A stretch of 64,000 nucleotides of DNA. Source: Crossaster papposus. Taxonomy: Eukaryota; Echinodermata; Asteroidea; Velatida; Solasteridae. Of this stretch, positions 1-64,000 are shown in pieces. The stretch is taken from the NCBI GenBank assembly GCA_037893245.1, contig JBAIAA010000531.1, positions 1,736,001 to 1,800,000 on the forward strand, read 5' to 3'. A model generated the notes under the pieces. That model ran no database searches and was not told the origin of the DNA. It was given only the letters and a program-made list of their open reading frames with translations. Numbering within the stretch: the first letter of the stretch is position 1; each line of letters opens with the position of its first letter. The translations under genes were made by a program, and so were the position numbers.

Positions 1-49
1 GGCATAGGACCAATGTCATTAAAATGAACATAGAGTGAAACATTTACAG

Positions 50-100
50 ATGTGCTTTTTACAGGTATGTAAAAACATCATTCATGTGCTTTTTACAGGT
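50..100. repeat. 17-bp direct repeat pair
   Basis: The 17-mer ATGTGCTTTTTACAGGT occurs at 50-66 and again at 84-100. It interrupts the end of the BEL/Pao reading frame. The copies look like a short local duplication; no function can be assigned. Confidence 0.7.
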
Positions 101-1631
101 CTCTCCAGTTTCGGATCCGAGTGACAAATCAACAATCCGAGATTGATGAACACCGGAATTAGTTAAGGTGCTAAGACGGTCTTCCACGCAAACCTAATTT
201 GTCTACCAGACGCCGAGAACAAAATGAATTACTTGAACCACTGTCCAATAAGGCAAACACACTGTGTGAATTGTTGACAACTACTTGTACAATGGGCATG
301 TGGGTTTCCCTATCAGCAAAGAAATTTGCATTAGAAACATTTGACTGGATTGGAGCAGTATCAGGACAGTGAATGTACATAGTATGTTTTCTGCCACAAC
401 CCTGCACACCACAAACTGAACGTTTACCACAATTATCGGTATTGTGGGAGGCAAGAAGACAATTATGACAAAGTCTGTGAACAATTACAATATTCAATCT
501 CTCCTTAGGACTCATTTGTTTAAACCTATCGCAATGCCACAAACGATGGGGTTGACTACATAACACGCATGGTGGTTCAGGTTTAGCGTACGGTCTAACG
601 TTTGTGGACAGACCCAACTTTGGATTATACCTGGATTGATAGGACTGAGTTAACACCGAGGAATTATTCGAGGTTCCTTGATTGGTATTTTTCAATCTAT
701 CAAAATGCTTGGGCTGCATGTTACCGTAAACAGGATCATTTACTTCACATGCAATGTCATCCATGAAGCTTACCAACTCCTTAAATCCAGGGTATGGCTC
801 TTTGACTTTCTTTGATTTTAACGCATACTTTTTCCACTTCATCTGAACATAATTTGGCAATCTACTCACGATTTCAAGGATAACCGACTGTGCATTAACC
901 TCATTCAAGGTGTTTAACTGACTAAGTGTGAGCAAAGATGTTTTCATGTCATCTGCCAACTGCTGGATTTCTTGGGGAGATCTTAATTGTTTACCAAATT
1001 TAGGTGCCTTCACAAGACGTTCAGTAACAAGATATCTATTACCGAAACGACTCTAAAATTGAGCGTGCCTGGGCAAAACCACTAGATCCCCCAATCAACT
1101 GACAACCTCTAATAGCTTCCTTAGCAGGACCAGATGTATACTGAATGAGCCTAGCTAATTTGACACCTTATCGACATTGACTTCAAATGCTCTTAGGAAT
1201 TGATAAAAATACAATGGATTTCCATTAAATACCTGTAACTCAACCTTCGGTAAATTTAGTAAGCCCAGAAATTCCTCACGAGATAAGTCGCTATAAGTAC
1301 TAGATTTAGGTGTACTTGAAGCCCCAACTTCGGCCTTAATATCTTTGGAAATATCAACACTCTTAATTGAATGCAGGACAGAAATATACACATCCTGCTC
1401 TTTATAAAAATAAGCTTCGCTAATATCGATATCATCGTCATCAGTAAGTAATAAATGGTATTCATTATGCGCCGAGGTAAAATTCTTAAAGAGACCTTTA
1501 AGCTTTACAACATAATCGTTAATTGAACTTAAGTCATCTTCTGCTATACATTGCCTTATTATGTTAACTTGCTTTGTGACTGCTCTCTTCGCTGAAGTCC
1601 TGACAGTTTTGAACTGTGCCTCCTTTGACAT
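101..1631 (-). pseudogene. BEL/Pao retrotransposon gag and protease start, frameshifted
   Basis: Minus-strand remnant of a BEL/Pao LTR retrotransposon polyprotein. The N-terminal block (1631 down to 1155, about 158 codons from an ATG) ends in the LPKVELQVFNGNP segment typical of BEL gag. The frame then shifts near 1155 and near 1045; between them the other frame reads a gag-like stretch (KLARLIQYTSGPAKEAIRG). From 1013 to 171 follow more gag, a cysteine/histidine cluster (CVLCSQPHRLWHC, then C-x2-C, C-x4-C and H spacings) like BEL zinc knuckles, and the aspartic protease start ALLDSGSSNSF, where DSG is the active-site triad. The protease frame stops at 171 but continues in another frame to about 103, where similarity ends. 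RT and integrase are absent from the window, so the copy is truncated or runs off the left edge. Family assignment is from recognised motifs; inactivity is seen directly. Confidence 0.85.
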
Positions 1632-2567
1632 GATGCGAGGGCATCCCCGGCTGCTTCAAGATGGATGTATACGTACTGGCCATGGATGACGGGGCGGGAT
1701 CACAGCAATGGTAACAGGGTGACGATGATGGCTACGGAGTGGTATAGTGACAGGTAGTGATGAGATGCAACGTCGTAGCCAAGCCCAGGGACGATGACGA
1801 TAACGGATGGACGACTACTAGGCGTTGAAATGACGATTCTTCTCACGATTTTTTCACTATCAGCGTGTGCATGTGCGACAAAGATGGTACATGACACATG
1901 GATGTCTTCCCCTGGTGTTTTATTACTCGGCCCATTTAAGGGCAGGTGAAACTGAAAATTACATACACAAAAATACATTAAATTATATTAGAAAATACAA
2001 TCACATCAATAACACAATTTAAACAATAAATCTACAACACTGGCAAATCATTTACAATAAACAATGGGCATCTTCGATTCACTTATACAGGCATAATATC
2101 TCCATTTTATAAATACAATTCAATTCAATTCATCTCAATTTGCAACTCACAAATCGTATGCGGGGTTGACATCTGTCAATACACACACTGGGTGTTCCAC
2201 AGGTCTTCCAATACTACAGACAGTTTACCGGGGTATACAGGGGGTATTCTGGGTTATCAGCGGCATTCTGATGCTGTAAATACAAACACGAGTTAACAGA
2301 TAATTAATTACCGTAAGCCCATATCGTAACTGGTAAAGGTGGTAAAAGTACGCGAGCAAAATACTCGCGTACGAGCACCCCTAAATACACATACATACAC
2401 TGATACAATATTATATTAACCAAGATTCACAGATGGGCACAAAGACCCTGGTAAATGTATGTCCCAAATTATACAAATATAAACCAAACTAAGTAAAGTA
2501 CGAAAGAAACTTACAGTCTTCGCAGCTTTTGGCGGCGTGACGAAGACTAATAAAGTTAATGCATATG
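1632..2567. other. No gene seen; possible BEL 5' region
   Basis: This AT-rich stretch lies upstream (minus sense) of the BEL start codon, so it may hold the element's leader and LTR. An AATAAA-like signal lies near 1920 on the minus strand. I could not define LTR ends because no second copy is present. A 9-bp perfect hairpin (GTACGCGAG at 2348-2356, CTCGCGTAC at 2364-2372) is the only clear structure. Confidence 0.4.
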
Positions 2568-2588
2568 ATGTCACACGCGCTACGCGTA

Positions 2589-2709
2589 CGCGCTACGCGT
2601 ACGCGCTAATCGCACGTACAACCAGGCGGAGCGGTGAGGTCAAACACACTTTGTTTGACCTCACCGCTCCGCCTGGTTGTACGTGCGATTAGCGCGTACG
2701 CGTAGCGCG
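2589..2709. repeat. Perfect 57-bp inverted repeat (hairpin)
   Basis: Arms 2589-2645 and 2653-2709 are perfect reverse complements around a 7-nt loop. Outward, the left arm has one extra 12-bp CTACGCGTACG-type unit, after which similarity resumes (TGATGTCACACGCG versus CGCGTGACGTCAA). The outer arm is built from short CG-rich ACGCGTA motifs. There is no coding content. It looks like a fold-back or MITE-type element; no target duplication was found. Confidence 0.9.
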
Positions 2710-2722
2710 CGTGACGTCAATG

Positions 2723-2999
2723 CAACCCCTCTATTCACGCGCTGTGAACGTCATTCTTAAATACCCGATGTTTTCACGCGATGTCGCATTCTACAATGCT
2801 ATTGGATAAATAACGCCCCATGACCCGGCGATCCATGTAAATTAAGCGATCATGAATAATAATATATTGGGCGGATAAAGAAACACCTGACTGAAATACT
2901 ATACAAATTAAACAAGGATGAATGCATTGATCTTCACTATGATGAATATTAAAGCCCATGGCAGACATTTTATATAAATTTAAGCAGTCCGATAGACGA
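2723..2999. other. No gene seen
   Basis: Intergenic sequence between the hairpin and the Gypsy A remnant. Short open frames here show no recognisable motif. Confidence 0.5.
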
Positions 3000-3430
3000 C
3001 AACAAAAAACTTATCGTCGGCGAAGGGCTCACCAAGCAAGGTTTGAGTTTGGTTGACCAGGCGAGGTTTCCTGAGAGGCAGGCGAGGTTTCCTGGTAGAC
3101 CGTCGCCAAAGCTTGTGAGGAAAGCGCCGTGGGTTGACCTGTTTCAAGTATGGTGAGGTTGGCCATTTCGCTCGGGAATGTGCTAAACCTCGAAGGGGGA
3201 TATGGCAGCAGGGAAACGCCAGCCAGCCGACCGCTTGGCCCGTGGGCAGGCTGGACGTTTCCAAGGGTCCAAACGAGAGTCAGGGACAGACATAACCGGG
3301 AAGAGACGAGACTCAAAAGCCAGAGAGCCAGTAGGCCCTCGGCCAATGAGTGGTCCTCGTCCTATGTACGGGTTGTTTGTTAATGGTGTGGTAGGAGGAG
3401 CGAAATGCAGGTTTTTGGTTGATTTTGGGT
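3000..3430 (+). pseudogene. Gypsy A gag C-terminus and protease start
   Basis: From 3140 the reading CFKYGEVGHFAREC matches a CCHC zinc knuckle except that the second cysteine is tyrosine (TAT for TGT), so the nucleic-acid-binding finger is damaged. After a frame change, 3202-3432 reads into GLFVNGVVGGAKCRFLVDFG and then a stop. The position where a retroviral-type protease should read D-[ST]-G is DFG followed by TGA, so the active site is lost. The context (zinc knuckle, then protease, then RT) fixes the identity; the breaks show it is non-functional. Confidence 0.85.
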
Positions 3431-3896
3431 GAACAGACACTTTAATCAGTAGTAAAGTCTACCACCGAATGGCCAAAGAACAGAGGCCGGTGCTTGAGGC
3501 AGAAGAGTCCAACATTCAGCAGGTAGACGGAAGTTCCTTGGCTGTGATGGGAGTTGCCTGGGTGGACGTACAGATGGGTAAGACTACTAAGCTTACCCAC
3601 TTCGAGTGATTTTTGCTGATGTCAAGTATGACGGCATATTAGGCATACATTTCTTGTTACCTACTGAAGGTAGCTTAGATTTCCGTACCCTCGAGTTGAG
3701 GTTAAACGGGGAACGGATGAGGTGTATGAGTGGTGCCGGTGAGCCGTTCTTTGGAACAGTGATGGTGGCTGAAACCACCGAGATTCCGACAGGCCATGAG
3801 GCTGTTGTGCCTGGTACTGTAAGCGGTATCAGTGAGGCACTTGGACAGCCGGCAATCATCGAGCCTGTGGAAGGTGGAGGCGAGTTGGCTCAGTGA
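3431..3896 (+). pseudogene. Gypsy A protease C-terminal part and linker
   Basis: Directly after the stop in the protease active site the same frame continues (TDTLISSKVYHRMAKEQRP), stops near 3608, and resumes in another frame at 3606-3896. That frame contains YDGILGIHFL, resembling the conserved ILG[MI][DN]FL segment that follows the protease flap in Gypsy elements. It ends at a TGA near 3896. Between 3897 and 4296 only shredded linker sequence remains, and the RT N-terminal half, including its first catalytic aspartate, is deleted. Confidence 0.75.
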
Positions 3897-4296
3897 GGCT
3901 TACTGCTAGCCCGGTCCCTGGTTGAGCCACAAGCTGAGGATATCCCGCTGCAGATACTTAATCCGAATGGGGAGAGACGGGTTGTTTGAAAGAGAACAAC
4001 GGTGGGAAAAATTGCGACAGTTAAGGTTGACTCGGTAGTGGTGCCGGGTAAGAGGTTTATGGAGGCTTGCCAGGATATATACGACCGTAGTAAAGTCAAC
4101 CTCGCTAAGGAATATCATGAGGAGGTGAAAGCATGCCTGATATAATTCCATGATGTATTTTCTTCTGGTGAGGGTGACATAGGGCGGACTGGTGTGGTGA
4201 AGCACCACATCAGTACGAGGCCTATCAAGGAGAGGCCTCGGCGCAATCCCTGTGTAATAATGAGGCAGGTTGGAGATTTAAAAAATCGAGGAGAAG

Positions 4297-5090
4297 GTGA
4301 TGGGCGGTCTTCAGTGGGACATCCTGCTGATATACCTGGACGATGTCATTGTGTTTGGCAAGACTGTGAAGGAGGAGATTGAACGACTGCGAGTCTTCTC
4401 CAGATTGAGGCGAGCTGGTTTGAAGTTGAAGCCTAGTAAGTGCTTCTTGTTTCAGAGCTCATTGGACTATTTGGGACATATTGTGTCGTCTGAGAGTGTG
4501 GCTACCGACCCTGAGAAGGTTCGGGCCGTGGCCGATTGGCCAACCCCTAAGTGTGTCAAGGAAGTTCGAAGCTTTTTAGGCCTCGCTTCCTATTATCGGA
4601 AGTTTGTCCGGGGATTTGCTGAGGTTGCTTCACCGTTGCATGCGCTGACTGAAAGGTCGCGTGAGTTCCAGTGGACAGATGCCTGCCAACAGGCATTTGT
4701 TGAGTTAAAACAGAGGTTACAGACAGCACCGGTGTTGGCACATACCCCGTTCCGGATAGCGACTACATCTTAGATACAGATGCTAGTGGAGATGGGGGCA
4801 GTTTTGTCTCAGATCCATGATGGGGAAGAGAAGGTCCTGGTCTTTGCGAGCCGTAAACTCAGCAAGGCAGAGAGGAACTACTGTGTTACTCGAAGAGAAC
4901 TTCTGGCGGGAGTTGTCTACCTCAGAAAGTTTAGACAGTACCTGTATGGTCAGAAGGTGTTACTCTGAACCGATCATGCTTCTCTTAGGTAGTTGCTCAA
5001 TTTCAAGGACTCGGAGGGTCAGCTTGCCAGGTGGCTGGAAGTGATCAGCGAGTATGATTTGACGATTCAACACTGACCTGGGCGGAAGCA
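4297..5090 (+). pseudogene. Gypsy A reverse transcriptase (C-terminal half) and RNase H
   Basis: 4297-4773 begins just before the RT catalytic box (ILLIYLDDVIVFG) and continues through the palm/thumb motifs FLGLASYYRKFVRGFAEVA and FQWTDACQQAFVELK. A stop at 4771-4773 separates it from RNase H, which reads LDTDASGDG and then FASRKLSKAERNY in the next segment (4780-4968). A further stop at about 4968 precedes a degraded C-terminal stretch with GNADGLSR. The family normally needs the upstream RT fingers and first aspartate, which are absent, so the enzyme is dead. Identity is secure from the YLDD and FLGLASYYRKF motifs. Confidence 0.9.
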
Positions 5091-5447
5091 TGGCAATGCT
5101 GATGGGTTGTCCCGGAAGGCCTGCAAACAGTGTGGTCGTGCTGACGCTGATGAAGCGCCGGAGACGGTTAAGGCATCGGAGGAGGCCCAGGTGACAACGA
5201 CCAGTGAGGTTGACTCTGACGTGCCGATCCTAGAGGCGAGAGTGAGCGGCATTTTACTCAACCACACTTGCCTAAGGATGCAGTCGGAGAGGGTCAACTT
5301 GGTGACGGAAGTATTGGTTGGATGATTAGGGCAAAGGAGTCGGGCAGTCATCCCAGTTGGGAGACTGTGTCAGCCGCCTCCTCGGCACACAAGACCCTGG
5401 TCCTCTTGGGATCAGTTGGAGGTGCAGGACGGTGTCCTTTATAGAAA

Positions 5448-6032
5448 TTGGGAGTCCAACGATGGGAAGTCCGTAAGGTTGCGGCTATAGTACTTCCTGA
5501 GAAATTCAGAGAGGTCGTACTTCAGGAGCTGCATGGTGGCAGGACGAGTGGCCATTTAGAGGTCAATAAGACTTTGGCCAAGGTAAAGTTGCGATATTAT
5601 TGGCCGGGAATGACCGTGGATGTGAGGTCATTCATCAGATGTTGCGAGCTGTGTGGACGGAGGAAGTCTCCTGCGAAGAGGAGAGTTTCCCCGCTCCAAC
5701 AGTATTTGGTGGGCGAGCCCATGAAGCGAGTGGCTGTAGAATTGCTGTGGCCACTCCCTTGGAGATCATTCTTCACCCAGACGAGGGAAGTTCGAGATGA
5801 GTCTCCGTTGCAGCCCCCAAGCTCCGTGCCCACTCTGAGTCCCGTGGTCGTCGCCAGCCCAGAGCGGGAAGAGAGAGAGAGATGCGACCAAGAAAGTGGA
5901 TGAACGACCACCCAAGCGAATGAAGATGGCGGTGGTCGAGGAGGGAATCGTCCGCAACGTCTACATTGACGGAGAGCTGGTGCATGAGGAATCATGTCAC
6001 CAAATGTACACCAAGCCAGTGGACCCCATAAT
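5448..6032 (+). pseudogene. Gypsy A integrase zinc domain with catalytic core deleted
   Basis: The segment reads an intact HHCC integrase N-terminal domain (LHGGRTSGH ... FIRCCELCGRRK) and the linker that normally leads to the first catalytic aspartate (VAVELLWPLP, glutamate where aspartate is usual). It then jumps into unrelated-looking sequence, so the DDE core is missing. A last fragment from 5896 (DERPPKRMKMAVVEE) may be the element's C-terminal tail. Confidence 0.8.
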
Positions 6033-8237
6033 AATAATAATACAAAATATTTATACCGCGCTATACCAAGCCCACAGCGCCTAATATGAACCAAAGAAGC
6101 AGACAAAAATAACATACAAAATAAATTGAAAAACGGCAATACGAATACAGGGGGAAACAGGTAATACAGGCAAAAACGGATTAATCGAGGTTTTGGAAAA
6201 TGAGTGTCTTTAAAGAGCGCTTGAAAATTAATAACGACTCCGTCTCTCTCAGATCTACCGGGAGCTTGTTCTAAAGACGCGGGCCTGCTACGCTGAATGA
6301 ATTATCTCCGGCTCTCTTGTTGGATTTTGGGAGAGAAAGTCGGGTACGATCAGAAGATGAGCGAAGTTGGTGTCTGTGGGAAACTGAAAAACTGAGTAAC
6401 TGAATAAGATTAGTTAGGTATGACGCGGCTTGAGCATTCAGACACTTGTAAATTAACGTGAAAATGTTAAATGAAATTCGCTGCTTCACAGGAAGCCAGT
6501 GAAGCTCTACCAACAGGCCAGCAGAGGGTTGGTCCCGTCCACACGCAACAACTAACCGTGCAGCTTTATTTTGAAGGCGCTGCAAGCGTTTTAGATCTGA
6601 ATCGCGGGCACCGAGCAAGAGTGAATTGGCATAGTCAAGACGGGACAGGACCAGACTTCTGACGGCCTGATGGCAGGCATCTTGTGTGATAAAATGGCGA
6701 ATGCGCCAGAGATTACGTAGTTGAAAGTTAACAATCTTGCACAGATGATTAACCTGATGTGACATAATTAAAGGGCCATCCATGGTGACACCTAAGTCCT
6801 TAATGGAATTTGAAACTGGAATAGAGATATCACCCAATATTAGCTCGAGGGTGGTAAATGAAGGTAGGACACGGTTATTGGCAAAGACGAAGAATTCGGT
6901 TTTGTCCTGGTTTCACTGCAACATGTTGTGAATCATCCAGTTGTCAATCATGGAAACGCACGAAGATAGCTTGGAAAGCACGCGCTGACAATCACCCTCA
7001 GTTCGAGGATCAAATTCAGTATAAAGCTGAATATCGTCAGCGTATGTGTGAAATGAGATACCAAAATTACGAATGATGTTCCCAATAGGTGTAATGTACA
7101 TGGTGAAACCAAGTGGACCTACAATAGAGCCCTGGGGCAAAGAGTAGCATAGAACATGCTCTCTGGAAAAATCTCCTTTGATTGAAACCTTAGTTGATCT
7201 GTCTTTGAGGTAGGTGCTAAACCAGGATTTGACATTACCACATATACCGAATTGGCTGTCAGGTCTCTGCAACAAAATGTCGTGATCAACAGTGTCGAAC
7301 GCGGCAGACATAATTATCTAGTAAGACCATGAGAACAGCTTTGTTTTGATCAAGAGATCTAAGAATATCATCTTTGACCTTAAGAAGAGCAGTCTCCGTA
7401 CTGTGGTATGTTTTTTAAGCTGACTGAAACTGCTCACCAAGACTGTTGCTGTCCACATGGTCTATTACTTGGTATGTCGCCGCCTTCTCAATAACCTTTG
7501 CCAAAAATGGGATGTTCGCCACAGGACGATAACTCTTCAAGTTATTATGATCAGCTGAATTTTTCTTAAGAACAGGTGTTATGATGGACTGTTTCAGATT
7601 AACTGGGAATGTACCAGATGATAGTGATGTATTCACAATCTTTGTGATAATCGGTAACAAGGAGGAGAGATTATTTTTAACTATCCAAGATGGTGAGGAA
7701 TCAAGTGAGCAAGCTTTGTTTGAGAATCGCATGATGATCTTCTCAACATCATCACACATAAGCTGCTCAAAATCGGACATGGAAGGGGCATGATTTGACG
7801 ACTGTTCAGTGACACAAGTGGTTAGTTCAGAGCTCACATGGGTCCGAATTTTTTTAACCTTATCGATAAAAAATTTCAAGAAATTGTCAGCGAGCTCTTT
7901 GTTGGAGTCGTGATCAGGGAGAGCTTTGGTTGTCTTGTTAAGGAGACCATTGATTGTAGAGTACATTTCTTTCACATTAGAATTAGCGAATTTGTCAGAG
8001 AAATAATTGATCTTAGAGTCGACAATCAGTCTATTGACGATGATTTTCAGGTCTCGTAAAACCTGTTCATCAAGTGTTGACCCTCTCTTCTTCCACTTTC
8101 GCTCTAGTCGACGTCGAGTGCGTCTTGCCATGTGAACAGTGTGATTGTACCATGGAACCTTAGGCTTGATAATGCGTTCCTTCGTGACCAGTGGACAAAC
8201 ATCCTCGAGAACGGATGATGTTATGTTCACACTAGAC
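6033..8237 (-). mobile_element. CR1-type LINE, 5' truncated
   Basis: Non-LTR retrotransposon on the minus strand. The 3' end (plus 6033-6090) has the hallmark of CR1/L2-group elements: a GCGC-rich tail motif (GCGGTATAAAT) followed by a short (ATT)n run, seen on plus as ataataataat. The endonuclease domain is absent, so only RT and the C-terminal region remain. It sits between the end of Gypsy A and sequence that may be Gypsy A's 3' end, suggesting it inserted into that element; I could not confirm a target duplication. Confidence 0.85.
6271..8230 (-). pseudogene. CR1-type LINE reverse transcriptase
   Basis: Reads downward from 8230. 8230-7415 carries the pre-RT region and RT fingers (LKSYRPVANIPFLAKVIEKA). 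A frameshift follows; 7311-6913 carries SAAFDTVDHDILL, the LPQGSIVGPL box and the catalytic FHTYADDIQLY. A single in-frame TGA near 6912 separates this from 6837-6271, the thumb and C-terminal region with LHWLPVKQRISFN and SFSVAGPRL, both typical of CR1/L2-group LINEs. The catalytic aspartates are intact, but one frameshift, one stop and the missing endonuclease make it non-autonomous. Confidence 0.88.
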
Positions 8238-9486
8238 CCTTGTTATAATTAAAGAGATTATTAGTGAGGCTTACTGAGCCAAGTGAGGCTTACTGAGCCA
8301 AGTAAGTCTTACTGAGCTTCGTGATTTTTATTTAAGGGTGCGGTTGACCCCTGGTGCTGATTTATAAGCTAGTTTTGTACGTGTCGAAAGGGACCACGTG
8401 AGGGTTACCTCCAGTGAGGTTTATTGTGTATTCTGTTTTGTATGTAAAGTTCATTACTCTAGAATCATTGAAAGGGAATAAGACTAATCATTGATCGTCT
8501 TTGGAATACTTGTCACTGTGAGGTTTTATTGCATTGTGAGGTTTATTAGGACTAATTTTAGTGCTCTTCTATTATATCAAGTTAATCACTCAGTCATAAA
8601 ACAGTGGTATATTTCCACCAAACGAGCTGCCCTTAGGTTAAGTCCACCGTTCGTTAATTGTCCCCCCCCCCTTGCGTCTGGATAGCCGCTCATCCTTGCG
8701 CGAGGCTAATAAATATATGTGTTGGATAATAAGAGTTGGTTTGAGTCCTGGGATAATAAGACCAGTCCCCATCTAGGTCTTCTGCCGGTTCCGCAGATTG
8801 GATTTTGGTGCAGTGAAGTAAAGTACTTCATGCACTGGGTCTTTGTTTTTATGATTGTTAAAGTGAACATTATGTGTAACATGGTTTGTGTAACATGTGA
8901 TTACATTGTGAAGCGAGTTTCCTTCCACATCTGTAGAGATGTATTCTTCAACATTTTTAAACATAATTTTTGACACAGTTAATAGTGCTTGTCTATTATA
9001 GTTCTTATGGACTCTACCATATCATTCAGGTTAAGACTAGATACAAGCATTGTTCAAGATCACTTTTAATGACTATTCTACATAGCACTCGTTCCTGGCA
9101 AAATCTCTTTATTGAACAGTTCATATAAGTTGAAATAATATTATTTATTGCAGTTTTTGAAGAATTGATGTGGTCTGAGGAGTTAATCTCGTTCCTCTAG
9201 TGATATACTGAAGGCAGATTTTTCTAAACCTTTCTCTCTACTGTCTACATAATGGAATTCTTTCTGACCCTGTAACTCAACAGGGTTAACCTATCTTCAA
9301 TCACATATTGAATTGAGGTTGATTGCAGAGGAGAATTTTATGGAATGTATCTATTTCCCGTTTCGACTGTTCAAGTGAAGTTACATTTTTTACTTGAAGT
9401 TAATTTGATATATCTATTCAAAGAGATCTATTTTCAGCACTGTCTTCTATTCTCAGAAATTACAAAATGTTATAAAATCCTCTTTA
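8238..9486. other. No gene; possible Gypsy A 3' region
   Basis: Starts with repeated GTGAGGCTTACTGAGCCAA units (8265-8320) and continues with several GTGAGGTTTATT motifs to about 8560, then a C-run near 8662. Similar GTGAGGTTTATTG wording occurs at 54770-54850 next to the Gypsy A-like gag fragment, so this may be LTR sequence of that family. From about 8800 to 9486 I see only AT-rich non-coding DNA. Confidence 0.35.
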
Positions 9487-9491
9487 CATAC
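9487..9491. repeat. Target-site duplication of Gypsy B (left copy)
   Basis: CATAC directly abuts the left LTR here; the same five bases directly abut the right LTR at 36756-36760. A 5-bp duplication is the usual size for Gypsy integration. It ties the two LTRs, 27 kb apart, to one insertion event. Confidence 0.85.
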
Positions 9492-9710
9492 TGTTGTGTC
9501 CTTGGGATAACTCTACAACTTCAATAATGACACGGAGACATGACTTAACTGTCGAAAAGGCCTAACGTGGCCTAAACATGTTTGTCTCAACTGACATCAA
9601 ACAAGAGAGAGAAAGTACTGGCACTTTCCACAGACTGTACCAGCACGAATGCGCATTAACAAGTACAATTAATGTACATCGGTAGTCTCTGTTCAAGTCC
9701 ATACATAACA
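9492..9710 (-). repeat. Gypsy B 3' LTR (219 bp)
   Basis: Runs TGTTGTGTCC ... ACATAACA on plus, so TG...CA at both ends. It matches the LTR at 36537-36755 along its whole length with only a few substitutions that I can see. On its inner side lies a polypurine tract, as expected for a 3' LTR, which argues against a solo LTR. Confidence 0.9.
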
Positions 9711-9721
9711 CCCCTCCCCGC
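9711..9721 (-). other. Gypsy B polypurine tract
   Basis: On the minus strand GCGGGGAGGGG lies immediately upstream of the LTR start. This is the expected place and composition for the plus-strand primer in reverse transcription. Confidence 0.75.
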
Positions 9722-10086
9722 TTAAACCAAAGTACAATGGAAGCATATAGACCACAGGGCATGGCCGATTATCTTGCACTTTCTTGACGCATATCGTGAA
9801 TATATATAAATCTTACTTTAAACTACTTAGCAAGTTGTTGGGAAACTCACAAATAAAATCCCCAGACGATCTGCGAACCAGTACTCGATAAAATCTTCAT
9901 TTAAAATTCATGTTTTTCCCGTTTCGATGCACAAAACTGCCCAGTAAACAATTACGTCATTATTTTTCAACGACCAATCAACGAGGCCCTTTTGTCGTGG
10001 TGCGGTACGTTTGTGCGAATAGTGGGCAAATGGACCAATAGCGGGCGCTGTAAAATAGAGCGAGCGTAGGCGCTGTTTACAGCAAG

Positions 10087-10344
10087 ATGGCAGACGACAC
10101 GAGCTGCTCAGATGACAGCGATTCGAACACGAAAAAGTGTATTATGCACGTTTCAGATGCAGATTCCAGGGTTTTGTCGTTCACTGAAAAAGGTTGGAAC
10201 AAATTCCACGCTTGTGCCGATAGGTGGAAGAATGTTTCTACTTCTACCAAAGCAGAAATCGCCGAAAAAAGCAGAGATGATCATCGGCATTCCAATCGTA
10301 CACGCACTGGTTGATGTACGGCCGGAATCAGTGTCAAAGGTATG
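10087..10344 (+). pseudogene. N-terminal exon-like fragment of transposon protein
   Basis: An ATG at 10087 opens 75 codons (MADDTSCSDDSDSN..., then RVLSFTEKGWNKFHACADRW) ending at 10314. A second frame stays open to a good splice donor (AAG|GTATGTGA) near 10337. The SFT-x2-GW-x-K segment is what I would expect near the start of large cysteine-rich proteins of the kind encoded at 59837-61021; that comparison is from recall of the family and is an inference. The same exon is present at 50830-51057 in copy 2 with few substitutions. No downstream exon reconnects it to a complete protein, so it is called a fragment. Confidence 0.55.
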
Positions 10345-11031
10345 TGATGATGTAATTGAGTAGATTCCGTTAAAAAAAAGGAATAGGGCTTTTTCAGAAT
10401 TAATTTGTCTTAATCCAAGAACCACCTATTCCTTCTATGTCCCCATAGATTGTGTAATTTGCACTAAACATGTTTTAAATGGAGATTTAAAAGAGTTATG
10501 ACCATTGTTGACAATTTCTGTCGGGTCATAATTCGGAACCCATAATTCTTAGAGAGTTTTTATACCTCAAGCGATCTTCTTCAATTCCACAAGGGCAAAA
10601 TAAAATAGTTCTGCTTCCAGCTCTAAATAGGCATGCAACTTGGTCACATGGAAATTGAAACTAGGGTAGGAACACAAATATACATGTAACTTGTCACTAG
10701 TAATGAAAGCAGTTATTACTTTATATTAGGACAACAATTTAGGGGGGGGGGGAGAGGGACATTTATATAGTACATTTTCCAGTACATTTTTCTATTCTTA
10801 ACCTGGAAGCTCATATAACGTCCTTTTTTGAGAAAGTATTTTTTATTTCCTTGCCTTTTTTTTCCTGGAAATAAAACAACAAAAAACCTGCCTGCTTGTC
10901 TAATTGTATTCCTTTACCCCCTCACTGTCAATATTTATGTTTTGTTTAAATTTAGTTTTTTCCCTCCAATTGTATTTTTTTACTTTCCTGTGATTACACA
11001 ATGTCAAGAATAGTATAATAGTACGAGTTGA

Positions 11032-11342
11032 ATATTCTCCAGCAAGAACTCTTAGATCAAGTAACCAGCAACTTCTCAAGGAACCAATTGCTAAACGAAC
11101 ATGGGGCGCCAAATCTTTTTCTGTTGCAGCTCCTCGACTTTGGAATTCTTTGCCACTTGAACTCAGATCATGCCATTGTACAACTAGGTTCAAATCGCTT
11201 CTTAAGACTTACTTGATGTCACAAATTTTCAAGGATTAATTTACTTACTTACTTACTTTACTTGTTGTTGTCTACAGCGCCTTGAGCACCCTGCAGGGTG
11301 GATATGTGCGCTTTACAAATCTCATTATTATTATTATTATTA
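11032..11342 (+). mobile_element. CR1/L2-type LINE 3' fragment, insertion proven by empty site
   Basis: A 5'-truncated LINE. It encodes the C-terminal tail (reading TWGAKSFSVAAPRLWNSLP) up to a stop near 11237, then a TACTTACTTACT run, then the CR1/L2 3' signature (CAGCGCCTTGAGC ... GTGCGCTTTACAAAT) and (ATT)n. Copy 2 of the host transposon at 51774-51792 reads GAGTTGA-AAGAAGAA-ATGTTAC with no LINE. That is the unoccupied site and dates the LINE after the two copies separated. A few target bases were lost. Confidence 0.9.
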
Positions 11343-11626
11343 TGTTACATTCTACGAGGCGAAGCAAGAATGCAACATTTATGAAGGATATTTTGCATGA
11401 CGAAGCAAGAAAAATATAATAAAAATACATAGAGCAGGGGTCGGCTGGAGATACAATGTAGTCTTCCTCTACACATTTAAGGTTTTAGTCAGGGTTCCAT
11501 AGTTTTAAAGTTAAATCAATGTGAAAAATACGGCATTCCTGGAACATGTACTTTGAAAATAATGTTTTTCTCATAAACAAAATGCATTCCATGTTTGTGT
11601 TTATACCTGTGTCTTTAATAAATTGT

Positions 11627-11673
11627 GGACAGATATGCTCCACTTTATAGAGTGGAGTGAAGCATATCTGTCC
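11627..11673. repeat. Hairpin in TIR transposon
   Basis: GGACAGATATGCT (11627-11639) and AGCATATCTGTCC (11661-11673) are perfect complements. The hairpin is conserved in copy 2 near 52071-52117 with one mismatch. It lies just upstream of the zinc-domain fragment. Confidence 0.75.
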
Positions 11674-11926
11674 AACATTTTTAGATGTTGTTGTATGTAT
11701 AATTTTACCCATTATTAATTTATCTCCAGATTTCAATTCATCGGGCACTCTATTTATAAATATTCCCATTTCCCCTCCCCCCCCCCCCCCCCCCTCCAAA
11801 TATTCTCAGATGCAGATACGACGGGAAAAGACACATGCGAATGCAGCACTGAGCCCCCAAGGAGAAAACTGCGTTCAACCTCTGGCTTCTTTCCAAGAAA
11901 CCAACAAAAACTTCACAATACTGCCA

Positions 11927-12150
11927 CGTATATGCATCATCTGCAAAAAGACAGAGGTGGAGGTTTGGACAAGAAGACCCGAACAACTGTCCTTGACAAA
12001 CTTTCACAATGCCAGACGCCAACTGCAGGAAAGCTTCTGGAAGCAGCGAGGAAAAAAGATCAGTGGGTGCTCTCACAGATCGAGAAAAAGGATCTTGTCA
12101 CCACAGAAACATTGTATCACACAGTCTGCTTTCCATCCGACTTTCCTTAA
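11927..12150 (+). pseudogene. Zinc-binding domain fragment of transposon protein
   Basis: Reads ICIICKK, then after a +1 frame slip KTRTTVLDKLSQCQTPTAGK, LLEAARKKDQWVLSQIEKKD and LVTTETLYHTVCF, ending at a stop. The order C-x2-C ... D-L-V-x2-E-x2-Y-H-T-x-C closely parallels the first open segment of the 55548-61520 transposon gene (D-M-V-x2-E-x2-Y-H-T-x-C), so both belong to one protein superfamily. Copy 2 at 52367-52590 has the same frames. The frame break in both copies shows it was already broken before duplication, so this element is non-autonomous for this protein. Confidence 0.65.
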
Positions 12151-13037
12151 TAAAAACTCAGCTGGAAATGGGCAAAATGTTTGTTATAACAGAATTGTGT
12201 ATGTAAATCAGTACGAGTTGTTGTTCACCCACTCAAATGTACATTGTTAAAGACATGGACAAATTTAAGTTTTACCGTTAAGAATAAACATGTATCAAAG
12301 GCTAAAGCTGGAAAACCCTCTGGTCGTGTATATATTTTTTTCATACAATTTAGATTTCGATTTTCACCCCCCCCAAAAAAACCAAAAAAACAACAAATAC
12401 TTAACACAAATTAAATTATAATAAAAAAACAGAAAAAGAAAAAAGAAAATGACACTTTATCCAAAAGTTAAAAATATGGCAATAACAAAATGAAAATTTG
12501 TATTGGGACATCAAACCACACCCTAATTCCTCCTAATCGAATTATGTCTCTGTATAGTCCCTTTTTAGCAAGCAACAGCAATGAGCAATCAATTCCCATT
12601 GAAAATGTACACAGCTTTCCAATCCTGGTCAATAGAGGGCGCCCTCTATATACAGGTCATTAAAAATGCAAATATTTAATTAACTGGTGAAACTTGCGAT
12701 TGGGGATTTTGGTTTTTCGTGATCCACATGATCCCAGCTAACAGACTGCAGTGATTCCAATTAGATTCAAGAGGTGCGCCAAGGAAATCAATTTCTGAGC
12801 ACATTTTGCAGCCATGCCCTGTGGTCGAAGGCTCAGGCTTCAGGCTTCGGGCTTTAGATTTTCAGGCTCCGGATTCACGGGGCTCGGGCTTCATTGCGTT
12901 AAACATGGCGGCCAAAAGTTTTTGAACACCGCGTCTTGAGCCGTGGATTCGACCCAAACTTATGACGTCACAACCTTAGTTTTACGCCATTATTTTGTCG
13001 TCTGCAAGTACAACTACAAGTTACAAGTACAACTACA

Positions 13038-15705
13038 ATGGTTCCCAGAAGATTAATAAGAGCGTTATTACAGGCGATAGTCAGCCTAGTGACCATCACA
13101 AACGGACAAATTGCATCCAGAAGACAACGTCAACTGTACTTTCTGCAAAATGCAGTGAGGTTTGGAGCTGTTGCCCGTGTGAGTAAACAACAAATAAATA
13201 CAGTCACCGAGTCAGTTGTTGTTTTTGGTTCCGTGTACAGATGATCGGCGGTGGAAGTAGGCCTAGCCACATCATATACATATGTTGCTTCAGATTTTTT
13301 TTACCAAGATAATAATGAGGCCTGAGCAAGCATGATGAGCAAATGCCAGTAGACTGTGGTTTTTAGACTGTGGACAAGTCTGGACAAGTTTATAGTGGCG
13401 GTACATATTGGCCAGTTGACCAGATTAATTTATACAACAATTATATTTTCTTTCTGCAGGTTAACCGTGGCCCTTACTGTAGGTTGGGCACAAATTTCCT
13501 GCTGACAACCCTGCATGATGGAGAGTTTGAGCTGCGCAAAGACTTCCGCGTCACACGACGAGCATTTTTCAGGCTTTTGAACATCGTACAGAGGCCTAAA
13601 CATCATGGATGGCAGACAGAAGTGGACATTTTGGTCTTTTTATTTTGGTTGGCTTCTGGATGTTGTTACAGGGTGGTGATGCGTAGTTGTGGAATTCCAC
13701 TTGTAACTGTCTCCGATATAGTGCACCGGCAATTGAATGGTAAGGTACAGGTCTATTGAACTTGAAGTACATGTATGATAATTAGTGGAATACATAAACA
13801 TAAGTGCATTGCACTGCTTAACCAGTTTGAGCTAGTATTATTTTAACATCACCGAGCCGAGGCGCGGGATTATTCTGAACAGAACCTAATCCGAGGCGGG
13901 TTCAGGCTGATGGTCCCGTAAAGCACACCCACGTATTTCCGGCCTTGCTCGCTGCTGACAGACATTTCCGGCCTTGCTTGTGACGTGTTTATGCGTCATC
14001 CGTTTTGAATCTGGGGAAAACTTTGCGTGTATACATACGTTCTCCCATGCAAACTGGTTAATTAGGGCAAAAAGTAAAGAAAAGAAGTTCTTGATCAAAT
14101 TATGAGCAAATTAAGGAAATTTATTATTTAGTGTCGCGGTATAGTGCAACGGATTCAAGTTCTGGTTTTTTTTATTCCCAGTTGCGACACTTGTGTCCTT
14201 GTGCAAGGCACTTAACCATAATTGTTTCGTCTTTCAGATGGGTCTTTGAGCCAAAGTTCCGGTGTGTTTTATATAAAAGTGAACAAACCAAGGACACTTA
14301 GTGGTTCTGGCAGAGGCTGTTGTCTCGTTTAATATTTTCAATTTTTTTGTAAAGCTTCACCCGTGTGTAAAAACCTTGTGCAGCACTGTGATTTTGTAAA
14401 AAATCCTATATAACTTTATTATTTTTTATTATTTTTTATTATTATCATTATTGATAAAAAAGAAACACATGCTTCTCTAAAGACAAACAACAAAAATTTA
14501 AGAGAATAAAAAAAAATTGCATGCACCTTGCATAAAATTACAACAAATTATATTGGTTTACTTTTTAGCCACGACATTATTCTGTACTTTAATTTTACAG
14601 TTGTTCTGGAGAATTTGAAAAAGTTCATCCACCACCCTCAACCTGAAGAGTATATTGGAATCGCACAAGGATTCAATATGCTATCTGGAACTAGAGGCAT
14701 TGAGAGTGCAATCGGGGCTGTGGATGGAACACACATCCGCATTTTACCACCTTCGGAATTCAAGCAGAATTATCACAACAGGAAAAACCAATATTCAATT
14801 CAGTTGCAAGGAGTTTGTAACCATGAAGGGGTATTTACTGATATTTTTACTGGTTTTCCGGGATCCGTTCATGACGCCCGTGTTTACAGAAACTCCCCTC
14901 TGTGCAGGGAAAGGCAGTTTCCTCCACAAGGCTATTACCTGCTTGGTGACTCTGCGTACCCAGGATCAAGATCGTTGATGACCCCCTACAAGCTGCCAGA
15001 GGCTGCACTACCCATCAATCGAAGATTTAACCTTCACCACAGCAAGGCCAGATGTGTGATCGAGAGAACATTTGGGCAGTTGAAAGTGCGTTGGCGAAGT
15101 ATATTCACCAAGGATGTAGAACTGCGTGCAAAGTCAGTGCCTCAGGTGATTACTGCTTGTTGTGCTATGCACAATCTCTGTCATGCTGCTGGTGAGTATA
15201 TTTCTTGTTTACATGACTAAAAACGTTTTTAAGCTAAAAACATTGTACATGTTAGAAGTTGCACCACACACAAAAACAACCATGAATCAAGACCTAACTA
15301 AATCTAAGTTCCTAAAAATCAAGGGTGAATGGCTCCCAGGTCTAATGAATTGCGAGTCCACCGCTTGCTCTGGTTGACAACTCTCATATATTTGTCTCTC
15401 ATGCAGTTTGCACCTTTTTCTGAATTCATCAGCCTGGTATCGCCTAGTACTGTGTCGAACGAACATAATTTGCTGGCCACTATATCCAACTAACTTAATT
15501 AATTTTGCAACACATTTGAACAGGTGACATCTTAGATGTTGAAGAAGATGACATAGGCTTCGACGATGATGTTGGAGAACCCATTGTGAGGGAAGTGGAA
15601 GATGATGCAGAGGGAATGGCACTGAGAGCACATATAGCTCAGGTGATATCTGCACCTGAACAATATCCTGCTCACTTGTATGACCAAATGTACTTTCAAA
15701 TATGA
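13038..15705 (+). CDS. HARBI1-like Harbinger transposase nuclease (four exons)
   Basis: DDE nuclease that would cut and join Harbinger ends, normally in the nucleus with the Myb-like partner. My exon model is 13038-13178, 13460-13739, 14601-15191 and 15524-15705. All introns have GT...AG borders (CGT|GTGAGT, CTGCAG|GTT, ATG|GTAAGG, TTACAG|TTG, CTG|GTGAGT, AACAG|GTG) and phases 0, 1, 1 that fit. The total is 1194 nt, 397 residues, within the usual length for this family. Catalytic motifs are intact: GAVDGTHIRI (first Asp), LLGDSAYPG (second Asp) and VIERTFGQLKVRW (Glu). The N-terminal exon 2 contains FRVTRRAFFRLL, typical of the helix-turn-helix region. The acidic C-terminus (DVEEDDIGFDDD) is also common. 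No stop or frameshift was found in the model. The first ATG is the best candidate start but is not proven. Confidence 0.88.
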
Positions 15706-16603
15706 GATATCTTGTAAGTTTACCCAATTTACTGTTGCGAGTTAGAATTTGAATGTCTGGTACAATGACACAATTAAAGACTCAAATTTGAATTCCCCAG
15801 ATTGAAGATAATATGTTACTATGTCACATGGTTTGGGGCAAGCTTTTGTCTAGCAACTTCCAGACAGGCAAATCCTGGTACCATTGTGTCATACACGTTC
15901 ATTTAGAATTGTGTGTGTACGTCATTTCTATCGTAACTATGCGAAAGCTTTGCCACAACATATGACAAAGCAATTGTCTATAGTCTTAAATTATTTAAGC
16001 AGTCGTTTATGACCAACAAAGTCAGTACATAACATAATTCAAATTTAACTTGCACATCATGAATCGCTAAAACGCGTCTTAGGAAGAATTGGTCGTCCCA
16101 ACTCGCGACTCGTCCTAGGATTGATTTCACCAAGTTAAGATGCGTTTAACCAATGAGATAAACTACAGAAATAAACAGAATTCTTTCTCATATTGTTTGT
16201 CAACAATCAACAAATTATTTATTTTTAGTATCTGGTTTCAATTCTATTTGTTGTTTTAGAATTTTAGTACCAAAATGGCACAACCCCGTATCTACAAATT
16301 ATGATTTGGCAAAAGTTAGGAAGCGAATAGCACCTCCAAGCATAACAAAAGATGTTGAAACTTTTGACACTGGTGAATTAATATAGTGCCAGAAGCTACA
16401 TGTAGTTCCTACAGTTTGTAGCTCTACATTGTGTTTGAAAACATGTGAATACACTGTCAATTCCTAGTTCCATATAGATTAAAGGTACAGATTAATTAAT
16501 AATTATTTAATATTACAACTTATAATTAGTAAACAATAAATATTTTTCAAAAACAGTTTGTATTATGCGGTATATTTTTAATTTGTTGGTCTTCCTTTAA
16601 TAA

Positions 16604-17526
16604 TGTGGTGTATTGAGTTGTTGAGCCTATTAATAATTAAATCTGTAGGGTATATCAAAAGAGGGCGCACTTCACTTTTACTGGTCTCATAAAATAACTA
16701 CACGGTTAAGGTTGTGAAAAGAACAAACCAAAAACATAGTCCTCAGGTCAATCTGATGTTTATTTAATGTTATATTCATTTCCAAACCAGCAATAATTAC
16801 TTATAGTCATTAGGTAATTATTTGATGTACATTTAACTTACTATTTATAGTATGACTTTCTTTATGTAACAAATACATCACTGTATGGCGTAGTAATATA
16901 GATCAAGTTATATGCCTGGAGTAAGTTCCGCGGGCTTTTCTCTAGACATGTCAAAGAGTACAGATGTGAGGAAAAGCATGGAGTAGTTTTAACTCTTTTT
17001 AGGAGAATGGACCCTGGACATGAACACCTACGATAAAGTGTTAATTTAGAGAGGGTTACTGGAGGCTTGGTTGGTGAGTTTGATGTATTTTCGGTCATAT
17101 AGAGGGTGTATTTAATGATGTTTTAAATGTACTTAATGTCAGGACAACGTGACACGAATCTGTGTGTGACTATGTAGTGTATTGATTATACATGTACATG
17201 TATGCACATCCCTGTGCTGTGTGTATTAATACAATATCCGTTGATTGAGTGACATTATAGGTGTATGTACATCAAGTTCAAGCATACACTGCCCATTTAA
17301 AAGATTTAGGTTGATTATAGATCATTGCTATTTTGCAACAGAATAGACATGAATATGTAATAATATTAATGTAACGTTATGTTGATATTTTATTTGTGCC
17401 AGGTTTTTTTGTATGTGGACTGAAGAGAAATAAAACACCGTGATCACTGATGCACCATAGCTCTTGTTCCCCAATGGCGTCAAGTCATTTCATGTCGTCA
17501 GACATTTGAAGAACAATATCACTACA
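16604..17526 (+). repeat. Gypsy C 5' LTR (923 bp)
   Basis: Starts TGTGGTGTATTGAG and ends ATATCACTACA. Contains an AATAAA signal near 17430 followed by the LTR 3' part. It is identical to 27778-28700 except for one visible substitution. Confidence 0.95.
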
Positions 17527-17530
17527 AATT

Positions 17531-17547
17531 TGGTAACACGGATGGGG
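17531..17547 (+). promoter_or_regulatory. Gypsy C primer-binding site candidate
   Basis: TGGTAACACGGATGGGG begins four bases inside the LTR end. TGG start and position fit a tRNA primer-binding site. The tRNA species was not identified. Confidence 0.6.
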
Positions 17548-18098
17548 TGACTGAGCTGTTACTATGGTGGGATGAATACGACCACTACTACCGGACTACC
17601 CCCTGCCCCTGGATTGAGGATCCTTGCAGAGCTTTGCGGAGTCAGAATTAGCTGGACTGTGTGAATCATCTTGGATTTTGGAAAGAATCAAGATTTGGTG
17701 GACCTGGTTGCGTAACAGTAACACTGCATCGATGAGAAATTGAGTGGAGGAATCAGGTGGAGCACACGATCTGCCAAGATTTCCTGTGAACATTCTGACC
17801 TAACCAGCTGTCAAGATTTTCTGGGAACATTCCCATCTGATCTCGGAACTAGCTTTGGAGACGGGTAGGCCGGGTGTAGTATTTATTATTTGTTTGCATA
17901 GATTGAAATATTATTCTGTTGGAGTAAAACAATTTATAGAAGAAAAAAAAACCAACCAACGCCTAACGTTAGGCCTAGTTCTCATTTAGGGTGATAAATT
18001 TTTAGATTTGTGCTGTCAATACAGGTTCGTAACAATTTATTGCAGTAATCAGTGCGGTCCCTAAATTGTTATCGTTATTGTGATAGGACTAGATAATT

Positions 18099-19214
18099 AT
18101 GAGTACTGAGGAGACTGATTTGCTGACTCGCCTAGTGGCTGGTTTAACCACTGCCCTCAAACAAGATAGGCCTAAGGCAATGGTTCAGAGGCCGATAAAA
18201 TTAGCAAAGTTTTCTGGCACGCCATGTAAGGTGGGAGACCCCACCATACAGGAATGGTTGGATGAGGTTGATATTTACCTTGAACAGTGTTACATCCCAA
18301 AAGATGATCAAGCAAAAGTAGTCATAAATCATCTGTCTGGGGTAGCGCGGGAGGAAATTAAGTGTCAGGGAGATGAGATTAAGCAAGATATTCAGGCATT
18401 AAAAAAATTGCTTAGGCGAGCATTTGGCGCAGACGAAACGGTCCAGTCCCTGCAAAAGACACTCTATGAACGAACACAAAGAGACGACGAATCTCTTATG
18501 GATTTTTCGAGATCACTCATGCGACTTTACGACCGCATTCTTGAAGTCGCATCTGATAGTGAGAAGAACGCCCTCAAGCGCCTACGCGACAAAGTGCTTA
18601 TTGGGCAATTTGTGGCTGGTGCAAGGAACCAAGCAGTTAGGCTTGAATTACGGCGACTTGAGCTGGCAAATTCAGCTCAAAGTTTTAGCGAGATGCGTGA
18701 CGCTGCACGCGAGCTCTTCCGGGATCTCGAGGGGACTTCGCGGCCAAAGCGCACTCAACAAGTGCACCAGGTGTTAACTGAGAATTGGTTACCAGAATTT
18801 GACGATAATCGCGAAGTAAGCGTAAATGGTCTGTCTGCTAATAAGGAGAGCACTCCATTACAGCAGGTATTAGTGCAGCAACAGCAGTTGTTGCAGTGCC
18901 TACAATCACAGCAGGCAGCATTGCAGAAACAACAAGAGCAGATTGGCGCTCTGGTGCAACAAGTCGTTAGTCAGAACGGGTCTGGACCTAGTAACTCTGG
19001 TGCGGGCGCATTCGGTAAACAGGGCAGGCAGTTAATATGCTTTTACTGTAATAAACCGGGGCACATCAAGGCTAACTGCTACCTTAGATTACGCCATGAA
19101 GCTGCTGCATCCCAAGCACCGGTGCAGCAAATTGACCCAAAAGAGCAAGATAAGCATGGCTCAGTTGAATCGCCAAAAGGGGAGGGGTTAAACCAGTACA
19201 CTCCACGGCTGTAG
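18099..19214 (+). CDS. Gypsy C gag (371 aa)
   Basis: Capsid/nucleocapsid polyprotein that packages the element RNA in cytoplasmic particles. The ATG at 18099 is the first in a long open frame. The N-terminal two thirds is the helical retrotransposon capsid (KLAKFSGTPCKVGDPTIQEW near residue 35, then IKCQGDEIKQDIQALKKLL). Residues about 250-295 are glutamine-rich (QQVLVQQQQLLQCLQSQQ), probably coiled. Near residue 310 lies one intact CCHC knuckle, CFYCNKPGHIKANC. The frame ends with TAG at 19212-19214 and the pol frame is open immediately afterwards in the same phase. No internal lesion is seen. Confidence 0.92.
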   Translation: MSTEETDLLTRLVAGLTTALKQDRPKAMVQRPIKLAKFSGTPCKVGDPTIQEWLDEVDIYLEQCYIPKDDQAKVVINHLSGVAREEIKCQGDEIKQDIQALKKLLRRAFGADETVQSLQKTLYERTQRDDESLMDFSRSLMRLYDRILEVASDSEKNALKRLRDKVLIGQFVAGARNQAVRLELRRLELANSAQSFSEMRDAARELFRDLEGTSRPKRTQQVHQVLTENWLPEFDDNREVSVNGLSANKESTPLQQVLVQQQQLLQCLQSQQAALQKQQEQIGALVQQVVSQNGSGPSNSGAGAFGKQGRQLICFYCNKPGHIKANCYLRLRHEAAASQAPVQQIDPKEQDKHGSVESPKGEGLNQYTPRL

Positions 19215-22200
19215 GCCAAGTTGTGGAGGGCAAGGTCAAAGAGGTCTCACCTTTGCGTAAATCTCCCTGTGAGAAGATGTCAGAGTCATCTATTGACAAT
19301 ATATTATCCAGAACTAGTGCAAGGTAGCCCTAAGGCTAGTATATATTTGGCAGGGGTTCAAACTATGTGTGTTCTTGACACTGGGGCAGAGACGTCTCTG
19401 ATAAGTTCAGCTTTTTACAGGGAGAAATTAGCTAATAAAATGGGCGGTGTAAAGCAGGTAGGGACATACTTGCGCGTGTTTGGTGCAGGTGGATCAGAAG
19501 TTCCTATTGAGGGATATGTTGAGGCCCCTTTGCAGATTTACAACTCCACAGTTGTGGCCCATTTTCTGGTGGTGAGGGACCCTTTAAAGAACGATTCAAT
19601 AAAGCAGGGACAATGTCCAGTGTTGCTAGGGTGTAATGTTTTACGCTTGTTGAAAGATCTTGTAATAGATTCAGAGCACAGAGACGCCAATGCGTGGTCA
19701 TTAGCATTGCAGTGGTATAAACATACTAGGGAAGTAGGTGAACAACCAATGCATTCTAGTGATAACATTGCAGAGTACGAGCAGAATGTTTCTGTTCGTA
19801 CCGGTAGACACAGTGTAACTATTTTACCTAGGCAGGTATGTAGTGTACCATGTTACATCAGGGGTCAACCTGACAGATTTAAGGGGCAAACAGTGCTAGT
19901 TGAGAGCCAAGCAAGTAATGTAGACTGTGAGGTTTATAGTTCTTGTGAAGTCACAAACGGTAGAACTGTCAATGTTTTGATTGCAAATATAAGAACCCAC
20001 GCTCTTGAAATACCCCCACATACAAAATTGGCTATACTGAACAAGGTTTCCCCAAAACCTAATGTCGAGTTAGAAGAAAATACAGATGGAATTAAGGTCT
20101 CGGTTAACAATATCCTTGTTGAATCAATGGGGCGCCAAGAGATTGGACAGGCTCAAGTGCATGATGGTGACTCTGAATCGGGCAAGGTTGACCTACCCCA
20201 GACAGGGGAATTGTATATTTTTGAGGACGGTTCCGAGTACACATTGCCCAGTGGGCTATGTTTAGATGGGTGTACGGAAATGAGTGTTGAAGATAAAGAC
20301 CAGATCGTGAGACTAATTCAAAAACATGATGCCGCTTTCTCAAAAAGCTCCATGGATTTGGGATCCTGTGATAGGGTACCTCACAAGATTGTGACTTCTG
20401 ATGATAGATCAATTAACCAGCCATACCGGCGGATTCCTCCGCACCAGCTTGGAGAGGTTAGGGAATTAATGCGGCAATTTCTTGAGCAGGGTATTATTCA
20501 GAAAAGTAGTAGCCCTTATGCAAGCCCAATTGTTCTTGTCAAAAAGAAAGACGGGTCATTGAGAATGTGCGTTGATTATAGGAAGCTTAATACTAAGACC
20601 ATACGGGACTCTTTTCCGTTACCTCGTATAGAGGAGTCTCTTGAGGCCCTTCGTGGGGCGCGTTACTTCTCTTCATTGGACTTGGCCCATGGATATCACC
20701 AGGTGGTGATGGATCAAGAATCCATTAGTAAGACTGCATTTCGAGTTCCATTTGGATTGTATGAATATACGAGAATGCCCTTTGGCTTGGTAAATGTGCC
20801 AGGAACGTTCCAGAGAGTGATGGAAATGTGTCTGGGGGACTTGAACCTATCGGAATTGTTAATATATCTAGATGATATCTTGGTGTTTTCTGCTTCTATA
20901 CAGGAGCATATTGATAGGTTGGATAAGGTTTTCAGCAGATTGACTGAGTTTGGGTTGAAGATAAAAGGGGCGAAGTGTCACTTGTTTCGCAACGAGGTAT
21001 CGTATTTAGGGCACGTAGTTGGTCCGGATGGTGTTTCAGTGGATACTGATAAAATTCAGAAGATTCAAGAATGGCCTGTACCCCAGACAGCTGCCCACTT
21101 ACGGTCGTTCCTTGGCCTGGCTGGATACTATAGGCGTTTTGTGCGTGGTTTTTCAAAGATTGCAGCGCCGCTACATGCTTTGGTGCCCTCACAGGCTAAA
21201 GGCAAGGCAAAACATAGGGCGAGCATTTTTGGTTGGGATTCAAAGGCACAGGTTTCTTTTGATACATTGAAGCAGGCATTGACTCGTGCGCCAGTTTTGG
21301 CTTACCCTGATTTTGCACAACCATTCATTCTGGAGGTAGACGCTTCCTTACAGGGGTTAGGGGCATGTTTAGTGCAACAGGATAAGGATGGAAGGCGGCA
21401 CCCAGTTGCGTATGCCAGTCGCGGACTGAGAGGAGTAGAGGCAAAATACCCCGACTTTAGCTCTTTTAAGTTGGAATTGTTAGCGCTCAAATGGGCAATT
21501 GTGGATAAGTTTAGAGATTACCTGCTGGGCGCGCAATTTACAGTACTAACGGACAACAATCCTTTGTCACATCTACAAACGGCCAAGCTTGGTGCATGCG
21601 AAATGCGCTGGGTTTCACAACTGGCTGCGTTTTCATTTGATGTTAAATTCCGGTCTGGAGCAAGTAATCGCTGCGCTGATGCATTGAGCCGCTACCCAGG
21701 CCACACTGCGGCAGAAGTTGAAGTAGTTTTGCAGTGTAAGGCACACACGACAGTTATCCCACTGAGAAGGATTGAGACTCGTCAGTCCGTTGAATTAGGT
21801 AGCGCTAGCCAACCCCCAAAGGTTACTGGTCCACCTGGTATTTTCCCATCATGGACCCCAGAGCAACTTTCCAAACTTCAGAAGTCTGACCCTGCCTTAA
21901 AGTGTATTTGGGAGCGTTGGGATAGACATTGGAGTCCTGGTGAGATGTTTCAGACAACACTTAAAGAACCAGCAGAGGTGAAGTTGTGGTTGTGGTTGTG
22001 GCCGAGGCTTGTTGAGAGGGACGGTGTTTTGTGTCGGCATGTGACTGACCCTCTGTTGGGTGAGCTTGACCAGGTTTTGATGCCATCTAGTTTGCGAAGT
22101 AAAGTAATTGAGGGTTGTCATGATAGGTGGGGGCACCAAGGGGTGGCAAGGACATGTTCCCTTCTCAGAAGGAGAGTTTTTTGGCCCAAAATGACAGCTG

Positions 22201-22269
22201 CAGTGCGAAAGCACATTAGTAGGTGTAGACAATGCGTCATTGCTAAAGCATCTGAGCCCCAACCACGGG
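19215..22269 (+). pseudogene. Gypsy C pol, 5' part: protease, RT, RNase H, integrase zinc domain (split by insertion)
   Basis: Open from the base after the gag stop. Domains in order: aspartic protease (VQTMCVLDTGAETSLIS, intact DTG); RT (SLRMCVDYRKLNTKTIRDSF; FSSLDLAHGYHQ; FGLVNVPGTFQ; LLIYLDDILVFS; FLGLAGYYRRFVRGFSKIA); RNase H (FILEVDASLQGLGACLVQ, VLTDNNPLSHL, RCADALSRY); integrase HHCC (HDRWGHQG ... CRQCVIAKASE). About 1,018 codons carry no stop or frameshift, and the catalytic residues are present. The frame ends artificially inside the TIR element that starts at 22270. Coding resumes after it at 25481, and removing the insertion and one copy of its duplication restores the frame, so this is a once-intact pol broken by a recent event. 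Confidence 0.93.
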
Positions 22270-23378
22270 TAGACTTGGTGCCAAGTCGGTAATAGCGGTC
22301 CACTCGGTATACAGGGGGGAGGTTGCGGTTGCCTCGTTCCCAATTTCGAAGTTAATTTACCGACTTGGACATATCGTTTTCAGTTTTGTACACAACCTAT
22401 GGCAATCGCTAGCAAATTCTATGCGAGCACTCTGATTGGTTCAGATTCCAGAGGGGATAAATATTTATGAGCAGCTTTATACAGCATGTATTCTACGCTG
22501 CTTCGCGTATTGTACTGGTACGCGGTACCACTGATCTCTACAAACTGGATAATTCGAGCGTACATTAATAGGATAGAGAGCCGTGAAACTTGTGTTGCCT
22601 TCGCATTCGCAAGTTCGTACATGCGTACCGCAGACCGTCGAGAGTGACACAGTGGCAGCAGCGATGGTGGGTAAAATTGCATTAAAATCCTTTGTAAATA
22701 ATTAAATTTATTATATAAACTCGCAGACTGTACGATCAGTGAACTATCCGTGTAGAAAATGTCAGAACTACGGTTTTAAGTGAGATTTAGGAGAACATTG
22801 CTCTAGGCGAAAATGTTATTTTTGTTTTCAGCGGGATTTGTTCATTATTATTGTGGTCCTTTCTGAGAGAAAAACTTGAATATTTCGAAAGAACAGTAGA
22901 ATCAGTTGGTCTAGGGTACCCTTTACAAAGGATTGAATTCCACAATACAGGTATTTTCAGATCAATGTTGTACACATTCCACGAAGACTGTCCCGTTGAC
23001 TTTGGTTCATGGTGGTAATTTGTGTACACAACATATTGTGTCATGAACTATTTGACGTGCATAAATGTAATGTACTGTAGAATTTTCCTAAAATTGCAAT
23101 GGTCAGTTTTTTCTCTCACAATTCTGGAAGTGTAGAGCTACCTAATGTTGCAACATTATTCCCTTGGCATTTAATTTATACCTGTATATTTTCTTTCTTT
23201 GTACACTACAGCTAATTGGTTTACCCAAGTCCACTTCTTGCTACTAAGATGTCAGGCTGTACAGCTTATTAATACGGCTGCACAAGTCACAGGACGAACT
23301 GCTCCCATGACAGAGGGATAACAGATGACAGCGAATGTCAAAACTTATTTTGTTTAACCATCAGTAAACTACGGAAGC

Positions 23379-23468
23379 TTAACCCTAACTCCCTACACAA
23401 CAAAGGAAGTTGGAGGATTTTGGAGGAATTGTATTGTTCAATAACAATGGTGAGGGAGTTAGGGTTAA
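23379..23468. repeat. 16-bp inverted repeat inside the TIR element
   Basis: TTAACCCTAACTCCCT at 23379-23394 and AGGGAGTTAGGGTTAA at 23453-23468 are perfect complements. It may be a tiny MITE. The telomere-like wording is probably coincidental. Confidence 0.65.
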
Positions 23469-23857
23469 TTGACCAACTAAATTTTCCAAGATAAGCTATC
23501 TCGGTGTTCCACATTTTTTAGATGTGCTGTAAAAATATCGCAGAACTCTGCATCTTGGCATTTCATGTTTCAACAATATAAGTACAGATAATAAAACAGT
23601 CGCAACAGTCACAAAATTATCTTGGAAACATGGAAGTATACATAATATTCTTTTGAGCTTTCGTATAGTGAATATGTGTTTCATGAAAACCGACAAGTCT
23701 GGTTAAAATTGTATTGTTAATATTCAAAGCAAATTATACAGATGTTAAAATGACATAGATTTACCCAGTCAGTGTTCTCCACAATCTATTTTAGCAGGGT
23801 AGCCTGCCCTGTGTAAATGTTACGCTGTTCTGCCATATTTTTATGCCGCCCTGTTGA

Positions 23858-23897
23858 AATGTTATGCCGGCCTGTCAAATGTTATGCCGGCCTGTCA
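23858..23897. repeat. 20-bp tandem duplication
   Basis: TGTTATGCCGGCCTGTCAAA appears twice in a row, preceded by degraded versions (TGTTACGCTGTTCTGCC, TTTTATGCCGCCCTGTTG). It is a small degenerate tandem array inside the TIR element. Confidence 0.7.
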
Positions 23898-24376
23898 AAT
23901 TTTGCTTTTCAATCACGGTTTTATACAAAACAGAAATTGTGTTGTACAAATCTGTAATATCGTGTTCATATTGCACAAATATCCAGAAACACTCACAATT
24001 CAAAGTTAAAGCCGTACAGGGTGTCCTATCAAAATTTGGCCTGTGAAGAACGCTGCCAAATGTATCTTTGCATAGTATGAACAATTATTATTCTAAAATG
24101 ACATCGCAAGTTTTTATTTTGGTTTTAAATTCATAGAAAGTCGGGGGCTAATTTTGTTTTCGTTTTATTATTTTGGTTTTATAACATCAGTAAACAATAC
24201 ATAATAAGAATATTAATACTATGGCAGTAGTTATTACATGTTATCTGCAGTGTATCAATGCCAAATAAAAGCAAGCAAAATTTAATCCATTGTGTGACTT
24301 GTATGTCATTAGTTACATGTGTGATTGGTATTTTTAATTGTGATTTATTTCAAGTTTCTCAAGTTCATAGTTTAAG

Positions 24377-24411
24377 CCATAGAGCTGTATCTTTATTATA
24401 CAGCTCTATGG
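24377..24411. repeat. 14-bp perfect stem-loop
   Basis: CCATAGAGCTGTAT and ATACAGCTCTATGG flank a 7-nt loop; pairing continues outward imperfectly (GTTTAAG/CTTAAAC-like). Confidence 0.7.
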
Positions 24412-25480
24412 TTTAAGCTCAAACCACATAATTTATTTTTTCTGTCCACTTGTCCAGCAAGAATTGTTGGGACCCTGGTTAAACATTAGGTTTATTCCAA
24501 ATCTGGACACTGTCCCCACGAACAAACCAATTAATGTGCCAAATACATTTTCCTAAAACACAGACATTTTCCCTTTTTAATTTTATCATAAAACTTTTTA
24601 TTGTCTGGATATAAAATTAAATCAACATTTTCAAAAATGTTCTTAATTAACAAAATCTCGTTTTTCTAAGGTTTGTGCATAAGATTATGATGTGGAATTC
24701 TTTCCCCCAAAAAAAACTTTTCTATTTTTTTTTAGAACATCTTGTAAATACGTGCACTGCATTGCATCGTCTCACACGAATGTCTCGTATCTTTTCCCGA
24801 AAATAGGTCTACCTAACATTCAAACTTGGCGTATACATGTCATTCTTGGGTGTTTTTATGTTTAACTTAATTTTCCTGATCAAACTGGATTGTTTTTGTG
24901 ATATTAAATTCGTTTTCTCGGTCGTGCGCTATACGAACATGTGTACGCCTGCAGTGTTTTTAAACCACCTTTACAGATCTCGTACAACACATGCGGTTAA
25001 AAGAGGTGTTCAGCTCCTATTCTTTTTTCTACGTAGATCATTCTCATTACTTCAAGGGTTCGTACTTTGTATTGTGTAACATTACAAAAGTAATAATAGA
25101 GCATACACAACTCAAATAAATCAAGTGTATCACAATGATATATTTTATTGCAACACGCAATTGACCTAGCTAAGTGTGTTGGTCGTTAAACGTCACCAGA
25201 TATAGAAACATGTCCCCAAAGTATTGAGTAGAACTCCCCATGTAACGGAATGGATGAGTCTTCATTTGCATACCAGTGCGCCATTGGATCTCACCGCAGA
25301 AATACATTGCATATGTATTGCGCTGCACGCATATATGAATAACGGTCGAGAACGTATTGATCAAGTCGTTAGATCTGTCGCAACTCGGCACGTTACTAGT
25401 CTTAAACCAGCCGTGCCGATGAATTTCGACTGAAATTCACGGATAAAACCCGACTATCTAACGACTTGTCTTCAAGTCTA

Positions 25481-26583
25481 AACCACGGGTACCTATGAGA
25501 CATCTCCTGGCCTTTAGACCGTTGGAAGTGTTGGCAATTGATTTCGTTAAAGTTGATAGAGGCAAGGGTGGTTACGAGGATGTCCTCGTTATGACAGACG
25601 TTTACACTAAATTTGTTCAGGCAGTTCCCTGCAAAGATCAGCTTGCTGTGACTGTTGCGAAGGTTTTAAGAGATCATTGGTTCACCAGATTTGGTATTCC
25701 GAGTCGTTTACACAGCGACCAGGGTCACAATTTTGAGGGCGATGTTGTAAGGGAACTGTGCGCTCTGTATGGTATAAAGAAAACGAGGACAACCCCGTAC
25801 CACCCAGAAGGAAATGGGCAGGCGGAACGGTTTAATAGGACCCTTTTTGGACTCATCAAATCTATGGATGAGAGTAATCGGTGTAGCTGGCCAGACTTCC
25901 TGCCACACCTCGTGTTTGTGTATAATTCCACCCCTCATGCTACCACTGGTGTGGCTCCATATGTCCTTATGTTTGGGAGGGAACCCCTTATTCCTCTTGA
26001 CCAAATGCTGGGGAGAACTGACAGTAACTGGGAGGAAGATTTTGTTCACGAACAATGCAAACTGCTCAGTAAGGCTAAAGATCTAGTAAGGGATAGAGTA
26101 GCTAAAATGTGTAACCGAAACAAAACTGCCTATGACAAGAAAGCTAGGTCTGAACCCCTTAAGATTGGCTCTCAAGTGTTGCTAAGAAAACGCGCCTTCA
26201 AGGGACGACATAAACTTTCAGATGTGTATGAAAGAGACCCCTATATTGTCGTTTGGGCTAATGAGCACAATGACGTATACCGTATTCGCCCTGCAATGGG
26301 GGGACCAGAAAAGATAATTAACAGGAAATACCTGCGATTAGACCCATTGGCAGAAAGTGAGTCTGAACCTGGAAGTGAGGCGTCTGATGACGACTCAGAC
26401 TGGGAAGCATTAGTGAGTGAGCAACCAGATCTTGAGGGAAAACACCAAACAGTAGGCAGTGATGAAGTAGGTGAGCCCCCTACCCTGTGCGGTTCAGGGG
26501 CCTCATCGCTCATAAGGTCACAAAGAAGTAACAAGGGTAAACATAGTAACCCATTCCATCTCCCTAGATCAGCAGTACAATAA
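25481..26583 (+). pseudogene. Gypsy C pol, 3' part: integrase catalytic core and C-terminus (split by insertion)
   Basis: Continuation of the integrase that starts before the inserted element. The DDE residues are all present: VLVMTDVYTKF (first Asp), RLHSDQGHNFEGD (second Asp) and PYHPEGNGQAERFNRTL (Glu). The C-terminal part contains KIGSQVLLRKRAFKGRHKL and YIVVWANEHNDVYRI, an SH3-like/GPY-type integrase tail, followed by an acidic region (SEPGSEASDDDSDWE). It ends at TAA at 26581-26583. The frame is clean over about 360 codons. It would be expressed only as part of gag-pol, so here it is separated from its start by 3.2 kb. Confidence 0.92.
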
Positions 26584-26643
26584 TCACTTGTTTTTTTGGT
26601 GTCTGGTTGGTTTGTTACAGTGAGTCAGAGGGGTTCACATTAT

Positions 26644-26953
26644 GGAAAGTCTTGGGGTATCCAGTTTCCACAGTGACCCACCTGATTGACTGGCACAGCC
26701 AACCTGAAACTACTTCACTAAAAAAAAAAAAAATCAATCAATAAAGAAATAAATCGGGAAAAGGTCAGTGGAAAGTCAGTGTAGGCTCAAACCGTAGGTG
26801 GCGGTAAAGTAGTTATAACGAAGTTATGCTGTTTAATGTATATAGTTGGTTTTCCCAAACTATTAAGCTGGTTGTTTGTTGGCAGAAGGTCAGGAGGGCT
26901 ACCTTGTTGGAAAGTCTTGGGGCATCCAGTTTCCGCAGTGGCCCACCTGATTG
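26644..26953. repeat. 44-bp imperfect direct repeat in Gypsy C
   Basis: GAAAGTCTTGGGGTATCCAG... at about 26644 recurs as GAAAGTCTTGGGGCATCCAG... at about 26909, each followed by GTTTCC-CAGTG-CCCACCTGATTG. It lies between pol and the SGNH ORF, just after a splice-acceptor-like TTGTTACAG at about 26614-26622, so it could be part of a leader for a subgenomic RNA; that role is speculative. Confidence 0.7.
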
Positions 26954-27096
26954 GACGTCATTAACAAACATCTTCCAAAGAAGACACAGTTTGAGTTACT
27001 GGAACCTGTGTTGTCAGCACTAACTAATTAATTTTGTATTTGTGGTACACATGTCCAGTGTCGTCCTCTCCTAATATTGTATTCTAAAGATATAAC

Positions 27097-27675
27097 ATGA
27101 GTTATGTTATTTTCGGACACAGTTTTGTTAAGCGTTTAAGATATAGGGAAGGCCCTGTTTTGAATATTGAGTTAAAGCGTAGAATGGTTCCTTTGAAATG
27201 TTTGGGAGAAGGAGGTCTCACGCTGAGTGGGATACGGGCCAGACCTACGAAGTACTTTGAACAAATCAGGAGATTAAGCCCAACAGTACTTATCTTGGAT
27301 TTGGGAACGAATGATTTGTGCTCAAAAGATATGGAACCGGAAAGAGTTCACAGTTTAATGAGCGATTTTGTAAATGAGTTGCCAAAGAGAGGTATTCAGC
27401 CGGCAGTTATAGTTTTTCTGCCTGTCCTACCTCGAACTGGAAATTTAAGAGTTGGCCAGGTTTCGTTAGAAGATTTTAATGCACGAGTTGCGAGTTTCAA
27501 TGAGCTTTTGCGACAATCTACTTTTGTAGAAGACAGTTGGTGGGTTTGGGACCACCGTGGATTGAAACACCCCCGTTACAACCAGGATGGTGTACATCTG
27601 AATGACGCTGGGATGTTACAGTACAAGCGTACATTGCGACAAGTCATTAAGCACTTTGAGTCTCGCATCTGGTAA
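27097..27675 (+). CDS. SGNH/GDSL-type hydrolase-like ORF in Gypsy C (192 aa)
   Basis: Open frame in the position where some Gypsy elements carry env. The four SGNH consensus blocks are present: block I VIFGHSF with Ser9 (GHS rather than the usual GDS), block II glycine in LGEGG (Gly39/40), block III ILDLGTNDL with Asn72, block V DGVHLN with Asp164 and His167. The complete catalytic set suggests an active esterase or acyl hydrolase; the substrate is unknown. No signal peptide or membrane segment is visible, so it is likely intracellular and not an envelope protein. It starts at the first ATG after a 510-bp gap from pol and ends 100 bp before the 3' LTR. Hydrolase ORFs are known in Ngaro/DIRS-group and CR1 retroelements; in a Gypsy element this is unusual to my knowledge. 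Confidence 0.85.
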   Translation: MSYVIFGHSFVKRLRYREGPVLNIELKRRMVPLKCLGEGGLTLSGIRARPTKYFEQIRRLSPTVLILDLGTNDLCSKDMEPERVHSLMSDFVNELPKRGIQPAVIVFLPVLPRTGNLRVGQVSLEDFNARVASFNELLRQSTFVEDSWWVWDHRGLKHPRYNQDGVHLNDAGMLQYKRTLRQVIKHFESRIW

Positions 27676-27777
27676 TAATGTGTTAAGAGTTTTTCAATTG
27701 TTTGTAGTCTAACTTAAACGATTTATCAATATCGATCAATCGATCCTCAGGTGTGGATCGAACAAGTAGGTGAGATT

Positions 27778-28700
27778 TGTGGTGTATTGAGTTGTTGAGC
27801 CTATTAATAATTAAATCTGTAGGGTATATCAAAAGAGGGCGCACTTCACTTTTACTGGTCTCATAAAATAACTACACGGTTAAGGTTGTGAAAAGAACAA
27901 ACCAAAAACATAGTCCTCAGGTCAATCTGATGTTTATTTAATGTTATATTCATTTCCAAACCAGCAATAATTACTTATAGTCATTAGGTAATTATTTGAT
28001 GTACATTTAACTTACTATTTATAGTATGACTTTCTTTATGTAACAAATACATCACTGTATGGCGTAGTAATATAGATCAAGTTATATGCCTGGAGTAAGT
28101 TCCGCGGGCTTTTCTCTAGACATGTCAAAGAGTACAGATGTGAGGAAAAGCATGGAGTAGTTTTAACTCTTTTTAGGAGAATGGACCCTGGACATGAACA
28201 CCTACGATAAAGTGTTAATTTAGAGAGGGTTACTGGAGGCTTGGTTGGTGAGTTTGATGTATTTTCGGTCATATAGAGGGTGTATTTAATGATGTTTTAA
28301 ATGTACTTAATGTCAGGACAACGTGACACGAATCTGTGTGTGACTATGTAGTGTATTGGTTATACATGTACATGTATGCACATCCCTGTGCTGTGTGTAT
28401 TAATACAATATCCGTTGATTGAGTGACATTATAGGTGTATGTACATCAAGTTCAAGCATACACTGCCCATTTAAAAGATTTAGGTTGATTATAGATCATT
28501 GCTATTTTGCAACAGAATAGACATGAATATGTAATAATATTAATGTAACGTTATGTTGATATTTTATTTGTGCCAGGTTTTTTTGTATGTGGACTGAAGA
28601 GAAATAAAACACCGTGATCACTGATGCACCATAGCTCTTGTTCCCCAATGGCGTCAAGTCATTTCATGTCGTCAGACATTTGAAGAACAATATCACTACA
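27778..28700 (+). repeat. Gypsy C 3' LTR (923 bp)
   Basis: Same length and sequence as the 5' LTR, with one visible substitution near 28357. ATAA follows at 28701-28704. The stretch before it (AAGTAGGTGAGATT) is a weak polypurine tract. Confidence 0.95.
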
Positions 28701-28991
28701 ATAAATAATTAAGTCTTCAGAAATGCCCACAAAAAATAGATGACTTGCTCGATTCCTTTCCTGTCACAGGCATTATACTCAGTGACAACTTCATCTGAAA
28801 CGTTTACAAGGTCATCATGGTATTATTTTGGACGGTGGTATTTACTTTTTGAAATGCGTCGTGTTACAGGGGTCAGAGGCATTTAACAAAACAAATTATC
28901 ACTTCTCACTAAATTACAACTCTTATAAAATATAAGGAACGATTCCTAACAGCAAAATTTCACAAGAATCAAAGGCAATGCATTTACTTAT

Positions 28992-31758
28992 TTATTTTTC
29001 TTTTTCCAGTATGTCTACTAGCCTATTAAATGCACTCAGCATTTGTTGCTGCTGAAGCAGCAATTTTTCATCATTTGCAGCCATTCTCTCCAAGTTATCT
29101 TGGACGATGCTACTCATCAATGGCTTCTGTCGTTTAGCCTTGGGGCTGCTTCTTGGGCTTGGTGACATCTCCATAGGCATGGCAATTGTGCCTCCACTAC
29201 TTGAAAGAAGTATTGGAGGCACAATCGCATGGCTGTCCCCAAGTACCTGATCCATCTGATCAAAGAATTTCCATGGTGCTGGTTTTCCTGTCCCAGTTGG
29301 GGGATTCTTTATTTCCTGCCAAAAGTTTTAGAATAACAAGGAAGTAGTTTAATAGTTTCAATGCTCGAACCATCTTTAAAAAAAGCTGAATGTACTAAAA
29401 AGCATAATTGTTTAATTTACCCTAACCCTCTAGTGTATTTTGGCTAGAAACCCTGCTAGACGCAACAGATTGCATACTTTGTCACATTGACTTGTGTGCA
29501 GAGTCCAGCAAGGTCGAGCAGTCACCACAGATGCACTGTGCTGGATCTGGCAGGGTTAGGGTTGTTATACAAATCCACCATTTTTACAAAATGTAAAAAT
29601 AAAGAAGCCATAAATCTACAGGGTATCTAATTTGGACGCAATCTTGAGTTTTGCGCAAATTTATTGTACTCCCTTGAGTTAATTTTCTTTTGAATGGATT
29701 TCATTCAAATGGAAATTAACTTAGAAGGGATCAAGTACAATAAATTTGCGCAAAACTCAAGACTGCGCTCAACATCTGCAAGGATTTAGACACTTTTGTG
29801 TACCAGTGTTGTACAGTCTTAAGACAGATTTTGCCAGTCTCGGTTCTCGGTTTCTGAATATTGGGTCTCAACTATACAACGCTTTAGTGTACTACTTTGT
29901 TTGGAATGGTTGCTCTGATTTCCTTACTTTGTACTTCCTGCACATATTATTCCACTTTTTACGGAGCTGTTCAGCGCGCAGAGTGATGCCCATCTCTTTA
30001 CCAATCTCTCTGAAATAACAATAGTTTATTAAGTGCTTAAAATTACACAACATAAACTCTTTTTTCTAACTTGCATATCAATAATAATTTTACGTACATC
30101 AGACGATTCTCATGTGAGAAAAGTGCAATGAACAGATCCCCTTTTTCAACCTTTTAAAGTTATTTTTATGAGACAATATAGCAACAAATAATTGAGCAAT
30201 CTGTACAAACGACATTGTTAAGCACTGCATATAATCAGTGCTTTCTGTCAAGTTTTGTAGAGAACAATTCACAGGGCACAGGCTACTTGGGCGTAACTCA
30301 AACCCATGACCTCCTTACTAATGCAGACTTCTTAACCTTAGACCACTGAGCTATATGTCCAGAGGCCAGCTATAGAGTCACATGAAGCAGTGGTTACTTA
30401 AGGCATAACAGGGTGAGGACCCGGTCATTACTGCATGATAACGCACCGGATTGGGGGATGACCAATGGTAATTGACCGAGCCCAAGGTGAGGTCCATTAC
30501 CATTGGTCATCCCCCAATCCGGTACGTTATCACGCAGTGAATGACAGGGTCCTCACCCTGGTATTCCCTTTAATAATTTATTTAGAAAATAAACAGTGCA
30601 GCCCGGTGTAATTCCAAATATGGCATCTCATAATTTATTCATGAAGATGTAATTCATCCAATCAGCGCGCTTGGCAATGACATCACGTGTGTGCTACAGA
30701 TTACTCCAATCATGCAGTGCGTGCACAAACACCCACATGCGACCTCTGGTCATTTTTGCGGTCACAGATTGGTGGTGTGGTACCATGTGACGGGATCTCA
30801 TGAATATGTAATAGGATGCCATATTTGGAATTACACCGGACTGCAGTAAATTTGCTCCAAATTTTGAAAACCGGGGCAATTTCTACAAATGCCCTTTACA
30901 TGATTGAGTCTCGACCAATCGGAAGCTATCAACTCTCCTAGGTACTTATTAATGCAATTTCAGAAGCAGGGCTGTGGATTAATGTTTTTGACAGAATTCA
31001 GAAAGCACTTAGTATTCCGGTGCTTATAACAGCATATAGGAGCAAACACTAATCAAACTACCTGATGCATGTACATCCTTTCAATTTGTACTACATGTAT
31101 ACGCAATGAGCTCTTTTGGAAAAAAACTTACGTGTACAGAGTCTGATGAGCCTTCTTTCCATCACAGAACTTTTTGGCTCTGTCAGATCTCAAAGTAACA
31201 AAACTTGTTGTCAGATCATCTGTCCCTAAAAACACACACACAAAGAATTAAATAAGAACCCACTAAGTACATGTGACAGCAGGTGTGGATCTATATCTAA
31301 ATACCCCCCCCCCCCCCCCCCCCGATTTATGATTCACACTTATTCATTGAAGTTTTTTTGCCCTAAAAGTAAAACTAGTGTTCTTTAATATAAATCCATG
31401 TTTATTTTTTTGAGACCTTTCCACCAATTGACATATGGCCCCGTGTGTGGCTCACAAACATTACAAAAGTACCTTGGAAGTCCACGGTATTTCAGCCACA
31501 TCATAACGTTATTTCATGTCAGGGCCGGGGCCGGGCATGCACTAGTGCAGGGAGGGAGGGCACAACAATCGAATCTGACCGCCACTTTTCACTCATTATT
31601 GTGACCGATATCATACATTATTTCTGGGTCAATAGTAAATACGGTAGCCTTTATACACGTAAATGTATATAACGATTTTGGCATCTTTCTCGGTCAGATA
31701 ACTTACATTTAAAGTCCTTGTCCTTGACCTTGTCCACGTCCGTACTTGCCAATGCCAT
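28992..31758 (-). CDS. Harbinger Myb/SANT-like DNA-binding protein (four exons)
   Basis: Second Harbinger gene; in this superfamily such a protein binds element ends and helps bring the nuclease into the nucleus. Exons on minus: 31758-31707, 31225-31132, 30009-29928, 29315-28992. Borders are AAAT|GTAAGT, TTTTTAG|GGACA, TACAC|GTAAGT, TTTCAG|AGAG, ACAAA|GTAAGG and TGGCAG|GAAAT, with phases 1, 2, 0 that fit. The total is 552 nt, 183 residues. Exons 1-3 give a SANT-like fold: W-x2-D-D-L-T, then FCDGKKAHQTLYTEIGKEMG, then LRAEQLRKKWNNMCRKYK. Exon 4 gives PPTGTGKPAPWKFFDQMD and a C-terminal glutamine-rich coiled-coil-like tail (DEKLLLQQQQMLSAFNRLVD). No lesions were found. Two introns carry MITE-like insertions. 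Confidence 0.85.
29630..29775. mobile_element. Fold-back MITE in intron 3 of the Myb-like gene
   Basis: 29-bp perfect arms at 29642-29670 and 29734-29762 (TCTTGAGTTTTGCGCAAATT...), extending outward imperfectly (GGACGCAA / GAGCGCAG). An inner inverted pair (TTGAATGGA / TTTCATTCAA) fills the centre. No target duplication was identified. Confidence 0.75.
30404..30574. mobile_element. TTAA-flanked MITE in intron 2 of the Myb-like gene
   Basis: Arms of about 65 bp (30408-30473 and 30496-30561) pair nearly throughout around a 22-nt loop; the core is CCAATCCGG-type sequence. The outer edges read TTAAGGCATAACAGGGTGAGG on the left and, complemented, TTAAAGGGAATACCAGGGTG on the right. TTAA on both edges suits a Kolobok- or piggyBac-type target, tentatively. 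Confidence 0.75.
30602..30841. mobile_element. 240-bp MITE with TGCAG target duplication
   Basis: Terminal inverted repeats share GGTGTAATTCCAAATATGGC plus ATC. TGCAG flanks both sides (30597-30601 and 30842-30846). It has no coding capacity and lies in intron 2 of the Harbinger Myb-like gene. Confidence 0.85.
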
Positions 31759-31995
31759 GTTGATGCTGTAGTGTAATTGTATTTGTAAATATTGTGAGCA
31801 GACGACAATTGACCTCATGTCAAAATCTGACGTCACGAAGCCTATCCGAAGCCACCCTCTGAGCAGGCTCCGTCGGGCTCTGTTTTCCGGCTAAAAATGA
31901 AGCCTCAAATGAAAGCCCAATCCAAGGCCGTCAATTCGTACGCGGCTTCAAAATGGATGACACCGCTTCAAGCCTGAGCCTGAGCCTGAGCCTTC

Positions 31996-32511
31996 GATTC
32001 GAAAACGCTCATAATTTCACTTATTGCTTCAGTTAGGGCAGTGTTTGTAATAATAATACAATGGATATTTGTGACTGACAGTGATAACTTCAAGGCGAGC
32101 TAATCATTCTATTTTTTTGACAATGCATGTTTCCTACCAGTTCAATATATCTTATTAACGATATTCAATGAGGATAGTAATTTAATTATGATTACATGAC
32201 TCCATATGCAAATGATTACACAAAATTGTTTGAATTGAGCTCTTACCAGTAACATTTTGTCAAACTGACTGGTTTATAGTGTCCTTTTGTTTTGGTTGCC
32301 ATCTCCAACAAAATAGAACAATCAGTTAATGTGAAAACAGCTGAGCTGAAGTCAAAATTAGCAATTTAAAAGTGCTATTGTAACAATTTGTAACATCAAA
32401 ACTGTAACTTCCATAAAATTACTTCACTCAAAACTTCAACCTTTGATTTTGTGAAACCATCATTAAATACTAGCTTTATGCATTAGAAACACAGTACAAG
32501 TATTTGATTTC
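31996..32511 (-). other. Gypsy B 3' untranslated region
   Basis: Between the Harbinger right end and the end of the Gypsy B coding remnant. No genes are seen. By position it is the downstream part of Gypsy B that was once joined to the polypurine tract at 9711. Confidence 0.5.
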
Positions 32512-33230
32512 ACTTATACAGAACAAAGTCATCAAACTTGGCAGGTAACTTCCTATCTCTGTCCGAGACTCTTACTTCAACTGTCTTACAACCTGGCTCT
32601 GAAGTTATTTTGGTCTGTTCATCAGTACCTGAATTTGTTTGTCTCGGTTTGTCCTGTACAACAGGTGCCAAATCTGGCATCAATGATTGATCTTGCTCTG
32701 TGTTTTCACTGGCTCAAGTATGGCATACTTGGCTCATGTAACTCAAGTGGTTAACGGTATTGCTCATTTGGAATAAATTATGTTCCACCTCAGCTTTGGT
32801 TATCGAGGTACACCCTCTTATGTGAGCAACATGGCGTCTTACTAATCTACCATCACCTAGTTCAATTACGTACATGGACTGGCATAGTACTTCTGTCACC
32901 TTTCCCTTGAGCCAAGCTGGCCCAGCTGAGAAATTCTTAGCAAGCACCTGATCTAGAACTCTCGTTCTTTTCTCGTTCATTTGTTTTTCTGTCACTATTT
33001 TGCTTCATGGCAGATTGCTTTCGTCTAACACTTTTACTCAGGTTTGGTTGCATATGATCAAGTCCACTACGAATCCTTCTTCTATACAACAACTCACTAG
33101 GGGATTTCCCTGTTGTACTATGGGGATTGATCCTATAAGTCATCAAGAACTTTTTGATTCGAATTTCAAGTGAGCTACCACTTGTTTTCTTCACTCCTCT
33201 CTTCACTGCTCTTTCAGCTAACCCGTTGCT
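32512..33230 (-). pseudogene. Gypsy B integrase C-terminal region
   Basis: Reads NGLAERAVKRG (the integrase catalytic Glu region) from about 33230, then FLMTYRINPHSTTGKSPSELL, then in a new frame FSAGPAWLKGKVTEVLCQS and RRHVAHIR (integrase tail). It ends near 32512 with RDRKLPAKFDDFVLY. At least two frame changes occur. A small deletion just before NGLAERAV removed the conserved PYHP-type residues. Confidence 0.85.
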
Positions 33231-34222
33231 AGCTCTACATTATTGTTACTCAGAAACTGTTCGAACTCTTCTGATACAAACGGGGTACCATTATCTGAGA
33301 CGATAGTCTCTGGAATACCATGAGTTAAAAATAGACGTCTCATGGCAGTGACAGTTGCAGTTGCTGTTGAATTTGTCACTATAATAGCCTCAATCCACTT
33401 GCTATGTGCATCCACAACGATCAATACATTCTGATTGTCGATGCTGGCGTAGACAACATGAATCCTACACCATGGCCTATCTGGGAACTCCAATGGGTGG
33501 ATAGGGGCTGCTTGCGGGTTGTGTTGACATTCTTGGCAAGTTGGGCACGTCTTCACACGACGTTCCAAGCTTTTGTCTATTCTAGGCCACCATACATAGG
33601 ATTTGGCTAGAGCTTTCATATTAACTATTCCTGGATGCGTACTGTGCAGTTCTTCTATGATTCTTTCTCGCATCTCCTCATTGTCTGGGATGACGACTTT
33701 GTGACCCCAAAGTATTATGTCATCTTCAATGGTCAGTTCTTCCTTCTTGTGAACGAAAGGATTGAACTCGGGTGGCAGAACCTTGACCTCCGGCCATCCA
33801 TTTATGATGTGGTGCTTTACTCTGGACAATAGAGGATCTTTCTGGGTGCATCTTTTCACCTCTTCAGCCTCCATTGGTCTTGTGTCAATATCAACAAGGA
33901 TGTTGATTCGGGCTGCTGGCAGCTCTTCAAGCTCTGTGAGACTGGGGTGTGACCACTCAGTTGCAGTCTCCTCTACTGGTAGGCGTGACAATCCATCTGC
34001 ATTCTGTTGTTTTCTACCTTTCATGTGGACTAACTTGTATTTGTAGGCTGACATTATCATATGCCAACGAGCAAATCTGGCTGAAGCCATTGGGCTGGCG
34101 GGCTTGTTGTCACCAAACAGGCCAAGTAGCGGTTTATGGTCCGTCATAATGTTGAACTGTCTCCCATACTGCTGCTTGTGAAACTTCTTCAATCCGAACA
34201 CGATAGAGAGGCCTTCTTTCTC
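33218..34222 (-). pseudogene. Gypsy B RNase H C-terminus and integrase core
   Basis: Long open minus-strand segment (327 codons). It starts with the RNase H end (NIMTDHKPLLGLF and NADGLSRLP), then the integrase HHCC domain (HSTHPGIVNMKAL ... CPTCQECQ), then the core with VDAHSKWIEAI (first Asp) and IVSDNGTPFVSEEFEQF (second Asp). It stops in a short deletion that shifts the frame before the catalytic glutamate. The upstream RNase H part is displaced by the 389-bp hAT-like element at 34230-34618. Confidence 0.9.
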
Positions 34223-34229
34223 GTATTAG

Positions 34230-34618
34230 TAGGGGTGTCATACACACCGTGCAGACCCACTAGACAACGAGTAACAACATGAGCATTTGCAGATCTCATG
34301 AAATGTATCATCTGAAAAAGAAAGACTTATATGAAAAATATGAGCAACATACATACTAGAAAAGATGATTTGAAATGCTTGAAAGATGTAAATAGAATAA
34401 ATGAGATGGTTCAAAAAACACTTTTTAATTACTGTTGCTTAATACGTTTGTTGTCTAGGAAAAAGCGCAATCTGAAAAGTTTATCGGACCATAACTTGGC
34501 AACGCTTTGACCGATTTTGAAAGTTGAAAGAGATTTGCAATCTACTCACCAAGCCCTTCAAGAAATAGTCCCAAATAACTTCCTAAAAGCAATATTAAAA
34601 TTTGTATTGTCCCCCCTA
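34230..34618. mobile_element. 389-bp hAT-like non-autonomous element in Gypsy B RNase H
   Basis: Ends TAGGGGTGTCATAC and, complemented, TAGGGGGGACAATAC, an imperfect TIR of hAT-like wording. GTATTAG flanks both sides (34223-34229 and 34619-34625). Removing it joins the two halves of the RNase H frame in phase, with one TAA at the junction where a glutamine codon would be expected. No coding capacity. Confidence 0.85.
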
Positions 34619-35979
34619 GTATTAGGCATAATTTTGTTCGCTGCTTGTAAGAGTCCTTGAGGCGAAGGCTATGGGGCGTTCTTCCCCATCTGGTCCTAGA
34701 TGGCTGATGACCGCGCCAAGTCCGTAAGGGCTGGCGTCTGTCTGCAGTCTTAGTGGCTTGGACGGGTCATAGTGGGTTAGGACGCTATCAATCTGCAAGA
34801 GTTTCTTTGGCTTGGGTCTGGCTTTCCGGGGTTTCTTTTCTTCTCCGGTCCTGCTGACGCATACTCTGCTTTCAACAGTTTGGTGAGTGGCGCAATCTCC
34901 TCCGTCAAATTAGGAATGAATTTACGGTAGTAGCCTAGAAGGCCTAGGTAGGCTTGCAGCTGTGTTTGGTTTGCAGGCTTCTGTGCATTCTTGATAGCAT
35001 TTAGCTTCTGCGGCAGTAGACTTATTCCGTCCTTGTTTAGGCAATGTTCCAGATACTCGATGGATGGCTGCATGAACGCAAATTTTCCCTGCTTTACACG
35101 CAGTCCATTCTCTTCCAATCTGGACAACACAGCTTCCAAGTTGGCTTCATCATTCTTGCCTGTGACAATGATGCCATCCAAGTACGGCCTGCACATTGGA
35201 ATGTTTGCCAACAGAGATTCCATTGTTCTCTGGAACAGGGCTGGAGCACTCGCTATTCCAAAAGGTAACCTTGTATATTGGAATAGTCCTCGGTGTGTGT
35301 TGATGGTGGTGTATTTCCGTGCCGATGGGTCCAGAACTATCTGGTGATAGGCATGAGACAAGTCTAGCTTGCTGTACTTCTGGCCTCCTTCTACTGTTTG
35401 AAGAAGATCGTCAAGTGTCGGTATTGGGTACTGCTCCAATTTCAAGACTTTGTTTGCAGTAGCTTGTAGTTGCCACAAATTCTGATTCCACCATCTGGCT
35501 TGTTTACAGAAACTACTGGGCGGGCATAATCCGCAAACTTCAGGGGCTCAATTATGCCTTTCTTAAGGAGATCATCTAGGGAAGCATCAATTTTGATTTT
35601 CATACGGGACTGGGGCGGCTTTGTAGAAGTATGTCCCGTCAACGTCCTCCTGAGGATACTCCTTGGTTTGGTAACCTTCCAATTTACCAATTTTGGTGCA
35701 GTCAAAAACAGCTTTATGTTGGCTGAGCAGCAACTCTAGGTCGCTTTGCACCTTATGGATGCTGACTGGCTGGCTTGGCACTTGACTCTGTCCATGGCTG
35801 GCAAATCCGGTGATTACATAAATATATTCTTGAATCCAATCTCTTCCCATCAGGCTGGCACCATGGTCCACAATCAAGAGGGGCATCTGCTTTGGTTGTT
35901 GACGGGGCGATGTCTGCACATCTACTGATGCTTCTCCTAGTATAGCAACATAGTCACCTGTATCGGAGTTTTTTTCCAA
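34619..35979 (-). pseudogene. Gypsy B protease end, reverse transcriptase, RNase H start
   Basis: From 35979: protease C-terminal region with SLMGRDWIQEYIYV, then the linker (LLSQHKAVFDCTKIGKLEG). RT follows with frame breaks near 35590 and 35450: RPVVSVNKPDGGIRICGNYK, YSKLDLSHAYHQIVLD, FGIASAPALFQRTMES. The catalytic box reads YLDGIIV, so the second Asp of YLDD is Gly. [21 protein letters not shown] and the RNase H start ([20 protein letters not shown]) follow. The mutated catalytic residue, several frameshifts and the insertion at 34230 mean it is dead. Confidence 0.9.
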
Positions 35980-35999
35980 ACCTCTAACTTTAAGTCTCT

Positions 36000-36480
36000 T
36001 GAGGGCGGATTACAGTCCAGCAGTTCATTTAATTCAGCATTGGTGGCTGCATTGATCAGTGTTCAACAGTTCAATGGTTATGGGCTTGCTTGCAGGCGGT
36101 CAATTTCCAATATAAATGACACGCTGGCTTTTTGGCTTTGCAGTTACGATAATTCCGTGTGCGATAACACAAAGTTAAATCCTGGTTCTCTATATTAACA
36201 GTTATCGGCAAGGCTGGCGAAGATCGATGCATATTTGCTGAGCGAGTTATCACGGCGAAATACTGGCCCACGTCGATCCCAGTCTCACGTTAGCAACGTT
36301 CAATGGGCGCCGCCATCTTGGCTCCGTATCGCGTTGCGTTCTCGATTGCAGCTAGCTGGGTGTGGCGTGTATGGCATAATGTACACACGTACATACGTTA
36401 ACGGCAAACACGCGTCGGCGTCATGGCGTCTGGACCACGGCGATTCACCTCACACCGCATGACTTTTACGATGTTCCAAC
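36000..36480 (-). pseudogene. Gypsy B gag/protease remnant
   Basis: Only scraps remain between the primer site and the protease end. A 66-codon frame (36271-36071) ends with CYRTRNYRNCKAKKPACH, which looks like decayed zinc-knuckle sequence. The capsid and the protease active site are not found, so most of gag was deleted. Confidence 0.45.
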
Positions 36481-36510
36481 AAGGTGAAACCAAGTTCAAA
36501 GTTGTCAAGA

Positions 36511-36531
36511 GTTATCCTATCCTCGTCGCCA
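36511..36531 (-). promoter_or_regulatory. Gypsy B primer-binding site candidate
   Basis: On minus, TGGCGACGAGGATAGGATAA begins five bases inside the 5' LTR. A TGGCGAC start is usual for primer sites in Mag-type Gypsy elements and would pair with a tRNA ending GTCGCCA. Confidence 0.7.
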
Positions 36532-36536
36532 GAAAT

Positions 36537-36755
36537 TGTTGTGTCCTTGGGGTAACTCTACAACTTCAATAATGACACGGAGACATGACTTAACTGTCGA
36601 AAAGGCCTAACGTGGCCTAAACATGTGTGTCTCAACTGACATCCAACAAGAGAGAGAAAGTACTGGCACTTTCCACAGACTGTACCAGCACGCATGCGCA
36701 TTAACAAGTACAATTAATGTACATCGGTAGTCTCTGTTCAAGTCCATACATAACA
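36537..36755 (-). repeat. Gypsy B 5' LTR (219 bp)
   Basis: Same 219-bp sequence as 9492-9710 with a few substitutions (for example GATAACTC versus GGTAACTC near its left end). The CATAC target duplication follows at 36756-36760. Confidence 0.9.
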
Positions 36756-36760
36756 CATAC

Positions 36761-37240
36761 ATATCCTATTTTGACTATCTTCAAATCAGTCTTTGATTCT
36801 ATTTTCCAATGTTGTATTATTTCAAACCTTGAATACATGTAGTTAAAACTGTATTGTAATGCTGTGTAGAGTGCTGTAATTATCTGCTAAGTATTCATCC
36901 TGCATTGCATTGCTCTAAAAATATGCAGTCATGCCATGTCTATTGCCTTCTGTTGCATTAATTAAGATTTAGCATTCACCCTGCATTGTGCTGTTGTCAA
37001 ATTATGCAGCTATGCGTGCAGCCAAGCAAGCGAGTTTATAATAGGCTATTGTTGCTGCCCTGCATTCCCTTACCAACATGTACAGATTTATAATTATTCC
37101 ACCCCGCCTTGTTGGGTGTGGGCTGGTTGCATTTTGAAGTCACTCTCCTTTAGAGCTCTAGTATGAGTAGAACTGCGTCACAGACTCTGTCAGTGACAGC
37201 CCATTCTTTCTAGCCTTCCTGTCAATCTACCATCTACTCA
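36761..37240. other. No gene seen
   Basis: AT-rich spacer between Gypsy B and the next LINE. It has several TGCATTG-type words but no clear repeat or frame. Confidence 0.5.
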
Positions 37241-37975
37241 TTGGTAAGCACTATTAAGAGATCAAGAGGCCGTATTACTATTATTTGTATTTATGTAAGC
37301 TATACCCCGAAATCGGTCAGAAATGGCCGATATTGGCACAGAATCCGATACGTCATGGGATTAACTGTCTCAAAATGCATTATGGATACGCAAATCCCCC
37401 AGTCTGATGAACAACAACGCTCTACCCTCGACGTACTAATGAGCCAGGCACAAAATAGCTCCTGGTCGCAAAAAACGAGTAGAAAACGACCCAACCCTAA
37501 CTTAAATTACGATGATGTATAGGCCTATTCAGATTCTGATAATGACACAGTGAATTACCCTAAACGCCGTAACACACAAAACCCCCCAAACCAACCCACT
37601 ATGATCATAATAAAGTCCCCTGACATCAAACTTGCCAAAATTAGCACCATCAAGATCGCTAAGGCACTCAATAAAATCGGTGGCAACCTTATCAAAAATG
37701 TCTCGAAAAAACAGCCAAGGTGGAATAACAGTTAAATGTCACACTCCGGCCCAAGCGAAGAAACTCAAAGGGATCTCGCAACTCGACCAATGGACAGTAA
37801 CTACCGAATACGCGAAGTCTGAGACCCAGAGCAAGGGAGTCATCACAGGCATTCCCACTGACATCACTGATGACGACATCTTTGTAGCCCTGAAAAAAAT
37901 GGGGTCCAAGACGTCAGACGCCTAATGCGTAAAAGAGATGGGCAGTTAGAGAAGAGTGTGTCCATATGCTCTAGA
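37241..37975 (+). pseudogene. LINE ORF1 (gag-like) remnant
   Basis: 37241-37735 reads one frame with a single TAG at 37520-37522. After a frame change, 37730-37925 reads KCHTPAQAKKLKGISQLDQW, then KGVITGIPTDITDDDIFVAL and, after another slip, VRRLMRKRDGQLEKS. This arrangement (a GIP...TDDDI segment followed by a V-x-R-L-x-R-K segment) matches RRM-like ORF1 proteins of Jockey/I-group LINEs, which bind element RNA. The usual zinc knuckles at the C-terminus are missing. Confidence 0.7.
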
Positions 37976-40217
37976 ATTTAACAAACTTAACACAATTTTT
38001 GAGAAAGTCAATTGTAGATCGACCATCTTCTGTGGAGACCTTAATGGTCACAATCCCCTCTGGGGTAGCACAAAAACTGACCACAATGGGCAAATTATAG
38101 AAGATGTTCTTTCCCACAATCAAATGGTTTGTATTAATTCTGGCGAGGGTACACGAGTTAACAAATCTCAGAACTCACTTTCCTGCATTGATGTTACTTT
38201 TGTTTCTCCTGGCATAGCTGCTAAATGTAACTGGTCTGTTCTTAATGATACTTGGGGAAGCGATCATTGCCCCATGATCATAGAAATTAACCACCCTTTT
38301 CATCGTAATTCTACCAAAGCTATTCCCAAGTGGTCACTCAAGTGAGCAGATTGGGGAAAATATCATGATGCATGTAATACTCACATCACTGAGCCGGATA
38401 CTTCTGATGACATCGAGAATGTCTACTGTTGTTTCATGGATCAGCTTGATGTTGCTATGACCAGCTCCATACCGAAAACTAACCCTAACCACCCCAAAAA
38501 ACCTTCATCTTGGTGGGGTGAAGATTGCCAAAAAGCCATTAATGATAAAAAGAATGCCCTAAAACAACTTAGAAAAACATGTCTTCCAGCTGACTTTATT
38601 ATGTACAAAAAAACTTGTGCTATCGCCAGGAAAACAATAAAGAACGCTAAAAAGAAAGATTGGGAAAACTTTTGCAATGATCTTAACCCCAAAACCAACA
38701 CTAAATTAATTTGGAACAAGATCAAACGTTTAGAAAAAACACGAAGTCATAACAGCATCCCAGTCATTCAACACAATAACATCGATGCAGTTAGTGATGC
38801 TGACAAAGTTGAAGCTTTTGCTGATAGCTTCACCGAAGTTAGCAGTACAAATAATTATGACCCTGTATTTATTAACAATAAGTGACCTTAAGTGACCTTA
38901 CTATTACAGATTATGACCACGGTATTATTAATGAGCCTTTCAATATTGATGAACTGAACCATGCTATAGACAGTTCTAAATGTACTACCCCAGGCAAAGG
39001 TGGTGTAAGTAATTCCATTATAAAGCATCTCCCTACAAAGATCTTCAATGTGATTTGGCACACTTCACAATGCCCAAAGCAATGGAAGGATGCCATTCTA
39101 ATCCCTATCATCAAACCTGGGAAAGATGCCTCTAAACCTACCTCATACAGACCAATAGCCCTCATCTCTACTTTCAGTAAATTAATGGAGCGAATGGTCA
39201 ACTCTCGCTTACATTGGTTTCTCGAAAACAATAATCTTATCTCTATGAACCAGAGTGGGTTTCGAAAGGGGAGAAGCACTAAGGATCACATTGTACAGCT
39301 TGAATCCTCAATCAATAAGGCTCGTGCTAATAAAGAAAGTACACTGGCTGTATTTTTAGATCTAGAAAAGGCATATGATATGCTCTGGCGAAAAGGTATC
39401 ATTATTAAACTTCAAGCTCTGGGCATTCATGGTCGTATTACTAAATGGATAAATAATTTCTTAAGTGACAGAAAATCCAGGTCAAGATAAATAATACCTT
39501 ATCTAAGGAACAAACACTTGAAAACGGTGTTCCACAGGGCAGTGTTATTAGCCCAATATTACTTAACATCGCTGTCAATGATCTCTCCCAACATTTGCCT
39601 GATGGTGTCCATATCTCCCAATATGCCGACGATATAGCTATCTGGAAATCCAACAGAAATATAACTTTTCTTGAAAAGAAAATTCAGAGGAGTCTTAAAA
39701 ATATCCAATCTTGGTGTACCAAATGGGGATTCAAACTCTCGGCCCCCAAAACTATTGCCATTCTCTTCTCCAATAAAAACAAAGCTAACTCCACTCTCCG
39801 TCTACAAGATCGTGCTGTACAGGCCCTCAAATCAGTCAAATTCTTGGGAGTGGGTTTGACAGCAAACTTACGTGGAATGAGCATATAAATAACATCATTA
39901 TCAAATGTAAAAAGAAATTAAATCTCCTCCGCTGTATCAGTGGGAATTCATGGGGTGCTGATTGTAAGACCCTCTTTCAGCTTGACTCCGCCCTCATTAA
40001 GCCTCACCTTGAGTATGGTTGCGAAGCATTTGACTCCGCCTCGTCCACTATTAAACAGAAGCTTGATAGTATTCAGCACCAAGCCCTTAAAATATGCACT
40101 GGTGCCATTCAAAGTTCACCCATGTATAAACTTCTATTGGAATGTGGAGACCCACCTTTAGCCTTGAGGCGTCAGTTTCTTACCAATCTCTATAGCATCA
40201 AGCTTAAAGCTCATGAC
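37956..40217 (+). pseudogene. LINE ORF2 part 1: endonuclease end and reverse transcriptase
   Basis: Endonuclease C-terminal half with IFCGDLNGHNPLWGS and WGSDHCPMIIEI. Its frame has one TGA at 38343-38345 and continues to 38885. A 10-bp tandem duplication (AGTGACCTTA twice, 38880-38899) accompanies a frame change, after which RT reads TSYRPIALISTFSKLMERMV, QSGFRKGRSTKDH and FLDLEKAYDMLW. A further frame change near 39485 leads to GVPQGSVISPILLN and the catalytic QYADDIAIW. Another leads into the thumb (SPMYKLLLECGDPPLALRRQ) before the insertion at about 40217. The AF/Y-ADD residues are intact. Confidence 0.88.
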
Positions 40218-43200
40218 GGTAGTGTAACATCAATTTTCTCATGTATTACCCACTTCAGTATCAGTATTTCATCCGTAATTTTGTCCTCGTTTGTTTGCTT
40301 GTTTTGCCTGTCCGTCCTTTGTTTTCCATTTGTATCTCTCGTTGTGTTCCATTCCAGTGGTTAATCTTCCCTATAGCGTGTATTGTATTACTTATTTCCC
40401 ATGTGTTCGTTATGTAATCAGGTAACAAATACTGGGCAGTCGCTATGTCAGGATTGCATTGCTCACGCTCTCCCCTTTAATCACCTTGATCAGAAAGACT
40501 TTTATCTGGCTCTTTTTGAATTTCAAACCAATGCCAACATTAATGTGGACAGCTTACATCAACTCGTTTTCAACCCTTTTGTTTTCAATGAAAATGTTGC
40601 GGGTTCATCCGATCTTGACCCAGATAACAATTTTTTCAATGATCGTAGTCATCATACTTCATACGATTACTTACTGAGTGATCAATTTAATAATCATTTC
40701 GGTGATGTGAACTGTCTCCAGAATTTTTCATGTTTTCATCTGAACTGTAGAAGTTTACAAAAACAATTTGACTGTATTTCCGAGTACATCGAACTCCTTC
40801 AACATCAGTTCAGTGTCATTGGTTTCTGTGAAACTTGGCTGACGTATGATAGCCCTATTGATCTTTTAAATCTTCCTGGTTATAGTTTTGTTTCCAATAA
40901 TAGACAGGGTAGATCCGGTGGGGGTGTGGCAATGTATATTCATAATTCTTTTTCCTTTGTTCTTCGAAATGATTTGACTCTCCAAACTATCCATTGTGAG
41001 TCCCTTTTTATTGAAATTCCACAACTTCACAGTAAAAACCTGGTTGTGGGTATTGTTTATAAACCACCAGACTTCAATACTAATGACTTTGTTGATTTAT
41101 TTGATAGTCTACTTGCTAATCTTAATATGGAAAATAAGCATGTTTTTATCATGGGAGATTTCAATGTTGATTTATTGAAGCATAATATTCACAATCCTAC
41201 TTCTCGTTTTGTTGACAGTCTGTTTAGCAATTCTTTTTTGCCTCTCATTCACAAACCAACCCGCATCACTGCCACCACTGATACTTTGATTGATAATATT
41301 CTTACGAACTGTAGTGATCTGCCATCTAAATCTGGTACATTGTACTGTGATGTTTCCGATCATTTGCCAATTTTTCAGATCACTTCACTACGTGGATTGT
41401 CACATAGAAATGATACCAGAAGCTCGCATTCTTCTAGGTGTATTAATTCCAGCACCATTTATGAATTTCACTGTGGTTTGCAGGATGTTAACTGGAATAC
41501 ATTATTTTTGTGTGACAATCCTAATAATGCTTTTGATGATTTTTCAGTGAAGTTCTCAAGTTTGTATGATAAATGTTTTCCTGTCCGCCGGGCCGGTAAA
41601 AATATTCATAAAAATCTTAAGCCTTGGATGACGAGTGGTATCCTTAATTCTGTTTATTTTAAAAATAAGCTGTATAAGAAGTATCTTAATACACCGAACG
41701 ATGTTAACAGAACTAATTATAAACGTTTCCGTAATAGACTAAATGCTCTGATTAAAGTTGCTAAAGTTAATTACTATGCGGACTTGTTTTCTAATGCCAA
41801 GTCTAATATTAAAGGCATCTGGAACATAATTAACTCTGTCTTGAAGAAAACGTCAAAAAAGAGTTGTCATAATAAATTCAATTACAATGGTAAATTAATT
41901 GATGATTGCGGTGACATAGCAAATGCCTTTAATGATTATTTTACACAGATTGGACCATCCCTGGACCGAAAAATCCCTCCAGCGCATTCTGACTTTAAGC
42001 AGTTTCTTGGTCACCCCAATATAAACTCGATTTTCCTTGATCCTATATCTTCCTTGGAAATCTGTAAAATAACTGGGTCCTTTAAAAATACTGCTGCAGG
42101 TTTAGACGATATCAGTCCAAGGGTGGTCAAATCTGTGATTAGATGTATTAGTGAGCCTCTATGTCATATTTTTAACTTGTCTTTAACTACTGGCATTTTT
42201 CCGCAGCGGTTAAAGTTTGCTAGAGTTACTCCTATTTTTAAAAATGGAGATCAGAGTGACATTGGAAATTATAGACCTATTTCTGTTTTATCTTGTTTTT
42301 CTAAATTGCTTGAAAAACTTGTTTATACCAGGACCGTGAAATTTCTGGATAGTTTTAAGTTACTTCATGAAGGTCAGTACGGGTTTCGCAGCAATCGTTC
42401 CACTTCAATGGCTTTGATTGATCTCACCAACAAAATCATTAATGGCTTTGAAGATAACGTGTATACTATGGGTATTTTTTTAGACTTGTCTAAGGCCTTA
42501 GACACAATTAACCACTCTATTTTATTGAATAAGTTAGAAAATTATGGTATTCGCGGTGTGGCCCTCGACTGGTTCTCTAGTTATTTAACAAATCGTTATC
42601 AGTGCACTAAATATTTGAGTTCAACATCTGGTCTTTCTAAAATTACTTGTGGCGTTCCCCAGGGTTCTTTTATTTACTAGGTCCACTTCTTTTTATAATT
42701 TATATTAATGATATTTGCAATTCATCTAATATGTTTTCTTTTATACTTTATGCGGACGATACAAATGTACTGTGCTCTAACAGGGACTTGTCTGCATTAT
42801 TTCATGATGCCAATATCCATCTTTCATTTGTATGTGATTGGTTCGTGGCCAATAGGTTGTCTATAAATTATAAGAAATGCAATTTTATTATTTTCTGTAA
42901 CAGAAATAAAAATTGTGCCCATAATTCAACTATTACTATTTTGAATGAACCAATCGTCCAGGTAGACTGTACTACTTTTCTTGGAGTTCTAATTGACAGC
43001 CAACTGACATGGAAACAACGCATTAATGGAATCTGTAACAAACTTGCCAAATCAATTGGTATTATTACTCGGTTGAAATGTTTTTTTCCTGATACTATAC
43101 TACGTATGCTGTATTGTTCATTGATATTACCTTATCTTTCTTATTGTAATGTTGTGTGGGCAAATGGCTATCCAAGTAATTTATATAAATTAGTTACTTT

Positions 43201-43848
43201 ACAGAAGAAGGCACTTCGTGTCGTTTCCAAAAGTCACTATAGGGCTCATACCAGTTTATTGTTTAAAAAATACAACCTGCTCCGTGTCAATTAAATTAAC
43301 CTGTATCAGCAAAATGTTTTTGTTTACAAGCATTCCAAAAAACAACTTCCTGCACATTTTAATAATATTTTGTTCATTAATCATAATTTACACAATTATA
43401 ATACCAGGTCCTCTTCTCTTTTGCATTTCCCTAAGTTTAGAACCTCAACATTTAAACATAGTATTTGCTACTCTGGACCTCTCAACTGGAATAAATTGCC
43501 TACTAGCCTACGAAACTGCTGTAATTTAAATATTTTCCAACGTAATTTGAAATGTTATCTGCTTCAAAACTAAGACTGTTCTGTTGTTTCTTTTTTAAGT
43601 TTTGTATAGCAAACGTACTTTCATTTATCATTATTTTATGTTAGATTAATCATTGGAACCTGTCCTCTCGTGTCTTTGCGTCTGTCTGTCTGCTTGTAGT
43701 ATTCTGTGTTTGTATTGTAGGCTCGCCTACCTCAAGCTAACGCTTTTTTGGTCTGAGCCCCCATTTCCTAATGCTATATTGTTTTCATGTATAATGTATA
43801 TTGTGAAATGGAAATGGAAATAAATGTTCTTGAAATGAAATGAATACT
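40218..43848 (+). mobile_element. CR1-group LINE, nearly full length, inserted in the RNase-H LINE
   Basis: A 3.6-kb insertion with its own 5' region, one long ORF2 and a 3' region ending in GAAATG-type short repeats. It separates the thumb of the host LINE from its RNase H domain. No N-terminal ORF1 is visible. Boundaries are inferred from where the host LINE coding stops and resumes; a target duplication could not be fixed. Confidence 0.85.
40383..43573 (+). pseudogene. CR1-group ORF2: cysteine motif, endonuclease, RT
   Basis: 40383-42680 opens with a C-x2-C ... C-x2-C motif (CSLCNQ ... CQDC) and then the APE-type endonuclease: FHLNCRSLQKQ, FCETWL, GVAMYIHNSF, FIMGDFNVDLL, SDHLPIFQI. RT follows: IGNYRPISVLSCFSKLLEKL, YGFRSNRSTSMAL, FLDLSKALDTINH, GVPQG. 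A small insertion near 42665 shifts the frame; RT resumes at 42680 with LGPLLFIIYINDI and the catalytic FILYADDTNVLCS. One TAA at 43292-43294 interrupts the C-terminal region, which continues in frame to a natural-looking stop at 43573. With two lesions in about 1,060 codons this is a young copy. Confidence 0.9.
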
Positions 43849-44961
43849 TCCCATCCCAACCAACAGCTCGAGGTAGATAATTGGCAGAAACATTACTTTG
43901 CCGATAAGTGGAATGATTCCCATCATAAAACCCCCTTCGAGGCCAGATCTACTAATTATCCCATTACTACTTTTCCCCTTCATAATCACTTCCCTTATTG
44001 GCATTATTATAGACCAGTAGTTTCTACAGACATTTTCGATCGGGTGGCCTGTCTGACTGACAGTAATGACAAATGCAGTATTAGTACTGAAATTATTAAT
44101 ACCACTTGGAAGAGTTTCCTTCATATTTTTACTGACGGCTCCCTCAACCCCGCTTTCAATGCCGTAGGATGTGGTTTTTATATACCGGATCTTAAATACT
44201 CAAAAGGTGTCCGACTTAATAACGGTATTTCTATCTTTACTGCTGAGCTGTTTGCCATCTTGATAGCACTTGAGTGGATAGAGGAAGTTAAACCTCTGTA
44301 CACCTGCATTTTCAGCGACTGCCTTAGCGCTATACAAGCCATCTCTAAACCGTTCCCACAAAACAAAATCACATGTGACATCCGCCATACCCTAATTAAC
44401 ATCCGTCACCAAGCCAGTACGGTTTGTTTTAAGTGGGTCCCTGGCCACTGTGGAATTTATGGAAATGAAAAGGTTGATACTATAGCAAAACAGGCCACCC
44501 AACAACCCAACATTGATCAATGTATCTCCTTTTCAGATACCGAAATCAAACATTTTCTCAAAAAACAACTTCTTGATCAATGATCAAAAACCATCCCCAA
44601 ACTTGACCCTTCTAAACACTATGAACCCAACCCATCTTTTACGTTCACCAGTTGGGGAAAAAAGCGCCCCCAAGAAATTGTTCTTCACAGACTTCGCCTA
44701 GGAGTGTGCAAGGGTCTTAATAAATTTCTGTTTTACATTGGAAAGCACCCTGACGGTTTATGTGAAAGGTGTGGGATCAGTGACGACGTTGGACATTTCC
44801 TCCTCGATTGTACCAAATTTAGTAAACAAAGACAAACCATTCAACATGCTTTAAATTTTTCCCCAACTCAAATGACAATAACCCATATTCTTGGCCCAAA
44901 ATACAACTGCCATCACATTCTTAAATTTATTCAGGACTGTAATGTCTCCGTAGTACCATGA
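43849..44961 (+). pseudogene. LINE ORF2 part 2: RNase H and C-terminal Cys/His motif
   Basis: 43849-44583 resumes the host LINE. RNase H reads HIFTDGSLNPAFNAVGCGF (first Asp), IFTAELFAILIALEWIEE (Glu), CIFSDCLSAIQAI (Asp) and FKWVPGHCGIYGNEKVD (His and last Asp), so the catalytic set is complete. A stop at 44581-44583 is followed in another frame by LRLGVCKGLNKFLFYIGK and C-x2-C...H-x4-C (CERCGISDDVGHFLLDC), the terminal zinc motif of I-group LINEs, ending at 44961. Confidence 0.9.
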
Positions 44962-45596
44962 TGAACTGTCTTGCTATGTATTGCTAATGGCACACAGGGC
45001 GTTATGACCGCCATACGTGCCAACAGAACCTACAACAACAACAACAATAGTATGAGTAAGCAACAATCTTGTATGCTACTCGTAGCTTATGTTGCCGCTG
45101 CACGCGTCATGATATCTGTGTTTTCACCATTTGCGTTTCCATACGAACGATTAAGGTCGTGGACGCTGCATGGTACAATGTAAGTAACAAACACTTGCTT
45201 CTTGATTCATGCTGCTTTACAGTCACCTCGCCTCGTGTCACTTCGCCTCTTCGCCCCTTCGCCACTTCGCCCCATATGGGTATAGACTAAACGTAGCCCA
45301 GTGAGCGACGTCATTACATTGCGACTAACGTCCAGGATATCAGTGAATCTTGCCATAGCAAAAACAATTACAACACTTTTTTCAAACGTTTACCTGACAG
45401 AGACAGCGCAAACTTCCTTCACATGTTGCTTTTCTCTCGAATTACCCAAATGAGAGGTTGAAAATAAATTAATAAATGTCTTTGGAAGATGTATGTATTT
45501 TGAGGTGTCAATTATACTAGATTTGTTATGATCCACCGTGTACAGTAGCCTAATTAGTTTGAATAATTCCAACCTGTTGAATTTTCAATCAATCCT

Positions 45597-47240
45597 GTGC
45601 TTCTTGGGGATTATGCCATTAAAGATCTATTGTGTAAACGTTGTATTGTGCAGGTTCATTCGCGCCCATATTGTTGCAACCATTTGACAGTCGCAGTAGG
45701 TAAGAAACTCCGCTTAGTTTTGTTAGATCTTCGTCACACAAATCAATTTATTTCGAAAGTCCAATTTAAATATGAAAATCTAGACCCAATTGCTAAAGTT
45801 TTGGGTACTAATCAGTTCTACGTCACTTTTGATTTTGAGTCCGGTTAGCATCACATAGACATTTACGCTCATCATCAACAGTTTAGGTTTTGTCTGGCAA
45901 AGCTCCGACAGTCCTTCCATTTGGCCTTAGTAGTGCCTGTCAGACCTTTAGTCTATCACTGGAGGGATCGAGGAATTCTTTCTTTTGTGTATATTGACGA
46001 CGGCCTCATCGTTTATAATTCATATGAAGAAGCTATCACCAATAGAACGGTCGTTCAGAGTACTGCGAATAGCGGATTTGTGCTCAACGTTAACAAATAG
46101 ATTTGGGAGCCCACGTTGTTATTACAACATTTGAGGTTTATTATTGACTCTAACTCGGCTTCCTTTTTTATTCCAGAACAAAAGATAGTCAAGTTGTTGT
46201 TATCTATAGGCAAACGCCCATTTCGGGTGCCAGTCAAAGGTTTGGCTTCAGTTGCGGGACAGGTGATTTTCACGACTCCCGCCCTTGGCCCTATTGCTAG
46301 ATTAATGACAAGGAATGTTTATTGTGCCAATGAATCTCGTACCTCGTGGATTCATGTTGTCCTCGTGCCTTGCGAAGTGATCTTAGAAATGCGATTTTGG
46401 GAAGAAAACATTCGAACGTTGAATAGATTCTCTTTTAAATTCCATTTAGTCCCCACGATGCAGCTTTATGCTGACGCCAGTGGTACTGGTTACTGAGGCT
46501 TCATTCAAGATAAGCCCCGGATGCATTTTCATGGTATGTGGTCCTCTGTAGAAAGAACCAAAAGCTAGCTCGACTTGGGGCGAGCTGATGGCTATACATG
46601 TATACCGCATACTTTCAGAAGATGTCTCTGCGCTGGCTAACGAAAAGATAAAGTGTTTCGCTGACAATTCTAGTGCTCCCAATATAATCAAATGCGGCAG
46701 TACAAAAAGCGATTTGCACGAAGTGGCCCTGCATGACATTTTTATCTCTGTAGACAGCACAATATGGTCTTAATCCCATAATGGTTGCACAGAAATGAAA
46801 ACACCATTGCCGATAAGATTAGTAAAATAAGGGACTATGATGATTGAGGTATAGACACCTATTCTTTTGCATTGATCGATGCCCTATGGGGCCCCCATAC
46901 TGTTGACCATTTTGCTTCAACGCAAAGATTTAGATTTTAAGCCAGGTTTTGGTGCCAAGGCTCTAAGGCAGTCGACGCCTTTTGTCAAAATTGGTCAGGT
47001 GAGAATCATTATTTTTGTCATTAGACGAATCATATCGACTAGGTCAATTGGAACACTGATTGTGCCAAAATGGCCGGCCGCCTATTTTTGGCCTACACTT
47101 TGCCCAGACGGCAATCATCTTGACACTCATATTTGTGATTGGAGGCTTTTGCGGGATACTTTCACGCCCCCCTCATTGTGCAACAATCTGTTGTTTTCTG
47201 AGTACCCTAATTGTTTAACGTTGGCCTTGAGGTTCGACGT
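45597..47240 (+). pseudogene. DIRS-like reverse transcriptase and RNase H
   Basis: Opens with HLTVAVGKKLRLVLLDLRHT, QFISKVQFKYENLDPIAKVL and FYVTFDFESG, hallmark DIRS RT segments. After a stop and slips it reads FVYIDDGLIVYNS (catalytic YIDD) and IGKRPFRVPVKGLASVAGQV. RNase H follows with LYADASGTGY and then a TGA, and further on CFADNSSAPNIIKCGS. From 46780 to 47240 matching fragments appear in several frames (VDAFCQNWSG, then CDWRLLRDTFTPPSLCNN). At least five lesions are visible, so it is inactive. Confidence 0.85.
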
Positions 47241-47261
47241 TAACAAATTACTTGTTTTTCA

Positions 47262-47347
47262 ATCCTGTTTCAGTTCATGTTTATATTTTTTTCTGTATCT
47301 TCTGAAGTAGATATAGAGAAGAAGTGTATTTTCTTACGAAGTAAGAA
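47262..47347 (+). repeat. DIRS-like element repeat, copy a
   Basis: 86 bp beginning ATCCTGTTT and ending in a small hairpin TTCTTAC-GAA-GTAAGAA. It matches 49043-49130. It sits directly after the RT/RNase H remnant. Confidence 0.75.
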
Positions 47348-47954
47348 AGTGGGATTTCTTCTCGTCATCGAATGACAGAAGGGCTCATTGAGCCGTGACA
47401 CAGCGCATTGTGTTGCGTAACTCCATGGGGAGTACAACACGAGTGTACATAGTTCCTTCTCGGTTTGAGCATTCATACCTTGCTTTAACCCCCGCCCAGC
47501 CTTGACCCTTAAAATACATGAAACAAGGGAGTGCACCCTCATTCTGCACCCTGAGACGCAACCACGTTTCCTCTAAAAATAATAAGGTTTTTTTCGTGGC
47601 CTCCGAGTGCCAGCAAACAATTGTTGGTTCTCTCCTGTGTAACGTGGGTTTTTCTCCGGGTCCTCCGGCTTTTTTCCCTCTTGAAAAATCAAACACTTTC
47701 GATCTTAGGCTGTGCTCCCGTAGTCATTATGAGTCGATGTGGCCGGCTGCCACAGGCGCATTTACGTACCAGCGGCTCGACCACGTTGTAACCGCGTCCT
47801 TCGCAATTCAGCACACCAGCTGCGAGTAAGGATGATTAGCCTCCCCAATTATTATTATTTTCCCGGGATCGGCCTTCTAGGCAGTAAAAGCAAGGCTACG
47901 TTTCGATTTATACTATTAGGCAAATTTCTGCCAATGGTATTTTGCTTTCCTTTT

Positions 47955-48896
47955 GCAGGAATATGCAACCTTGCCGAAACGGAACTTCCAATCCTCCTGA
48001 CGTCGGCCAAGGATTCGTCAACAGTAGCCAAATACTCGCTCACGTGGAGACGCTGGAAAAAATGGGCCGACTTACAAACTGGCATCCAGGCATTTCCGGC
48101 TGACCCTTGTATTTTGTGCCTCTACCTTGCGCATCTCGCCCAGTCAACTGGAGCAAAGACAGCAGCAAACGCCATTGCAGCAGCCGCAAAATGGGCCCAT
48201 TCCCTGGCCGGGCTCCCGGCACCCACGGACGATAACTTATTCAAGATGGCGCTAAAGGGATACAACCGGCAGTCCGCCGCACCGACAAAAAGAAAGGAGC
48301 CCATTACTCCGGATAGTCTGGGGAAGATTTTGGCAAACCATTGACAACCTGGGGCAACGTTGTCTGATCTTAAAACTTTATTCATTTGTTTTTTGAGTTA
48401 CACTAGTTTTCTCTGATTTGATGACATCTCAAATATTAGGCGTAAAGATTGTACCTTTTACCCAAAATTGGAATTTTAAACTGATCAGTTTCGGCAGGTC
48501 AACAACGTTACCATTGCCAGAACATTTAAATCAACTTGCCCTGTTGCCATTGCCGAAGGATATCTGTTAGCCATGGGCGACAGTCCCGATTCTGAATTAC
48601 CAGTTGTACGCCGTTTAACTACTTCTAAGAAAGGGCTTGTTGCCACTTCTAACCCTTTAAGTTACAATAGAACACATGAGATGGTACTCGAAGCCAATAA
48701 GCCTTTTGTACCTGACATTACCAAGTTCAGTCTTCACAGCCTTAGGTCAGGCGGTGGATCCGCAGCGAGTAATGCGCTTGTACCTTCTTGGCTAGTAGCG
48801 TGCCATGGCAGGTGGAAGACCGACAAAGCCAGACATGCTTACCTAAAACCAAATATCGAAGCTGAGCTCTTGCCTTCACAGTCCATTGGAATTTGA
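47955..48896 (+). pseudogene. DIRS-like tyrosine recombinase
   Basis: N-terminal core-binding part at 47960-48344 (LTSAKDSSTVAKYSLTWRRW, then FPADPCILCLYLAHLAQSTG and AAKWAHSLAGLPAP). After a gap of lost sequence the catalytic C-terminus (48573-48896) reads KFSLHSLRSGGGSAASNALV, the H-x2-R box, and WKTDKARHAYLKPN, where the tyrosine is the nucleophile candidate. The first catalytic arginine region lies in the degraded middle part (48350-48570). The enzyme would join circular cDNA to the genome without a DDE integrase. Confidence 0.8.
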
Positions 48897-49042
48897 GGCA
48901 CAATCTTGTCACTAATACTTGTAACTTTATTACTGGTCCATTTATTGGATAAGGCAGATATATCTACTATGTGAATTTCAGTAGTATAAATATGAGTCAG
49001 AGAAATAAAGCGAGTTGACTTTGTGCTCACTACCGAATCCAT

Positions 49043-49130
49043 CCTGTTTTATTTCATGTTTATATTTTTTTTCCTGTATCTTCTGAAGTAGATATAGGGG
49101 AGAAATGTATTTTCTTACAAAGTAAGAATA
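49043..49130 (+). repeat. DIRS-like element repeat, copy b
   Basis: 88 bp matching copy a with a few changes, ending in TTCTTAC-AAA-GTAAGAA. It follows the recombinase remnant and probably marks the 3' end of the element. Confidence 0.75.
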
Positions 49131-50490
49131 TGACAATACTTTTCGTGCATGTCTACAGGCTAATTAACAATAACTAAATACGTAATACTAAATAAGCAAA
49201 CGTAAGATAACATTTCCATGTACTGTTTGACATTGGGGCAAGTTTCTCTGTGTTTTTAATGGGGGGTGTGGAAGTAAATTTGCTCTGTGGTGCAATCGGA
49301 GGCATTTCCTGGCTACTTTCTTTTGACTCTTTGAATCAAATTTGCCAAAAAACAAAAAGCTTTAGTTATTGCATTATTTTTCTGCTGAGCGGAACTCACG
49401 TAAAGGGGAGGGGGATGACTGGCATCACGATCAAAATGAGTAAGGACGTTAGGATTCAATGTTCTGTGGTAACTTGCCTAATGGTCATTTAGTCTCAAGT
49501 CTTACAAGAACTTAGTATCAAATGAGGGTCAAAGTACACCTGACGATAGACGATGAATAAAGTATGCTGGAGACATACTGAGAGGGCTTTCTGTGTTATT
49601 TCCCTCAGTCGGCATTTGGAGCCTCAGTCGGCAAATGGGCAACCAAATTATTATTTTGGTTGCCCATGTTGTCAACTGATTTTTTGTGGTCCAGGCCAGT
49701 TACCGACTAAGGTTCGAAATGCCGACTAAGGGATATTATTAAGGGGGTAGGGGTGGGGGGTGGGGGGGGGGGGGGGCTGACATCCACCACACCCCCAAGT
49801 CTTTACTCTCGCGAATCAACCATATACGCCTACAATTGAAACTATGTAGTTATTAAGCAGACAGCATGCTTATACCTACGGGCTTAACGTACAAGTTGAA
49901 CATCACAACCTCTCTATATTATTACGTGTGATGTAACTTAAATAATGTGGTCATACTTCTCCACTTTGTCCAAGGGCAATGAGTTTTAACACCACGCATC
50001 GCTTTTACATTTTGTTTAAGGAAACGCAGACTTGGAAGGCTAATTGTGGATTTATCGCTACCATGACCAGCAGACCCATTGCACAATACACCTTCATATG
50101 GATGAGGGGGATCAATTGTGACGTCAGGTACAACGTGTCTATGCATGGATATAACGTGTTTGTAGTACATGTTCACATATATCGATTGTTACCGTATTCA
50201 CGAAGAGACACATACATGTCTAAAATAAAGAAAGAAACAAATTCGATTAAGATTGTTTTCACTACACTTAAATAAAGGTTTAATTTTGCAATCTAATTAT
50301 ACAAAAAAGAGTTCAATTTATGTACACCAATAAGGCATTGGGTGTGGGGACCAATCAGAAGTACTTGAGTCATTATTTAAAGGATGGGAGGAATTTATTG
50401 TTTACGTTTCTATTTAGAGCGCAATTATATGTTCACCTTTTACTACATGTGATCTAGAGTATTGTATGCTTATGACCCTTTACCTGGAAT
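49131..50490. other. No gene; hairpin, CCGACT repeats and G-run
   Basis: Contains a 13-bp perfect stem-loop (ATGGGCAACCAAA at 49635-49647 and its complement at 49655-49667). Around it are inverted AGTCGGCATTT / AAATGCCGACT motifs (about 49608 and 49718), suggesting a small MITE of roughly 49600-49740. A G-rich run lies at 49744-49776. Open frames of about 98 codons near 49979 have no recognisable motif. Confidence 0.5.
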
Positions 50491-50829
50491 TAGACCACAG
50501 GGCATGGCCGATTATCTTGCACTTTCTTGACGCATATTGTGAATCTATATAAATCTTACTTTAAACTACTTAGCAAGTTGTTGGGAAACTCACAAATAAA
50601 ATCCCCAGACGATCTGCGAACCAGTACTCGATAAAATCTTCATTTAAAATTCATGTTTTCCCCGTTTCGATGCACAAAACTGCCCAGTAAACAATTACGT
50701 CATTATTTTTCAACGACCAATCAACGAGGCCCTTTTGTCGTGGTGCGGTACGTTTGTGCGAATAGTGGGCAAATGGACCAATAGCGGGCGTTGTAAAATA
50801 GAGCGAGCGTAGGCGCTGTTTACAGCAAG

Positions 50830-51087
50830 ATGGCCGACGACACGAGCTGCTCAGATGACAGCGATTCGAACACGAAAAAGTGTATTATGCACGTTTTAGA
50901 TGCAGATTCCAGGGTTTTGTCGTTCACTGAAAAAGGTTGGAACAAATTCCACGCTTGTGCCGATAGGTGGAAGAATGTTTCTACTTCTACCAAAGCAGAA
51001 ATCGCCGAAAAAAGCGGAGATGAACATCGGCATTCCAATCGTACACGCACTGGTTGATGTACGGCCGGAATCAGTGTCAAAGGTATG
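50830..51087 (+). pseudogene. N-terminal exon-like fragment (copy 2)
   Basis: Same 75-codon frame as in copy 1 with three visible amino-acid changes, followed by the same splice donor (AAG|GTATGTGA) near 51081. The conserved sequence across both copies shows a common parent and not independent decay. Confidence 0.5.
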
Positions 51088-52366
51088 TGATGATGTAGTT
51101 GAGTAGATTCCGTTAAAAAAAAGGAATAGGGCTTTTTCAGAATTAATTTGTCTTAATCCAAGAACCACCTATTCCTTCTATGTCCCCATAGATTGTGTAA
51201 TTTGCCCTAACATGTTTTAAATGGAGATTAAAAAGAGTTATGACCATTGTTGACAATTTCTGTCGGGTCATAATTCGGAACCCATAATTCTTAGAGGGTT
51301 TTTATACCTCAAGCGATCTTCTTCAATTCCACAAGGGCAAAATAAAATAGTTCTGCTTCCAGCTCTAAATAGGCATGCAACTTGGTCACATGGAAATTGA
51401 AACTAGGGTAGGAACACAAATATACATGTAACTTGTCACTAGTACTGAAAGCAGTTATTACTTTATATTAGGGGGACAACAATTTAGGGTGGGGGGAGAG
51501 GGACATTTATATAGTACATTTTCCAGTACATTTTTCTATTCTTAACCTGGAAGCTCATATAACGTCCTTATTTGTCAGTATTTTTTATTTCCTTGCCTTT
51601 TTTTTCCTGGAAAAAAACCAACAAAAAACCTGCCTGCTTGTCTAATTGTATTCCTTTACCCCCTCACTGTCAATATTTATGTTTTGTTTAAATTTCGTTT
51701 TGTTCTCTCCAATTGTATTTATTTACTTTCCTGTGATTACACAATGTCCAGAATAGTAGTATAATAGTACGAGTTGAAAGAAGAAATGTTACATTCTACG
51801 AGGCGAAGCAAGAATGCAACATTTATGAAGGATATTTTGCATGACGGAGCAAGAAAAATATAATAAAAATACATAGAGCAGGGGTCGGCTGGAGATACAA
51901 TGTAGTCTTCCTCTACACATTTAAGGTTTTAGTCGGGGTTCCATAGTTTTAAAGTTAAATCAATGTGAAAAATACGGCATTCCTGGAACCTGTACTTTGG
52001 AAAGAATGTTTTTCTCATAAACAAAATGCATTCCATGTTTGTGTTTATACCTGTGTCTTTAATAAATTGTGGACAGATATGCTCCACTTTATAGAGTGGA
52101 GTGAAGCATATCTGTCAAACATTTTTAGATGTTGTTGTATGTATAATTTTACCCATTATTAATTTATCTCCAGATTTCAATTCATCGGGCACTCTATTTA
52201 TAAATATTCCCATTTCCCTCCCCCCCCCCCCCCCTCCAAATATTCTCAGATGCAGATACGACGGAAAAAGACACATGCGAATGCAGCACTGAGCCCCCAA
52301 GGAGAAAACTGCGTTCAACCTCTGGCTTCTTTCCAAGAAACCAACAAAAACTTCACAATACTGCCA

Positions 52367-52590
52367 CGTATATGCATCATCTGCAAAAAGACAGAGGTGG
52401 AGGTTTGGACAAGAAGACCCGAACTACTGTCCTTGACAAACTTTCACAATGCCAGACGCTAACTGCAGAAAAGCTTCTGGAAGCAGCGAGGAAAAAAGAT
52501 CAGTGGGTGCTCTCACAGATCGAGGGAAAGGATCTTGTCACCACAGAAACATTGTATCACACAGTCTGCTTTCCATCCGACTCTCCTTAA
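52367..52590 (+). pseudogene. Zinc-binding domain fragment (copy 2)
   Basis: Reads ICIICKK, then in the shifted frame KTRTTVLDKLSQCQT, KLLEAARKKDQW and LVTTETLYHTVCF before a stop, as in copy 1. The frame slip is shared by the two copies. Confidence 0.6.
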
Positions 52591-53419
52591 TAAAATCTCA
52601 GCTGGAAATGGGCAAAATGTTTGTTATAACAGAATTGTGTATGTAAATCAGTACGAGTTGTTGTTCACTCACTCAAATGTACATTGTTAACGACATGGAC
52701 AAATTTAAGTTTTACCGTTAAGAATAAACATGTATCAAAGGCTAAAGCTGGAAAACCCTCTGGTCGTGTATATATATTTTTCATACAATTTAGATTTCGA
52801 TTTTTACCCCCCCCCAAAAAAAACCCCAAAAACAACAAATACTTAACACAAATTAAATTATAATAAAAAAACAGAAAAAGAAAAAAGAAAATGACACTTT
52901 ATCCAAAAGTAAAAAATATGGCAATAACAAAATGAAAATTTGTATTGGGACATCAAACCACACCCTAATTCCTCCTAATCGAATTCTGTCTCTGTATAGT
53001 CCCTTTTTAGCAAGCAACAGCAATGAGCAATCAATTCCCATTGAAAATGTACACAGCTTTCCAATCCTGGTCAATAGAGGGCGCCCTCTATATACAGGTC
53101 ATTAAACATGCAAATATTTAATTAACTGGTGAACTTGCGATTGGGGATTTTGGTTTTTCGTGATCCACATGATCCCAGCTAACAGACTGCAGTGATTCCA
53201 CTTAGATTCAAGAGGTGCGCCAAGGAAATCAATTTCTGAGCACATTTTGCAGCCATGCCCTGTGGTCTAAATGGGCAATCTGGAAATACACGCACTCACG
53301 AGGCACTGTTGCGAACATCTGATCTCTCATTTCGACTCCATTATTCCTTGTCTTTGTTCTGTATGCAGACATTATAGGTGTCACCTCGGCTGAGGCTAAC
53401 ATGGGTTCTGTCCAGGATG

Positions 53420-54610
53420 AGCTGAACCACTCTAGAATTGAGGTTCAGTGGTTGTGGTGGGAGAAAGCTCGTCTTTCTTCGGAGTTGGAGGCTGTCAAGA
53501 AGGGTGAGTGAGGGTACCCCGGACAGGAGGGATACACCTTTGGTTGTGGTAGGTTCGGAGATTAGTTGGAAGTTGCCGGAGGATGCCTCAGGATATATGC
53601 CTCAGGGTATGCCTCATTGAAGGCACGAGAGTATTCCAGTGTTAGCACGTCACCTGATTTGGTTTCAGAGGGAGCAGGCACGCTGAGAGTACACATATGA
53701 GGTCTATTCCCACGCGTAGTCATTGTGCCAGTCCTTTCAGGGACCGTGATATTGATCGTGCTAGTAAGGAGCGAGGTTTGCACAGTTAGTTGTTGAGTTC
53801 CGCGACTCGTTTTACGACACGTTTTACTGTGGGGAAATCCAAGGAGGTTGGCTCGCCTGGAGTGGGTCCATGGCCACATAAAAGAGAGTCGATGCTGGTG
53901 GAAAATGAGGAGTGCGGTATCCGTAATAGTTGTAGGCCTCGATGGCCTACAATTAACCCCAACCTATACAATGGTAATGTTCTTTGGAACGATTATTATC
54001 GCCACTTTGAGGTGTGTAAGCAAGTCAAAGAAGTTCACTTTTAGTGAACTTGTAAATGTGTTGTCGAAGAGATTCCGTCCTGGTCGACAGGCCGAAAATT
54101 AGTTGGTGGAGTTAAGGCACCGACGTCAGGGGCCTCAAGAAACTCAACAGGAGTTGGGCCAGGCACGAGAGCGCCTGGGGGAAACCCATTTTGTCAATGC
54201 CGTGACTAGTCAAGTCGTTGCGGAAGGCGTATATCGCAATCGCCCAAAGACATTGGACGAAGCTATACGTGCTGCCCTTGAAACTGACACTGACACAGAG
54301 AGGCGTCTTCTTAAAGGTCAGATACACCATTGCTTGAATGATTATGAATGGGTAGATTTGGGAGTTTGTATTGTACAGTAAATTTGTTCAACTGACCTGT
54401 CCGAAGTTTAACAATAAAGTTAGAAAAAAGTGCCGGTCAACAGTCAAAGAAAATGGGCCAAGTGGTTGAGCTGCTGACCGAGCTTACCAATCGAGGTCCG
54501 AGTCCATCTGAGAAGGCGAAGTTTCCTCAGGGTCAGTCACCCTAGCCTGAAAGGAAAGCGCATGGTGTGCAAAAGTGTTTCAAGTGTGGAGAGGTCGGCT
54601 TGACGGGGCT
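53420..54610 (+). pseudogene. Gypsy gag fragment related to element A
   Basis: Shredded gag reading in several frames. It starts MGSVQDELNHSRIEVQW near 53401. Later it reads FSELVNVLSKRFRPGRQAEN, a stop, then LVELRHRRQGPQETQQELGQ and PKTLDEAIRAALETDTDTER (54040-54310), the classical capsid C-terminal region of Gypsy gag. Near 54565 it reads QKCFKCGEVG, the first half of a zinc knuckle whose wording matches Gypsy A's CFKYGEVGH, and then breaks off. Upstream DNA (AAGTTTCCTCAGGGTCAG) also parallels Gypsy A around 3085. No pol is present. Confidence 0.8.
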
Positions 54611-54894
54611 AGGGTAACATGTTGATTGGGACCTAGCAGATTAAAGGGTTTGCATGCCAGGTGTATGTCCTATGCAAGTCAGCGTACCATCGGTTTAGTG
54701 CAACCCTAATCATTAAGCTAGCTGTCCCCAGAGACGTCTACCTGGTCTATTGTTTATAAAGTCCAGTGAGGGTTATTCTGATCATTTAGTTCAATGAGGA
54801 TTAATTCTGGTTATTGTGGAGCTTGTTTACCTTGTGTGAGGTTTATTGCAAGCCCCCCCCCCCCCCCCCCCCCCTCCCCTTAAGTGTTACTGTA
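54611..54894. other. Possible Gypsy A-type LTR remnant and C-run
   Basis: Contains GTGAGG-TTATT words like those at 8265-8560 and ends in a 22-base C-run at 54853-54874. No gene is seen. The LTR identity is a guess from the wording and position. Confidence 0.35.
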
Positions 54895-55547
54895 TTTGCC
54901 AGTAAAGACCTGTGAGGATAAATGACTGGGCCCATTGACTGCCCTCGCTCGGATCTAGTCCAGTGGTCTTGACTTGGTGAATCTCGAAGTTCCGGTCGCT
55001 TCCGTGATAGACGACAATTGTTAGTCATATTTGGAGCTGGTATGTGTCGCCACACTCTGCAATTAGTTTGACGTTTGCAGATTAGATAAAACCGAAGACA
55101 ATATTACTCATTCGATTCATGTTTTTATGTTTCTGTGTTGAATTCTTGCCCAGTGCATATACGCCCATTGACTGCCCTTGCTCGGCTCTAGTGAAGTGGG
55201 TTGACTTGCTGAATCTCGAAGTTACAGTCGCCTATGTGAGAAACTTGGCAATTTGTATTCATGGATTTGGAGCTGGTATGTGTCGCCTCAATCTGTAACA
55301 AGTTTGACGTTCTCAGGTTAGATATAATCGGAGAAAATGTTACCCATTCGCAATCATGTTTGCCCAGTGCATATACGCTTATTGACTGCCCACGATCGGC
55401 TCTAGTCCAGTGGTCTTGACTTGCTGAATATTGAAGTTCCGGTCGCTTCCGTGAGAAACTTGGCAATTTTTAGTGATGTATTTGGAGCTGGTATGTGTCC
55501 CCTCAATTTGCAACAAGTTTGACGTTCGCAGGTGATATATAACCGAT
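54895..55547. repeat. Satellite-like tandem repeat, left block (about 3 units)
   Basis: Units of 215-232 bp: the phrase GACTTG-TGAAT-GAAGTT recurs at 54971, 55203 and 55418, each followed by GGAGCTGGTATGTGTC and GTTTGACGTT. The same repeat in the same orientation resumes at 61560-61980, on the other side of the 6-kb transposon. Confidence 0.85.
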
Positions 55548-55697
55548 AGTGGGGCAGCATGGCCAACCTATTGTGCATTTTGTGATAAAAGCACCAAAAT
55601 TGGCACAGGTGTAGATGGATAGATAGTAAGCAGATATAGATATTGAGCCATCCCAAATTTGGTCTTGGACGGCCATTTTCCAAGATGGCCGCCAATC
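55548..55697. repeat. Left terminal inverted repeat of the nuclease transposon
   Basis: AGTGGGGCAGCATGGCCAAC at the edge, ending with GGCCATTTTCCAAGATGGC. It aligns imperfectly with the complement of 61346-61520. Confidence 0.8.
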
Positions 55698-55917
55698 GCG
55701 TTATGTGAAATTGATTTGAGCATATAATTACACATAGTTGATCAATATTGATGTTCTTGGTGTCTATTTATATAGATTTGGAGGTGCCAAAGCCAATTGT
55801 TATGGTTACAATATCCTACGAGGTCAAGATTTTGAATTGCTTCAAGGTGGCGCTCAAAATCTGCCTTAAATTGTGGTTTTGGGAAACTGCTCACAGTTCT
55901 CTCCTGTGGTCAGAAAG

Positions 55918-57210
55918 TCATTTCTGTGAGCAGTCGCCTATACACACACACAGAGCTGTGCATTCCAGTCCAGCCTTTTTGCATTTGCAACGCCCCACAC
56001 AAGCCTTTTTGCACTTGCAGGACACTAGTTCATAGCAGGTGTTGGCTGCTTCGGGTAGAGTTGTCCAGTGTGGTTCATACAACCCATCATCATTCTTTGC
56101 CCATCCCCAGCTGGTGGGTGAAGGCAGTTCTGGTGCTTGAAGCAGTACTTGGCCCCACACATGGCATCCCTGGTAGGCTGCCCTCTTGATGTGTTGCTCC
56201 AGTGCTGCCTTGGTTGGCGGGATCAGCTGCACATTGTGCTTCTTTGCAAATAGTTTCTTTCTCGCCTTGTTGATGTCCTTGCACTTGCTTGTTCTGTCAT
56301 ACAGTAGGATGACAAACCGCTCAATGGTTTGCATTACTTCTGTTGGTATGTCATTTGGTGCAGAGGACAGTTTCAGCAGAGCTTCTGTTAGTTCTGGCAT
56401 CACAGTCCAGATTGCCCATGCAGTCTTCTTACCATGCCCTGCAAAACTGGACACAGTGTCACACCCAGTCAAAGCATGGAACATTGGCAGTGCTTGTGCC
56501 TTCTCCGGTCCCAGGCCAGCTGCTAGCTCATGGGCTGCCAGGTAACGGAAACCCTTGGCAGTTCCGAATGCTAGCCACAGTTCTTCTTCTGGTTGCAGCC
56601 GCTGCGCTACTGATACAGCCAATACCACAACATCAGTGTCAACAGTTCGGATCATGATCGTGTGGTGGCCATGCTGGGCTGCATGGTATGCATGCAGCAA
56701 CATGCGACTGTCTGCCTCTTTATGGCTGCATGGGGTGAGGGATGTAGTATCCTGCAGTGGTGGCTTGCTTTGGACTGCCTCTCCATCAGTGATCACAAGC
56801 TGTTTGTCTTCCTGTTCAAACAACTGGGGAAGAGCTTCAGATAGAAATGTGAACAGCTGTGTCTTGTTGCTGTCCACTCTGAGGAAGTTCTGCCAGTTTC
56901 CTGGTATTGCTATCCCAGCCATCACACGCCGGCGCACTCCCTGTCCACGCTTTGCTCTTGCAGTGCCTTTCAGTGAATCAGCAAAATAGCTGTCCCACAC
57001 AAGATCCAGTCGTTTTGCAGTTTGAAGCTTTGTTGAAATGTATTGGATGAATATATCTTCAGCATACTTGCCAAAGTTCTTTGCTGTAGCTGGCTTCAGC
57101 ATCTGTACGATGACTGCTCCATCAAGAACTACACTGGTAGTGGTTGGAGCCTGTAACTTGGCATCAGACAGGTCTTCCAAGCATGTGATGAGGTCACTTT
57201 TTGTACCTCA
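55918..57210 (-). pseudogene. Nuclease transposon gene, C-terminal part: FEN1/XPG-like domain and Cys-rich tail
   Basis: A 420-codon clean stretch. Acidic residues fall in the order and surroundings of FEN1-type 5' nucleases: VVLDGAV (D20), LVWDSYFADSLKGTARAKRG (D63), HKEADSRM (E155, D157), RTVDTDVVVLAV (D181, D183) and HALTGCDTVSSF (D241), followed by AGHGKKTAW, like the FEN1 helix-turn-helix glycine-lysine motif. In human FEN1 the matching residues are D34, D86, E158, E160, D179, D181 and D233. The C-terminus has nine cysteines in a C-x-C-x3-C-x3-C-x-C-x6-C-x3-C-x-C-x3-C pattern, resembling CXC/tesmin DNA-binding motifs. The frame joins the preceding segment through a frameshift near 57200, so the whole gene is broken although this domain is intact. 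The nuclease assignment is inference from motif order; I made no alignment by computer. Confidence 0.75.
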
Positions 57211-58302
57211 GAGAGTGCTGGAGGGCATGCCTGATTCTCATGACGAAAGAACTCCTCAAGGTTTCCTTCCCTCGTCTGGCAACCAATGTAAAGCCTTGAA
57301 AAGAGCTCCACGTTATTCTTGAGAGAGGACAGCTGCTGCTTTCCTTTACTCACACTTCTAGTGGTGGAAGTACTGAACACCTTCAGTTTGTTTCGATGAA
57401 TAGCATCATCAATGGGCTTCGTTCTTTCCAGCAGGCATTCTTTGGTGAAAGCCTGGAACTGCTCTTGGCCGATCCTCTTGACATTCCGGACAGTCTCAAC
57501 TGCAGCAGGGCCCGCAATTTCCTTTGTGTCAAGGACAACCAGATCCATGCTCTCTTCTTCAAATGGGTTGCCAAGGTCTTCTACACTGACAAGGGAGCGA
57601 ACATCTTTAGCAAATGAGATTTCCACGCTTGGTGTCTGGTCATGATGACGTGTGTCTGTTTGCCTGCCACAATGCTAGTGGCATTCTTGGAACACTTCTA
57701 TGGCCCTGGTAACTTCTGGTCCAGCAACCATCCAACGCCGCAGAGCATTGGGGTTGTCAGTAAGGCCAACTGCTCCGCCGTCGCCTTTGATGCAGGCATT
57801 ATTCTGTACATGGGCCTGGTCAATCGGGATTGAAGAGATTACCTTCTTTGTCTTCTGTACAGTGAAACTGCCAGCCCTGAATTCCCGGTCTACGTCTGGG
57901 TGCTTTGTTGGGAGTTCAGCCATGTCTTTCAGATGGACAGGGATCCACCTGGCATAGTTAGTGTGGTCTAGGGCATGGAACCAAGAGGCCAGTTCTGTTA
58001 GGGCATCAAGGTACATTGTCAGTGATGCCTGCCGCAGAGAACGCACATACACCAGTACCAACATCTCAAGTTCTAGCACTGTTGCCCAGTATTGAAACTG
58101 TGGGATGTCTTCTTTCTGGTGGCACCAGTCATCAAACTCTGGGAGATCTTCTGCATGCTCGGCTTTGCTCAGACAGTTGCGGTCATAGGCACGGTGTTGC
58201 AGGATATACAGTGCTGCTGCGGTGATTTGGTGAGCTCTCCCTTGTGCGGGCAACATGAGCTGCTCGTAGGAAGGAGTCAGCCGTCCCTGACGTCGCTATC
58301 TC
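57129..58302 (-). pseudogene. Nuclease transposon gene, central part
   Basis: Reads EIATSGTADSFLRAAHV from 58302, slips frame near 58250, then continues HQITAAALYILQHRAYD, FDDWCHQKEDIPQFQYWATV and DREFRAGSFTVQKTKKVISS to a single in-frame TAG at 57675-57677. It goes on in the same phase (HHDQTPSVEISFAKDVRSLV, EDLGNPFEEESMDLVVLDTK). Near 57200 the frame shifts into the nuclease-like domain. A W-rich helical region with conserved YW and HHDQTPS motifs is seen; I recognise no named domain. Confidence 0.75.
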
Positions 58303-58312
58303 GGCTTGCACC

Positions 58313-59042
58313 AAGGCCTGATAAATAGAATACTTAGACTTCAAAAAAAGGTTTTGCGAATAATTAACTTTAAAACTTTTCAGGAACACAGTGATCTTCT
58401 TTTTCATAAATGTAAAGTATTAAAAGTTAAAGATATTTATTTTTCCCAACTTGGAACTTTTATGCATCAACTTAATAACTCTAAACTACCTAAATCTATC
58501 TGCTCAATGTTTACAAAAAATGTTAATATTCATCACTATTTTACAAGACAACGTACTGATTTTCATCGTGTTTTCTCACGTACCAAACTTCGTGCTAATA
58601 CTGTAAAACACCAGGGTCCCAAATTATGGAACTCACTGGATACATCTTTAAAAAATACCTGCAGCAAATCATGTTTTAAATACAAATATAAGACTCACTT
58701 ACTTAATAATTATCTATAGGGGTTGCTGGTCATGTTCATGTAGTCTGTACATGTAGTAATTTTATAGGTTATTTATGTGGATGTACATCGATTCAATTCT
58801 TTTAACTTAAATCAATTTTGTATACGGGTTTACTGGTTAACTTTTGTTACTTGTGGTAATTTTTGTGTCGTTTATGTCTGTAAGTGGTCCGATTGTTGTT
58901 TTTTAAATTAATTTCGTTGGGGTCACTACTCGACAAGCTTTGCTTTTTAGAGACCCCCTTCCACATTATTGTAATCTGGTTATACTTTTGTATGGTTTGC
59001 CTTTTGTTATGTGGTAACTAAAGTAAGATTGATTGATTGATT
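58313..59042 (+). mobile_element. CR1-group LINE 3' fragment inserted in the transposon gene
   Basis: 730 bp flanked by GGCTTGCACC (58303-58312 and 59043-59052), a 10-bp target duplication. It encodes a LINE C-terminus on plus (RLQKKVLRIINFKTFQEHSD ... HQGPKLWNSLDTSLKN ... stop near 58719) and ends in (GATT)n. It is 5' truncated. The host gene continues in phase on both sides. Confidence 0.92.
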
Positions 59043-59052
59043 GGCTTGCACC

Positions 59053-59836
59053 CAGCCGCTCCCTTGCAGCCAGTCCCCCAGAGTCTTCAGTGCTGCCATC
59101 TCAATGTGTAGCCCACCAAACATCACCACCATCTTGTCTTCACCATAGCTCTCCGGCCACTTCCACTGAATTTGCTTGGCCAAGGCAAACAGTGGTTGAT
59201 CACAGGTAATCACTGGTGTCTGCCCTGGATTCAGGTGCTGGACAGCATTCTTTATGACATCCATTGAGTGTCGGATCATAGCCACTGTATGGGCACTGTC
59301 TAGGAAAAGTGGAAGCAGAGCAGTGGGGCAGATGACTCGAGTTGGTGGATGCTGCCGGTTGGCATGAAATGCTGCCCAAATAGTGTGATATTCTGTCTCA
59401 GTCTTGTCCTCCAGGGCCCACTTTGTGTGATGTAGCCACTGATATTCCTCCTCGGTGTGTTGTCTGAAGTTGTCTCTGGTCAACGACGCAACTCTAGCAG
59501 CTGGGAGAGGCAGATTTTTGATGCTGCCAGTGACAGGGGGCACGTCAGTGTAGTAGTGTGGCAAGTGAGCAATAGTGCTGGATCTTGCATCACCAGATTC
59601 TGAACAAATGACAATGCTTCGATCCACTCCTTCATCAGGGTAGGAGGGATGCTGAAGGAGGGAGATAGCAGTGCCATGGAAGGACTCCTTTGAATACTTG
59701 TGAATACTTCGCCACGCTTCTTGGGAGGACAAACCACTTGCTCTCTGTGAAACTGTTGACAGACACTGTTTCCCATCTGAGCTGAGAGCTGAAGAACGCG
59801 GTCATAGGAGATACTCATGCCCAGGTGCGACAACCT
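59053..59836 (-). pseudogene. Nuclease transposon gene, second part
   Basis: From 59833 reads SHLGMSISYDRVLQLSAQMG and CQQFHREQVVCPPKKRGEVF. A frame change near 59725, probably with a short deletion, leads to KESFHGTAISLLQHPSYPDE, then FRQHTEEEYQWLHHTKWALE, VICPTALLPLFLDSAHTVAM and MVVMFGGLHIEMAALKTLGD, ending at the LINE insertion with GSGWVQA. The MFGGLHIEM-type motif is a strong marker of this protein family. Function of this part is unknown. Confidence 0.75.
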
Positions 59837-61021
59837 TTATACCAATTCCCTCTTGCGCGTGTGAGCATGAAGCATCATCCCCACATACATGGGAACTGGT
59901 GTCTCCTGTGCAGTGCTGTGCCTGACAGTTTTGTGTGGTGTAGTACCATGAGACCTCTTGTGTTTGATGCTGTTGAACTTCAGCATTTGGGCAATGGCAA
60001 GTGATGCAGGGGTTGTGTCTGCTATCTGGTCCTTGATGCTGGGACCCTGTAGGACCATCCTCACCAAAACAAGCAGCAGTGATGGCACAGATTCCTCTTG
60101 GCATCCTTCGGGGAATCCATTGAAGGGCTTGGCCTCTCCAAACATGTTGCGACGCAAAATTTGTGCTGCACATGCAAGATGGACGGCATCAGTGTCACTG
60201 TCCAGCTCACAGGCTTTGTTGAGCGCAGCACCGACATCTTCTTCAAATGCCATCAGGATGTATCTCCCTTTGCTGTGTGCCCGCATGTCAGGAAACTGGG
60301 CCAGGAGTCTCTGCTTCAATCGTGTGGAGTGGACTCTTGTGTCGAGTTTGACTCCTAGCTTTTCCATTCTAGACTGGTAGAGCTGGACAAGATCAGCCAA
60401 CTTAAACACTGGTGCCATCTCTTCATCTTGCCTTGTCTCGTCAATGTACAGGACCAGCTCGGCAAAGACGATTCCAGAAACTTCTCGCTCCTTCTCTGTG
60501 TTACTCTGTCCTTCAGACTGGGCCTTTCTGGCACGGTTGTACAGCCCCACCAAGCACTTGGTATGATATTTGGCTTCCACAGCCACCATGTCCCCAGCAC
60601 TGAGTCGGCCCAGCAGTTCTGTGTCTTCAAGAAGAGTGGCACAGGACCAAACCCGTTTGTCCAGTTGAAAAGTTGCTGCATCGTGAAGCCCATCGGTTCC
60701 AGCAGGTTGATCACCGAAGAAACAAGCTTCCTGGACCTTTGTCTCTGTACTTGACGACCTGGTCCGTTTGTATACTGCTGGTATGTCATGGCTCTCATCT
60801 TCTGTCTTGAGTGCTCTCTTTTCTGCTCTTTTCAGTTTTGTTTTGTTGTATTTGAGCCTGCATGTGTGATGATACTGAGCATTGTGTGCAGCCATGGCTG
60901 CTTCAACCCCATAAAGGAACCAAGACAGGACCAAGACTCTGCACAAGGTTGTTGCTAGGTAACCAGTAAGACCAGACTTCCAGACCACTGGATGCTTTAG
61001 TGTGTGCAGGATGGTCGCCAA
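59837..61021 (-). pseudogene. Nuclease transposon gene, N-terminal part with zinc-finger-like motifs
   Basis: 394 codons from an ATG at 61021. Motifs: AAHNAQYHHTCRLKYNKTKL (His/Cys cluster, residues ~44-63), then EACFFGDQPAG, where a C-x2-C would be expected and the second cysteine is glycine, and later DMVAVEAKYHTKC (H-x2-C). The rest is helical (FAELVLYIDETR, FKLADLVQLYQSRMEKLGVK, CQEESVPSLLLVLVRMVLQG, YVGMMLHAHTRKRELV). The frame closes near 59837 and the gene continues in a shifted frame. Because the cysteine-to-glycine change hits a likely zinc ligand, this copy is probably inactive. The true start could lie upstream. Confidence 0.75.
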
Positions 61022-61345
61022 CTAAGGCTTAAAGGGCAGTAGACTTAAAGGAATGGTATATATGTACACTAAAAGTGTCTGGTCACAATAATAAATAAAC
61101 CGAGAAAAACTAATTGTTGGGGAACTCGCTTGCAAAACAAATGATTTACCTAGGATCGAGTGAAATTACGGTTCCCAATTAGACTAATTATGTTAATTGT
61201 TATGTTAATTAGTCTAATTATAGTGCTTTTTATTGTACAAATTCAACTATTGGTCCTTCCCTGAGCTTTCCTGAACCTTTACATGTGAATAAAATCCAAA
61301 TGCCAAGCTGCAGTACTCTGCAGCTGAGCAGGAAAGTAAAATACC

Positions 61346-61520
61346 AGTAACCACAGTCAGCCATTTTGGAAAATGGCCGCCGTGGCTGTCAGGGGTCAAA
61401 TCTGAGATGGCTCAATATCCAAATCTGTTCAAAATATAAGTGTGTACATGTGTGCCAAATGTTATGCCTTTATCATAAAATGCACAATTGTTATGAATAT
61501 GTTGGTTAAGCTGCCCCACT
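61346..61520. repeat. Right terminal inverted repeat of the nuclease transposon
   Basis: Complement of the left end with small gaps; the edge is GCTGCCCCACT at 61510-61520. TTACTCATTCGC that follows is satellite sequence. Confidence 0.8.
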
Positions 61521-61559
61521 TTACTCATTCGCATCCAGTTTTCATTTTGTGCTCAATTT

Positions 61560-61980
61560 TCATTTTGCTGAATCTCAAAGTTCCGTTCGCTTTCATGAGA
61601 AACTTGGCAATTGTTAGTGATGTATTTGCAGCTGGTATGTGTCCCCTCACTCTGCAACAAGTTTGACGTTCGCAGGTAACATATAACAGGAGAAAATGTT
61701 ACTCATTCGCATTATGGTGGTTTTTTTTGTGTTGAATTCTTGCCCATTGTATATACGCCCATTGCCTGCCCTCGCACGGGACTGGCGCAGTGGACTTGAC
61801 TTACTGAATCTCGGGATTCCGGTTGCTTCTGTGAGGAAACTCGGCAATTGTTATTCATAGATTTGTAGCTGGTATCTGTCGCCTCACTCTGCAACACGTT
61901 TAACGTTCGCAGGTTAGATATAACAGGAGAAAATGTTACTCATTCGCATTATATTTTTATTTATCTGTGTTAAATTCTGT
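61560..61980. repeat. Satellite-like tandem repeat, right block (about 2 units)
   Basis: Same unit as 54895-55547: CTGAATCTC-AAGTTCC at about 61569 and again as CTGAATCTCGGGATTCC at about 61804, each followed by TGTGTC/CTGTCGCCTCACTCTGCAAC. Confidence 0.85.
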
Positions 61981-62149
61981 ACGGTTTTTTCCGTACATAT
62001 GGAGCTATACTGCTCGATTTATTTTATTATAAACACATCCAAAATCACACACAATATGTGTGAACAAATTCAATTAATTAGTTGATTGATTACTTAAAAA
62101 ACAAAAGGAATACTGCACAACATTAAAAACAAACAGGAAATACAAATAC

Positions 62150-63000
62150 AGCATATTACATGTGTTTACAATTTGGTCACTAAAATGTAAATTTAAGTTC
62201 TTCCTAATGTAGGTAACAAAGTGCACGATTTTGTGTATAAATTATCCGAAACAGGTTAGTTTCCAGCCTAAATTGTTCTATTCTTATAAATCTTTTGAGA
62301 GAGGCCTTACATTCACGAAGAATGCTTACTTTACATGGGCTATCTAGCTAAACATATTTACATCGAATTTTTTTAACAATTCCATGAAGGCGCCCAATTA
62401 AATTTAAACAGTGCTATCTTTGATGTCCACTCCTAAAATGTTAGCATCTGATAATGAGAGTGTCGACTGCTTAGTGAATTTTCTGATTATATTTTCTACA
62501 AAACTCCAAGCATCAATGTGCGACTTACATCCAATAAATAAATGCTCTAAAGTATATTTTTACATTACATAGTATACATACATCATTATTGCAGATACCC
62601 CATATTCCTTTAAGTTATCTTTGGTGGGGAGAATTTTATGTTTCAGTTTAAACCAAATATCTCTATCATAAGCCTCCATATATTTGTATTTTTTACCCGA
62701 CCAAAAATGATTCCAATTATTAGCATTGGTCTTGAAATATTCACTCTAGAATTGCTTTACTTTAGGAGCAATAAACATAATGGAAATTAAATATCTGTAA
62801 ACGATTTTAACATTAATACTAGACAGATCTAAAGTTGTATCCTCGTCCTCTTTTAAAATGACCGTATTTAGAAAATGGTTAGGAGGGCCTTCTCTCGTTT
62901 CTTTTATGTATTCAGGTTGTACTAACCTATTCAACAACATTATCACCAAACTACCTACCCTATTGGCCTGCTTTGCCAAATAGCCTCTCTCGGTTTTCTT
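62150..63000 (-). mobile_element. LINE C-terminal fragment (L1/Tx1-like zinc motif)
   Basis: Minus-strand reading from about 62700: NNWNHFWSGKKYKYMEAYDR, DIWFKLKHKILPTKDNLKEY, then with a frame slip CNNDVCILCNVK and YTLEHLFIGCKSH (C-x2-C...H-x4-C), WSFVENIIRKF. This is the zinc-motif region that follows RT in several LINE groups. The segment at 62979-62746 (QANRVGSLVIMLLNRLVQPE) is probably the preceding part. It is heavily decayed; the clade is uncertain. Confidence 0.65.
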
Positions 63001-63824
63001 TTACAAATTCAACAAGCTCCGTTATTTCCATTGTCTGCCATTTTCTCGCCCGAGACTTTTTCCCCTTTACCTCGTTGCTCTGTTAAATAAAAATAAAGTA
63101 CAAAACATTAATGTTAATGTTACATTGCATTGAACACAATTCCACCTAGACTGATTCCCTGCCAGTGCTATGTACCGGTATGTATAACAGCATGTTTCAG
63201 CATTGTTCGTCGCAGAATTTTAAGAATCGCATAGGCCTACAACACAATTAAGTGTTTTGCACAATTTCAAAAACGTTTTTCATCATGAATTGACATGCAT
63301 GTATTTACAGAAAGACAACAATTTGTTTCTAATAATTTTGTGTTGGAAATGAAGGGTCTAATTATATCCATCTATAAAACGTCCATTTGCCACATTTTCC
63401 CCCACTAAAAGTTGTATTAGTGATTTTTTTCGCTATCAGTTGTACACTGTCTCTAAGATAATGCAAAAGACACATTGCTGCAACTTACAATTTTTCACAC
63501 CTCTGTAACCTGTTGATAGAAAGAAATAAATAATTGTGTAAATTAACAGTCCAAGTTCAAAAAAAGGAAAGGCATACTTGCAACCTGGGCTGAAGGACAC
63601 AATGCATGAGTTGTAATAATACGATTGAAATGTACCCTGTTCAGATCATGAATGTTGCTGTTAGACCCCGAGACCTTCGGCGTGGAAGTCATGCATTTAT
63701 TTTAATCTAAACCATTGCCAGGCCCAAGGAAATAAACAAATTTACAATCAAGTCAGTTAAGCCAGGCCCAATGGCAGGCCCCCGCCTAGAATATAATCAA
63801 AATAACAAATAACATGTATGCCCT
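63001..63824. other. No gene seen
   Basis: AT-rich spacer without motifs, running into the microsatellite. Confidence 0.5.
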
Positions 63825-64000
63825 GTATGTACATGTACATGTACATACATGTACATGTACATACATGTACATGTACATACATGTACATGTACATACATGT
63901 ACATGTACATACATGTACATGTACATACATGTACATGTACATACATGTACATGTACATACATGTACATGTACATACATGTACATGTACATACATGTACAT
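63825..64000. repeat. 16-bp microsatellite to the window edge
   Basis: ATGTACATGTACATAC repeated about 11 times without visible change. It continues beyond the window. The unit contains the palindrome ATGTACAT, so strands can fold back. Confidence 0.95.

Follow-up and report, generated by a model that had tools for sequence, protein, structure and literature searches.

A dead, probably Academ-type transposon with a probable FEN-like nuclease domain

At positions 55548–61520 of the 64-kb stretch of DNA analysed here (the window), inverted ends enclose a gene whose C-terminal part resembles nucleases of the FEN/XPG type. The first-pass annotation had proposed a candidate undescribed transposon family in which this nuclease could itself be the transposition enzyme. 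The locus raises two questions: to which family does the element belong, and what might a FEN-like domain do in it?

A dead transposon in a satellite array

The element is a copy of a DNA transposon, and it is dead (Table 1). Its terminal inverted repeats (TIRs) are imperfect, about 145 and 160 bp long, and pair in three arms: 25 nt at 84% identity (55548–55572 with 61496–61520), 106 nt at 74% (55570–55675 with 61383–61488) and 20 nt at 95% (55670–55689 with 61360–61379). Together with a blastn match over 129 columns (E 3.7e-13), these arms bear out the inverted ends of the annotation. The terminal pattern GTGGGGCAGCWTRRCCAAC, with three mismatches or fewer, has two sites in the window, one per end, where 0.07 would be expected. 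No other copy of the transposon was found in the window by blastn or tblastn.

The annotation was also right that the insertion lies in a satellite that resumes on the other side. The array is short and built of units of ~215 bp; relative to the reference unit at 55146–55360, four more stretches, within 54930–55545 and 61565–61948 and thus on both flanks, are 81–85% identical. At the left junction the satellite ends in ...AACCGAT, and the right side opens with TTACTCATTCG...; set against the unit consensus AACCGGAGAAAATGTTACTCATTCG, these letters place the array in phase across the transposon, with ~10 bp missing. The two junctions (55541–55548 and 61520–61531) are jointly short of these ~10 bp and carry no target duplication; the loss may be either a target deletion or decay. 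Among 14 x 14 (196) boundary pairs in this decayed copy and its diverged satellite, there was no exact duplication of 3–12 bp and none of 6–12 bp with one mismatch.

The gene survives as a minus-strand remnant that runs from ~61021 to 55918 in several frames, in pieces of 394, ~230, 193, 165 and 420 codons, from which we calculate an intact protein of ~1,450 codons. A single long gene, as the annotation had it, is correct in kind, but stops interrupt the remnant near 59837 and 57677, its reading frame changes near 59770, 58235 and 57200, and a LINE fragment splits it. This fragment, a 730-bp LINE 3′ end on the strand opposite to the transposon gene, spans about 58313–59042 and is bordered by copies of GGCTTGCACC at 58303–58312 and 59043–59052, a clean 10-bp target duplication. 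That it is a LINE we judged by eye, looking at the ORF and the tail; Pfam gave no meaningful match for the ORF. Since the fragment is nested in the transposon gene, the transposon must be older than the LINE insertion. The annotation mentioned neither the LINE and the broken frame nor the lack of a readable target duplication.

The FEN-like ORF is preceded by about 1,000 codons. Pfam found neither a DDE nor a helicase match in the ORF pieces or in the joined middle part. The ORF at 57675–58256 contains an Asp-Gln-Ala-His motif; in related animal proteins this motif is conserved and stands next to an acidic residue that is perhaps the last catalytic one, which we use as a lead only.

Table 1. 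Features of the transposon copy and its surroundings (positions in the window)
Feature	Position	Strand	Remarks
Satellite units (~215 bp), left flank	54930..55547	+	
Whole transposon copy	55548..61520	gene on minus strand	delimited by TIRs and satellite flanks
Left terminal inverted repeat	55548..55691	+	
Nine-cysteine C-terminal tail, last 33 residues	55921..56019	-	no Pfam match
Probable FEN/XPG-like nuclease domain, residues 1–290 of the 420-codon ORF	56311..57180	-	
Linking ORF, middle to C-terminal part	57129..57626	-	frame change near 57200
Middle ORF, proposed second half of a putative transposase domain	57675..58256	-	Pfam: none above chance
LINE 3′ fragment, (GATT)n tail	58303..59052	+	10-bp target duplication GGCTTGCACC; LINE identity by eye
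Middle ORF, proposed first half of a putative transposase domain	59007..59732	-	transposon part stops at ~59043, the LINE start
N-terminal ORF, 394 codons, Cys/His-containing	59837..61021	-	no meaningful family match
Right terminal inverted repeat	61360..61520	-	
Satellite units, right flank	61521..61950	+	phase resumes, ~10 bp of unit missing

A probable FEN/XPG-like nuclease domain

The residues on which the annotation based its nuclease are all in place. The 420-codon ORF has the seven acids in order (D20, D63, E155, D157, D181, D183 and D241), the GHGKKTA motif, and nine cysteines in its last 33 residues. The acids are spaced 43, 92, 2, 24, 2 and 58 residues apart, which is similar to the 53, 72, 2, 19, 2 and 61 of P. 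furiosus FEN-1, counted between what we take to be the corresponding catalytic residues of that enzyme. When aligned by MAFFT, unguided, with ten phage FENs to which it is 15–21% identical, the query agrees with them at 13 of the 24 columns that do not vary among them (D20, D63, R78, E155, A156, D157, D181, D183, L187, D241, G248, G250 and K252). Seven acids fall among the ten acidic columns that these FENs hold invariant, and past the last acid G248, G250 and K252 make up a G-x-G-x-K motif common to the query and all ten. Shuffled sequences put through the same alignment attained 13 matches in 2 of 600 cases and seven acids in 4 of 600; 38 fragments taken from E. coli proteins unrelated to it did not exceed 10 matches and 5 acids, and the protein read in reverse had 7 and 4.

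Family models were less responsive. A profile of ten FENs scored the query at 4.5–5.9 bits, and the 4.5 bits of the core were equalled by 3 of 3,000 and 7 of 10,000 shuffles; an HMM of 17 FENs, in which T5-like phages are abundant, gave 0.9 bits, a score reached or exceeded by 137 of 10,000 shuffles, and this counts against FEN kinship. In NCBIfam, residues 100–290 matched one family only, the flap endonuclease Xni, colinearly, at E 0.12; its 11.9 bits compare with a cut-off of 261. With the 420-residue ORF as a whole Xni was absent, and two unrelated families came up instead, a RiPP decarboxylase at E 0.012 and pyruvate kinase at E 0.23. Pfam returned no XPG/FEN/PIN or 5′-3′ exonuclease match for the protein pieces, and PHROGs and PDB sequences yielded nothing FEN-like. 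With the single query, hhalign gave a probability of <1% in each case: colinear with Xni over residues 152–257, aligned with PolA over the helix-turn motif, and with no meaningful alignment to P. furiosus FEN-1. A structure model built with the FEN alignment, and biased by those FENs, predicted an alpha/beta core at a mean pLDDT of 55; in residues 211–290, where the G-x-G-x-K motif and the last acid lie, block means were 35–51. Two further attempts were set aside: a single-sequence structure model (pLDDT 32), and a regular expression of the FEN signature that was composed with the query in view and matched 0 of 200,000 shuffles but no more than 1 of 17 real FENs.

We conclude that residues 1–290 of the ORF are probably a FEN/XPG-like nuclease domain, judging from the residue pattern of one sequence. 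The kinship is graded as probable, and not filed as membership, because no curated family model scored above its cut-off. Like ExoIX (Xni), T5 FEN, Exo1, FEN1 and GEN1, the domain has the seven acids, the G-x-G-x-K motif and a predicted alpha/beta core; unlike them, it has a longer insert ahead of the E-x-D motif and forms part of a transposon protein that ends in a nine-cysteine tail.

Searches for relatives of the C-terminal ORF gave 4 stretches by word pattern in viral contigs and 19 stretches in prokaryote contigs, none of them confirmed, and no match in phages; scans of this kind, with a single protein, find none but close relatives. The GCDT..G.GK motif, written as a degenerate pattern, had no stretch in viral contigs. 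The 14 prokaryote stretches with this pattern were rejected: all contain stops inside the ~100 flanking codons on either side, and by eye none is query-like beyond the pattern itself.

A probable assignment to Academ

The nuclease of the AcademX transposons is said to be of XPG type and to be accompanied by a Cys-rich motif (as reportedly recorded in Repbase and by Kojima in 2020); the lineage reportedly goes back to Kapitonov and Jurka (2010) and Kojima (2020). Our own literature search found no paper with both Academ and XPG. Academ is a Repbase superfamily with a 2010 reference (PMC4455052); its AcademX lineage is reported to encode a nuclease and make 3–4 bp target duplications, and AcademH to encode a helicase and make duplications of 9–10 bp (PMC10045372). 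Academ is counted with the superfamilies that have a DDD/E transposase (PMC9587614), and bivalves contain many Academ elements, of mean curated length 5,565 bp (PMC10294476).

By description, our element resembles AcademX in being a TIR DNA transposon of ~5 kb with one large protein and a nuclease domain. Its length is ~5,230 bp without the LINE insert, against the bivalve mean of 5,565 bp; its probable nuclease agrees with the description on moderate statistics from one sequence. The duplication of 3–4 bp is not seen in the present copy. An identity with AcademH, the sister lineage, was dropped, the helicase of that lineage having no match in the element. The described nuclease lineage, the DDD/E class, the length, and the XPG type and Cys-rich motif ascribed to AcademX make this lineage the most likely assignment, with the FEN-like nuclease as a putative accessory beside a separate transposase domain. 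Because the comparison is one of descriptions and the copy has no readable target duplication, we infer membership and go no further. The proposal of an undescribed family is accordingly not supported: a named superfamily fits by description, which is the third of the grounds on which the annotation itself would have abandoned the idea, and its AcademX lineage is already reported with a nuclease (PMC10045372).

Alternatively, the element could be a TIR transposon outside Academ, named or not, that gained its FEN-like domain independently. Such gains have parallels in the Kolobok lineages KolobokE, KolobokD and KolobokP, which like our element, as read here, combine a transposase with an acquired nuclease, although theirs are of other folds (lambda-exonuclease, DnaQ and His-Me finger types) and not FEN (PMC9587614). 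Nor does a readable target duplication back any assignment. We nevertheless consider an origin outside Academ unlikely, as AcademX is the sole lineage that we found with a reported nuclease possibly of FEN type, XPG being the type ascribed to it.

What the FEN-like domain might do

Our preferred reading, to which we give a probability of roughly 0.78, is that of a decayed AcademX-type copy in an animal genome, with a transposase in mid-protein for cut-and-paste and a C-terminal FEN/XPG-like domain for trimming or cutting branched DNA. In an active element, one large protein would bind the long inverted ends, the transposase domain in its middle would carry out cut-and-paste transposition, and the C-terminal domain would process flaps or gaps, trimming or cutting branched DNA, at the ends or at a gapped target. 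We infer the DDE domain and this division of labour, as we do the AcademX membership, around the ends, satellite insertion, gene remnant, LINE and FEN residue pattern seen in the copy.

A rival reading, close to the annotation's proposal, is that the FEN/XPG-like domain itself cleaves the strands for transposition and that there is no DDE domain. It draws on the seven acids and G-x-G-x-K motif standing in order and on upstream pieces that match no DDE family. The missing match is a weak argument, since Pfam misses the FEN-like domain too; it nevertheless leaves FEN-driven transposition as a less likely alternative. Flap cutting by FEN enzymes is hydrolytic, and no joining of DNA strands by them is known. 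With Academ classed as DDD/E (PMC9587614) and ~1,000 codons upstream of the domain, this reading seems to us very improbable. We would give similarly long odds to Academ-like transposition by FEN/PIN-type, metal-dependent cleavage of ends or target, with the role of the middle domain confined to binding or synapsis. If true, FEN-type transposition would belong to none of the DDE, tyrosine, serine and HUH classes. Finally, the resemblance to FENs might be due to chance and the C-terminal domain have another fold, as a single sequence with low profile scores, no Pfam match and a useless single-sequence model would allow, but seven acids and a helix-turn motif held in register by an unguided alignment, a core piece whose sole NCBIfam match is a FEN, and the shuffle controls leave little room for this.

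Academ transposons have been catalogued; in the literature that we searched, by name and by nuclease and not by biochemistry, and in the excerpts available from it, we found no experiments on their enzymes. Why one Academ lineage has a nuclease and its sister a helicase and longer duplications is a testable question, to which the present copy, read as AcademX, adds an example and no answer.

Other features of the window

The window as a whole has a eukaryotic look and contains many mobile elements; it has no tRNA and no Rfam match at the gathering threshold. An ORF at 14528–15220 carries DDE_Tnp_4 (E 8e-39) and presumably encodes a Harbinger-type transposase. Parts of an LTR retrotransposon, presumably Gypsy-like, lie at 18099–26583: a gag-like ORF (PNMA, zinc knuckle), an RT/RNase H ORF that also has an integrase zinc-binding domain, and an integrase-core ORF ~3 kb downstream. 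Shortly past this integrase, a GDSL-like hydrolase ORF (27097–27675, E 1.6e-8) could be a captured gene. Endonuclease and reverse transcriptase ORFs at 40383–42680 and an RNase H domain at 43840–44583 probably belong to one or two LINEs. The ORF at 47739–48344, for which Pfam has no match at E 0.001, looks by eye like part of a DIRS/Crypton-type tyrosine recombinase, and from 63830 to the window end at 64000 there is a perfect tandem array of TACATGTACATGTACA units.
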